The translations under genes were made by a program, and so were the position numbers. Below, one piece after another: positions 1 through 47,403 of a stretch of 47,403 nt of DNA. Position 1 is the stretch's first letter. Every line of letters starts with the position of its first letter. The DNA lies in IMG/VR virus record IMGVR_UViG_3300025864_000022, positions 1 through 47,403 of that record; one strand, 5' to 3'. The stretch comes from a virus. The notes below the pieces were generated by a model, which saw nothing but the letters and a program-made list of their open reading frames with translations, did no database searches and was not told the DNA's origin.

Positions 1-3000
1 CTTCATCCTCATATCCCTTGTATTTAGGATCAATTTGAGATTCCATTGCTCCCATTTCTAATCCATTTTGGTATTCTAAGAACTTATTAGGTAGTCCTAT
101 AGGATTTTCTATTAGATTGTATTCAACACCATATCCATCATCTAATAATTCAGCCTTTCCAATAGATTGATAATAGTATTCTACCCCATTCAATTTTTTC
201 ATGATTATAGGGAAATTAACTCCATCTCGAACCATTACTTGACTATTTCTAGAATTATCTGTTGGCACTTGAATTTGAATTACTTCATTCAATGCTTTAT
301 CTTCATCCATAAATACACTATCATCAACTTCATTCACTTCAGGAACAAACTTTCTCACATTTCTATGATTCACTAAGAATTGATTTATAAATCCTCTATA
401 AGCATCTTCTTTAGTAAACATTAGATTTAGTTTAATCAATGTCTTTCTATATCCTGGAATTGCTAATCTAACACTTACAGGAGCTAAATGGATAAAACTA
501 GTTGGACCAAATGCAAATCCATTTCTAAAGGAACTGTATGCAAATAAATCCATAGCTAATTTCTTAGCCTCATCTCCCATAGAAAGTAATGAATCCCAAT
601 CTCTTGTTATTGTATCTTTCTAATTAGGTGATATAGAACCCACATTGTTAAATACTATAATCTTTTGACCTTTTCCTTTATCATCAGTTATAACTGTTAA
701 ACCTTTTATTAAATCCAATTCACCGATTTCTTTGTTAGATTTTTTAATTCGCTCAAATTCATCAGGGAATTCATTTATGTAATGATTTCTTTTTGCTTGA
801 GCCTATAGAGGATCTTTTCCCCCAAAGAACTCTAATTCAGACATTATATACACACTTAAATCATTGTAAATCTGTTTAACCTGTTTAGAAGTAAGACTGC
901 CTTTTGAAAATTTAAATCGTTTGGTTAAATCTTTTATCTAATTGACTACATATTTATAGGATTCCTATGCATATGGATAATATTGACTTAAAAGTAATTC
1001 TGAAGTTTCCAATCCAAGAGTATAATTAGCTTGAACTAATGGAATAATACTACTGTTGATTGCACTTCTTAATTCTGAAATGTTTTCTCTTTTAGCCATT
1101 TTCTTATTTTTCAACAATCCAACCTTAATAAATTGTGCTCCAGTAAAAGGAAAATCTGCTTGTTCAGCTTCTTTCATTAAATCTTCTACATCATCTCTTT
1201 TTAAATTTGTATCTGCATCATGAGGTCCAGTAGAACCACCAGAGGTATCACCTCTCATAGCAGATACAATTCTAGCTAATAAATTACTCTATTTAAATGC
1301 GGGTTTAAACATATTTGTAATCTTCTGTTGGAATACAAAATACTCTTTTTTCTCTGCATCTGTTAACTCACTCATATTCTTTCCATATACAATTGCTCTA
1401 GCCATTTCATGTTGAGACAAATCTGAATTTTTGTAATCCTTTTCTGAATCTGTGTATTTAGTTGTGCCAAAGAATTCTTCTATTGTTTTCTTAACAATAT
1501 CATTTTTACTCGTCCCACTATCACTCCACAATTCATAATTCTCAGTCATCTAAATCACAATTGGCTATGATAAAAATAAACCCATTGTCCCATGTGTATG
1601 TCCTTGTCTAAGTAAAAAACATGCTAAATCTGCAGTAAAACTATTCAAATTCAAATCACTCAATACAGGGTCTTTTACAGCATCTACAGCAGCAGATACA
1701 GGTTCAGAAGTATTTCTACTAATGTATTGTTTATGAGCATTTAACATCTCATGCAAACTTGTATACTACTTACCCCCCAATTTAAATTCATACCCTTTTT
1801 TGATAGCTAAATTTGTATTCTATACAAGAGCATGATTAGCATTGTGATTAGCAAATATACCAATCAAAGCAGCAGCAGTGTGATTCTATTTATGAAAATA
1901 AGTCTAAGTTGAAGGACTAAGAGGATCTAATTGCTCCTTATATTCCTCAGCTAAATCACTTAATTGTTTTAGACCAAGACTATTCAAATATTTAGTTACA
2001 TCTGCTATTTTCTTTTTATCTTTTTCAATAAAAAATCCTTTTTCTATAGCAATTGCTTCAAATTCTCTAAACTTACTTAGTTTAAGTCCATTTAAAATAT
2101 TAACAACTCTAGCTGCTTTTTTCAATCCATCAAATCCGCCTGGGTTAATCATATTCTACACCGTATCTGGATTTGTCAAAATCCCCCACATGAGGTCAAT
2201 GATTTGATTGTTTCTGGCTTTTAAACTATTAATTAATGCTGGATTTTCTAAAGCGGCTTTTTTAAATTCTTCCCAAGATTGTAAACCCCTCTCTTCAGCA
2301 ATCTATTTTACATTATCCGCATTAATATCTTTTAACTCTGTGACATATTTTATATACGTAATATAATGATTTAATGTGGGTGTTTCTTCAAATTTAACTT
2401 TCTCAATTATTTCACCAAGAAAATATTTAGATTCACCATTTTCGTCTTTTAAATCTCTACTTTCTAACCAATTTTCAAATACTTTATATTCATTACTTTC
2501 TTTATCAAGTTTATCTGCGTTTTCCTTATAAGTTAAATTTTTAATAGTTTTAAACTATTCTCTATTTTCTTTAGGATCAACTCCCATTTTCTCCATGAGT
2601 TCTGTAACAAATTTATTTCTATCGTATCTTTTAGTAGTTGAGAATTCATGAAACATTGCATACAACTTGTCTGCATCAAAGTCAGTACCAGCAATTGTGG
2701 TGATTTCTTTTGGCAACATAATTGTTCCACCTGAAAAACTAGGTAAGAATCCTTTAATGTATATAGGAAACATTGAGTATTTATGTTCAGTTGGAATTCT
2801 ATAGCCAATCAGCTTCCTCAATTCTTCTGGTAATACCTTCAATGGATCACCATTTTTGTCCTTTAAATTCTTATGAACTGCATCCACATCTAATAAACCC
2901 GTTTTTGGATCCATCAATTCTTTGAAGTACTTAGAAGAGTACCAAGGCATATATGCTTCAATATATTCAATATACTTCTCACCTTTTGCATTAGTGCCCC

Positions 3001-6000
3001 ATTTGATATTTAAATCGTCATGAACCCCCCAAGAAGTCACCTATACAAGTGAACCACCTTTAGTCTATTGTTTAGTAACTTCATTCTTAATGATTGAATG
3101 ATTCATACTCTGTGTGCGATTGTCATGAACCTAATCACTCAATGGTAATACAGGGTATCCATCTTCAGCAATTTCAAGAGCTTTAGCCATTTCTGGGTTA
3201 TATCTCTTACTGCCATTAACCTCTTTCAGTAAAGTATTTAATACAGCAACTCTGTCTGAAAATCTATCACAAACTTTATAAAATGAATCTAATAAATTCT
3301 CAACATTTAAATCATTAAAGTGTTTAAGAATCTATTTATTATCATATACTTTTCCATTGACTATGTATTCTACACCTTCTTTTAAATCTCCTACAGCAAG
3401 TTTCTTAATCTAAGTACCAAACCCTTGATTCACATCCATGTAATGACTAGGCATAGGTTGTACAAGTGCATAATCTTCATAAGGTAGACTGTGTACTATC
3501 TGTGGATTATATCGTCCTACATTGGAGCTAATTGACTCCTATAGGTATCCTTTAATTGCTTCTTTAGTATCAAACTAATGCACATCTAATGCACCCTATC
3601 CACCTACTTTTACAGCAGTAGAGAACTACACTACATCTATTTGATTCTCTTCCATGAATTCCTCAATAGCACTCAACTAAGGAGACTTCTTCAATATATT
3701 AGAGAAGATTAATAGGAATTCTGCATTCTTATTTTGAATAGGTGTTCTAATCAATTGCTCCTATTTAATCCCACGAGCCTCATCTACAACCAATCCTTGA
3801 TTAGCTACTTGAGTATACATAAATGGTTTTTTGGGTTGCCAAATTACATTGAAATCTTCAACTTCAAATTTGACATCCTCACCTCTTTGCATTGCTTTTA
3901 ACTTGTTAAAAACTGGATCCATTGTTTTTGCATCCCATTGACCAGACATATCCATAATTGCTCTATAAGAGGATAAACTCCTATATGCTTGAGCATCAGT
4001 TACTTCTACTTGACCCTCACCCTTTTCGTTGGTGCTATACTTACTCAAAATATAATCTCTATCTTTTGCAGTCATTGTGCCTTTTTTGACAAATGCATCA
4101 AGGGCTTCTTTAATATCTCCTAGAGTATTTGAAACTGATTTAAAATCCTTTAGAAATATTGTATTCTCAACAGTTCTACCATGTTCTGACTAGGTATCTA
4201 ATCTCAATCCAGGAGTATGAATCTGTTTCATACGTTTCTATACCTCTCCTAGATCCTTGTAATAAGCTAAATCAGTAGTAGTGATTTGAAGCATTTGTGA
4301 CTAAGCAAATCGCTGATTCCAGAAGTAATTCCTCAATTCTGTTTCAGCTTTTTCTCTAGTGCTTAAATTCTATAGATGTTTTAATGTGTTGCCATCTTTA
4401 GTCTTTTCAAACAATCCAATCTTTTCATACTTCTTTTTCTCTGTTTCATATAGAGCATCTGTTTCCTATTTGATAATTTCCTTCAAAGTTGTTTTGAATT
4501 CTTCCATAGTCCCAGGCATATCCTCACCCATTAACTTCTCATCAAATAGTTTGATGTAATTGTTTAAGAATGGGAGGAATTGGAATTTTAATCCATTCTT
4601 TTCAAAATTATCTATAGGAGCAATCCATCCTTTAGCAATTTGATTCTATCTATTCCTAACTATCTTAATCCTATCATACTCCTACATAGCTACTTCATAG
4701 AATCCATCTAAAAGAGTATTTTCCCAATTAGCACTTGTCTAATCGGTGTATTTATGGAATTTCATAAATTCTGCAGAAGGGGCATCAGCTAAGATAAACA
4801 TTGGATACCAAGCTACCTTATTATATGTATCTGAGTAATACTCATTAATCATCATTAATGTATGATCTAATGGACTCAATTTAGAGTATTCCTTTTTATT
4901 GTAATTCAACACTACTTTGTGTCTAATTAATTCTCTCGATTTAGCATCTGTAGCCAAATCTCTAATCCATGAGTTTCTATATTGTCCACCAGACTAGAAC
5001 CAATTGTATTGACCATATTCCTTTTGGTAGAATGCCTACAATTCTTCATCTGTGTATTCAGTTCCCTTCAACTTATTCATTAAATCTAACATATAGGAAG
5101 GTGCTGTATAGGAGTAATAGCTTTTCTAATTCTCATACACAGAACTCTTCATCAGTTGTGTCATTGACCTTTTCAGAATTTCAGCAATCCCTTTATAGTC
5201 GTTTTCATATGCATTGATGAAGTCTAGGTGAGTTGCTTTATTGTCGCTTAATTTAGTAACAATTCGTACTAACTTGTCTAACATTTTTGGGAACATATGA
5301 CTCATTGGTACATTAGCTCCAGGAATAGTAGTCTGTTTAGGCAGATACTAAAGTGCTTCTAATAAAGCAGTTATGTTTGTATCAACTCCTATAGAGCCTA
5401 ATACGTCTTTAATTTTACCAATGTTGTCGTTTACATAAGCGGTAATTTCTTCAATGGATTTACCTCTAATGTCATCAACCATTCCCTCTATTTTGGGCTA
5501 GTCATCTGTTTTTTTCTATCCTACAAGAGTAAGTTTGACTATTGCAAGATTACCTCTATCAATATTCCCTGCTTCATCATATACAGAATTGAATGATAAA
5601 GCCGTTTTACTTTCCATAATAGCTCTCCATTCATCTAAAAAGTATCTAACCTCATCGGGTTTATTCAACTCTTTAGTCATATATGTATAAGATCCATCAG
5701 CCATTTTCTTGCGTATCTGTGTCCAATAAGACATAAATACTTTTCTAAAATCCTGATAGAACATGCTGTGTAATTTCTAATCCTTACTTACAGCATCGAC
5801 AATGCTATTAACCCAAGGTTTATTTACAGCCAATCTGCTAAGTATAGGTAGCATCTGATTTGATTTAGTCATTCCACTCAATTGTTCAATTAGAACTCCA
5901 TGAGCGACTTCACTATCCAAATAGATAGGCATATCTAAATCATCTAGTGATTCTTTTCCTCTAAAATCCAATTTAGGAATTTCCATTAGAATCTTCCTAG

Positions 6001-6904
6001 TCTATTGGCTAAGTGCTTGTGTAGGATTGATGTGCTTCTATTTAACCATCCATCCATCCTTGACCTATTCCTCTTCATTATCCTATACAACTCCTTCACT
6101 ATCCTATAGGAGTGATTCTGGTACATCTTCAGTTACATCTCCTTCATAGACAGCTACTTTACCATCCATGTATTTAACATCCACATCTTCATGGTCTGCT
6201 AAGAGTCGAGGGGTTTCTTTGATTAATAAGTCAAAGTTGTCTACAATCTTCTCAAATTCAGTTCGTTGATAGTCTGTGAATGTATCAGCATCTTTACTCC
6301 ATTCAGTTAAATCCTCTTTTACTAAATCGTATATACCTTTAACCCCAACTTCCATGATAATTTCTTGTCTGGTAGAATTGGGTCTAATGTCTTTTTGAAT
6401 GTCACTAACGTATCTACTGAATTCCCTAGCTACTAAATTAACTCGATTAACCCTCATTTCAGGTCTATAGAGTTTGTCTAGTGGATTTGAAATGGTAATT
6501 TCTTTTATGTTGAATATGTCTTTGGCGATTTGTTCAATCTATTTAGTCTCTGCTTCAGTTTCTTCTACAGGAATGAATTTAATATCTTCATTCTCATTAT
6601 TCACTACTGAATACATTCCAGAACCATTGCCTTCATAATTTTCAATGAATATATGAGTACCTGTTTTAATTCCTAAATCCTCAATTTCTAAAGCGGCTTC
6701 TTGTTCAGTTTTAAATTTAATCTATTCGTCTACATTAGCCATCCCTAAATAATCCTTGAATTCTTCTTCTACAGGAAAATGCTCCTCACTAAATAAATCC
6801 ATCTAAGTTCCTATTTTAGCAGCAGCTACAACAGGATTTAGTCCTGTTGCTTTTGCTAACTTCATCACATCTCCACTTTTGGAGTATAAACAATTTTTTG
6901 CCAT
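1..6904 (-). CDS. Giant virion RNA polymerase (crAss-type, two-barrel), 3' end beyond window
   Basis: At least 2,301 codons, open at the left edge, so the C-terminus is missing. The frame runs unbroken from the ATG at 6904 once TAG is read as Gln. Around residues 1385-1415 it has a segment like the RNAP beta-prime active site: an RIPTEHKYSM stretch (compare RQPSLH in cellular enzymes), then AGTDFDADKLY with the triad D1408, D1410 and D1412 (genomic about 2670-2683). This is the metal-binding DxDxD signature of double-psi beta-barrel polymerases; crAss-like phage phi14:2 gp66, a virion RNAP injected to transcribe early genes, has the equivalent DFDID. The first ~1,300 residues show no domain I recognise and may serve packaging or translocation. 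It is last in the virion operon, 9 bases after the 1,965-residue cargo gene. Function is strongly supported by the motif and position; the exact domain limits are not. Confidence 0.88.
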
Positions 6905-6913
6905 AATTAATTA

Positions 6914-9900
6914 TTAAGCATTTAAGCATTCTATTTCATGTTCCTTTTCTTCTTGAGTTAAAGCATCAAATGTTTCAGGAGTAAATCCTTTAGTCATTAG
7001 AGGACCTTTTAAATTACTTTCAAGAGTTGCAAAGTTAGGTATTTTTTTCGACAATTCCTAATTTTTTGGAGCATTTGTTTGACTATTTTTGAAATCAGTT
7101 GATTTTTCACCATAACTCCCTGCTAAATTTGGATCTCGTTTCACTTTAAATGGTGAAGAAGAGGTGGTGGAGGTGCTTTTAGATGTTGAATTTTTAGGAA
7201 TAAGAGATTCTATTTTAGAATCATATGTTAATTTAATTCCTATCAAAGCATTCACTTTACTAATATGACCAATTTCATTATAAACAATTTGAAAAGGCAA
7301 TATTCCTAAACTTTTAACCTCTAAACCATATTGATTATATATTAAATTTGCATATGCAGATAATTGATTTGTATGATTCTAACGTTTTGTCAATTTACCT
7401 TTATATGAATCATCATATTTAGAAAAATCTTTTGCTGTTTTAACATCATATATATGTAAATTACCTTCTTTATCTATTGATAAAATATCCAATTCTCCCG
7501 CAATTTTAAGTTTATCATCAAATACAACTATATTATTTGCTAAGAATTTTTCATGTTTTATATTAATCTATTCTTTAATTTCCTATAATTTAGTTATAAT
7601 TGCATTAAAAGCTTCTTTATTTATTCCTTCTGGTTGAGTTATTTTATTATTATTAAAGAAATCTCTTACAATTTCATCTACTTTTGATCCTGCTGTTCTT
7701 GCATTTTCATATTTAGAAGAATCTCCATCGAAATCATTAGGAATAACATTTGTTACTCTATCATAATTTTCACCATCAATTATATAATATTTAGAATCTT
7801 TAGTTTTACCTTGTAATTTTAATTGATTTTGCTCAATTCTTTTTATAAGATCTTTAACCTAAACAGAATCTTCTACTTTATAAGTCATTGTAGTTACATT
7901 AAATATTGATCCCTCTTGAACTTTCCATTCGTCTTTACTAACTTTATGATTCTATTCAAAATCAGGACCAAATTTACCATTTACTCCATCTTTAATGTAT
8001 GCTAAGTCAAGTATTGGTCTTGTCAGAATCTCCTTTGTAATCACTTTACCATCCTCATCAGTTACAACCCCATTGTCTACAAAATATTTAGTTCCTAATC
8101 TATTCACTTCAGTCCCCTTAACTACACTTTCAGTTGCAACTACAGGATTTACTTTAGGAAGAGTTGGTACTACCAATTTAATTCCCTTCTTAGTCTCACC
8201 TTCAGATGGTGCTACGAAGTCAATAGGAGTTCCCTAAGCATCTTTACCCTACATATAGAACCATACACTCTATGGACCTGATTTAGTCATAGCAGTCTTT
8301 AAAATGTTACTATTGTAAAGCATCTCATTGTATCCAGAAGTATTAATCTTAGATGCATCTACATTGAACAGAATGTCATTCTTGTATAAGGACTCATAAA
8401 TCTGATCCTTTATAGATTCAATATCATTCTTTTTTAGTTGTTTACCTGTGAATTTATCACCCTCTAAATTACCTTTAGTATTTGGGTTGGTATCTTTTTC
8501 AGTTAACCAAATCTTATCTACACCTGTTTCCTTATAGATTCCATCAGCACCTAACTCTTCTTTTCTAATGATTAGAGTAGATTTGTCTTTGCTTAATTCA
8601 ATATGAATTGCCTATTTATTTGAACTAATTGCCTATCCGTCTTTATCATTTTTGCTTTCGCCTAAAAATAAAGCACTAGATAACTCCATATATCCCTTAG
8701 TTACATCTTCAGGTTGAGTTGCATTAGCTAATGTATCTACCCCTTTTTCAATTTGATGAAACAGTGGATTAGCCTATGTAGTTACATCTGCTCTATCGAA
8801 TTCCTTCTTATTGAATGTCTTAACAGTCATTGGTACAGATGCATACTTCCCATCCCCTAATTTCTCATGCATATAAACCATTCCAGGTTTATTTGGGGGA
8901 GTTATTTGATTTACAGGAATGGTTGGGTGGTTATAGAAGAAGTCTAATCCTTTAGAAGCAATAGAGAATACTAAATTAGTTTTATCTACTCCTTTTTGAG
9001 GATCATTTAAATTTGTATCATTTCCTCTATCCTATTCAACATATCCGCCATTGATCTAAGCAATCTTAGTTGTTTCACTTATTTTACCAGTTTCAGCATA
9101 TTCCTTTTCAATCCTATCTCTAAGTTCCTATAGACCCGCAAAATCTTTTACTTTTTTACCACCATGAATACTCCCAATAACTTGATTATCAGGGCCATGA
9201 GTGATGAATATTGCATCCTTAAAAGGAGTTACTTTACTTCTGAATTCAGGATCAATCATGAATCCAACAGTATCATCCTTTTTTACATTTCCTTTATTTA
9301 AATAATCCCAAGTACCCTTTTTGGTAAAGTGGTCATATATAGGAGTTTGATGCTCAAACACATCTTTCTATTTGATAAAATTACCCTTCCTCTTTTCATT
9401 AACTTCAAATTCAGGAATCTCATTGTATAAGTATTCCTTCTGTTTACCACTTGTGGGTGCTTCAGGAGTTGGAGTTGGTGTGACGGGTACGGTTGGTGTT
9501 GAAATAATCTTACCTTCGTTAGTCTATTGAGATGTAGGAGTTAAATCTTTTCCTGGAGTTGATTCAGGAGTGGTTTCAGTTTTAACAAAACCTTCATTAG
9601 TCAACTTACCTTTAGGAATCAACTCTTTGTTTCCTTGTTCTATATATTCTTTACGAGCTACTGCCAATACATCTTTTAAAAGATCCATTGCTACAGTTGT
9701 TTCTCCTGGAGTTAACATTTTACCAGACGATTTGAGAATGTTTCCTTCAAATAATTCTCTAAACTTTTGTGCTGAATCAGAACTATTTATATCGAGTAAA
9801 TCCTAAGTACTGCTGATTTGTGGTATCAAATTAGTAATAACTTGATTAACCCCCTCTTTAACATCAGTAGACACTTTTGATTTCTATACTTTGTCATATA

Positions 9901-12811
9901 AGTTGAGTACACTTTTGCTCAAATCCTTATGCTATATAGCAAATTGATTTCCAGCAGCAACCATTTGACTATTGAATTCTCTAGCATCTTCTTCCTTACC
10001 TTCAGGAAAAGTTGTGTTTAAGAAGTTCTTATACTCTTCATAAGTAGTCAACTTATCAACTACATCCTTTTTATCTTTGATTTCTGCATTGTCAACTTTA
10101 ACCTATTCTTTTTTAGATTCAGCTACTACTTTCTTTTGGTCCTATTTAAGGCGTTCAGGGTTAGCGATGTATCCATTATATCTCTATAGGAATGACATTC
10201 TAGCAATAGATAATCTCTATAGATCATTAATCTATTCAATCATCTTATCACCATCTTTTAGTTTGTTAAGATTCTATTCTAACTCTAATTTAAGTCTTTC
10301 CAATTTGGCAGTTGCTTGAGGTAAACCTCTATTGTCTGTTTTATTATCTAACTACAACTCCTAATTGATTACTCTACCAGCAGATGTCTAAGTTACACGT
10401 TCTTGTCTATTCTTTTTTACTTCTGCAGCTCTAATGACTTTAGCCTATAACTTAGACCCTTCATCCTATAGAGCAGCTAATAGATCTCCAGGAGATTGAT
10501 TTAGAACCTCATCAATAGGAGATTCTATTTCATCTGCATCAATGTATGTTCCACCATTCAATTGCTTTACAATAGGTGCTAAACTCTTTTTTAACTCTCC
10601 ATGAACTTGATGAAACCTATCTTCCCAATTGTCTACTTTGCTAAGCATCCACACGAGTTCAGATAAATCATCTCCTTTAAATGTATCACCAGATTTAACT
10701 GCCAAATTATCAGCAATTTCTCTGTAGTTGTCTATAGCTTTTTTATTGGTTTCTCCCTATTGTTTAAGATATTCTCTTAATTCATCATCTGTTTTGTTTT
10801 GATAAGGAATTGTAGTTTTTTTATCAGACATTAAATCCTATCTAACTTTAGTAATATCTTCATCACTAAGATTAGACATGTCTACATGATCATATAAATC
10901 CTATATCTTACCAGTTTTATCAAATAATATGGCATCACTGATAAGTAGAGAATGTTCAGCATTTTTGAATTCAAATTCATCTTTAGCATCTAATGCAGTT
11001 TCTTTATCCGCATCAATACTACGTCGTCTAACATCCGCTTTACGATATTCCTAAAATTTAGGATCTTGAAATCTTTTGTTTAATTCTTCTGCTAATATTT
11101 GGTTGTCTTTATAATTCTCATTGAGCTCTCTTACTTCACCAATAGACCCATTCATTATAATGGGGTGAGTTGCTTTACCATTTTTATCAATGTGTACTTC
11201 TCCACCTCTCATAGGAATACCAAAACCTCCCATAATACCACCAACAAAACCATCTTCCCAACCAGCCATTGTACCATATTCTTGTTTAGCACCTTGACCA
11301 ATTGCATTTAACCATCCAACAGATTCCTTGTTAGCATTGGGATCAATCTAGTGTCCCATAAAACTATTTAATTCAGCACCATAGTATTGGTTAAGTGTAT
11401 TAGATATAGTTGACTAACCCATTTCCTCATATACACCTTCAGTTAAAAATGGTTTACTAATAGCCCATGCTTTTTTAAGTAGTGACGGTTTAACTGCTTC
11501 ATAACCAGTCTTAACTCCATCAACTATCTTATCTGCTATGTTTACATCTCTAGCAATATTCTTATATCCACCTGCATAACTTCTACCAAACTATACATAG
11601 TCTGATAGAGTTAATAGAGGTAAGTTAGTTAAAAAATCTCTGTTACCATATTTAGTTCTCTATTCTTCTATCTTAGCTAATCCATCAGTATATCTCTTTT
11701 CAATTCGTTGATTTAGAGCCTGTTGACCCTCTGGAGTTAAATTACCATTGTCATCAAATGCTTCTGGATTCTCTTGTGCAATCTTTTTAAATTCATCATC
11801 TTCTAATTGAGGAATAGATTGATTTAATTGATTAGTTAAATTCTAAGCAAACTAGGTTGAGTTGTTTACAGCTTCAAGTCTAGCTTCACCCATAGCTCCT
11901 GCAGTAGCACCAATTATTTTTAACTACTGATTAGCAGTTCTTAATTTCTTAGCAGCATCTAAAGCATCTTGTGCAATTGCTTTACCATCTATAGTAGCAT
12001 CTCCAGTAGCAACCATTTTTAACTTCTCAGCTAAACTCTCAGCTTTTTTACCATCCTATGCAATTACAGAATAACCTTCGTATAGTTTCCTTGCTTCACC
12101 CAGTTTCATAAGACCTTCTGCAGCACCTGCTACAACCTTACCACTCAATGCAGCACCAACCATAAATCCAGTGTTCTTTAGGAGTACATCACCAATGAAA
12201 TTAACGGTAAATACATTTTTCCACCACTCACCATTCTCTCTATTTTTAGTTTCCTATGCTGTATAGTAATTAGGTAAGAGTTTCTCTAATCCATTATTCC
12301 ATTTATTGAATCCCTAAGTAATTGGATTATCCCAACCATTAGTTATAGGATTGTCTAAAACACCCTTCCAATTGTCTCCATTTCCTGCTTCTGATACCCC
12401 TTTAATTAACCCTGCAATTGTTCCAGCAAATGTATCTGCAAAGGTTGTAGCAGCAAGTGAGGTGCCTTTAATGGCACCTGCACCTATCTTATCATACCAA
12501 GGTTGAAGTTCTGCTCTGGATTCATTTAAATTATTAACCTATTGTTCACTGGTTATACCAGAATCATATCTGCTTTCACCAACATCTAAATCTCCAATAT
12601 TTCTTTGAAAAGGTGTATTTAAAGTATCTGTACTCCTTATATTACTAAGTTGGTTTTTATTAGTAGAAACTAATCGAGTAGAATTAACAATATTATCAAG
12701 ATTGCTTTTAAAATCAGCAAGTGCTTTCTATTGCTCCAAATCTGCATTTAATCCAACTCCACTATTCTAATTTGTTTTTTCAATATTATTAATTGCTGCT
12801 GTATTACTCAT
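6914..12811 (-). CDS. Giant virion cargo protein, 1,965 aa, with a PD-(D/E)XK nuclease-like domain
   Basis: Reads as one frame with many TAG codons and stops at TAA TAA. The N-terminal third has several small-residue hydrophobic stretches, for example GTSLAATTFADTFAGTIAGL and TGFMVGAALSGKVVAGAA, of the kind seen in ejected phage proteins that meet membranes. The middle (about residues 600-1000) is highly charged and coiled-coil-like, followed by a Thr/Pro-rich linker (PTVPVTPTPTPEAPT). Near the C-terminus lies a RecB/Cas4-like nuclease pattern: a helix AGSKVDEIVRDFF, then GELDIL with D1775, then HIYDVKTAK with D1789 and K1791, then a QLSAYANLIY helix. Lying between the smaller cargo genes and the RNA polymerase, it is probably packaged and ejected with the polymerase. 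The nuclease activity is inferred from motif spacing only; it could be a structural relic. Confidence 0.8.
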
Positions 12812-12817
12812 TTTTAA

Positions 12818-14581
12818 TTATTGTTTTAAATCTGAACTACTATCGTCTGTCTTAGGAAAATTCCTAAGTAATTCACCGAAGTGTAGATTCATATTTTGTG
12901 CTACTTTAGTATATTGCTGAGAGGCATAATCAAATTGATTTGACTCAAGTATATTATTTGTAACAGGATTTATTTTCTTTAGGACAGATAAGTTTGAATT
13001 TATATTACCACTTGGATCAATAACATTGACATCAAATGCATATTTGTCTCCATTCTTAACAAATTCATATGTATCATTATCTGTGTTATGTACTATAGTA
13101 GGTACTCCTTTTGTTTTATCAAACATCTTATCCATATCTCCTTGACTAATTGTACTTTTAGATAAACCACCACTTCCATTTACTTTCCAAATACCTGTGT
13201 TTCCATTAGCTCCGTAGTAAGAATTAAATCTATCTTTAATTTTAGTAAAAGCAACATCGTTGTCTTTTAGTTCAAATTGATAATTATTTCTTACAAAAGC
13301 CGTACTCTATTCTGCATTATGTACTTTTGATGCCAAATCCTATATAGAATTAACACCATATTTTTGCATTAACCCTTTTAATTCTTGTTGATTCTGTTGA
13401 GCTATTTTATTAGTAGGAACAGTTGTATCATTCAATCTATCAGTTTTATGTTGCTCCCATTTTTGTGTTCTACCAGCAAGGGTAGGATCATCCTAGCCAT
13501 ATGCTGAAGGAGACTTCTATGCCCAATCCTACATAAATTTAGTTCTTTCATCCATCTTATATTTTTTAGTACTATCTATATTTGTATTTAAAAAGTCAGG
13601 ATTACCTAATACTTTATTCAAGAAATCTCTTTCTTTTGTTACACCTGTTCTATCTACAGTAGGATCTATACCTGTTTTAGGTATGGGAATATAAGGTAAA
13701 TCTATTGGAGAAGGAGCATGTAAAGCATTTATTTGAGCTTGCTTATATTTATATTCCATCTATTTTAATGGATCCATGTAATTTTCATTTCGTTGTACTT
13801 CATTTCTGGTATCTCCAACACCTGCATACAATCCTTGAATCACATCACTTCTTAATTGGCCTTTATCAACATTATCCCATTTGTTAGAAGCAGAAGCAGT
13901 CATAGCCTATTGAATTAGGTTCTCTACTCTAGTAGTAGATTTACCATTAGCAGCATCTATAAGTTCCTTTTGTGTTAGTCCCATAGAAGTCTTACGTTCC
14001 ATTAATTGACCACCTGCAGTAGTTTCCCACTTACTAGATCCATTTTCCTATTTAGCGAATGACTAAGTCATTTTTGCAGAATTAGCAATACGACTTGCCT
14101 ATGTTTCATATTGTGGAGCAATATTTGGATTCTTCATGATTTCATCTAAAGACATATTCTATAGATTAGATATATTTGAATACAATGCAGAACCACTTAG
14201 AGTAGCCTATTGACGCATCTTCTTATCTTCATCCATTAATTGTTTCCTCTATGCATAAGCCTATTCAATAGGTACAATCTCTTGACCATACCTTTGTTTA
14301 AGCTATGAGAGTTGTTGTCTATTAGTTGCATTCAATCCCTCTTTACTTAGTTGAGCAGATTGTGCATTTACATCATTTGCATATTTCTCATAAGCAGCAT
14401 GAGCAATTGGATCTGTATTGTTATTAGTTAATCCTTCCCAAATACTAGATTTATTTGCTAAATCGTCTAAACCCATTTCCTACTCTTTGTAGGCTTGACC
14501 ATACATCATATAAGGTCTAAGCATTTCTTCAAAGGAGTACGGTTTAAATTTAGCACCTATTGTTAGATAATTTGCTGCCAT
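12818..14581 (-). CDS. Virion cargo-like protein, 587 aa
   Basis: Begins MAANYLTIGAKFKPYSFEEM and ends in TAA, six bases before the next ATG. It is largely polar and predicted helical, rich in Gln (many TAG codons), Asn and Lys, with no membrane segment or enzyme motif that I recognise. N-terminal sequences of the form 'YLTIGAKFKPYSFEEMLxPL' sit in crAss-like proteins placed between the muzzle-like and RNA polymerase genes, and I take this as the same family. In crAss001-type virions proteins from this segment are packaged inside the head. Its assignment as cargo is from position and composition. Under the standard code only two fragments of it would be annotated. Confidence 0.72.
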
Positions 14582-14582
14582 A

Positions 14583-16298
14583 TTATTTCTTCTTAGTATT
14601 TAGTTTACCACCATTTGCTTTGACTGTACCAAACAATCTCTTAGAGATCATCCAGTTAATCATAGCCTATTGATCTTTTTCTTTACCAAAGTCTCCTAGA
14701 CCTTCTACAAATGTGTTTAAGTTATTCATTTTAGCTCCTCTAGATTCTTGTCTAGCTGCAGCTTTAAGTTGTGTTTTCATTTTGATAGAGCCTTCTTTCA
14801 ATTGAGTATTAATCCCCTATTCCCAATTACTCTATTGAGCATTGAATTGGTTAGTACCTCTATTGAAATCAGCTACTTGCATTTTCTATCCTTGATTGTA
14901 TTCAGCAGCCTATCTACCCAATTGACCTAAGCCTTGGTTGTATGAAGCATCTGCTCCTAACAATCCAGCCATGTAAGTAGCTCTATTACCACCAGATATG
15001 TTTCTCATACCTTGTCTAGTACCAGCAGCATTAGCTCCTAGTTGATTAGTCAAGTAGTTGGTATCCAAGGGTTTGTAATTTACAAAATCACTCAATTTTG
15101 ATCCTTTAACATTCAATGAATCCAATCCCTATAAATCTTGTACAGATTCATAATCAGGTTTATTAGTTACTCCTAATGCATCAGTTAGACTTGCTAATCC
15201 AGATGCAACTATCGGAGCATATCTTAATAGGTTATCTTGAGTTAAACCTTTTGATTCTACAGGATTGGCCTATGGATTAGTTCCATTAACAATTGCATTC
15301 ATATTTACTCCACCAACTATTAAACTCTATGGTGTATTAGTTTGTTCATAAGGATTGTTACGATTACCATTTACTTGATTAGTATAAGGCATCACACCAA
15401 ACAATCCACTAGGAGGAGTTCCCCATGCAAAACTATTTCCATCCTATTTACCAGATGTCTGTTTCTTTTTTTCCTAATCCTCCTACAACTTACTCATACT
15501 CTTATCCAACCCATTTTTACTAATTGGATCATTAGGTCTTTCAGATGACTCCTTAGAATCCTTTTTAGCCTATTCTGCAAATGTGGTGTCTTTGTCAAAC
15601 TTGAGTCTGTTGCTAAAGATGTAGTCCTTGAATTTGAATTCACCTTCTTCTACAAGATTAGGTTTACCATTCTATCCCATTCCCATTGGTATACCACCAA
15701 GAGGATTCTATTCATGTGTTCCACCAGTATTGATTTCAATTCCACCATTGCCAAATTCGCCACCGTGAGTAGCTTGATTGGGTAGGTCTGAGTATAAGTT
15801 TCCACCCTAGTCATAGAGTTTACCGCCTAATCCTAAAGATTGTGCTAATGAATTATTAAATGAATTCTATCCTATAGTATTTGCTTGAGTACTAAATGCT
15901 CTCATCTATTGAGTTTTTAATAGTTGTTCCTATTGTTGTTTCTTATCATTTCCTATCATAGAAGTAATCCCACCAGATAGACCCCCTATGAGTCCACCTA
16001 TGGCAGCACCCCAAGGGCCTAGTGCCATTCCAGCACTTGCCCCTGAAGCTAAACCACTTAAAGCCTATCCACCTACATTAGCCTATTGGAATTCAATAGG
16101 TTTATAATTCTACATCTAACTCATTAACTATTCATTAGTCAATGCATTGATTTTACTATTTTGTGTGGTTGGCACATTAAGGTTGTTAATCCCCTATCCG
16201 AATAGACTAGAAACTCCACCTAATGCACCTGCAATACCACCACCTAAATCAAAGCAATTAGACTTTGATTTTCTTATATGTTTTCTTTTTGTTGTCAT
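14583..16298 (-). CDS. Glycine-rich virion cargo-like protein, 571 aa
   Basis: The start at 16298 lies 18 bases downstream of a host-like promoter. The N-terminus has a basic leader (TTKRKHIRKSKS) followed by hydrophobic Gly/Ala segments (GGGIAGALGGVSSLFG at about residues 19-34 and a longer one at about 80-115), suggesting membrane interaction. Residues about 160-240 carry a pattern common in Bacteroidota phage virion proteins: Gly-rich HGGEFGNGGIEINTGGTHE, NPLGGIPMG, then NLVEEGEFKFKDYIFSNRL. The C-terminal ~150 residues are helical and Gln/Asn rich. It opens the cargo/RNA polymerase block and overlaps no other gene; the stop TAA precedes the next ATG by one base. Packaged cargo is the best guess from position; a peripheral tail role is possible. 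Confidence 0.75.
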
Positions 16299-16315
16299 AA
16301 CAAATTAATTATATA

Positions 16316-16346
16316 CAAAGATAAAATAAATTATTTAATTATACAA
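16316..16346 (-). promoter_or_regulatory. Bacteroidota-type promoter for the cargo/RNA polymerase block
   Basis: Minus strand TTGT (16343-16346), 19 bases, then TATCTTTG (16316-16323), an exact TAnnTTTG box. It lies in the gap after the muzzle gene, 18 bases ahead of the 571-residue gene. Confidence 0.65.
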
Positions 16347-16385
16347 GTACTTATGTAAAATAATAACAATGTGTAATTAAAATCT

Positions 16386-19300
16386 TTATACATTGTAATA
16401 TACATTTATATCATGTAGTACAGTTTCATAGTTATTAGCACCACTAGACCATAATTGCATGTATGCCCAATTACCTCTAAGTCTGTCTAAACCAGCAGAT
16501 AAACCATTTGCAACACCATGTTGATTTGGATTTGGTGTACCACCATCATCTTGATTTGGAGATGCTACAGATGGATACACAATTGATTTAACTCTAGGAA
16601 CAGGAGTTCTCCATGCTCTAAACTTCTCTTTTAAATTAGAAGGTATTCCATTATGTACTACAAATGTATGATCTCCTAACTAATACTCATTCCAAACCGA
16701 CAATTTACCAAAGTCTACATTCCTCTAAAGAACTTTAGGATTTGCTGTACTCCAACTATCTGCTCTAAATTCTACAGTATTAAATACTTTATTTAGAGTT
16801 GGGTTTGGATTGACTACAAATGTTGTATAAAAAGGACTAGGTTCTATATTGTCATAGAACTAATTGTAAGTTCCTGCATTGTGTTTCCACAATTTAGTAA
16901 CAGTATTAGTTAAATCTCTTCTAATCGAATATAACCCATCCCACAGATTTACAATATATGGAGTTTTTTCATAGTTGAAGAATGAAGTAAACTATCCTAT
17001 CAATTCAGAGAAACACAATGCTTTTGTTTCACCAACAAAGTAAACATCTTTATTTACACTATCGTAGTGTCCTGTAAAATTCTTATAAGTATAAGGATTC
17101 CAAGCACTTAGTCCTGTAAAATAAGTATTACTCCAAGATCTGAATCCAAGTTTATCTGATAAATTAGTTATCTAATCATTTATAAGATTGATTGATTTGT
17201 TAATATCATCAATAAAGTATAATCCATTTGGTGTTTCAACGATACTATATTTATTAGATGTGCCTACGTTAGAGGAGATATATCTAATTCCATCTACTTG
17301 ACCACTATTAGCAAATTCAATTGGGACTCCATCAGATGCATTCACCTGTACTCTACTATTGTAAAGTATCTTAAACAATCCCTTATCCTAGAATCCTACT
17401 AACTCGTTATTAAATGATCTTAGTGCCGTTATAGGACCATACTTACCATTAGCATCATATGTGTTAATCATATCTACTTTAGTCCATGTATCTGTCAATT
17501 CACCTGCAATTTTTTTAGAAGTCCAGGTGAATGTGTTTGGAAAGTTATCTAATGAGAACATCTCATAATTCAATCCTCTATAGACAAAGTAATTATCCTT
17601 TTGACTGTATATCGGGTTTAATAAATTTGTATTTAAAGGAGTGATGAATCTATTATCAGTTCTGCCTCTATTTGTATCAGTTCTGGCATCTAGATTAATT
17701 CTAGTCTCACATAAAAAGGATACAATCTCAGTCATGGTCTATACATCATCAACACTATATGGATAAGTCCTAATACAATCATGTCTTTGAATATAAGTAT
17801 CACCAGATGTAAATACAACATCAACAGGAGTTGATAATGCTACACCACTTTCATTTACTAAAGATACAGCTAATCCACCAACTTCCCATAAGTTATTTTC
17901 AAATGCAGAATCGGTTTTACCACCAAATATTGTATCGACATTTATAGGTCTAGTTAAATCCGCTAACCATACTCCACCACCATAATTTGTAGAATTAGGA
18001 GTTACATTAATGTTTTGTTGAGCAACAGATGTGATATTTGTATTATACACTAATCCTGTTCCTGTAACAGCTTTATTTACATCGTTCAATGAAGGTAAAA
18101 CTCTTATAGTAGTAGTATTTGGTTGGTTAATACTGAATATTGCATGGGGTGCACATTTATATTTAATTAATGTTGTATTATTTACACTATCTGCACCAAT
18201 AACTCTTTGAACCATAACACCAGTCTGAGTAGCAGAATCATAATTAGATAAACTTGAACCAACCACAAATTTAAATAAAGTTCTATTAGTATTGGTTAAA
18301 TTTCTATTTGGTTGAATAATTTTATCAACATTTCCCATATATAGAAAATCAGTTAATCCTGAATTCAAAGGTGAGTCAATAGTTAAAATTTCATTCTAAT
18401 TAGAACTAAATATTTTAGGTGTAGTAATTCCATCTGTAAATGCGTAAGGGGTAAAATAAGTATTTAATGCAGAAAATCTTAAATTAGAACTATGTTTAGA
18501 AGTCATTATAGGTGCTCCTGCAGTAGTATTAGGTAAATCATTAAATGCACGAGATGCTTGCCAAGGAAATACTACAAAATTACCATAAGCAGCACTTGTA
18601 ACACTATCATACCATAGTGGAGTAGCAGCTAATGTATTAATACCAGTTGACGCATTACAATTAAATACTTTTATTCCAGGATTATAAAATCCAATAGCAT
18701 TAGGACTATAAGCATTTGTTGGAGTTACACTAACTTCTGAAACAAATCCAGTTAAATGTGTAAGACCAATTATATTAGCACTCAATCCATCTAAAGGAAT
18801 ATTCTATAAATTTTCATCAAATTCAATTTCAGGAGAATTAAAAGAAAGTGTAGCACCATCGATTATATATGTATCTCCATAATAAGTATTAATATTATTC
18901 GCAGTGTTTCTATAAGAATCACTTGAATGTAAAAATGCATCAAACGGTGTATTTGTTACTGGAGGATTTTCTGTAATATTAGATGTATTAAAACTTTCTA
19001 TTTCACCACCCCTTGACATTACTCCTATACCACTTACATATTTTGTACCAGAAATAGATTTATTAGGTCTAAATTCTACTATACCACCTTCTAAACTAGC
19101 TAAATGTGAATCTCCAGTTACATCAAATGCTGTGGGTTTCATTGGTCTAAGAAACCAAGAAGACTAAACATTAGGTGTATTTGCAAGTCTGTCTTTAATC
19201 TAATAAACTGTTGGATTTAAAATTCCCTAAGCAATAACTCTTCGTTCATTTATATTTGGATACACAACTAATCCTCTTGCTCTCTTATAACCCATTGATA

Positions 19301-21734
19301 CTAAACCACTTATAATACTAGTACCTAATGTATAAGTTGCTTTAGATCCTTTAATTTCAATATTAAAATTGGTAGTTCCTGTTTTAGTAGTCTAAGGTAA
19401 TACAGTATTCTATTTATCAGTAATCCAAATGGCTTCAGACCACTTACCAGTTTCATGTTGAAATTGAATTCCAAATCTATAGTATTCACCATACTTAAAC
19501 GTCTTAGCACTAAAGTCATCAGATTTTAATGTTCGGGATGGTTCGTATGGATAATGAGATGTATTATTTACAATTGTATTTTGAGTCCCAGACGCTAATG
19601 ATTTTTCAGAAAAGGTAATATCATTAATAAGACCAGTTCCTAAAGTATCTTTGATTGTTACTCCACTTACAACAATATCTCCAGCAGTATCTCTTACCAA
19701 TTCAATATTACCTAAAAAGAGTGTATTATCTTTTTGAGTAAGTGTTTCTGCAATTATTTTTTCTCCCCCTGTATACAACAGTCCTGTAGAAGTTTGTGTT
19801 TCTCCCAAATAATTAGTATCTGTAATGTTTGCGCCAAAATCAGGAACGTAATCGTATGTATAATATTTTACCAAAGGATTTAATTGAGTATTTCCTTGTA
19901 CAATAGTATTGCCCAGAATCTGAAATCCTCCTGTTAAAGTAGGATAATTCATTTCATACGGGCAATATTCTATAAATTGGTCAATTGTAATATTTGTTAT
20001 AACAGAATTAGATAAACCTCTTTCTAAAGTATATGGTCCATAAACTCTAATTCTATCAGTAATAACATTGGTTCTACTTTTTATACTAACTAAACTAATA
20101 GGAACTTCCAAATTACCTAAAGTAATTACTCCATAATGTGTATGAGAAGTCAAATTTGTAAATTTCAAACTTGATTCTTCTGCAGCCTCTGGTGTTGGGT
20201 TTATAATACTTACATAATTTGCAAGTTCATCAATACCACCATTTAAATAACGTGTTGGTTCAATATTAAAAACAGAAAGAGTTCCAGTAACAGTAATTAA
20301 AGCATTAGCTTCAGTATCTCCAGTGACTAAAGATATTAATGTGGTACTCGTATCACCTGTTTGTAAATTTACAACTACTTGAGTACCACTATTTACAGTA
20401 ATATTACGTTCTCCTACAGTTACTGAATCAATACGAAAGGTAATATAATCACCAGATGCTCCTACAGTATTTGCAGTTACTGTTATACCAGCATTATTGG
20501 TTAAATCAACAGAAGCATATTCTCCTGGTGTTATAATCGTCCACTCATTTATTAAGACGTTTAATCTATTTACAGAAGTTAACGTTACAGTATTTCCAAC
20601 TAACACACTTGTTGCAGCTACACCACCTGTAGTACCATAATCACAACCTAATATAATTTGACATTTTAGTAATTCTAAATTATAAGTTACCCCACCTACT
20701 TCTAAATCTATGTGTAAAGGAGTAGCTTCATCATATTCTAATAATAAATTTTTACCAATCAGATAATCAACCCCAAAAGCTTCTGATGGTGTTAATACTG
20801 TAGATGTATCAGTATCTGTTATTGTTACATTTGTTAAATTAGGAATACTTAAAGTCATCCCTTCAAAACCCATGTAGGTACTATTTAATTCTGCAGTATA
20901 AATAACTATTTCACTTACATTTAAATCTACTACTTTTTTAATTATAGGAGTTCCATTAACAGAAGTTCTTGTAATTGAATAAATTCTAACCTTGTCAAAA
21001 GTTGTATCTAATCCAGTTAATGATATATCAAAACTATTAGTTACTGTACCATCTGCAGGTTCTCCTGTAGTAGTGTTAGATAAGTAGTACAAAGGAGTTG
21101 TATGAAATATTGCGCTTTCTACTCCATAATTGTTTATATATGAAAAGGCATACTGAATCACTCCAGCAGGAAATGTTCCACCAGAATTCTATTTAGTAAT
21201 ACTAACCACTTCCTTTAGTTGCATTGTAGGAACATAGTCAAAAGATTTGTTTGTAAAAGTCTCGGTTGATTTAATGTTGATGAATCGCATTTGATTTTTT
21301 GCATCAGTCCAATAAACCTTTTGAATGTTTTCATTCTCGTAGAATGGAATGGTTTCTATAGGATGAGTTACATCAAAACTTAATGTACCAACAAATAATT
21401 CATCAACGTGTAATGTATTTGTAGTTGAAGTATTAGTGATAGCATATATTCTATCTGTGTTGTATGTAGTGGTTCCTGTAAGATTTAAAGTTGTAAAGAG
21501 TACTAATGTATCATTCATTACACAATAACCTATAGGATAACCTAGAATACTTGTTATACCTGTTGTAGTTATAACCTAAGTACCCTTCTCATTAGTGAGA
21601 CTTAAAAATGTATTACTATCTTTAGCAGTAATACGCATATTCATATTTTCAAAGGCAAACTTAGAATCAAATGCTGATTCAGAAGTATCCCTCTACATTC
21701 CTATTGTTTTAAAATTTGCTACTTGTATTGCCAT
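16386..21734 (-). CDS. Giant tail muzzle/nozzle-like protein, 1,782 aa
   Basis: A single frame across at least eleven TAG codons to TAA at 16386. It starts MAIQVANFKTIGMQRDTSES and is almost entirely beta-type: Thr, Asn, Val and Ile rich, with alternating polar and hydrophobic strands. This is what is expected of the large distal tail (muzzle or nozzle) protein of podovirus-like crAss phages, analogous in place to P22 gp10 and T7 gp12. Residues about 412-498 match a domain also present in two other virion proteins here (GASGDYITF ... NALITVTGT ... LNGGID). It follows the ring and stopper proteins and precedes the cargo genes, as expected. No enzymatic motif is visible. The family name is inferred from order, size and composition; that it is one intact gene is clear. 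Confidence 0.75.
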
Positions 21735-21736
21735 AA

Positions 21737-22411
21737 TTAAATTCTTTTACCTAAATCTCTAAATCCCCTTTGATACTCATGCTTTCTGATAAGTAAAGAA
21801 GAATACATATTATAGAATGATTCTGCTGTATCTAAGTTAAGTCGATTAAATTCTGCTTGACAATCGCCTGCAGCAAATGCATATTCCTATTGAGTATTCT
21901 ATAGGACTGCAGAACTAATCTTACCCAAATCAAATAGAATGGTAAACCAACTCTTCTTCACAAATAATTCTAAGGCTCTACTAAAACTTGAATTGTCTGG
22001 TAAGAGGGGGTATCCGTTGGTATCTGTTGATATTGCTTTATAAGACAATTCAATAGTTCCTTCTTTTACAGTAGTGTATATCATCTAACCTTGAATCTTA
22101 TAAGTCAAATCCATAACTTCTTCAAGTTGGTCACTCATATGAAAACTATCACTAGAAAGTCTAAACATAAACATACCTTCTTCATTAATAAATCTAATTT
22201 GATTTACTTGATAGAAGTCAATTGGTAAGTCGGCTCTGTAGTCTACAAGAGTTACTGTTGCAACCTTTTCTTCAAACATAGAAGGAGTACCCATTAATCT
22301 CATAAAGTTAACAGTCATATCTATTACCTGTTCTAATGTAATGTCCTATAGTAATGGATGCTACATTATGCGATCCATTGTTGTTTTTATTGATGTTTGT
22401 TGGTTAGCCAT
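21737..22411 (-). CDS. crAss-like tail connector/stabilisation protein, 224 aa
   Basis: Begins MANQQTSIKTTMDRIMQHPL with two TAG codons early, and ends in TAA just upstream of the muzzle ATG. It is a mixed alpha/beta protein: a first helical part with IDMTVNFMRLMG, a beta part with DYRADLPIDFYQVNQIRF, and a helical C-terminus with ESFYNMYSSLLIRKHEYQ. It overlaps the stop of the preceding 184-residue gene by eight bases, so the two are probably translationally coupled. Position among a run of three mid-sized proteins ahead of the muzzle matches the ring/stopper or tail-stabilisation proteins of crAss-like virions. I see no catalytic motif. Exact ring position is unresolved. Confidence 0.72.
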
Positions 22412-22958
22412 AATTGGGTCGTTTAAATAAGAAGCCACTCATTGTTCCTTCTTTTAATTTGTTTTTTATTTGATTGTTTAATATTCTCACAAGTTTGAAT
22501 TTGTAGTAAGTTTGATTTTCAAAACGAGCACTTCTCTTACTAAGATATACTTTAGCCTTTTCTTTAATTTCATGTCTGAGTAGAATCTTATCTCTTTCAG
22601 CCTCTTCATCTTCATGCCACAATTCTAAAGTTCTATTCCAATCTACAGCATACCCTATTTTTAAATTGCCATCTTTGTCAATTCTAGGACCACCTGTATA
22701 TCTACCTACTAATATCTCACCCATTCTACATGGGAGTTTGATTATTTCACCGTCCACAATATACTCACCAAGCAATTTATTTGTAAGACGTATTATCTTA
22801 TAATACTGAGTTGATGTTAAGTAAGGTTCTTTTTTAGCATTACACTATTTCATATAGAATCTATAGGCATCCTAAACCCCATAAGAACCTTTTATTTCAT
22901 GTTCTCTAGGATCATGTACTCGCATTATTTTCTTCCTATACTCTTCCAGTGATTCCAT
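22404..22958 (-). CDS. crAss-like virion connector protein, 184 aa
   Basis: Starts MESLEEYRKKIMRVHDPREH at an ATG overlapping the upstream TAA (TAATG), and contains two TAG codons within the first 45 codons. The middle has a compact beta region (EYIVDGEIIKLPCRMGEILV, then GRYTGGPRIDKDGNLKIGYA), and the C-terminal third is basic (KAKVYLSKRSARFENQTYYK). A basic, nucleic-acid-facing C-terminus would suit a protein lining the connector channel, but that is inference. The gene sits between two other connector-sized genes with overlaps on both sides, so all three are likely made as a unit. Confidence 0.7.
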
Positions 22959-23614
22959 TATTTTTTCATTTGCATATTAGACATATCATCAGATGCATTA
23001 TTTTCATCATCTTTTGGTATGTATTTAACTCCAAGGATTTCTTTCATAACTAATTCAACTAATGGAGATATAAGTGCTTCTTCTATAGGAAATGTTTTAT
23101 CCATTATATCTGATGTAGCATCTTGTTGATTTGCTGCTTGAATACAATCCTAAAATACCGCTGTAATATTAGCAGAGGTTAAAGTGAGTACTGAGGATGT
23201 TGCAGATATAAAATACATATAAGAATCTGGGTGTATAGAACAATATATCATCTTCTATAAGAATCTATTGTTTCCAACATATCTCATCCTATCTCTACTA
23301 ACTAAAGCAATGTCTCCTGTATAATAATCTGTTGAGTATACTCTAGGATTACCTATCTACATCAAATAAGGGATTGTAGCACTACTCTTTAAATAAGTTG
23401 TACCAGATACAGTTGCATTTGCCAGTGTCAATCCTATAGTCTAATAATTAGATTCAGGCATTTGTTTCTTTATATCACTATATCTCTATTTAAGTAAGAA
23501 GGCTCTATACTTATTTAAGAGGAATAGAATATGGTCTTCTGTGTAGTAACTATCATCAGAAGTCAATTTAAGCTCTTCTAGAGCTAAGTACACAATTTCT
23601 TTAAATGTGCTCAT
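22958..23614 (-). CDS. crAss-like head-tail connector (ring) protein, 218 aa
   Basis: Starts MSTFKEIVYLALEELKLTSD, a helical N-terminus resembling head-completion or adaptor proteins of podoviruses, then a beta region (YLMQIGNPRVYSTDYYTG), and ends in a Met/Asp/Asn-rich tail. It contains five TAG codons and would be missed entirely as a gene under the standard code. It is the first gene after a terminator (23744-23766) and a promoter (23649-23679), so it opens the tail transcription unit. Its stop overlaps the next start as TAATG. The ring/adaptor role is from gene order. Confidence 0.74.
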
Positions 23615-23648
23615 ATGTATTACAAATTAGTTTAAATAACAAATTCCT

Positions 23649-23679
23649 GCAAGATATGAATAAAATTTCATATATGCAA
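23649..23679 (-). promoter_or_regulatory. Bacteroidota-type promoter for the tail unit
   Basis: On the minus strand TTGC (23676-23679), exactly 19 bases, then TATCTTGC (23649-23656). It matches the Bacteroidota pattern TTTG ... TAnnTTTG except in the last bases of the -7 box. It lies between the terminator behind the 417-residue gene and the ATG at 23614. Confidence 0.6.
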
Positions 23680-23743
23680 GAACATTAATGTTTTATTTAG
23701 TATCTATTAGTATTATTATTATAGGTCAAGTAATTAAACAATT

Positions 23744-23766
23744 AAGGGGACCTTGTGAGTCCCCTT
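23744..23766 (-). terminator. Hairpin behind the 417-aa virion protein gene
   Basis: An 8-bp inverted repeat, AAGGGGAC and GTCCCCTT, around a 7-base loop, 8 bases past the stop codon. The following tract on the minus strand is T-rich but interrupted, so termination may be partial. A promoter follows about 65 bases on. Confidence 0.7.
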
Positions 23767-23774
23767 ATTTATTA

Positions 23775-25028
23775 TCAAGATTCTGTACCGAGATCAGCAA
23801 TTGTCAATCCAGTAGCAGTTTCTAGAACAGCTATAACACTGTTTGTCAATACATTACTAGCCGAATTAGTAGCACCTACTTTAGGAATTACCAAAGTAAT
23901 ATCCTTTTCAGATTTTTGAACTCCTTCTCCACTTCCTGCATAGAAGTAATGGATATCAATGTAATTATAAGCTACTGCTGGATCAACCAAGTAAGTAGTT
24001 CTAATAACATTAGGCCAACCAATCATACGATATTGATCTCCTTTTTCACCTGCAGCAAAGTATTCCAAATCAGCAGTTTTCTTGCCATTGTAAATATAAG
24101 TTGTTGGAGTTTCAATTGTAACTGTACCCCAGATTACTTCATCACCACTAGATACAACTGTAGTAGGCATTACTGTAAAGTTTACAGGAACCTATTCAAA
24201 AGTACCAAGAATCCATTCTTGTGGAACTTCTGTGATTAGAATACCTGTGTTAGTACCACCAGCCAATGTAACAGCAGCCTCAGCAACTAGAACAGTAGCG
24301 TCGGTACCAGTAATAGTAACCAGCGCATTAGCAGCATTAGAAGCAGCAATAGCGGCTTTCAAATGGGCAATTGTTTTACCAGCAGCAGGAAGACTTACAG
24401 AGATTGCATTACCTGTAACAGTAACAGCAGCAGCACCAGCAGCAACAGAAGCAATAGCAAGAGTAATAGAATTACCAGGAACACCTGCATTTTTAGCAGT
24501 AATTGTTACATCGGTATTGGTAGTCATTGCTTTAGTAGCAATATCACCAGCCAATGCAAATGATAGCATCTGTTCAGTTTCACGAGAGAAATTCTGTGTA
24601 AGAGAAGTCAACATTGTTTGATAGAATGTAGCAGCAGTCATTCCAGATACAGCGTGAACTGCACCATATTTGAAGTATTGATCTTCTTCAGACAATCCAA
24701 CGTAATTTCTAAATGCCAAACGCAAGATATAATCTTGTCCAGCAATAGGAGCGCCACTATTAACAGTAGAATCTAGAGTAAGAGTAACTTTCTTCAAACC
24801 CCTTTTAAGTTTATCAGCATCTGTAACTTTTACAGAAAGAATGTTTGCAGTTGGGATTAAATCACTGCGGGTTTGTCCACCTGGACTCATGTATTTAAAA
24901 TACGTGTTAGTCTTTGCGGTATCATACTTTACTGCGATATCACCTGCAGTACTAGTCGATATGATATCAGACTGTAACGTTTTTGCAACATAAAGTTGAC
25001 GAACTTGATTTGAGCTAAATGTAGCCAT
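23775..25028 (-). CDS. Abundant-type virion protein, 417 aa, with inserted Ig/beta domain
   Basis: Starts MATFSSNQVRQLYVAKTLQS and ends in TGA TAA. It holds only one TAG codon (24192-24194), far fewer than its neighbours, and its base composition is less AT-rich in the middle. Residues about 178-262 form an insertion (GVPGNSITLAIAS ... VTVTGNAISVSL ... NALVTITGTD ... LAGGTNTG) related to segments in the 336-residue and muzzle-like proteins; its codons are Ala-rich GCA/GCN runs unlike the flanks. Tandem stops, a following terminator and low TAG use are what one would expect of a highly expressed structural protein, perhaps a sheath-like, ring or tail-tube component. I cannot name the exact part. 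Confidence 0.74.
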
Positions 25029-25060
25029 GTTTTATAAATATTTAATTAAACAATAAAAAA

Positions 25061-25774
25061 TTATTTTGTTGCTGTCTATAATTTGCTTCTATAAGCCAAC
25101 TCTACAGCCATTTTTAATATTTCCCTATGTAATATAGGATTCATTGTGCATTCTGTAACTACAGCCAAACCATTGATAGATAATCCTGTTGGAAGTATGG
25201 TTACTATAATTGGATTTGGTTTTGCAAGGTATCGCACAGTATAAGATAATATTCCGTATATTGAAATGATTTCAACTACTACAAGATCAATATCCAATCT
25301 TAAAACCCTTTTACTATTAGCTCCTTTATAAGGACTATTTGATATTTTAAAATATTCATCTTGTTTAACAGGAACTACTGAAGCAATTTTACCATTGATC
25401 CAAGAAGGGGCATTTGTAGTATCAAATTTTACAGATTCATATGTAATGAATAAAACCTCATCTGGTACAGTATAAAATACTGAATTAGCAGATACACCTG
25501 TCTTACCAGTAGTCTTGGTAGTTATAACAACAGTTTTTATAAAATTAGCTAAATATTTTCTAGCTTCTTCTGTATCTTCAAAAGATTGCTATTCTACATT
25601 GTATCCATTGTATAAGTTTTTAACTAAGTCTTCTTGAGCTTGAGTTAAAAATACAGACTTTTCATATTCGTTGAATTCAATACTAGAACTTGAATCTTTA
25701 CTTGTAAATTCATTAGAGTTTTTATAACTGTCTAGTAACAAATCGAACTCATTAGAAAACTCTTGTGTTGTCAT
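25061..25774 (-). CDS. Virion protein, tandem paralogue 3, 237 aa
   Basis: Shares with the two upstream genes the start MTTQEFSNEFDLLLDSYK, the segment EYEKSVFLTQAQEDLVKNLY and the ending with a TEC-MNPI-H motif followed by EILKMAVELAYR. It is the shortest of the three and lacks the central insertion. Both ends of the shared core are present, so it looks intact. It contains three TAG codons, one only five codons from the stop. It lies 33 bases before the ATG of the 417-residue protein. Three related proteins side by side suggest ring subunits of different registers or pseudo-symmetric parts of one ring; that is inference. Confidence 0.72.
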
Positions 25775-25780
25775 AATTTA

Positions 25781-26749
25781 TTATTTTTGTTCTTTAGGAG
25801 ATGCTCCAAATCTTGAGAAAGCAAGTTCAACAGCTTTGTTTAATATATCTACATGGATGATAGGATTCAATTCACATTCTGTTGTAACTACTACACCATC
25901 AATTGTTAGTCCTGAACTATAAGTACCTTGTGTTAAATCAGTTAAAACAATAGGTCTTGGTCTTTTTACATATCTAATAATATAATCATCTATTGTAACA
26001 CCTATTACTGGAATTAATTCTGAATATAAATCTATTCCAGATACATTCTAAAACAATCGCCAACACTATTTTTTCAAAGGTTGACCAAATGGTTTAGACA
26101 TCATTCTATCATATTCTTTATAATTTATCGGAACTATAATATATGTTTTCTTAGTGATTGTGCCACTTATGATTTTTTCATTTAACATGAATAAAACATT
26201 AGTTGGCATTAAGTATAAACTACTTCTATCATCATATCTTATTTCAGATGAAGCCAATTTAATTGCCGTTGATACAACAGTTAGTGTGCCTAATGCAATT
26301 ACTGTAACATCAGTAATACCTTCTGTAATAAATTTAGCCTATAATGTAGATATTGTCCCCCCAGTTGAAGCGGGAGTAATTGTAATTACATTACTTGTAT
26401 TATGAACAGCTTCAGTACCAGCAGCATTTACTTTAAAGGTGTATAATGTGTTTGGAGAACTTAATGTAATACCCCCAACAGTACCTTTGATACTAGGTTT
26501 ATTAATAGTAATCAATTCAGAAAAATCAATCTATCTACGTTCTGTTTCATCAAAACCCTAACCTTGTGGATTAAGAGTTCTATCAAAATAAGATTTTACA
26601 ATTATATCTTGAGCTTGTGTAAGCAAAATTGACTTCTCATATTCATCGAGCTCTAGAGAATAAGGACTTGTGGTATTACCAAAGTTCTTTATGTCTCTAT
26701 AACTATTTAATAGAGTGTCAAATGCGTTTGAAAATTCTTGTGTGGTCAT
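25781..26749 (-). CDS. Virion protein, tandem paralogue 2, 322 aa
   Basis: Begins MTTQEFSNAFDTLLNSYRD, with ELDEYEKSILLTQAQDIIVK, and ends with the shared VKRPRPIVL, GLTIDG and TECELNPI-H motifs. Its centre contains a Thr/Val/Ile-rich beta insertion (about residues 85-165) not closely like that of paralogue 1, while the following segment (LPTNVLF-type, then INYKEYDRMMSKPFGQPLKK) matches paralogue 1 closely. Several TAG codons, and tandem TAA TAA at the end. The start overlaps the stop of the previous gene (TAATG), and its own stop lies six bases before the next ATG. Confidence 0.72.
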
Positions 26750-27759
26750 TATTCATTTCTTTGATTAAGTTGTACTGTACTATTTAGATCGCCTATATAA
26801 GCAGCCTTAGCTATTTCAATAGCTCTATCTAATATTTCTCTGTGTACTATTGGATTCAATTCACATTCTGTAACAGTTGTGATTCCATCAATAGTCAAAC
26901 CATCATATACACTTGTCAGATTTACTAATATGATTGGCTAAGGTCTTTTGATATATCTAACATTATAAGTAGAATTAATAGCTGTTCCAGTATGAGGAAT
27001 GATTTCTATATTAGGAATACCTGCAGTTGCACCATCTTTAATAAGTCGCCATACTTGATATTTCAAAGGTTCCTTAAATGGTTTAGACATTAATCTATCG
27101 TATTCTTGATAGTCTATTGGAACAACTCTATAAGTTATAGAATTATTTGTATAAACTTCATTGAGAATTAAAAGAACATTAGCAGGTAATACAAATATTT
27201 GACCTCTTAAATCAAACGGAGTTACACTTGTAGCAGTTCCACCAGTCAATGCAGTAGGTCCAGTCGCTGATATTGGAGTAGTTGTGATTACTGTTTTATC
27301 AACATTCAATAAATATCTTATAAGACTTTCAGCATTTAACAATCCTTTAATCGTTGCAATAGTTGCAGTAGCACTACAGTTTAATGTAATTGCTGTACCT
27401 GTGACTGATGCGGAAGGAGTTCCATTAGTAATAGTTGTTGTTATTGTAATTGAATTACCAAGTGTACCAGCTTCTCTAGCGTAAAAATAGACTCCACCAA
27501 TAGTTCCAGAAGCATTCACACCTGTTACTATATTACCAGATTGCATAATCAATTCAGAAAAATCTATCTGTCTTTTAGGAGAATTATCAAAACCCTCTTT
27601 ATATTTATTGCCATTTGGATTAAAATGATTGAATATGATTTCACTCTAAGCCTTAGTAAGGAATACAGATTTTTCATATTCATTTAATCCAGGAGCAGAG
27701 TTACTCATTATGTTATTGTAGAGTAGATCAAATTCGTTTGAGAATTCTCCCGTAGTCAT
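26749..27759 (-). CDS. Virion protein, tandem paralogue 1, 336 aa, with inserted beta domain
   Basis: Begins MTTGEFSNEFDLLYNNIMSN and has the shared NEYEKSVFLTKAQ, IDYQEYDRLMSKPFKEPLKY and TECELNPIVHREIL motifs. Between them, residues about 85-170 carry a domain (AREAGTLGNSITITTTI ... ASVTGTAITLNC ... TALTGGTATS) that also appears in the 417-residue protein and the muzzle-like protein. A TAG at 26938-26940 would cut off the conserved C-terminus under the standard code. It lies two bases after the preceding gene's stop. Function is unknown beyond probable virion connector. Confidence 0.72.
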
Positions 27760-27761
27760 AA

Positions 27762-28775
27762 TTATTGTTTTAATTTAGCCTCAAGCAAGAATTTAATATC
27801 CTGTCTCTTGGGATTATTTAAAAATTTAGCTGCAATATTTAATGTGGGTTCTTCGTTGTGTTCACATAAAGGACTATTGTCACTTCGTAGATACAAGAAA
27901 TTACCTCTATTAGAAATCATACCAGCTTCAATACTTTTCTTGATTAAAACTTTTGTATTAAGTAAAGGATCTGTAATTATCTTTAAGAACAACTTACTAT
28001 CACCTTGAATCAAATTGTTTATCTTCGTATGTAACGAATCCAATTTTTCATTTACGGATAGAGGTCTATTAGACATTGTTTCTACAATCACTCGCAATAC
28101 ATCAGCTTCTGTTTCAATCCTACCAAACTCTTTATAACACTTCATTGTAGTACTCATATTGTCTTTAGCAGTTTTATTTTCTTCCCCTTCTATAATTATT
28201 ACAAATTGATACGTTGCTTTAGGTGCATCTTGTAATGCATATAGGGAAGGTGCAATCATATCTTTGTTTGCCAAGAGTACTTTGTATCGAATATAATCAT
28301 CTGGGTCCATTAGATTAAACAGATTGTCCTACTTAGTAAGACGTACCATAAAATTATCCCAATAGTTATCTACTTTCTTATAAATACTTAAAGCATTATA
28401 TTCAAGACCCATGATTTGTTCTAGATAAGTTTTCTCATCATCTGTTAGTACATTTACATACATCCCAGAGGATAGTCTAGGTATTGTAAAATACCTCACT
28501 GCACTCTCAGCCATGCCCCCAGAAAGGATATGTTTAGGATTTGGACCTACCATACCACCTTCTTTAGGAATGTGTCTTACAATGACTCTTTCGTTCCTTA
28601 AACAATTCAACAACACGTCTTGTTCTACAACTGGTATAGACTTCTTATACGTTTCTTTCACTTTAATAGGTTCTTCACTTTGAACCATTTGCAAGGGTAA
28701 CTCCGCAACGATATCATCTACGATGAAATTCTATTCCTCGTACCCTACTTTTTCTTCCATTTTTTCTTTTGCCAT
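27762..28775 (-). CDS. crAss-like virion protein downstream of capsid gene, 337 aa
   Basis: Starts MAKEKMEEKVGYEEQNFIVD with AGGAGA five bases upstream, one of the clearer Shine-Dalgarno sites in the window. Mid-protein it has VRHIPKEGGMVGPNPKHILS and a long helical C-terminal half (DPDDYIRYKVLLANKDMI and so on). Two TAG codons, at 28728-28730 and 28329-28331. Proteins of this look follow the major capsid gene in crAss-like phages; a role at the head vertex or head-tail interface is plausible. It is behind the capsid terminator, so its expression probably depends on read-through, as no promoter is visible in the 60-base gap. Confidence 0.7.
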
Positions 28776-28790
28776 TTCTCCTAAAATTTT

Positions 28791-28825
28791 AAAAAATAAG
28801 GGGAAGGAAGTAACTCCCTCCCCTT
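28791..28825 (-). terminator. Rho-independent terminator behind major capsid gene
   Basis: On the minus strand AAGGGGAGGGAG, a three-base loop, then CTTCCTTCCCCTT, followed by TATTTTTT. It begins 11 bases after the capsid TGA stop. It would make capsid mRNA more abundant than that of the downstream connector genes. Confidence 0.85.
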
Positions 28826-28835
28826 TGGTTAATTA

Positions 28836-31201
28836 TCAAGCCTGCAATACAGCAGGAATCAAAGACATTGTTCGTGTCGGATCTAGTACGCAAAGACCCA
28901 ACGTAGCCATTCTGTGTATTACAGCAGAATCTTCATCAAAGGACATATAAGGATTACCCTTTTGACCAGTGAAAGGATTACGTAAACCCCATTGATATCC
29001 ACGATATTCAGTGTCACCTTTAATCTTACATTTGAAGATATTGGGTTGGTCCATTGTACCGATATACATGATATCATAACGATAGGACATAGCCACACCA
29101 CCAAGCGGATGCAAGATCTTATTACGAACTGGATCGTCATAGAAAGAGTCAACATCCAACTTAACACGAACTCCATTGGGAGCCTTATACTCAACGAACT
29201 GGAATCCAGCAGATAGAGCATTAGAGTGAAGTTTAGATTGAACTTTTTCAATAACACCAATAGAACTATTATCCAACATGAACTGAGTCCAACCAGAGAT
29301 AACATTCAATACAGCTTTGTGGAATGCAATAGCACCACGTTCACCAGTTTTAATTACAAAGTAACGATCACCAAAATCAAGTTTAGCAGCAGATAGTTCA
29401 TACAAAGCATCTTCCAGTAGTTTCAAACTAAAGGTGTTGTAATACATAGTATTAGCAACTTCCATTTGTTCAAACAAACCAGCCCCAGTCTTGATGACAT
29501 TACCTGACTTACCAAAGTTCATATATTCACCATTGGAATTTCTGTTAGAAGTACCAAAAGCAAGTACATTGTTTTTATATTCAGAGAACTATTGTTCTAC
29601 TTCCCAATCTACATTGTGCATCCACATCGTAGCAATATCCTTAGTCAAACCACCACTATCTGTGGGTTTTGTAATAGGAATACCTACTGCAAGTTTTTTG
29701 TTAAGCATGTTACCACCAACCTTGTGCTGAATACGAATCTGAGACCACTCATTACGCATAGAGACAGGAGAGGTAAACCTAACATCACCAACTTTTCTAG
29801 AGAATTCTTTTTCTACAGGAGCAAAGTCAATAGAGAAACGTTCACCCGAAAGCAATCGTTCTGCAGGACAACCTGTAGTGTTACCACCCATAAGTTCAAC
29901 CTTATAGACAGCGTTTGTACCTTCCATACGTGCATCACCAAGGATACGGAATGGATAGATCTGATTCAAGTGACCTACGATTACTTCACCATCGGCGAAC
30001 CAATCTTCTGGGAATACTAGATAGAACGGAGCAGTACCTACCCCTGAATTGCTAGAAGCTGATGTAACAACTACACCATTTTCATCTCGTGCTTCTACTA
30101 GAGGAATATTCCTACGAGAGGAACCAATTACATCCCAATAGTATTCACTATCATCCTCAAATTCCCTTGTAGGAAATTGATTCAGGAATGTATCCAGACT
30201 CTTACCTCTGTAATAAGCTAACAACTATACCATGAGGTTAGTTGCTTTTTGGGGAGCCAACTGAAAAATTGAACCTAAGTGATTGTCTTTAGTTAACATT
30301 TGTTATCGTAAAGGCTTTTTATCCTCTACTTCTTACAATTTATCATCTTGTAAGCTCAGCATATATCTTCACCCCAGTAGGGTGTCGTGCACTCGTGGAA
30401 GCTTATATTCTATTTGATGATATAAACATGATTTCCTAAAAGTAGAATAAGGCATATTAACTTGCTTTGCTGCAGATCTCATACTAAAGTTATTGTTAAA
30501 TAACTCTAGGATCTCAGACTTGCTAATCGTATTGTATTTACAATTAGTTAATCCCCTTTTTCTAATCTCGACTTTTTGATTAATTAACTCTGTATAGATT
30601 ATATATCTTGTGACTTTGAAATGTTCTCCCAATTTCTCAAGAGTCCAATTCTAATTCAAGTATAAATCCAATAGTAATTCTGTGTCGATGATTTGTCTTT
30701 TAAACCTTGGTGTGTTACCACCAATACTTACATTGTATCCTTTTGTCTTATCTGTTGAATCAAATAAGTCTATGTAATAGACTTCTCTTTCATCAATTTC
30801 TTCTAATAAACAATTCTCTAATAAATCCATGTAGAAGTTTTCCTTCCCATGTTTTTTCATTGCTCTGTTTATAAGTTGACTTCCATAATCACTGTGTCTC
30901 AAATGTTCTTTCCATCTGAGTTTCATGTCTACTTTTGTCTAACCCACATAAACTTTGCTGTTAGAATTGTTCCTGATAATGTAAATAAATCCTGTTTTCA
31001 TAAATAGTTTCATCTTCTATGCGTTACGGTGGCTACACTTATTAGGGTGTAGTTTACCTCGGTATTGCCCATTTGTAGAAGGGTTTCACCGATTTTGCGC
31101 GATGTTTACCTGCATGTTACCATGTAGGGAGGCTTAACGTAAGGTCAACCTTTCCAATGTTGGAATCCTACCATTTGGTATTTACCCAATTTACCTGCCA
31201 T
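28836..31201 (-). CDS. Major capsid protein (HK97-fold, crAss-like), 504 aa, split by a group I intron
   Basis: Exon 1 is 31148-31201 (18 codons, MAGKLGKYQMVGFQHWKG); exon 2 is 28836-30296 (486 codons plus stop), resuming LTKDNHLGSIFQLAPQKATN. Joined, they give a normal crAss-like capsid N-terminus and the expected length of about 500 residues. Exon 2 has TAG codons at 30225-30227 (in LMVQLLAYYRGK) and 29589-29591. It ends in TGA followed directly by TAA, then a strong terminator. It sits downstream of the scaffold gene, as usual. The intervening 851 bases contain stops in this frame and do not encode capsid sequence, so splicing is needed for a full-length product. Identity is supported by motifs and order; the exact splice bases are inferred from restoring the frame. 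Confidence 0.93.
30297..31147 (-). mobile_element. Group I self-splicing intron in the capsid gene
   Basis: 851 nt. The 5' exon ends in GGT (U before the splice site, as in group I introns) and the intron ends in G (30297), both diagnostic. A candidate P1 pairs the exon end AGGU with GCCU at 31130-31133. A core hairpin resembling P4-P5 is at 31060-31091 (CGGTGAAACCC with GGGCAATACCG on the minus strand), and near the 3' end is a GAAGATATA element typical of the P7/P3 region of group I introns. A homing endonuclease gene occupies most of the interior. Splicing here restores the capsid frame exactly. Subgroup not determined. Confidence 0.85.
30369..31013 (-). CDS. Intron-encoded GIY-YIG homing endonuclease, 214 aa
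   Basis: The N-terminal catalytic module shows the GIY-YIG pattern: GFIYIIRNN (residues 8-16) and KVYVGQT (20-26), followed by basic RWKEHLRH. The metal-binding Glu of the family is probably within the EIDEREVYYIDLF segment. The C-terminal half carries helix-turn-helix-like DNA-binding repeats (SKSEILELFNNNFSMRSAAK, then QVNMPYSTFRKS), as in intron-homing enzymes. Two TAG codons are read as Gln, one being the conserved Gln of the YxGQT motif (30939-30941) and one at 30651-30653. So the endonuclease is adapted to the phage code rather than newly arrived. An alternative start is the ATG at 31001. It should spread the intron into intronless capsid alleles. Confidence 0.87.
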
Positions 31202-31240
31202 AATTTATTGATTTAGAAATTTTATTTGTTTTGTGTTTTA

Positions 31241-32371
31241 TTACGCGTCAATATTCCATCCTTTTCCTATGAAGGATTCTGTATCTTCATCTACACCTGT
31301 AACAAATTTTAAATTACCATCAGCTCCTCTAGCAGTATTATTAAAGGTATTCTCAAGTTCTCTCAAACTTTTACCCACTTCCTTCTTTACTTTACCTTTT
31401 ACGAGAGCGTCTAGGTTCTTAAAACCATCTGTTAATGTGAAGATTAATCCCAGATTTTTAATGAATTCAGTTTTGTTTTCAGATTCATATTTCTACAAAG
31501 CTGTTACTAATTCACCATCTGAGTTTTTAAAGACAGGCTTGCTTATATTTTCATATATCTTTTGCCTAACTGTCTTATCAATCTGTAGTTCACCAAAGAA
31601 ATTCTTATCTTCTAAGATTGATTTCTTTAGATCCTCAGCTTGTTTTTTTCTTGTCTAAGTATTCTATTCTTCCTGTTGTTTGGCCTCATCAATAAGACTC
31701 TAATATTCAGTCTTAAAGTAGTCCTTGTTACTGCTCAGAGCCTCTTTAGCATCTTCAACATCACTTCCCGCATTCATGGATTTACTCACTTCACGAGTAG
31801 CTCTCTCTTTACTATACCCCCTGTTCAGGAAGTCCTAATAAATCAATTGCTTTCTTAATGTTTCCCCTACCTCTGACTCATCTGTAATTGCTGTTTCATT
31901 TATTGAATCCAAGTACTACAAAGTACCTTCATACTTTCTTACATCATCTTGTTCAATGTTAGCATTCAGTGCATCATCTATTCGTTTCTACCTCTCATCA
32001 AATTTACTTTGAATCTACTTCTCAGTAGCTTCTGCAAAATCCTCTGGGGTCTAAATCTTAGACAATGCTTCGTCATCAAGGTCAGGGAAGATACCTTCTT
32101 CTTTCAAGGCTTTGGCAATGGAAGAGTAGAAGTTTTTAGGAGAAGAACTTTTATCCTTGTCAGAATCAGTATCCCCCTTGTCCTCTTTATCTTCACCACC
32201 TACGCTCTCTGGTTTAGCGTCAAACAATTGTTCAACATCAACCTCAGTAGTTACTTCTTTTTCTTTTTCTTTACCCTCTTTGTCAGGTTGGGTATCCTCA
32301 ATTTCCTAATCCTGAAACAGATTTTCAATCTCGTCTGCTTCAAGAATGTTATTCAAATCCAGTTCTTCCAT
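31241..32371 (-). CDS. Capsid scaffolding protein, 376 aa
   Basis: Starts MEELDLNNILEADEIENLFQ behind AAAGGAGA, 6-13 bases upstream, and a clear promoter at 32402-32432. The first ~110 residues are extremely acidic (runs of Glu/Asp with Lys), the middle is a long helical and coiled-coil region (QRKQIDDALNANIEQDDV, then KEALSSNKDYFKTEYQSLID), and the end is more globular. Acidic-helical architecture directly upstream of the major capsid gene is the usual look and position of a phage scaffold. It ends in TAA 39 bases before the capsid ATG. It contains about nine TAG codons, so only overlapping plus-strand shadows appear under standard rules. Scaffold is inferred from position and composition. 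Confidence 0.78.
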
Positions 32372-32401
32372 TTTTTCTCCTTTAAATTTAAAACTTGAAA
32401 A

Positions 32402-32432
32402 CAAAGGTAAGTAAAAATCTAATCCTAAGCAA
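32402..32432 (-). promoter_or_regulatory. Bacteroidota-type promoter for scaffold-capsid genes
   Basis: Minus strand TTGC (32429-32432), 19 bases, then TACCTTTG (32402-32409), an exact match to the TAnnTTTG box. It lies 30 bases upstream of the scaffold start. Confidence 0.75.
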
Positions 32433-32476
32433 TACACTAAGGATTAAATTTATACTCATATAAATTTTTTATTTAT

Positions 32477-32914
32477 TTATACATTCAAATAAAAGGAATG
32501 ATTTCTATTTCCTTTCTTTTTTGATGCTAAATGTACCCATGTCACACCCGTCTTTGTATTCTTTTCAGCAATTAACTAATCAAATGAGATATGTAAGTCC
32601 TTTAGAGCCAATAGAATTAGATTAAAAGCTTCTTTAGTAGTCTTACCTCTAATTCCCACATCAATAGCTGTCCCAGATAAGTGTGCAGAATTAGAAACCC
32701 CTTTAACTGCTTTATTCAGTTTAGGACATCTGTACCAAGAGGTTATATCAAATGGAATTCCTATTCTAGTTCTAATTGGCTATAACACTGTATCTGCAAA
32801 CCAATCTGCATCTTTCTCAATTAGTTTAGGCATTGAATTATCAATCTTTAATTCTATTGCTTTACTAGATCTGGTTGCTTCTTCTATTGAAAAGTTTTCA
32901 CTTAAATGACTCAT
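32477..32914 (-). CDS. Endolysin, peptidase M15-type, 145 aa
   Basis: Contains the zinc peptidase M15 pattern: DITSWYRCPKLNKAVKGV, then SAHLSGTAIDVG with H78 and D85 as ligands, and TWVHLA with H128 as the third. These L,D- or D,D-peptidases cut peptidoglycan stem peptides; phage versions of about 145 residues act as endolysins and in Bacteroidota phages usually lack a signal peptide, as here. TAG codons occur after DTVL and at SFDQLIA. It is the last gene of a compact lysis cassette, two bases after the holin-like gene. Without the recoding no gene would be called at this locus. Confidence 0.88.
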
Positions 32915-32916
32915 AT

Positions 32917-33345
32917 TTATTTAAGTAAATGCATTATTAAAACTGTAGCTAATGCTCCAAGGGCTACAGAATATAAAGAAACTGTTACCCAAAAATTACC
33001 AACTTTGTTTTCTAAAGAGCGAATTCTTTTTTCTCTTGTAGTATATAAATCCATTTTCAAATCATCAAATTCCTTCTTATCGGCTTTGTCTTTTTCTAAA
33101 TCATCAATTCGTTTAGATGTACCACTTTTTAGTTCTTTGATATCTTCACTAAGTCGATCAATCTATGTACTCAATTTAATGAGTAAATCGTGGTCATCTG
33201 ACCCTTTTACACTAGTTACTTTTAAAGCTTCTGCAGCGGCATTAGCTATAACTGAAGCAGCCTTTGTAGCTGCATTACCTATTACGTCTAATGCTTTATC
33301 CTAAGCATCCTATAATTCTTTGTGAGCTTTCTCTGCTGCCGTCAT
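32917..33345 (-). CDS. XhlA-like holin-associated membrane protein, 142 aa
   Basis: N-terminal Ala/Lys-rich helix, a central coiled coil (STQIDRLSEDIKELKS, then RIDDLEKDKADKKEFDDLKM), and one C-terminal membrane segment (FWVTVSLYSVALGALATVLI) ending HLLK. A coiled coil followed by a single terminal transmembrane helix is the architecture of the XhlA family, which helps holins release endolysins. TAG codons at residues 12 and 15 and in STQID. Its position between a spanin-like gene and an M15 peptidase supports a lysis role. It could be the holin itself, since no other obvious holin lies in the cassette. Confidence 0.7.
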
Positions 33346-33388
33346 ATTGTCCTCATTTTTATAAGTGTTTTAAAATTATAAGATTAGT

Positions 33389-34069
33389 TTATTTGGTAAT
33401 TAATATGCCTAAAACTATTCCCGTACCCAATCCTATCCATCCTTTATTCTTATTGAACCAATTATTTTGTTTTGTTAATTGTTTCTTCAAATCATTGTTT
33501 AAATCTTCTCTAACTTTCAGTAAATCCACTTTACTTTTAATTGTCTAATCTTTTATAAGATTCTCTTTGTTACAAGAACCCCATCCTATACTATCTGCAG
33601 TAACTACTAAATCTAATTCATTAACTGCCTCTCCAAGGGCATAATTCTCATCTATAAGACCCTCTACCTAATTCTGATATGCATTAACTACTTCTATACA
33701 ACCTGCATCTAAGGAGTCTCCATATTGAGTCAAGAGATCTTTTACTTTTTTCTATAGACCCTAGTTCTATTTATTTAAACCATTCGCTTTAGATTCCCAC
33801 TAATCTGCTTTCTTTTTAGCTGCATCACTCTTAGCTTTTTCTATTTTCTAAATACTGTCCTATAAGATTATCAACTATTTATTATTTGCGTCTGTAATAG
33901 AATCCCTTAACGTTTGTGTAGCATTCTATAATTCTGTCTAAAAGAGTAATTTCTAAGTCTATTTATAATTTGCATTACTACAGGTAAATGTGATGAATAT
34001 TAATAAACCACATAAACCTATACTAACCCATTTCCAATATTTTTTTATGAAATCGAGTATTTTTTTCAT
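33389..34069 (-). CDS. Spanin-like membrane-anchored coiled-coil protein, 226 aa
   Basis: An N-terminal membrane helix (residues about 14-29, WVSIGLCGLLIFITFT) is followed by a long Gln/Lys-rich coiled coil and a C-terminal hydrophobic segment (GWIGLGTGIVLGILITK). The cassette position and shape suggest an inner-membrane spanin or holin accessory. CSN follows the first helix, so a lipoprotein is not excluded, though the lipobox is imperfect. By my reading 13 of its 18 Gln codons are TAG, one of the highest densities in the window. Read with the standard code it breaks into fragments of at most a few dozen codons. Ends in TAA. Confidence 0.68.
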
Positions 34070-34088
34070 TTTATTTTATTTAGTTTAT

Positions 34089-34118
34089 AACTATGAGTAG
34101 ATTTCCCCACTCATAGTT
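34089..34118 (-). terminator. Hairpin between fibre block and lysis cassette
   Basis: A perfect 10-bp inverted repeat, AACTATGAGT and ACTCATAGTT, with a 10-base loop. It is not followed by a clean T tract on the minus strand, so it may be a weak terminator or a processing site. It lies between the 29-residue gene and the spanin-like gene. Confidence 0.5.
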
Positions 34119-34127
34119 TATTTTAAA

Positions 34128-34217
34128 TTAATTAATAAACCCAGCCGCTTTCATTGCTCCATGAATTTCAGAGATGCAAGTTTGGGCGAGGGTGGAGAGG
34201 GTTGAGGATTTGGGCAT
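34128..34217 (-). CDS. Small hypothetical protein, 29 aa
   Basis: ATG at 34217, TAA at 34128, immediately after the tail fibre gene. The translation begins MPKSSTLSTLAQ and ends MKAAGFIN. The codons are much richer in C and G (TCC, CTC, GCC, ACC) than the phage background, like the end of the fibre gene, so it probably came with that module. No motif I recognise. An upstream in-frame TGA fixes the start. Could be noncoding, but composition favours a gene or the tail of one. Confidence 0.45.
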   Translation of the reverse strand: MPKSSTLSTLAQTCISEIHGAMKAAGFIN

Positions 34218-34283
34218 ATTGGGTCAGTTTATTTTTGGCGTGTGGATGGCGTGAGCTACTTTTAAATTCTTAATTAGATATTC

Positions 34284-36479
34284 TCAACTCATCTTATACG
34301 CTGAAAAAAGGCTTTTATTATCAAATATATATTTTACCAATGATTTAAACACAACATTCGCCAATGCCAAATACCCGATTGTTCCAAAATGTGTATTATC
34401 GCCGGGCAAATCGGGGTGGTAGTCCGCATTTGTCAAAACATCAATATCGTTTTCCGTAAAATTGACAACAGGAATACCATATTTTGCCCCAATTTTGTAA
34501 ACAACATCCCATGTTCCCGTTCCGCTTGTACTCCCTGGTATTCTTGAGAGGAGCATTATTTTCAAATTGGCATTTTGCGCCAACATTGCTTCAATAATCT
34601 TACAATAGGTACCCGTATTCGTGTCAGCGTAAGTATTATAATCTCCAGAAACCGTATCAGCCACAATAGTATCTGTTAGTCCTTCGTTTTCTCCCAAATG
34701 AATAACCGCAACATCGTAGTCTGCATAATCATAAAGTGCAAACTTATTTAAATACCACGTTTTAGGCGTGTACCCCCCAACTCCTGAATTTTCAACCGTC
34801 CACCCTGTCAGTTTCGCTAAATAATGAGGGTATGATTGATTTGGGAACGTTACATGATCACGTACACCGGCCGTGATACTATCGCCAATACAGATAGCCG
34901 TATCAAAAATGGCTTTACAATATTCAGATACTAAAAATTTAGTCTTATTGGCATCCTCTATAGTTTCAGAAAGAATATCATAATCATAATTGGCAATGAC
35001 CACTAATTTTGCACCCGTCAATACTGACCCCCGTAAATAAACTGCGCTCGTAGGTCTTGTGAGCGTAGCATTTGCCGCACCCGCTTCGTACATTGTCGGC
35101 AATGTATTATAATATTTATCGTAAAAACATAAATATGTATTATCATTCGGTGAGTGCCCGCTAACCGTTATGTTTGCTTGCCCCTTTATATTGATATATC
35201 CAGTTAAATCATACCCAGCATTAGAAGTCTCTACTCCATTGGTATATAAAAACCAACCGGATGTATATCCAACGTTCGCCGCTAAATCAGCATTTTTAAA
35301 TTGATATGTATTATCTGCTAATTTTGTAAAATTGTCCGATAAAGTTTTTTGGCTTGCGGGTTCTTGTATCGATGTTCCAAGCGTTAATAACGGGCTTTGT
35401 TTAAAGCAATTATTACCAATAATTAAGTCCGGTTCTGTCGCATTTAAATTGAATGCTGTATTTAAGGGTAAATCATCAAAATCTATTTGAGCGATCATAC
35501 GTTTTACGCCTACCGTCGCATCCCAAATAAATGCAACCCCATCAACAATACCCAATGAAGCCTTTGTTTTAGACCCCGTATCGAAAACGTCAGACCAAGA
35601 TCCTCCCGAAAAAGCCGAAATAATTATGCGATAATAATGATCAACGGAATAATCAATAAATAACAATTTAATCTTATGTGGTAGCGAAGAATCAAATCCG
35701 ATAAGATTTAATTGTTTAAATGCCTTATAGTACTCCCTTCTACGTATTATACCATCTGGCCCCAATGAGTCCAATGTGCTTAAATCGCTATTATATCTTG
35801 CGAAACATGGGTATTGGGTATCCCACATAACATTCACCGCATTTCCACACGGTACATTCACTAAACTTGTAGTAACCGTTTGCTCAACCCCCAAAGCCGT
35901 CTGATAATCACCCCCAGCCTCAAAAGCTGCACCACTGAAATAATTCCACTTGCCATCATCAATAGTGACGTAAGTATAAGCATGGTCGGGGTCTGCCGTG
36001 TTTAAAGCCGCTAAATCCGCATAGACGCCTTTCGGCCCACCTGAAACAATCGCTGCGGCTGCATCCCTATAAAGCAATGTTTGGGCTTCTGCGTCTTCGG
36101 TAATGCCTTGGGCTGTTTCGGATGCGGTCTGTGCGGTCTGTGCTAAAATACGGTCAGCACTTGCTTCTCCTGCTTTAGTTGTTGCAATCCCCGCTTGTGT
36201 AGTTGCGGTCTATGCATTTATACCTGAATTCGTTTCATGTGTTCCTGCACTTAAATCGTGGTTATGTGCATTATTTTCGCTCTATAATGCGTCATCTTTA
36301 GCAGTATTCATTTCCACTAAAATATCATTAATTTCTCTTTCTGTGAGAGCTACTTTTTCCCAACCAGTATCTCCAAAAGCCCACAATGTATTTTCAATAG
36401 GCCCTTCTTTTAACCACATCACATTAATGTTATCAGGAGGATAACTAGATTTTACAATTTTTTCAATTATTGTTCCCAT
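34284..36479 (-). CDS. Tail fibre with SGNH/GDSL hydrolase domain, 731 aa
   Basis: N-terminal ~65 residues (YPPDNINVMWLKEGPIENTL, then WAFGDTGWEKVALTEREIND) form a virion-attachment region, followed by an Ala/Thr/Gln coiled coil (QTAQTASETAQGITEDAEAQ), a repeat-type unit with VYADLAALN and YTYVTIDDGKWNYF, and a beta region. The C-terminal ~210 residues are an SGNH hydrolase: GDSITAG (catalytic Ser about 534), NSGVGG (564-569), LGENEG (595-600) and DNTHFG (His about 697). Such domains deacetylate or de-esterify surface polysaccharides. TAG codons occur only at 36282-36284 and 36210-36212; the remaining ~640 codons have none, and are clearly less AT-rich. It ends in TGA. The start overlaps the portal end by 17 bases. 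Fibre identity is inference; hydrolase is well supported. Confidence 0.85.
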
Positions 36480-38889
36480 ATAAATTATTTACTGTTTTCT
36501 TTTGTATTTTCTTAATAGCCAAATCCTTCTCCTTTAGATTCACATCATCTGTGTGAACCTATTTATCATGTGCTAACTTCAAATCAAATTGGCGAATTTT
36601 CTCGTATAAGACATCTTTATCTTTCTATGAGTATTCTTCTGGTTCTTGAATTCCATCATCAACTGGTTCTGCATTTGCATTTGCACCAATATGTGCAATC
36701 AAAAGTTTAGTTTCATTATCTCTTATATTCGCAGATTCCTTCTATTGAAGTTCTTGTATCTTAAATTCATTCTGTGTTTGTATCAGTTGCTATTGAGCCT
36801 ATTGTTCTGCCTATTGTGCCTATGCCTATCTTTCCTATATGGATTTTTCATCCTTTTCAATAAGTCTTTGTTTCTCAGAGATAGAACTAGAACTATACAA
36901 TTTCATGATTGTTGAAAAAGAAAGTGTTTGATTCTATAAAGCCGCTTGAGCAAGTGTGTCTAATTTAGCAGATAACTATTGCATTCCATTACCATTGTCT
37001 ACTACTAACCCATAATCAGATTCAGCAAATTCATCTCCATCAATGTCCATCATTTTCATGGAACCGTCTGATAGGATATATTGGAACTTCTTACTTCTTC
37101 CCTTCAATGCTATTTTAGCCGTTTCAAGAAATGCTTCTAAGACTCTTTTCTTTACATCTTCATGTATAACAAACAACCATTCAGTTATATGTGAGGATTG
37201 CAGATTAGATCTTTCAACCCCACCTACAGTTTCTCTATTACTTACTTGTCCTTCTCTCTATGGTGATATACCAGCAACCTCTCCCATTTCCATTTTAATG
37301 AATGCTAAGAGGTTTATTTGTTGTTCTATGTAATTACCTGTTTCTGCATCAATCACTCCGTTAGAAGCATTATTCATGGCTCCAGCGAGTTTTCCTGTAG
37401 CAGCACCAATATTACCTTCTTTAAAACTATCTGTTACAGAGATATGATTCACTTTTGCATAATACATCCATTTCTCTACATCCCATCCTTTAGGAACTTT
37501 AGCTAAATCTAAGGATACAATTTTACCCCAATTAGCAGCCATTGCTTTATTTAATCTATCGTGAATTGCATCATATAAGTAATTGTATGGTTTCATCATA
37601 TCTACAAGAGAGAATGGTCTACTATCATTTAAATTATAGATTGATCCAACAATACCAAAATGACATCTCGATGGATTACTTAATCTATTGTATTGAATTA
37701 CTCTGGGACGCATATTTACATATATGTCATCACCAATATGAGTACCTTCCCATGCTTCATTAATATAATATATAAATTCTTCTTCACCCATGTCCTTATT
37801 AGTTTCATAAGTCTCTGGGTAAAAGGTAAATACCTCTGACCCATCTTGAGGATCATAAGATTTAACCTTTTTAATCTTTCTTTTAGACTTCCAATACATT
37901 TTGACAACCCTCAAATTGCCGGCCAAATCATATGGAAGTAATGTATTAGATATAGAATCTGAAAATAGATTCATTGGATCAAAGTAAAATCCATTACTAG
38001 ATAACTCTTCACCAACCATATTATTGTTTACATAACCAAATCGTTCATCTATATTATCCATAGAATCTACTGCAGCCTATCCTACATGGTCGGGCATCTT
38101 ATCAATATAATCAATATCCTTTTTGGTAAGCACATCATAGAATGTATCTATAACTTTACTAGGACTCCAATAGTCTTCTATTAATATAATATCAGCATCT
38201 TCAATTCTATTTGAATAACCAGATTTAAACACTCTGATTTTCAATGGATTAACTCTTTCAAGAGTTGGTTCACCACCTATAATATCACACTGATAAATTT
38301 CTTCACCAGTAATCATACCATCCATGAATCCTTGATTAAATAAGAATGGAATATTATACTCTTTTATATAATGATTCAATAACGCATTACCCCTAACTTC
38401 TCTCATATCCTACCAGTCGTATGTGAAATAGTCATTCATTTTATTGAGTGACTAATCATATTCGTCTTGACTCTATGAGTTATTTGAAACCAATTGCTAG
38501 AGATTCTATACAATTTGTTTCTTCTTATTCTCTTCAATTTCAGAGATTGCATTAGGATTAGTCACAACAACTTTGAAATCAAATAATCGTTTTGATTCCT
38601 CTCCCCTAAGTACATTCAATTTTGAATTGATTATAGGGTAATGTTGAATTTTGTCTGGCACATAACCAGCTCTCACATTCTCTGGATTCAGAACTAATTC
38701 TAAATCAGACATATGTATCTTACCATTCAGTAAATCATAATTGATTTTTTTGTGAATGACAGTCTTTCTTACAAGACTATAATTAAAGAATGTTTTGGAA
38801 TCTGCCCATTTGACGCATTTGCGCCTCCATTCTTTATTCTTCTTACTAAAGGGTAACTATTGTGGTGGAAAGTTTACTAAACCAGACAT
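36463..38889 (-). CDS. Portal protein (crAss-like), 808 aa
   Basis: Starts MSGLVNFPPQQLPFSKKNKE, a typical crAss-like portal N-terminus, follows TerL and runs across at least fifteen TAG codons to TGA. The core is alpha/beta with the usual long helices; after about residue 640 comes a Gln/Lys/Glu coiled-coil tail (QERQAQAQQAEQQAQQQ) in which six TAG codons fall within 16 codons (36790-36837). The portal forms the dodecameric head vertex ring for DNA entry and exit. A promoter lies at 38912-38942 in the gap after TerL, so portal and fibre can be transcribed separately from packaging genes. Overlap with the next gene is 17 bases. Confidence 0.88.
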
Positions 38890-38911
38890 AATATATTATT
38901 TTGAGTCTATG

Positions 38912-38942
38912 CAAAATTAGGTAAAAAATACAATATATGCAA
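38912..38942 (-). promoter_or_regulatory. Bacteroidota-type promoter for the portal
   Basis: Minus strand TTGC (38939-38942), 19 bases, then TAATTTTG (38912-38919), an exact TAnnTTTG box. It is 23 bases upstream of the portal ATG and within the only sizeable gap in the packaging block. Confidence 0.75.
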
Positions 38943-38971
38943 TACTATAAATTTTTTATTTATACACACCA

Positions 38972-41254
38972 TTACTTTTTATTAAATACATCTCCAAATC
39001 TCTAATCATAATTAACTTTAAAGAACTAATCGTTCCCTAAATAGCTTGCTTCTGACTCATCAGATCGGGATGAAAGTAGATTTCCATTATACATAATCAT
39101 TTTATCCTCTCTTAGAAGCATCAGCATTATATTAGAAGACACCCTATCAAAGTTACCTTCAGAATTATATCCTATAAGTTCTTTAATCAGTGCTCTACAT
39201 CTAATGTTGAATAAGTTAGGCATAGTGACTTCCTATTCCTCACCATCAATCAACTCAACTCTAACAATAGGTTTGAGTAACCAATTTCGTAAAAGGGTTC
39301 TTCCATACGCATTTATAGGAGCTGTAGCCACAGTACCTTTAGCCTTATTCCCAAATGCACTTCCTTTAATCATATCTTTATCCTTTAGAAAGTCTAATAT
39401 ATCTGTCAATAGATACAAACTATTCATCCTTGAGAAATAAGCAAATAGACCCTTTTTATTATTTTCATAATTCATTCGTCCATTGTAGAATAGACAAAGT
39501 CGTCTAGCCATTTCATAGAAGTCATCAGCATACTAAGGTCTGCCTGTATATTCAGCAACGTAATTGTCTGTCCATAAGTCTAATACAAATATAGAACCTA
39601 AAGATAAAGTATCAGCAGCATCATCATCATATGGGTCAGCACTCAATATATATCTATTTGCAAAAATCTTACCTTGTTTATCCTTTTCAGGCATCTTATA
39701 AATCTCTAAAGCTCCATGAATTTTATTGTCCTTGTGTGGAAATTCTCGTATTGGTAGTTCATTACTAATCCTAAATTCAATTTCTCCAGTCTTACCTAAA
39801 GCTAATTCACCTACAAATACATCATCATATTCTCTAGGATTAGTATCTAATTGAACTAATCGTTCAGTCAAATCAGCCATTGGAAACATATTTACTCCAA
39901 CTTTGACAATAGCTTCAGCGGGAGTAATAGGTATTTCAGCAATGGTTTTAATGATTGTATTAGGATCAGATGAGTTATATTTAACTCTAAATCTGTTCTT
40001 TAAAATCTATATAAGAGCACTAATTACATCAGATACTCCATCTTTATTCATACAATCCTTCCTGTTAATATATCCAGGAAAGAAGAATACAAAGTCTTTT
40101 CGTCCTTGGTTAAATTTATCAAACACATTTGGTAGTGCATACATGTTATATCCTTTAGGATTATACATGATTTCCTATGCCCCAGCAAAGTCAGATTCAT
40201 CATCCCCAGCCGTACCCAACATATAGATCTATCCAAACGCAATATCACCTTCCTATACAGATGGCAAAAGTACATTGTACAAATCCAAGAGTCTAGGGAA
40301 TGTACCCATTTCCTCAATGAGAATGTCACAAGCACGCTTACCACGCAACTTAGATTCATCGTCATTAGAGGATACACCAATTACTGAATTACGAGTACCC
40401 TTTTCAATACCTAACTCTGAATCTTTATAACCTATTCGCCAAATCATTTCTTGCATACTATCTCTAAGACGCTTCCTAGGAAACTGTGTATGTTCTGCAC
40501 AGAAGTCAAGCATAGGTACAAACTTACTTAGAGTACCATCCTTACCAGATAGATACTCTTTTGTAGATGCTGTAATTACTGACATTGTTTTTTCATGAGC
40601 AATTTCATTCTCACCAATTACAATGTTGTGTGCAAGAATAGAGGCTAAACAATAAGATTTAGATTTACCACGACTAGCTAATTCAGCACAGTGCTGCCCA
40701 CCTTCCCAATCATTGTAGAGACCCCCATTTTTAGACTAATCCTTATAGTGGAATCTCCAATATACTCCTTCCCATACATGTGGGAAATCTTCAATACGAT
40801 TAGCACGTTTAGTCCCTTCAATGATTTCTGAAAGCATAATAGGACAATAGTTCAAATAGAAGTACATCAACCCTGTCACCCACTCACCATCAGACTCTCT
40901 CACATACCCATTCCAGCATCTATCTCTTTCTTGACGTATCCATTTACCAAATTCAGAATTAGGACTTGCATTTGGCTTTAATGTGGTTAGTACCTTATGT
41001 TTCTTGAAGAAGAGTGCTGTAGGTCTAAAATAATCCATATCTTGTAGTATATGTGGATTAACCAAATCAACTACAATTCTACCAGATTTATCTCTAGGTC
41101 TATCCTTAGCATAACCTCTTTTAGGATCTATAAGAGTCCTAACAAATGGTACATTGTTTAATACATCAATCAACTAATCCTACACCTCTTGTGGAAGTGT
41201 AGTGAGTAATTCATCGGTAATCTCAGTCTAATATTTATTAACTTGTATATTCAT
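38972..41254 (-). CDS. terL: Terminase large subunit, 760 aa
   Basis: Starts MNIQVNKYQTEITDELLTTL. The ATPase domain has Walker A in ELASRGKSKS (residues about 193-200) and Walker B in ACDILIEEMG (D310, catalytic Glu 314-315). The C-terminal RNase H-like nuclease domain shows SADPYDDD for its first acidic position, then FYNGRMNYENNK for a further Glu. The enzyme translocates and cuts DNA during packaging. Reads through seven or more TAG codons; two lie in the first 25 codons (41228-41230 and following). Ends in TAA. It starts two bases after the preceding gene's stop, so the two are coupled. Length fits crAss-like TerL proteins. Confidence 0.93.
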
Positions 41255-41256
41255 AA

Positions 41257-41811
41257 TTAACCATTTAGTGAATCCTCAAAGATAGACTTCTATCCTTGAC
41301 CTCGCATTTTACCAATCTCTCTAAGTTCAGATGCAATTGCTTTTTCAGCCTCATCTAAATCCTTAGCCAAACTAGGTATTTGTTTAATTGTTGCAGTGAC
41401 TGTATTTAATGTGTAGATAGGTTTCCCTCTTTCATCTGTTTCAGTTAAGTCTATATTCCTAAGTAGGGTTCTCAATTTATCAACTGCATATCTCGTATCC
41501 TCTAATAGGAGTACAGAAGTAGGTTTAAAACTTATGTAGAACTATAAAGCTTCTTCAATCTAAGCATCTGGTTTCCAATTACTTGGTAATCCTTCTCCTT
41601 CTTTAATTGCATTCTTTCTATCCTCTTCATCAGTGATGTATTGATAGTCACTTCTAGGATCTGCAAAAAAGTATATATATGCTAATTCTAAAAGAGCTTT
41701 ATCTTTGTTTACACCCCTATCTCGATTCCAAATCTGTCTAAAGGGTTTAAGCATTAGTGCTTCGGGTTCAATTGAAATTTTGAATCCCTCATATTTGAAT
41801 AGTTTAATCAC
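41257..41811 (-). CDS. Protein preceding TerL, candidate small terminase, 184 aa
   Basis: Starts with GTG at 41811, since no in-frame ATG lies between it and the upstream terminator. It is charged and helical: NRDRGVNKDKALLELAYIYF early, then TVTATIKQIPSLAKDLDEAE late. TAG codons at 41560-41562, 41542-41544 and 41290-41292. It occupies the usual position of a small terminase and its stop nearly touches the TerL ATG. No DNA-binding motif stands out, so small terminase is a positional guess; a crAss-specific packaging accessory is equally possible. Confidence 0.68.
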
Positions 41812-41823
41812 TTTGTTTATATG

Positions 41824-41853
41824 TAAAAAAGCCTGTTAAGTTAATAACAGGCT
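41824..41853 (-). terminator. Rho-independent terminator or leader attenuator before packaging genes
   Basis: Minus strand AGCCTGTTA, a six-base loop, TAACAGGCT, then six T. It begins 8 bases after the GroES-like gene's stop and ends only 12 bases before the GTG of the next gene. Confidence 0.85.
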
Positions 41854-41860
41854 CTGATTA

Positions 41861-42292
41861 TTAAATAATAATACTCTTTTTAGGTGGGAGAATTACCTTT
41901 TGAACCACGGGTTCTGGATCGGCAACCTCTTCAAAATCTTCCACAATGAACTCCACATCTCGATCCTGTAAAAGAAGATATTGAATATCATTCATTGTAA
42001 CCACATCAAAATTATAACTAGTTGTCACATTGTCTCCTAACACACCATCTTGTAGAGAGCCTTCCTTGTGTTTCTTTACTGCGAATCGGGTAGGATTAAT
42101 ACATACCAAATCATCTACTTTAATCTCTCGTACAGCACCACCAATAGCAATTACTTTTTGATATTCTTTTAGTCCTGTCTTTGTTTTTGTGGGATCTATA
42201 ATTCCACCAGTTGTATATCTATCGGCCTCATACTTTTCCATCGATGTTATCAACGCTGTAAACATGGGCCTGATTTTCTTTATCTTTAGCAT
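41861..42292 (-). CDS. GroES-like (Cpn10-fold) protein, 143 aa
   Basis: The segment RPMFTALITSMEKYEADRYT, TGGIIDPTKTKTG, YQKVIAIGGAVREIKVDDLV, then CIN parallels the co-chaperonin layout: PL-DRVLV, a mobile loop ending in SGIILP, GEVVAVGPG, and VKVGDRV. The acidic/Pro C-terminal extension (VADPEPVVQKVILPPKK) is extra. Phage co-chaperonins help fold capsid proteins with host GroEL. It sits just before the packaging and structural genes, consistent with that. No TAG codons. The start at 42292 overlaps the previous gene by 65 bases; an ATG at 42265 just before FTALITS is an alternative start still within the overlap. Confidence 0.62.
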   Translation of the reverse strand: MLKIKKIRPMFTALITSMEKYEADRYTTGGIIDPTKTKTGLKEYQKVIAIGGAVREIKVDDLVCINPTRFAVKKHKEGSLQDGVLGDNVTTSYNFDVVTMNDIQYLLLQDRDVEFIVEDFEEVADPEPVVQKVILPPKKSIII

Positions 42293-42551
42293 TCTTTAAT
42301 TCAATTAATTTTTTGTTTCTCTCCTTTATTCTAGTCATTCCTTCATAGGTACAATTTAAATTGCCCAAAGATGGTAAATTAAAATTGGTTCTTAACTTAG
42401 AAAACTCTTCTTCAGTTAAATCTTCTTTTAATGGTAAAGTTTTAATAGTCTCTTTTATAAACTACCAATAAGACACATATGCCTTACTTACTTCATCTAT
42501 TGGGATATTTAATTCTTTTGAAATCTAATCAAACACAAATGAGTATTTCAT
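42228..42551 (-). CDS. Hypothetical protein, 107 aa
   Basis: Starts MKYSFVFDQISKELNIPIDE with TAG codons at residues 9 and 30; this is the first TAG-containing gene met when reading in the direction of transcription. Its ATGA start overlaps the previous stop. It is helical and Lys/Glu rich (EDLTEEEFSKLRTNF, then GMTRIKERNKKLIELKNAKD) and ends in TGA inside the GroES-like gene in another frame. An N-terminal helix followed by NIPIDEVSKAYVSYW suggests a small DNA- or protein-binding domain, but I do not recognise the family. Gene reality rests on the intact frame, the tight overlap and plausible composition. Confidence 0.6.
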
Positions 42552-42931
42552 TTCAATTCAAATAGTATTAATAGTTTAAATGTCCCTTCATCTTCTTCTA
42601 TAGTAGGAATAAATCTAGGGTTAATCTTATTATCCAATATAACTTTACCTTTTCTTAGTTTACCCATAATCACTTGAAAATGGGCAAGACTTATTTTACA
42701 TTCCTCTCTAACTTTACGTTTAGTTTCATCACTCATTGTTACTCTATCCAATATGTCATCATCTTTAATTACCTTACTCAAGGCATGTCGCTCTTTTACA
42801 AAAGCAGTGATAACATCAATTTCTCTCTCAGTTAAGTGGTGAAAGGGTTGTAAAAATTCAAACCAATATCTAAAAAATTTACCATCTATTGATGTAGGAA
42901 TGCGTACTACATTGTTAGCATTCTTACTCAT
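42548..42931 (-). CDS. Hypothetical protein, possible winged-helix type, 127 aa
   Basis: Begins MSKNANNVVRIPTSIDGKFF. The middle has LTEREIDVITAFVKERHALS and a later KISLAHFQVIMGKLRKGKVI; such spacing of helices resembles helix-turn-helix or replication-initiator-like domains, so nucleic-acid binding is a reasonable but unproven guess. It has no TAG codon. Ends in TGA overlapping the next start as ATGA. Part of a tight run of small genes that precedes the packaging block. Confidence 0.6.
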   Translation of the reverse strand: MSKNANNVVRIPTSIDGKFFRYWFEFLQPFHHLTEREIDVITAFVKERHALSKVIKDDDILDRVTMSDETKRKVREECKISLAHFQVIMGKLRKGKVILDNKINPRFIPTIEEDEGTFKLLILFELK

Positions 42932-42936
42932 GGTTC

Positions 42937-43212
42937 TTATACAGTTTCAGGTTCTACTTCAGGTTCTACCTCTGGTAGAGTAATGATTGCAGTAATCTCT
43001 GCAGCAGATGTTGCTACAAATTCTGGTAGAAAGTAATCAGAGAATTCCAATACTTTAAACAAATAATCCAAACGCTTAAATGCATTAGTCATATTAGCTT
43101 CTTGCAACTTGGTATACAATGTTTTAGATTGTTCACTAAGTTGATGGGCTACATTATTTAATTCCTCATAAGACATTTTTTCTTCCTTTGCCTTGTTAAC
43201 TTCTTTTGCCAT
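42937..43212 (-). CDS. Hypothetical coiled-coil protein, 91 aa
   Basis: Starts MAKEVNKAKEEKMSYEELNN. The first two thirds form an amphipathic helix (NVAHQLSEQSKTLYTKLQEA), and it ends with an acidic repeat EVEPEVEPETV. No TAG codon. It starts one base after the zinc-ribbon gene's stop and lies six bases before the next gene. Small helical proteins with this look occur next to packaging genes in crAss-like phages; I cannot give a function. Confidence 0.6.
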   Translation of the reverse strand: MAKEVNKAKEEKMSYEELNNVAHQLSEQSKTLYTKLQEANMTNAFKRLDYLFKVLEFSDYFLPEFVATSAAEITAIITLPEVEPEVEPETV

Positions 43213-43213
43213 T

Positions 43214-43399
43214 TTATTTTTTATTTAAAAATTTTGTACCATATTTTTGTTCATACATGTTTTCCCATGTAATAAAATCTACTGTTACTGTATCTGTGTT
43301 ACCACAATCATCACAGTAATCTGATTCATCAATAATTCTTATAGCTAGAGATAAACAATTCTTACAGTAGGTTACTGGTTCATTGTTGTAGTCCGACAT
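43214..43399 (-). CDS. Small zinc-ribbon protein, 61 aa
   Basis: Two CxxC knuckles, YCKNC (C12, C15) and YCDDCG (C29, C32), make a compact zinc ribbon, followed by an aromatic-rich tail with TWENMYEQKYG. No TAG codon. The start lies inside the end of the preceding gene (20-base overlap). Zinc ribbons of this size usually bind nucleic acid or act as adaptors. Confidence 0.66.
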   Translation of the reverse strand: MSDYNNEPVTYCKNCLSLAIRIIDESDYCDDCGNTDTVTVDFITWENMYEQKYGTKFLNKK

Positions 43400-43676
43400 T
43401 CTCTAGATGCTCTAGATACCTTCCATATATTTGTTTCTTTAATTCGTTAGTTACTCTGCTATGTATTCCTGTTCTCTTACTAGTATTTCCTCTATTGTTA
43501 AAAGGTTTATCTGGAGCAATCATTCCTATATTAGTCACATGCCCTCTCTTGATAGCTCTATTGACTGATTTGAACTTACTTATTGCTTCAAATGTTTTAA
43601 GTCCTCTAGTATCATTTAAATACTTCTCAAACTCTTCTTGAGTCATTGGCTCTCTTTCAATTACTTCTTCTTCCAT
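43380..43676 (-). CDS. Hypothetical basic protein, 98 aa
   Basis: Starts MEEEVIEREPMTQEEFEKYL: an acidic head followed by a basic middle (KFKSVNRAIKRGHVTNIGM, then NRGNTSKRTGIHSRVTNELK). The switch from acidic to basic halves is consistent with RNA or DNA contact. The start overlaps the upstream stop as TAATG, and its TGA lies inside the next gene. No TAG codon. Family not recognised. Confidence 0.6.
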   Translation of the reverse strand: MEEEVIEREPMTQEEFEKYLNDTRGLKTFEAISKFKSVNRAIKRGHVTNIGMIAPDKPFNNRGNTSKRTGIHSRVTNELKKQIYGRYLEHLENVGLQQ

Positions 43677-43807
43677 TACTTAAAGTATATAAGTGTATAA
43701 GACTTCTCTCCTTCTCTTACTATCTGAAATAGATTTTCCTTACTAAGGTTATTCTCATTTACAAAATTACATATCTCCCTATATGTATCTGCTTGAAATA
43801 CTTTCAT
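43676..43807 (-). CDS. Small hypothetical protein, 43 aa
   Basis: ATG at 43807 with GGGAGAG about eight bases upstream; ends in TAA overlapping the next ATG. It begins MKVFQADTYREICNFVNENN and ends with a beta-like EGEKSYTLIYFK. An in-frame ATG at 43822 would add MGEQK, with a TAG inside it, but the better ribosome-binding site favours 43807. The gene fills the gap between the Dps-like and basic protein genes exactly. Confidence 0.58.
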   Translation of the reverse strand: MKVFQADTYREICNFVNENNLSKENLFQIVREGEKSYTLIYFK

Positions 43808-43829
43808 TTTCTACTCTCCCATTGCCGTA

Positions 43830-44255
43830 TTAACCTTTTGATAGTTTAAACAAATATGTGAACTTATTCAAATCATGAATAAACACTTCTGTTTCACTCT
43901 TGATTCCTGACATTTCTGCTTTAATTTCAAGTCCATCGTAGAATGTAATTACCTTTTCTTTTAACCCTTCCAATGTGGATAGGGGATCAATATGCGAGCA
44001 AGCAACTCCTGAAATTACATTAGGAGCCATCTTACCATAAATTCCCATACAGTCTTCTGCAATAGAGTCTTGATAACCATCTAGAGTCCCTAATAGGTCG
44101 TCTAGTTTCACATGAATGTTTAGACCAAATGCAGCCCAGTGCATATTTTTAATTTTGGTTTTGTATCCCTCTAGGATGTTTAGGTAATTGATGAAGTATC
44201 CTACTCCAGAGTTGACCAATTCTTTATCTTTATATTCTTCAAAAAGTGTGTCCAT
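43830..44255 (-). CDS. Dps/ferritin-like protein, 141 aa
   Basis: Helical throughout, with LNILEGYKTKIKNMHWAAFG, then HVKLDDLLGTLDGYQDSIAE, a pattern like the Dps four-helix bundle where K-x-H-W and H-x-x-x-D positions build the ferroxidase site (compare LHWNVKG, H---LDE---D). This matches small Dps-like proteins (DUF5856 type) of Bacteroidota phages. It may bind DNA or iron, or protect phage DNA in the cell. No TAG codon. It starts one base after the exonuclease stop. Confidence 0.65.
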   Translation of the reverse strand: MDTLFEEYKDKELVNSGVGYFINYLNILEGYKTKIKNMHWAAFGLNIHVKLDDLLGTLDGYQDSIAEDCMGIYGKMAPNVISGVACSHIDPLSTLEGLKEKVITFYDGLEIKAEMSGIKSETEVFIHDLNKFTYLFKLSKG

Positions 44256-44256
44256 T

Positions 44257-45177
44257 TTATTTTGGAATTCTTGTTATTAATGATTTCATTTTTTCTTTGG
44301 GTAACATATTGACCCTACCTCTACTTACAGCTCCACATTTGCATCTAAACAACTCGTATTTAGCTGTTTGGGTGTAGTGATATCCATCTATTTTAGTAAT
44401 ATAAGTACTACCACAATTTGCACAAACGGGTTCGTTAGAGTCAATATACATACCCACATTTGGATGATTTTTAATCCAAGGTCTTAGTTTTAAATAGACT
44501 TCCTCTAGGATTTCTACATCTTTCTCATTGTATACATTCATATAAGTCAAAGACTCTTGATCCCCATCTAAACATTTAGACCACAATTCAAATCCAGTGT
44601 GAAGTTTATGGTCAATTCCAAAGTATCCTGCAAGAGCATCTAACTTATTAGAACTGAATCCAAATTGCTTTTTCACAACTTGCAGAGTATCAATCTGTTG
44701 ATAAGGTTTAGTAGGATTCAAACCATTTAATAGGAACCTACTATTGATTTTAGGTATGTCAAAATTATTACCATTGTGGGCAATTATAATATCCGCTTCA
44801 TTCATTACCTTCCAAAGAGATTTCATAATCCTTGCATCATCCTCTACTTTAACTTCTTCTGGAGTCAATACATCTGACATTACATCAACTGCAAACAACC
44901 ATTTAGCAGACCAAGATAAACAGAACCACTCTCCTATAGTTTGATCTAAATAAATATTCTGCTGCCATCTACCCCATACATAAGCTTTAAGAGGAGAGGT
45001 TTCAATGTCTAGGATAAGAATCTTAGGGATATGAATCGTCTCTTTTCTGATTAACTTTTTAGCTTGGTAAATAGTATCTCTTGTAGTCTTAAAAATTCTT
45101 GCCAATGAACCAGCCCCCATATTTAATAAATAGGGTTTTTTATTCATTACTTCAATAACTTGTTTTAATTCTGCCAT
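44257..45177 (-). CDS. 3'-5' exonuclease (DnaQ/PolB-exo type) with zinc ribbon, 306 aa
   Basis: An N-terminal ~45 residues with a helix-turn-helix look (AGSLARIFKTTRDTIYQAKK) precede an RNase H-fold exonuclease: ILDIETSPL (D57, E59), AHNGNNFDIPKI (N138, D140) and YNEKDVEIL (Y216, D220), the Exo I-III carboxylates of the B-type polymerase proofreading family. A C-terminal zinc ribbon follows (C252, C255, C279, C281). No polymerase domain is attached. It likely trims DNA 3' ends in replication, repair or recombination, or degrades host DNA. More than ten Gln codons, none TAG. Two bases separate its start from the upstream stop. Confidence 0.86.
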   Translation of the reverse strand: MAELKQVIEVMNKKPYLLNMGAGSLARIFKTTRDTIYQAKKLIRKETIHIPKILILDIETSPLKAYVWGRWQQNIYLDQTIGEWFCLSWSAKWLFAVDVMSDVLTPEEVKVEDDARIMKSLWKVMNEADIIIAHNGNNFDIPKINSRFLLNGLNPTKPYQQIDTLQVVKKQFGFSSNKLDALAGYFGIDHKLHTGFELWSKCLDGDQESLTYMNVYNEKDVEILEEVYLKLRPWIKNHPNVGMYIDSNEPVCANCGSTYITKIDGYHYTQTAKYELFRCKCGAVSRGRVNMLPKEKMKSLITRIPK

Positions 45178-45179
45178 TT

Positions 45180-45497
45180 TTATTTTTTTAGTTCTTCAGT
45201 TTTTACTTCAACTACAATCGCTTGTTCAGCAACGGGTGATTCTGTAACCTCTCCTTTTGGTTCAACCACAATGACTTTATCCACTACAGGAGGTTCTACT
45301 TGTGCAAACAAAAAGGTTGATATAGAAGTAGTTACAAAAGTTACAATACCTACAACCATAATTATAGTCGAATGTAATCCAAATGCAGCACATGCTGCGA
45401 TACCTGCTCCTAGAGAAAGAGAGATATCTCTAAATAGTTTAGCCCATTTCTTATATTTATCAGGAGTGGGTGCTTGAATTCTTTTAATTATATTCAT
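45180..45497 (-). CDS. Two-helix membrane protein, holin-like, 105 aa
   Basis: A basic N-terminus (MNIIKRIQAPTPDKYKKWAK), two hydrophobic helices (about residues 28-45 and 47-65) joined by a short turn, and an acidic Val/Glu/Lys-rich soluble tail. This layout fits small phage holins, but the gene lies far from the endolysin and among early-type genes, so a different membrane function is equally likely. It starts 18 bases after the tRNA-Thr 3' end. No TAG codon. Confidence 0.6.
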   Translation of the reverse strand: MNIIKRIQAPTPDKYKKWAKLFRDISLSLGAGIAACAAFGLHSTIIMVVGIVTFVTTSISTFLFAQVEPPVVDKVIVVEPKGEVTESPVAEQAIVVEVKTEELKK

Positions 45498-45515
45498 ATT
45501 AAATTTATTTAATTG

Positions 45516-45589
45516 AGCCTCTAGTAGGATTTGAACCCACGAACCCGCTCACTACAAATGAGCCGCTCTGACCACTGAGCTATAAAGGC
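45516..45589 (-). tRNA. tRNA-Thr (UGU)
   Basis: Complete cloverleaf: acceptor GCCTTTA with TAGAGGC, D-stem GCTC/GAGC, anticodon stem GCTCA/TGAGC with loop TTTGTAG (anticodon TGT), T-arm GTGGG TTCAAAT CCTAC. CCA is not encoded. It reads ACA, a common codon in this AT-rich phage. Confidence 0.93.
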
Positions 45590-45735
45590 CTGACTCCTCC
45601 GACTTTAGCTTTGAGGATATATACATGCGCTCAACACCATGTATAGCTAACTAGGGTCCTATCTAGAATGGCCTAGTGCACTCAACTGCGTTTGCTAGCG
45701 TTGACTCTAGTAGAGGCTGTGTTGGTACTATAAGA
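45590..45735 (-). other. Unassigned, hairpin-rich noncoding stretch between tRNA-Thr and the structured RNA
   Basis: No protein frame of useful length. It contains inverted repeats such as ATACATG/CATGTAT (about 45623-45654, 10-base loop) and TCCTC/GAGGA just before the tRNA, and several CTAG tetramers. Probably a transcribed spacer or RNA of unknown function. Confidence 0.4.
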
Positions 45736-45826
45736 TGAGGGGACTACGGAAGCACTTCTGCTCCCTAGCAAGTTTTATTATTTAATGTGGAGTTCCTCAT
45801 ACTCCATTACAGTTGTTGTCCCCTCA
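45736..45826 (-). ncRNA. Candidate structured RNA, three-way junction
   Basis: About 91 nt closed by an 8-bp stem, GAGGGGAC (45818-45825) with GTCCCCTC (45737-45744). Inside are two hairpins: GGAGT/ACTCC with a seven-base loop (45789-45805), and GGGAGCA/TGCTTCC with a four-base loop (45748-45765). It sits 19 bases after the suppressor tRNA, and is not a canonical tRNA because there is no D-arm or TTC T-loop. It may be a degenerate tRNA, a tRNA-like element or a new small RNA. Confidence 0.5.
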
Positions 45827-45844
45827 AAGATCTTTTAATTTAAT

Positions 45845-45918
45845 TGGTTGTCCCACCAAGATTCGGACTCAGACTAAAAAGGTTAGAGCTTCTTGTGCTA
45901 CCATTACACCATAGGACA
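45845..45918 (-). tRNA. Suppressor tRNA-Gln (CUA), reads UAG
   Basis: A 74-nt cloverleaf: acceptor TGTCCTA with TGGGACA, D-arm GTGT AATGGTA GCAC, anticodon arm AGAAG CTCTAAC CTTTT with anticodon CTA at 45884-45886, T-arm CTGAG TCCGAAT CTTGG, and an encoded ACCA end. The U1-A72 pair, G2-C71, U35 and the TGTAATGGTAGCAC D-region are features of glutamine tRNAs. It explains why TAG is sense in this phage. Unusual: the T-loop begins TCC instead of TTC. Confidence 0.95.
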
Positions 45919-45926
45919 GTATTAAA

Positions 45927-46319
45927 TCATCGTACTATAAAACATTCTTGAAGCATCTTATCCTTCTCTACATCATTGTATCCATTCCACAATTCAAAGA
46001 AGTCTACTCCGTTCTCATTGAAGAAAAGTGTGAACTTATCCATAGTAGAAGAGAAGTATACTTGTCCTTTAGAGAAACCAAATGTACAATCTTTTAAAAA
46101 TGATTGAACCAATTCTTTCCTATAGTCAGTCAATAGATAAATTCGCTCCTTTAAAATGTTATTGTATTCACTCATTGCTTTTACTTGTTCTATCAATAAA
46201 ACTTGGTGGTTAGGTGGAATAGTAATAAATTTTGCAGATTCTAGGAATGACAATAGTTTATTTAATTTATTGTCGAGTTCTTCTTGTTCAGTAATTAGAC
46301 GTAATTTGAAATCTTCCAT
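45927..46319 (-). CDS. crAss001_48-type protein, 130 aa
   Basis: Starts MEDFKLRLITEQEELDNKLN, then KLLSFLESAKF, LLIEQVKAMSEYNNILKERI. The pattern 'L--E--EL---I-KL--FL ... LL--Q--AM--Y--IL--RI' is that of a small helical family widespread in Bacteroidota phages and known as crAss001_48-related; role unknown. The C-terminal half here (FGFSKGQVYFSSTMDKFTLF) is extra. A promoter lies 25 bases upstream. The TGA stop is only 8 bases before the suppressor tRNA, so gene and tRNA are likely on one transcript. No TAG codon. Confidence 0.66.
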   Translation of the reverse strand: MEDFKLRLITEQEELDNKLNKLLSFLESAKFITIPPNHQVLLIEQVKAMSEYNNILKERIYLLTDYRKELVQSFLKDCTFGFSKGQVYFSSTMDKFTLFFNENGVDFFELWNGYNDVEKDKMLQECFIVR

Positions 46320-46343
46320 ATTTCTTTGTTTTTAATAATAAGA

Positions 46344-46374
46344 CAAAGGTAAGTATTTTTTTATTCTTATGCAA
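46344..46374 (-). promoter_or_regulatory. Bacteroidota-type promoter upstream of the tRNA operon
   Basis: Minus strand TTGC (46371-46374), 19 bases, then TACCTTTG (46344-46351), an exact TAnnTTTG box. It lies just before the 130-residue gene and may drive that gene, the suppressor tRNA and genes to its left. Confidence 0.75.
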
Positions 46375-46393
46375 TAGTATAAGTAAAATATAT

Positions 46394-47263
46394 TTATTTT
46401 ATAAGAATTAATTCATTTATTCTCTCTAAATTTATTGTATTAAAACATTCTTTTAATCCATTAAAATATATAGATGGTATATATTTATTATTTTTAAATT
46501 CATTATGTAGAATCTTTTCTAATTCATAAATTCTTTCTGGACAATCTTGATGGGTTTTAATTATATCTAAAGAATAAGGAAATCTTTTAAATCTATATTC
46601 AACATCCTTTGATGTTATTCCAATTTTATAAAAAGATTCTGTTTCATTAAACAATCTTATAATATACAACATTCCAATCCCATTTTTACAATTTCTCATA
46701 AATCCTGGTTTGCCAAATTGTTTTTTCTCATAAGAACATTTAGGACATCCTATACTTCTACACAATATGTTAGATGGGGTTACATAAAAGTCTCCATGTT
46801 CAGGACAAGTAATACAAACCTTTTCCCTACTATCTATAAAATCTAATTTGTCATAATTATAAAAATCTCCAAGTGTTGCTTTTATTTTCTCTTCTGTTTT
46901 ATACTTTCTTTCTGTGATAGAGAGTATTCTTTTTATAGTATTCTTATTATTTAATACATCTGATATGCTTTGTTTGGTTGTTATATTTGTTATAGAATTT
47001 TTTAGACACACAAAATCTTTATCTATGTCTATAATTTCAAAGCGTAAATTATTTGGAATAATAACATTTTCTCTAATATATCTTATTTTAGATTCCTTTG
47101 TCATTAAACAAAATGAATATTTATAACTACTGATTGTATCTTTTTTTATATAATAATAATATTTGTTTTTTCTAACTAACATTATTCCATCCTTTTCTTC
47201 TAAAATAAATAGATCGTATTTTTCTTCTAATCTTAACCAATAGTCTTCTCTTGTAAGTTTCAT
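46394..47263 (-). CDS. Free-standing GIY-YIG/T5orf172-type nuclease with zinc finger, 289 aa
   Basis: Residues about 150-176 hold a zinc finger (CITCPEHGDFYVTPSNILC, then GCPKC) like those in phage homing nucleases. After it comes a GIY-YIG-like catalytic part: GMLYIIRLFN (197-206), FYKIGIT (211-217), R224, and an ELEKILHNEF helix with a probable catalytic Glu. The first ~120 residues look like a separate substrate-binding region. It is not inside an intron and is likely a selfish homing nuclease. No TAG codons, but few Gln. A promoter-like element lies upstream. Confidence 0.72.
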   Translation of the reverse strand: MKLTREDYWLRLEEKYDLFILEEKDGIMLVRKNKYYYYIKKDTISSYKYSFCLMTKESKIRYIRENVIIPNNLRFEIIDIDKDFVCLKNSITNITTKQSISDVLNNKNTIKRILSITERKYKTEEKIKATLGDFYNYDKLDFIDSREKVCITCPEHGDFYVTPSNILCRSIGCPKCSYEKKQFGKPGFMRNCKNGIGMLYIIRLFNETESFYKIGITSKDVEYRFKRFPYSLDIIKTHQDCPERIYELEKILHNEFKNNKYIPSIYFNGLKECFNTINLERINELILIK

Positions 47264-47285
47264 AATAATTGTTTTTTAATTTCTT

Positions 47286-47316
47286 ACAAGATACGTAAAA
47301 AAATTGACATATGCAA
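47286..47316 (-). promoter_or_regulatory. Promoter-like element before the nuclease gene
   Basis: Minus strand TTGC (47313-47316), 19 bases, then TATCTTGT (47286-47293), similar to the element at 23649. The -7 box departs from TAnnTTTG in its last two bases. Confidence 0.5.
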
Positions 47317-47344
47317 ATATTTTAGTACTTATTTTTAAATTATT

Positions 47345-47401
47345 TTAAAATATTTTTTGTTCAGTAGATGTTCCTAAGTAACATTCTATAGGTATTTGCG
47401 C
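47345..47401 (-). CDS. Possible C-terminal end of an upstream gene (partial)
   Basis: One frame reads AQIPIECYLGTSTEQKIF and stops at TAA (47345). The residue mix looks protein-like, and the gap to the next promoter is right for a gene end. Another frame is also open if TAG is Gln, so the call is weak. The rest lies outside the window. Confidence 0.3.
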   Translation of the reverse strand, partial: AQIPIECYLGTSTEQKIF

Positions 47402-47403
47402 TG

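Follow-up and report, generated by a model that had tools for sequence, protein, structure and literature searches.

A TAG-encoded motif glutamine in the homing endonuclease of a crAss-like phage capsid-gene intron, and relatives of that intron in phages of both codes

Does a homing endonuclease gene written in the altered genetic code of its phage remain tied to phages with that code? The question is raised by an intron that interrupts the major capsid protein gene in a gut-type, crAss-like phage, part of which forms the window analyzed here (the whole stretch of 47,403 nucleotides of IMG/VR record IMGVR_UViG_3300025864_000022). The intron carries a GIY-YIG homing endonuclease gene in which the Gln of the KVYVGQT motif is encoded by TAG (Table 1). 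The original prediction, made from the sequence of the window, was that the element had adapted to the phage code and that its spread was therefore limited to recoded phages.

Table 1. Features of the window that bear on the intron and its code (positions are those of the window)
Feature	Position	Strand	Basis or remark
GIY-YIG homing endonuclease ORF	30369..31013	-	214 aa when TAG is read as Gln; ends in TGA
TAG codon = Gln25 of KVYVGQT	30939..30941	-	translation; CAA/CAG in standard-code relatives
Second TAG codon = Gln121	30651..30653	-	translation; Gln, Glu or Lys in relatives
Intron, group I-like, 851 nt, contains the endonuclease	30297..31147	-	junction from intronless capsid genes
Major capsid protein gene exon 1, MAGKLGKYQMVGFQHWKG	31148..31201	-	
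Major capsid protein gene exon 2	28836..30296	-	PHROG 11589 major head protein, E 2e-111
Suppressor tRNA, CTA anticodon	45845..45918	-	ARAGORN; Rfam tRNA, E 3e-9

We found that the phage uses TAG as a Gln codon. No ORF in the window ended in TAG. A 76.9-kb IMG/VR contig was 100% identical to the window over the 10.6 kb compared and was counted as the same virus; in this contig TAG made up 287 of the 964 codons read as Gln. In the window, TAG was far commoner among the Gln codons of late genes (243/595, 41%) than among those of early genes (4/44, 9%). In alignments with standard-code relatives, the majority residue opposite TAG was Gln at 38 of 81 positions, and the pooled spread of residues opposite the window's TAG codons was about the same as that opposite CAA and CAG. 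The window encodes a suppressor tRNA, and the recoded sibling G003 has a similar CTA tRNA (83%). The window's tRNA has a U1-A72 pair, as in tRNA-Gln, and charging with Gln is putative. Late-gene TAG opposite Gln and a tRNA with a CTA anticodon are as in code 15 of the Crassvirales type. In the portions of Peters et al. 2022 cited here (PMC9523058), metaproteomics shows TAG read as Gln in code 15 crAss-like phages, and late code switching is proposed. As in the window, TAG is read as Gln in those phages with a suppressor tRNA and chiefly in late genes. In contrast to our intron endonuclease, which is known from sequence, the peptides described in those portions came from structural proteins.

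Capsid proteins were 90-99% identical between the standard-code L094 and L093 and the phages with TAG as Gln (L092, L090 and the window). On the standard-code side of this comparison, G005 has the standard code and no CTA tRNA. For a switch of code, this is a short evolutionary distance. A 255-nt non-coding stretch separates the suppressor tRNA from a tRNA-Thr (45590-45844, minus strand); it folded better than shuffles (z -2.64) and had no family match in Rfam; theta ribozymes have been reported adjoining suppressor tRNAs (PMC10879173). The early region also contains a second endonuclease-like ORF (46394-47263, minus strand), with T5orf172 and DUF723 Pfam matches and TAG at none of its 3 Gln codons.

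The ORF in the capsid-gene intron has the sequence and predicted fold of a GIY-YIG homing endonuclease. Its product, translated with TAG as Gln, begins MKLFMKTGFIYIIRNNSNSKVYVGQTKVDMKLRW, and there was no TAA, TGA or frameshift across the 214 codons. It matched the GIY-YIG family in Pfam (PF01541, E 1.8e-9) and a homing endonuclease in PHROG (E 2e-25). An AlphaFold2 model (mean pLDDT 80) had the catalytic domain of I-TevI as its best PDB match, and the model and the sequence searches (Pfam, PHROG and PDB) together indicate a GIY-YIG domain followed by a helical, HTH-like part. The Tyr, Tyr, Arg, His, Glu and Asn required in the active site of these enzymes are present as Y11, Y22, R33, H37, E77 and N94 and were invariant in an alignment of 13 relatives. 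They match the catalytic set of the GIY-YIG superfamily, to which the position of Gln25 does not belong (PMC1952068). I-TevI, from the td intron of phage T4 (PDB 1MK0, 1LN0), has the same catalytic domain fold and residues and is likewise intron-borne with a C-terminal DNA-binding part. Unlike the phage endonuclease, it has Ser rather than Gln after YVG, uses the standard code, and lies in a different host gene. Closer relatives of the endonuclease were not found in bacterial genomes.

The TAG codon at position 25 stands for a conserved residue. Gln25 was invariant among the 13 relatives, and the residue across from the TAG was Gln in all nine alignments with relatives. The description of this residue as the conserved Gln of the motif is thus correct for the family, but the residue is not catalytic; a catalytic role for Gln25 was ruled out by the alignment, in which I-TevI has Ser there. 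The enzyme was also said to be cut inside its active-site motif under the standard code. Translation from the endonuclease's own start would indeed stop at 24 aa, but the wording is loose, as the TAG directly follows Tyr-Val-Gly. There is also a second in-frame TAG, at Gln121, that the original prediction overlooked. That this allele would give no full-length enzyme where TAG is a stop, as had been predicted, follows from its sequence. Initiation at a downstream ATG had been named as a possible escape. The product from Met30 (30924-30926) would give no nuclease in the standard code, because TAG121 truncates it to 91 aa and it is without the GIY and YVG segments.

Most of the intron is taken up by this ORF; the insertion follows codon 18 in the major capsid gene, in whose second exon 2 of 17 Gln codons are TAG. 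The site is empty in the recoded siblings L090 and L091 (99% identity of the protein encoded by capsid exon 2) and L092 (94%). The intron copies keep an exon T at the 5' end and a G at the 3' end, with the terminal G in all nine copies whose 3' end was located. In most copies the exon sequence ...AAGGGT can form a P1-like pairing with GCCCTT; in the window, ...AGGT pairs with GCCT, a compensatory change in the same helix. Both the P1 pairing and the terminal G were read from the alignment by eye. In the alifold structure of the aligned copies, 20 of 46 pairs had double-sided changes. A U-G wobble at the 5' splice site in P1 and an intron-final G are therefore present, as in group I introns. 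However, Rfam, with its curated covariance models, gave no group I match for the intron at E up to 1, hence the term group I-like; a match may be masked by the 645 nt of inserted ORF. We saw no co-conversion tract at the intron edge, where identity to L090 does not drop.

We found that TAG in the motif is a sense codon in many phages and that its use there is ordinary. The pattern K-V-Y-[I/V/M]-G-TAG-T occurred at 53 places in IMG/VR, of which 37 were in GIY-YIG frames (30 distinct, including this virus). In contrast, none of 25 places with TAA and none of 26 with TGA was in a GIY-YIG frame. The frame is thus not open by chance, and the two controls rule out a chance or nonsense origin of the motif TAG. 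Five of six further carrier contigs had a TAG density of 13-31%, and four of these five encoded a CTA tRNA; the sixth is a 23-kb piece. In the endonuclease of the window, 2 of 7 Gln codons are TAG, which is ordinary against the late-gene rate (p=0.71). We also counted codons in 12 GIY-YIG genes from recoded phages, a small sample not chosen for the trait. The motif Gln was TAG in 3 of the 12 genes (CAA or CAG in 9), and the other Gln codons were TAG in 37 of 114 cases (CAR in 77). This small set gave no support for a special role of a motif TAG; on these counts, the motif position is neither favoured nor avoided for TAG within the sample. The gene is intron-borne and does use the phage code, but to say that it has adapted to that code is too strong, as the frequency of TAG at Gln25 is that of the background.

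The same intron is present at the same capsid-gene site in phages of both codes. Seven copies are in standard-code phages (L002, L006, L009, L010, L012, L013 and L015), and the others are in the recoded L011 and L203, the partly recoded L014, and this virus. Endonucleases in these same-site introns are 45-60% identical to that of the window. Two of the standard-code phages, G006/L010 and Dulem virus 41 (L006), are represented by whole contigs of 93-94 kb; these have no CTA tRNA and 3-4% TAG, which we take as chance frame extension. L002, L009, L012, L013 and L015 are shorter contigs, called standard-code from the stretch examined. The intron family is thus found outside recoded phages as well, and its confinement to them, as originally proposed, is not supported by the sequences compared.

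Codons at the motif position followed the code only in part. The original prediction had suggested a comparison with standard-code homologues, and all seven had CAA or CAG, in line with the reading of the TAG as Gln. TAG was present in the window and L203, and CAA in L011 and L014. Dulem virus 41 (PP511520) and L010, with endonucleases 52% and 59% identical to that of the window, have the same intron at the same site, CAG in the motif, and TAG as a real terminator, in contrast to the window, where TAG is Gln.

Trees of the endonucleases did not group the recoded copies. These copies were scattered and formed a clade in 0 of 200 bootstrap trees; even so, the AU test did not reject a single recoded clade (p=0.13). 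The recoded phage L203 (1388-2011) has the same intron with the same motif TAG, which may be shared by descent or independent; an arrangement with the window and L203 as sisters that inherited the TAG gave AU p=0.43. The L203 endonuclease was 70% identical to that of the standard-code L013 and their capsid proteins only 56%, a difference that hints at movement of the element across codes. In L011 (7868-12903), the capsid gene is in several exons and there are three intron endonuclease genes, with TAG at 0 of 6, 9 of 15 and 1 of 8 Gln codons; these genes look as if they arrived at different times. The L011 genome is strongly recoded (34% TAG), and the gene with 0 of 6 is the one at the window's intron site.

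Based on these results we consider it highly probable that the crAss-like phage, in which TAG is read as Gln, harbours a mobile intron of an ordinary, group I-like kind in its capsid gene, that this intron encodes a GIY-YIG homing endonuclease, and that the TAG codons arose by drift. Two points weigh against this reading. The endonuclease is on a long branch (57% identical to that of L012, compared with 85% for the capsid proteins) and for this reason may be under relaxed constraint and on its way to being lost, and the allele is known in a single independent copy, as the 76.9-kb contig is the same virus. The original reading, in which the motif TAG fits the element to the code of the phage and keeps it from spreading beyond recoded phages, seems unlikely to us. 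The 24-aa product of this allele under the standard code and the motif TAG of L203 are what that reading expects, but it does not account for the standard-code copies of the family, for the CAA in the recoded L011 and L014, or for the lack of enrichment of TAG at the motif, and in a mixed infection the donor could supply the tRNA. We judge it very unlikely that the motif TAG is a timing gate, holding back the nuclease until suppressor tRNA accumulates late and sparing the genome or the capsid transcript early. The preference for TAG in late genes of the window and the late code switching proposed in the cited portions of PMC9523058 are consistent with such a gate. However, TAG is no more frequent at the motif than at other Gln codons, the homologous gene of the recoded L011 has none, and a capsid transcript that is late in any case has no need of a further gate. 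It is extremely improbable that the endonuclease is a decaying pseudogene whose TAGs are true nonsense mutations. The long branch of the endonuclease in the tree is consistent with decay. Yet the reading frame is intact and the catalytic residues are kept, relatives have Gln across from the TAG, and the capsid gene, too, depends on TAG being read as sense.

A further reading concerns the direction of transfer and is possible, if somewhat doubtful. Transfer from standard-code to recoded phages would be easy, and the reverse would stall once TAGs were gained; since TAG would be gained at the background rate of the host, the number of TAGs would record the time spent in recoded phages. In the standard-code L006, L009 and L010, the terminator of the endonuclease gene is TAG, and a further stop follows after 2 to 11 codons. 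Entry into recoded phages would thus be easy, because a TAG terminator would at worst be read through for a few codons. The L011 gene without TAG at the shared site, beside a capsid-intron gene with 9 of 15 in the same genome, is also as expected. However, 0 of 6 at a rate of 34% has a probability of 0.08 and is not significant, and the endonuclease trees do not resolve the direction of movement. The wider proposal, that phage codes are one-way valves for homing introns and that TAG-laden elements cannot sustain homing outside recoded phages, is tentative and we think it rather improbable.

On the preferred reading, an ordinary mobile intron, synonymous drift would have put TAG in the endonuclease gene, as at about 40% of the Gln codons in the surrounding late genes. 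The capsid mRNA and the intron ORF would be made late, at a time when UAG is read as Gln by the suppressor tRNA. In coinfecting phages, capsid alleles that lack the intron would then be cut by the endonuclease and would receive a copy of the intron during repair. Natural empty sites were seen in L090, L091 and L092; cutting of the intronless allele and homing are predicted. First transfer into a standard-code phage would not be blocked in a mixed infection, because the donor would supply both enzyme and suppressor tRNA. It is only the next step that would fail: once in a standard-code recipient, this allele could not move on before reversion of its TAGs.

Recoded stops in mobile elements of crAss-like phages have precedents. 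Yutin et al. 2021 (PMC7886860) described a Delta-group phage whose TerL inteins contain several TAG codons and a Zeta-group phage in which several TGA codons lie within the intron ORFs of PolB, and found group I introns to be typical in the MCP of the Delta group. Here, in contrast to the TerL inteins and PolB introns, the TAG is in the motif of an MCP-intron endonuclease; the main text of that paper has no mention of GIY-YIG or its motif codon. The window intron is a further case of recoded stops inside intron ORFs of crAss-like phages, which had already been reported. Many phages share the use of TAG for Gln, and the single motif TAG codon is unremarkable. Copies of one intron at one site in phages of both codes, together with recoded siblings with and without it, make a clean natural set, and with this comparative set it might become testable whether mobile elements are isolated by a change of genetic code.

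Follow-up and report, generated by a model that had tools for sequence, protein, structure and literature searches.

Late-gene TAG recoding has been described for crAss-like phages (Yutin 2021, PMC7886860), and mass spectrometry has revealed that other crAss-like phages decode TAG as Gln (Peters 2022, PMC9523058). In the account that a review (PMC10136315) gives of Borges 2022, recoded stops are enriched in the lysozyme/amidase and spanin/holin genes of crAss-like phages, and recoding is proposed to act against premature lysis. The idea of recoding as lysis control is already published. What is added here is that the excess can be traced to the spanin, not the holin, and that the TAG codons of the spanin are unusually retained. 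Why phages use a code foreign to their host is an open question, with lysis timing as the leading proposal.

Two Steigviridae, crAss001 (NC_049977) and cr128_1, carry a lysis module in a position equivalent to that of the one analyzed here. In crAss001, gp27-gp30 lie between structural/fibre genes and gp31/capsid and encode a membrane lysis protein, a holin-like protein and a peptidoglycan-cleaving enzyme. The stretch of DNA under study (47,403 nt, referred to as the window) has the same three kinds of product, with portal/fibre genes on one side and capsid genes on the other, and is syntenic with crAss001 gp27-gp32. A PHROG search assigns its major capsid, portal, terminase and tail proteins to crAss PHROGs. 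There are, however, differences. crAss001 uses the standard code, without TAG in any gene compared. The enzyme is a DUF5675 protein in crAss001 (L,D-carboxypeptidase-like) and cr128_1 but an M15 peptidase in the window, and the membrane proteins of the two modules, in crAss001 and in the window, have no detectable homology. With respect to recoded crAss-like phages, the window is the same in kind (recoding confined to late genes, a suppressor tRNA(CUA), TAG read as Gln, many recoded stops in the lysis genes).

Two independent close relatives were available, c25575 (3300025575_000001) and c1869 (3300001869_000005). A third contig, c2068 (IMGVR_UViG_3300002068_000002), is almost identical to the window and contributes no independence. 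The main features are listed in Table 1. A GIY-YIG homing endonuclease gene separates the gp31-like gene from that of the capsid protein; no reciprocal best match to it was found in c25575 or c1869. Minus-strand matches to a Bacteroidetes-type promoter upstream of the cassette were not above chance, and no terminator-like site was found near it. Positions 1-6904 of the window were considered as a non-coding gap, but an ORF there runs off the contig end.

Table 1. Positions of the features of the window (strand in brackets)
Feature	Position	Size	Assignment and basis	TAG codons
Window (IMGVR_UViG_3300025864_000022)	1-47,403		crAss-like phage fragment; gut-type	
Major capsid protein	28836-30299 (-)		contrast gene in which TAG is avoided	2 of 17 Gln
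GIY-YIG homing endonuclease	30369-31013 (-)			2
Gene downstream of cassette	31241-32437 (-)	~376 aa	crAss001 gp31 slot before capsid gene	10 of 21 Gln
M15_3 metallopeptidase endolysin	32477-32914 (-)	145 aa	PF08291, PHROG 894	both Gln (codons 45, 113)
Putative holin	32917-33345 (-)	142 aa	position and topology	3 of 3 Gln (codons 12, 15, 61)
Spanin-like protein	33389-34069 (-)	226 aa	PHROG 312	13 of 18 Gln (earliest: codon 37)
Gene upstream of cassette	34284-36479 (-)	731 aa	C-terminal GDSL/SGNH lipase domain, fibre-like	2 of 19 Gln
Leader gene	42228-42551 (-)			near called start
Leader gene	43214-43426 (-)			near called start
Non-coding stretch	45590-45844 (-)	255 nt	between tRNA-Sup(CUA) and tRNA-Thr	
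Amber suppressor tRNA, anticodon CUA	45845-45918 (-)		Bacteroides tRNA-Gln body; ARAGORN call is Pyl	

Products of the lysis module

Under code 15, three adjacent minus-strand ORFs, each ending in TAA, occupy exactly positions 32477-34069. They are transcribed in the order spanin-like protein, putative holin, endolysin. The preliminary description had reported these three genes, and its coordinates and TAG counts are exact. Under table 11, only fragments of 44, 47 and 46 aa are found on this strand, and the longest ORFs on the opposite (plus) strand have 132 and 85 aa. It was correctly stated that standard-code calling misses the genes on their strand, as no intact cassette gene can be called; with its minimum ORF length set low, a gene caller could still output the fragments of at most 47 aa. 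The designation as a complete lysis cassette holds for the presence of three products in lysis positions, but "complete" is generous, with the holin assigned by position and topology only.

The spanin-like protein matches PHROG 312 ("Rz-like spanin") with a modest score (E 6e-6, residues 5-119). It has an N-terminal TM, a long middle region predicted to be helical, and a hydrophobic C-terminus. The membrane segment and the predicted periplasmic helix are as in Rz-type i-spanins, but a separate Rz1-like gene was not found: none of the code-15 ORFs of at least 40 aa around 33389-34069, nested or adjacent, encodes such a partner with a lipobox. Cys30, which follows the first TM and is conserved in three relatives, and the C-terminus, which is also conserved, recall u-spanins; the lipobox, however, is not canonical (TFT-C, LVT-C, TLM-C), and the C-terminal segment is moderately hydrophobic, its hydropathy being under the TM threshold used. 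In this layout, the protein is reminiscent of a unimolecular spanin that lacks a canonical lipobox. A search of viral and genome collections returned no spanin relatives beyond the contigs already known. The spanin-like label is upheld, as is the count of TAG at 13 of 18 Gln positions (the others being 4 CAA and 1 CAG).

The 142-aa protein is a putative holin by its position and its single, C-terminal TM (residues 120-138). Its middle part appears coiled-coil-like from the sequence, so that the layout of XhlA (coiled coil plus single C-terminal TM) is present. "XhlA-like" is nevertheless the weakest label of the preliminary description: the XhlA profile is not among the Pfam hits at E ≤ 1, and a PHROG holin match has an E of 0.0012 and spans 23 residues. 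In relatives, an extra small membrane protein is encoded just upstream of the spanin (L099, 7138-7470 (-), two TM and 2 TAG; L090, 2943-3398 (-), three TM and no TAG). It is possible that these are the true holins and are missing from the window. The holin slot of the relatives holds differing proteins of like topology, and the lysis module is therefore a mosaic.

The endolysin assignment is supported by its domain: PF08291 (Peptidase_M15_3) matches with an E of 2.5e-10 and 40.9 bits, against a gathering threshold of 23.2, and PHROG 894 ("endolysin") with an E of 1e-29. The M15 label is retained, with peptidoglycan cleavage as the predicted activity. As in other Peptidase_M15_3 phage endolysins, the domain match is full; the compared standard-code relatives have no internal stop, whereas both Gln codons are TAG in the window. 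H78, D85 and H128, which we take to be the M15 zinc ligands (His/Asp/His), are invariant in 82 relatives. W126 is another invariant residue. No solved structure matching the endolysin by sequence was found. AlphaFold models of the spanin and the endolysin are of low confidence (mean pLDDT 42 and 54, respectively) and add nothing.

Decoding of TAG and the recoded late arm

That TAG is read as Gln in this phage is supported by sequence comparisons. Among 46 standard-code relatives, Gln is the leading residue at the TAG columns, with a share of 37%, compared to 41% at the CAA and 42% at the CAG columns. Codon TAG-113 of the endolysin aligns to Gln in 82 of 82 M15 relatives; many of these were retrieved with a pattern that includes the FDQLI motif. 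Gln is also present at this position in L042, L183 and L184, for which that pattern was not used. The suppressor tRNA is identical to Bacteroides tRNA-Gln(UUG) in its first 26 nt and shares most of the T arm. A GenBank "tRNA-Gln" hit in cr53_1 is itself a CUA tRNA and was left out as proof. We infer that the host charges the tRNA(CUA) with Gln.

The frames past TAG in the cassette are under purifying selection (dN/dS 0.08-0.20; past the first TAG, 0.17-0.20 for the spanin and 0.08 for the endolysin). Together with the invariant Gln at TAG-113 and the tRNA-Gln body of the tRNA(CUA), this supports the full-length reading. The catalytic residues and the holin TM fall after the first TAG of their genes, and the three products in lysis positions would lose essential parts if translation ended there, a conclusion that is supported.

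The non-coding stretch next to the suppressor tRNA has a column identity of 84% across three phages and an RNA fold z of -2.6, with compensatory changes at 9 of 48 predicted pairs in the three sequences. It is found only in this clade and has no Rfam match at the gathering threshold. It may be a new structured RNA.

Recoding extends over the complete late arm. Every late gene of the window has TAG, the earliest being at codon 9 in the terminase, 11 in the portal and 25 in the capsid gene (12, 19 and 2 in-frame TAGs, respectively). The suppressor would thus gate virion and lysis genes alike, and dependence on it characterizes the late arm in its entirety. This bears on the earlier statement that lysis proteins depend strongly on the suppressor tRNA: the dependence itself is borne out (TAG read as Gln, presence of the tRNA, truncation at the first TAG), but it is not specific to lysis. 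The full genomes of c25575 and c1869 have hardly any TAG in their plus-strand arm, while the minus-strand arm is recoded end to end except for the leader, a block of small, nearly TAG-free minus-strand genes that contains the suppressor tRNA. The suppressor tRNA of the window, too, is located in a leader with nearly TAG-free genes. Two leader genes (Table 1) have TAG near their called starts, in relatives too. They may start downstream of these TAGs or they may be recoded, and because of them the leader may not be entirely standard-code.

TAG density in the lysis genes and its interpretation

We consider it very probable that the three genes form the lysis module of a crAss-like phage that uses the TAG=Gln code throughout its late arm, with the code switch gating structural and lysis genes together. 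The leader would be expressed first, under the host code. The tRNA-Gln(CUA), charged with Gln by the host, would build up, and the late genes, including those for lysis, would then be made full-length. Any extra delay specific to lysis would come mainly from the TAG-dense spanin.

Whether the TAGs of the lysis genes have a function of their own is a separate question, and the odds seem about even that they have none. TAG would largely have replaced CAG throughout the arm and been removed only from the genes most in need of fast or accurate decoding (capsid, fibres), and the TAG-rich look of the lysis genes would reflect their weak expression and tolerance. TAG/(TAG+CAG) is ~0.84 in nearly every late-arm context (window, L090-L094, L095-L099), much higher than the proportion of Lys and Glu codons that end in G. 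For this ratio, the difference between the cassette and the remaining late genes is not significant (p=0.32). TAG has largely replaced CAG in the late arm. The capsid genes of the three recoded genomes have TAG at 2/17, 2/20 and 3/21 Gln codons, where context would predict 6-7, and keep CAA/CAG at 14 of 17 shared Gln sites, while neighboring genes are TAG-rich. Other genes equal the spanin, such as TerL of c25575 (17/26) and a large late gene of c1869 (47/71). On the other hand, the TAG fraction is not correlated with protein conservation (Spearman -0.16, p=0.54), and a general bias to G-ending codons as the cause of the spanin TAGs was rejected on codon use. Moreover, the spanin TAGs are retained rather than drifting. 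Of the Gln codons shared by the three close genomes, 8 are all-TAG, 3 all-CAA/CAG and 1 mixed in the spanin, but 68, 118 and 139, respectively, in other late genes (all-TAG vs mixed p=0.001, a post hoc test on 12 sites). Other synonymous sites of the spanin evolve at an ordinary rate. This hints at selection on the spanin TAGs. Context-dependent suppression was also considered, and rejected, as an explanation of where TAG is placed. TAG occurs more often when the next base is A or G, but a comparable trend is seen for AAG and GAG, and TAG/(TAG+CAG) hardly varies, so that the effect is generic.

Somewhat less probable, in our view, is that selection keeps the TAGs in lysis genes as a translational brake which delays lysis, beyond the general recoding of late genes; a role of this sort was suggested in the preliminary description and is the hypothesis already published. 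In the window, TAG accounts for 18 of 23 Gln codons in the cassette vs 179 of 470 in other late genes (OR 5.9, p about 2.5e-4 to 3e-4), and a permutation test for the best run of three genes gives p=0.001 for the cassette (p=0.007 when genes are ranked). Over all 11 recoded contigs, the OR for lysis genes is 2.0 (p=2e-5), and over the eight more distant ones 1.7 (p=0.02); all these tests treat codons as independent, which makes the p-values optimistic. Resolved by role, which in the distant contigs was assigned from position, topology and family and thus in part by judgement, the 11 contigs have TAG at 51/77 Gln codons of spanins (OR 3.3, p=6e-7), 18/39 of endolysins (OR 2.2, p=0.046) and 15/51 of holins (OR 0.8, not enriched). 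In the distant contigs, PHROG confirmed the amidase, but neither the holins nor the short lipoprotein-like spanins gave a lysis-family hit. The retention of the spanin TAGs also fits a brake, although that test was picked after the data had been seen. The holin is the usual timer of lysis, and it is precisely the holins that lack enrichment, with the c25575 candidate having no TAG at all. Further arguments against a brake are that the cassettes of c25575 (13/25, p=0.31) and c1869 (14/24, p=0.09) are not significantly enriched and that the remaining late genes are gated as well. The enrichment in lysis genes that Borges 2022 would predict is thus seen in the window and in spanins overall, but not in holins and not significantly in the other two cassettes.

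A narrower proposal, that the spanin TAGs are positively maintained and that outer-membrane disruption, the last lysis step, is held back by the suppressor tRNA instead of the holin, is unlikely. If it were true, release would be timed at the spanin via the tRNA supply.

That the TAGs are real stops, the frames being decayed or coding for short functional peptides and the plus-strand ORFs being the genes, can practically be dismissed. In its favor are the two standard-code ORFs of 132 and 85 aa; against it are dN/dS values far under 1 downstream of the first TAG, Gln at TAG positions, a suppressor tRNA, and catalytic residues and a holin TM beyond the first TAG.

For the recoded crAss-like phages, this case supports the genetics of the code switch, namely the source of the tRNA, the identity of the inserted amino acid as Gln and the restriction to the late arm. 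It also counsels caution, as recoding across the late arm should not be taken for lysis control. If recoding does time lysis, sensitivity would be expected of the TAG-dense spanin and endolysin and not of the holin.

Follow-up and report, generated by a model that had tools for sequence, protein, structure and literature searches.

Gene content and affiliation of the phage fragment

The stretch of DNA analysed here (the window) comprises positions 1 to 47,403 of IMG/VR virus record IMGVR_UViG_3300025864_000022, and its main features are collected in Table 1. The terminase, portal and capsid proteins match crAss-like families. The large terminase (TerL), portal and major capsid protein (MCP) are akin to those of crAss001-group phages, with which the gene order is shared, and on these grounds we assign the window as a Steigviridae-like (Crassvirales) fragment. 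Among named phages, Kahnovirus oralis cr85_1 (Crassvirales, Steigviridae) is the nearest, and most of the window matches it in gene order. TerL is 69% identical to that of cr85_1 and 54% to that of crAss001; for the MCP, likewise with shared gene order, the values are 84% and 85%.

Table 1. Features of the window and the evidence for each.
Feature	Position	Strand	Evidence or remark
Two giant RNA-polymerase-module genes, 48 TAG each	2..12811	-	tblastn to cr85_1 RNAP genes; first gene cut by contig end
Major capsid protein, 2 TAG (codons 25, 237)	28836..30299	-	phrog_11589
Lysis cassette: endolysin M15 peptidase, holin-like, Rz-like spanin	32477..34069	-	phrog_894, weak phrog_1296, phrog_312, PF08291
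Portal, 19 TAG	36463..38889	-	phrog_6547
Large terminase, 12 TAG	38972..41254	-	phrog_6681
Early-type segment holding tRNAs	41861..47263	-	gene TAGs: only two, in HU-like gene 42228-42551
tRNA-Thr(UGU), CCA not encoded	45515..45589	-	ARAGORN, Rfam
Structured RNA, ~230 nt, directly downstream of suppressor	45596..45825	-	compensated pairs, RNAalifold, conservation
Second domain of structured RNA, ending in H-type pseudoknot	about 45596-45728	-	
First domain of structured RNA, three-way junction	about 45737-45825	-	
Predicted suppressor tRNA-Gln(CUA), CCA encoded, U1-A72, G2-C71, A73, C55	45845..45918	-	ARAGORN; Rfam; Gln-like body; kept in G001-G003
crAss001_48-like gene, TAG-free	45927..46319	-	Pfam PF21825
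Bacteroidota-type promoter-like element TTG-N20-TACCTTTG	46344..46374	-	upstream of tRNA transcript unit

By terminase identity, the near relatives in IMG/VR are L002/G001 (98%), L004/G002 (94%) and L017/G003 (about 85%), together with L003; G002 is full-length, at 98,996 bp with terminal repeats. A terminase tree places this recoded clade beside a sister group of standard-code phages, comprising L005-L011, cr85_1 and bajarodcaudo virus. In-frame TAG codons are also found in the more distant members L012, L018 and L024, and another terminase relative, L015 (positions 1-2166), has five in-frame TGA and no TAG, which suggests that this member of the family has recoded TGA. Code changes therefore look repeated within the family, as described before for crAss-like phages (PMC7886860). 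A capsid gene 85% identical to that of the window was also found in contig SABI01000171.1 (L056) of a metagenome-assembled genome labelled Spirochaetia; this contig is probably a mis-binned phage fragment.

TAG codons align to glutamine

The first-pass annotation of this DNA had proposed that TAG interrupts otherwise continuous frames and is read as glutamine. When TAG was read as sense, the fragmented frames merged into long abutting genes containing 247 in-gene TAG codons. The absence of genes ending in TAG is in part a consequence of the frame calling; independent support comes from the tight gene spacing and the lengths of homologues. In the standard-code phage cr85_1, TAG is the stop codon of 14 of the 77 annotated genes checked.

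To assign the codon, the genes of the window were aligned to nine segments of standard-code relatives with TAG left as unknown, and the residues opposite TAG were compared with those opposite every sense codon as calibration. The log-likelihood of the TAG column profile was -577.8 for Gln and -657.0 for Glu, putting Gln ahead by 79 log-units. The same procedure recovered 50 of 53 control codons; the failures were ATG, TGG and TGT, with a single codon or few data. Gln occupied 37 of the 50 well conserved TAG columns, and at codon 25 of the capsid gene, in the peptide LMV-Q-LLAYY that the first-pass annotation had singled out, all eight standard-code homologues (8/8) carry Gln. TAG also exchanges mainly with the standard glutamine codons among recoded orthologues. 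Opposite window TAG codons, G002 has TAG at 130 and CAA/CAG at 42 of 229 positions, and G003 has TAG at 100 and CAA/CAG at 57 of 225. In the reverse direction, window CAG codons correspond to TAG in 13 of 45 cases in G002 and 15 of 42 in G003. Collectively, these sequence comparisons and the Gln-type tRNA body described below strongly support the reading of TAG as glutamine in this phage, as initially proposed.

A probable glutamine-type amber suppressor tRNA

ARAGORN called exactly 45845-45918 on the minus strand as a tRNA with a CTA anticodon, and the Rfam tRNA model matched 45848-45918 with 50.2 bits (E 6e-8, cut-off 29), so that the tRNA predicted in the first pass was recovered in place. 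The tRNA gene begins 8 nt past the stop codon of the crAss001_48-like gene. Its sequence, TGTCCTATGGTGTAATGGTAGCACAAGAAGCTCTAACCTTTTTAGTCTGAGTCCGAATCTTGGTGGGACAACCA, contains the anticodon and encoded CCA as originally read. The glutamine-type body proposed at the outset also held: with the anticodon masked, the mean similarity score to tRNAs of the phage group was 0.40 for the Gln isotype and 0.29 for the next, and the nearest body was that of a phage tRNA-Gln(UUG). Acceptor and body thus resemble tRNA-Gln of the same phage group. The tRNA-Gln(UUG) of standard-code cr85_1, L006 and L010 shares with the suppressor the 1-72 pair (U-A), G2-C71, base 73 (A) and a D-arm with GGTGTA, but has anticodon UUG rather than CUA and is only 66-72% identical. 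The suppressor is more alike to the other suppressors of its clade and to that of L064. Descent from the array tRNA-Gln(UUG) of the sister phages was considered; the positions are alike, but an identity of 66-72% is too low to show it.

The suppressor is kept in G001-G003, the three related recoded genomes that are the close relatives covering the locus. A paired change preserves its acceptor stem, with U3-A70 in the window and C3-G70 in G002. The T-loop starts with TCC (C55) and the T-stem contains two G-U pairs, as the first-pass annotation had noted; its further idea was that such a tRNA may charge or work differently, and different charging was not borne out. C55 is rare, occurring in 4 of the 141 tRNAs examined, two of which are suppressors of this clade (window and G003), but the suppressor of G002 has U55. 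Since one sister suppressor has U55, special charging due to C55 is not supported. C55 is rare but tolerated, and nothing pointing to different charging was found.

Other viral contigs also contained CUA tRNAs. In L059 (6899-7331), the anticodon loop of a Gln-like CUA suppressor tRNA is interrupted by a 359-nt group I intron, which ARAGORN bridges by joining the halves and Rfam scores as Intron_gpI at 38.4 bits (E 1e-7), short of the curated cut-off of 50; suppressor activity in L059 would depend on splicing. A limited literature search found no paper on an intron-split CUA suppressor of this kind. Gln-like CUA tRNAs of 88-90 nt with a long, class II-like variable arm occur in several phages (L057 1387-1476, L058 2321-2409, L060 103-192, L063 5232-5319 and L065 681-768), and two different CUA tRNAs adjoin in one phage, L061 (12025-12174).

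TAG is concentrated in late genes

TAG codons occur almost exclusively in late genes, with the highest density in the lysis cassette (18 TAG against 5 CAA/CAG). TAG makes up 18 of the 23 Gln codons there, 225 of 572 in the other late genes and 2 of 41 in early-type genes; the difference between the lysis cassette and the other late genes is significant (Fisher p 3e-4). Both early-type TAG codons sit in the HU-like gene, and the same codons are conserved in G002. The split of the window is also seen in G002, where TAG is nearly absent from the entire replication module and abundant in the late module.

The promoter-like element upstream of the tRNA transcript unit resembles the Bacteroidota promoter consensus. 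It recurs at orthologous places in G002 (18229) and G003 (8229). Occurrences of the pattern total just 1.3-1.8 times those in shuffled sequence, so single hits prove nothing and the conserved position is the argument. Three further elements of the form TTG-N-TAnnTTTG lie on the minus strand upstream of late genes (16316, 32402 and 38912), again at orthologous places in G002 and G003. A T5orf172/DUF723 homing-type endonuclease gene (46394-47263) upstream of the tRNA operon is missing from the equivalent place in G002 and G003.

A conserved structured RNA adjoins the suppressor

The 255 nt that separate the suppressor from the tRNA following it contain no credible gene. Aligning the window, G002 and G003 revealed a two-domain RNA structure here. 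The imposed structure contains 8 compensated pairs in these three sequences, compared with 2.8 expected, and none of 500 shuffles reached 8; structures slid along the alignment gave 0-2. Paired cells amount to 97.8% in the structure and 35-49% when it is slid. The window sequence alone folds better than its shuffles (z -2.6). RNAalifold with no structure imposed returned 9 compensated pairs, partly in different helices, and favoured a helix at 117-124/159-167 that competes with the hand-drawn helix at columns 141-163; the fold at columns 117-167 is therefore uncertain. Overall, the helices are well supported by the three sequences.

Nothing else in the tRNA neighbourhood is as conserved as the first domain, which is 95% identical to G002 and 85% to G003; the suppressor itself reaches 85% and 80%. 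In G003 the flanking genes and the downstream tRNA are replaced (Met instead of Thr), and the RNA stays with the suppressor. Rfam scans of the RNA matched no family. A group I intron was rejected, as Intron_gpI found nothing in the window or L017 at E values up to 5; a comparable scan does score an intron in L059. An exact-pattern scan of viral contigs returned the same three contigs and no others. A looser scan gave 81 stretches, and covariance models fitted the same three contigs alone; these searches found the RNA in this recoded clade only. Low-scoring hits in cr85_1 (19.5 bits) appear fortuitous.

The structured RNA is undescribed and strongly conserved, and constitutes the new part of these findings. 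That it represents a new RNA family controlling the code switch of the clade is a tentative idea to which we give rather low confidence. If so, it may govern, for example, the maturation of the suppressor from a polycistronic transcript, as a counterpart by analogy of theta ribozymes, or alternatively may act in trans on host termination at UAG.

Proposed mechanism and alternative readings

We consider it very probable that the tRNA is a Gln-accepting amber suppressor that is charged by the host and gates the late proteins. The suppressor would share a transcript with early-type genes that lack TAG, probably driven by a host-type promoter, and be processed out of this polycistronic RNA. Host glutaminyl-tRNA synthetase (GlnRS) would then charge it with Gln. 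Profiles for release factors (PF00472) and GlnRS (PF00749) matched nothing in the four genomes, while the positive controls were detected; we infer charging by host enzymes because no phage GlnRS was found there. The charged tRNA would be brought to UAG codons in translating ribosomes. Position C34 of the tRNA is predicted to pair with UAG alone, and for that reason UAA and UGA would remain stops. Full-length late proteins would appear only once the suppressor has accumulated, a timing suggested by where nearly all TAG codons lie: in genes for the virion, packaging, RNA polymerase and, most of all, lysis. This distribution agrees with the view in the literature that recoding holds back late and lysis proteins (PMC7886860, PMC10136315).

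This mechanism demands efficient suppression. For a gene with 48 TAG codons, 90% efficiency per codon would yield 0.6% full-length product, and a 10% yield needs 95.3%. With 48 TAGs in one gene and no phage release factor, host RF1 must therefore be almost fully outcompeted. Ordinary competition with RF1 would hardly be enough, which implies a missing factor or the loss of RF1; nothing found here explains how RF1 is overcome. C55 and the G-U pairs could weaken the tRNA, which would count against the suppressor explanation.

Suppression might instead be partial by design, with most ribosomes stopping at TAG and the fragments or their ratio being what matters. The TAG density of the lysis genes would suit such a scheme, but moderate efficiency would leave essentially no product of a 48-TAG gene, and the first TAGs frequently fall within the first 10-40 codons; we regard it as unlikely. 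Somewhat less likely still is that the host itself reads TAG as Gln or has a suppressor, which the phage tRNA merely tops up. Many recoded crAss-like phages do lack a suppressor tRNA (PMC7886860, PMC10136315), but the family also includes sister phages with the standard code, among them cr85_1 with its TAG stops, and the close recoded relatives have kept the suppressor. A reading of TAG as Glu, Lys, Tyr, Trp or pyrrolysine is very improbable. It could draw on CTA tRNAs of odd shapes in other phages and on the 'Pyl' that ARAGORN prints for the suppressor, but this label is an anticodon-based name given solely because the anticodon is CTA. The body is that of a normal Gln-like tRNA, and the TAG columns align to Gln by the margin given above, with TAG exchanging for CAA/CAG in orthologues. 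Finally, the rarity of C55, two of its four occurrences being suppressors of this clade, might suggest a decayed, inactive relic broken by C55 and the G-U pairs, but this is scarcely credible given the paired acceptor-stem change and 247 TAGs that require a reader.

The first-pass claim of a suppressor tRNA that accounts for TAG read as glutamine is right, but this kind of recoding is already known for this phage family. The window confirms the known mechanism in a new lineage that has a clean standard-code sister group, which makes the clade useful for studying how code switches arise. Two testable questions follow: how more than 95% suppression per UAG is reached in a phage without its own release factor, and what role the conserved RNA beside the suppressor plays.

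Comparison with known systems

Theta ribozymes adjoin phage suppressor tRNAs, and CCA is encoded in just 4.5% of the tRNAs linked to them (PMC10879173). Like them, the structured RNA described here lies directly downstream of an amber suppressor tRNA in a recoded phage. In contrast, about 19 nt separate it from the tRNA, its topology differs from theirs, and the tRNA already encodes CCA. Taking an HDV-type fold with a cleavage G within 5 nt of the tRNA end as diagnostic, and judging by Rfam and sequence, we rejected a theta (HDV-like) ribozyme: the Rfam scans gave no HDV family, and the sequence after the suppressor CCA, ATTAAATT, has no cleavage G at the tRNA 3' end. The RNA occupies the place that theta ribozymes have in other recoded phages, yet is not one by position or motif.

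Code-15 (UAG=Gln) crAss-like phages with tRNA-Sup(CUA), including the Beta group / Steigviridae, have been reported (PMC7886860; reviewed in PMC10136315), in agreement with the first-pass statement that such recoding is known in crAss-like lineages, and proteomics has shown Gln at TAG in other crAss-like phages (PMC9523058). The window has the in-frame TAG codons aligning to Gln, the phage-encoded CUA tRNA, the late-gene confinement and the close standard-code kin of these phages, and we found no essential difference from them. Together, the window and G001-G003 form an added lineage of code-15 crAss-like phages, whose sister group is the Kahnovirus-like phages that use the standard code and have large tRNA arrays.
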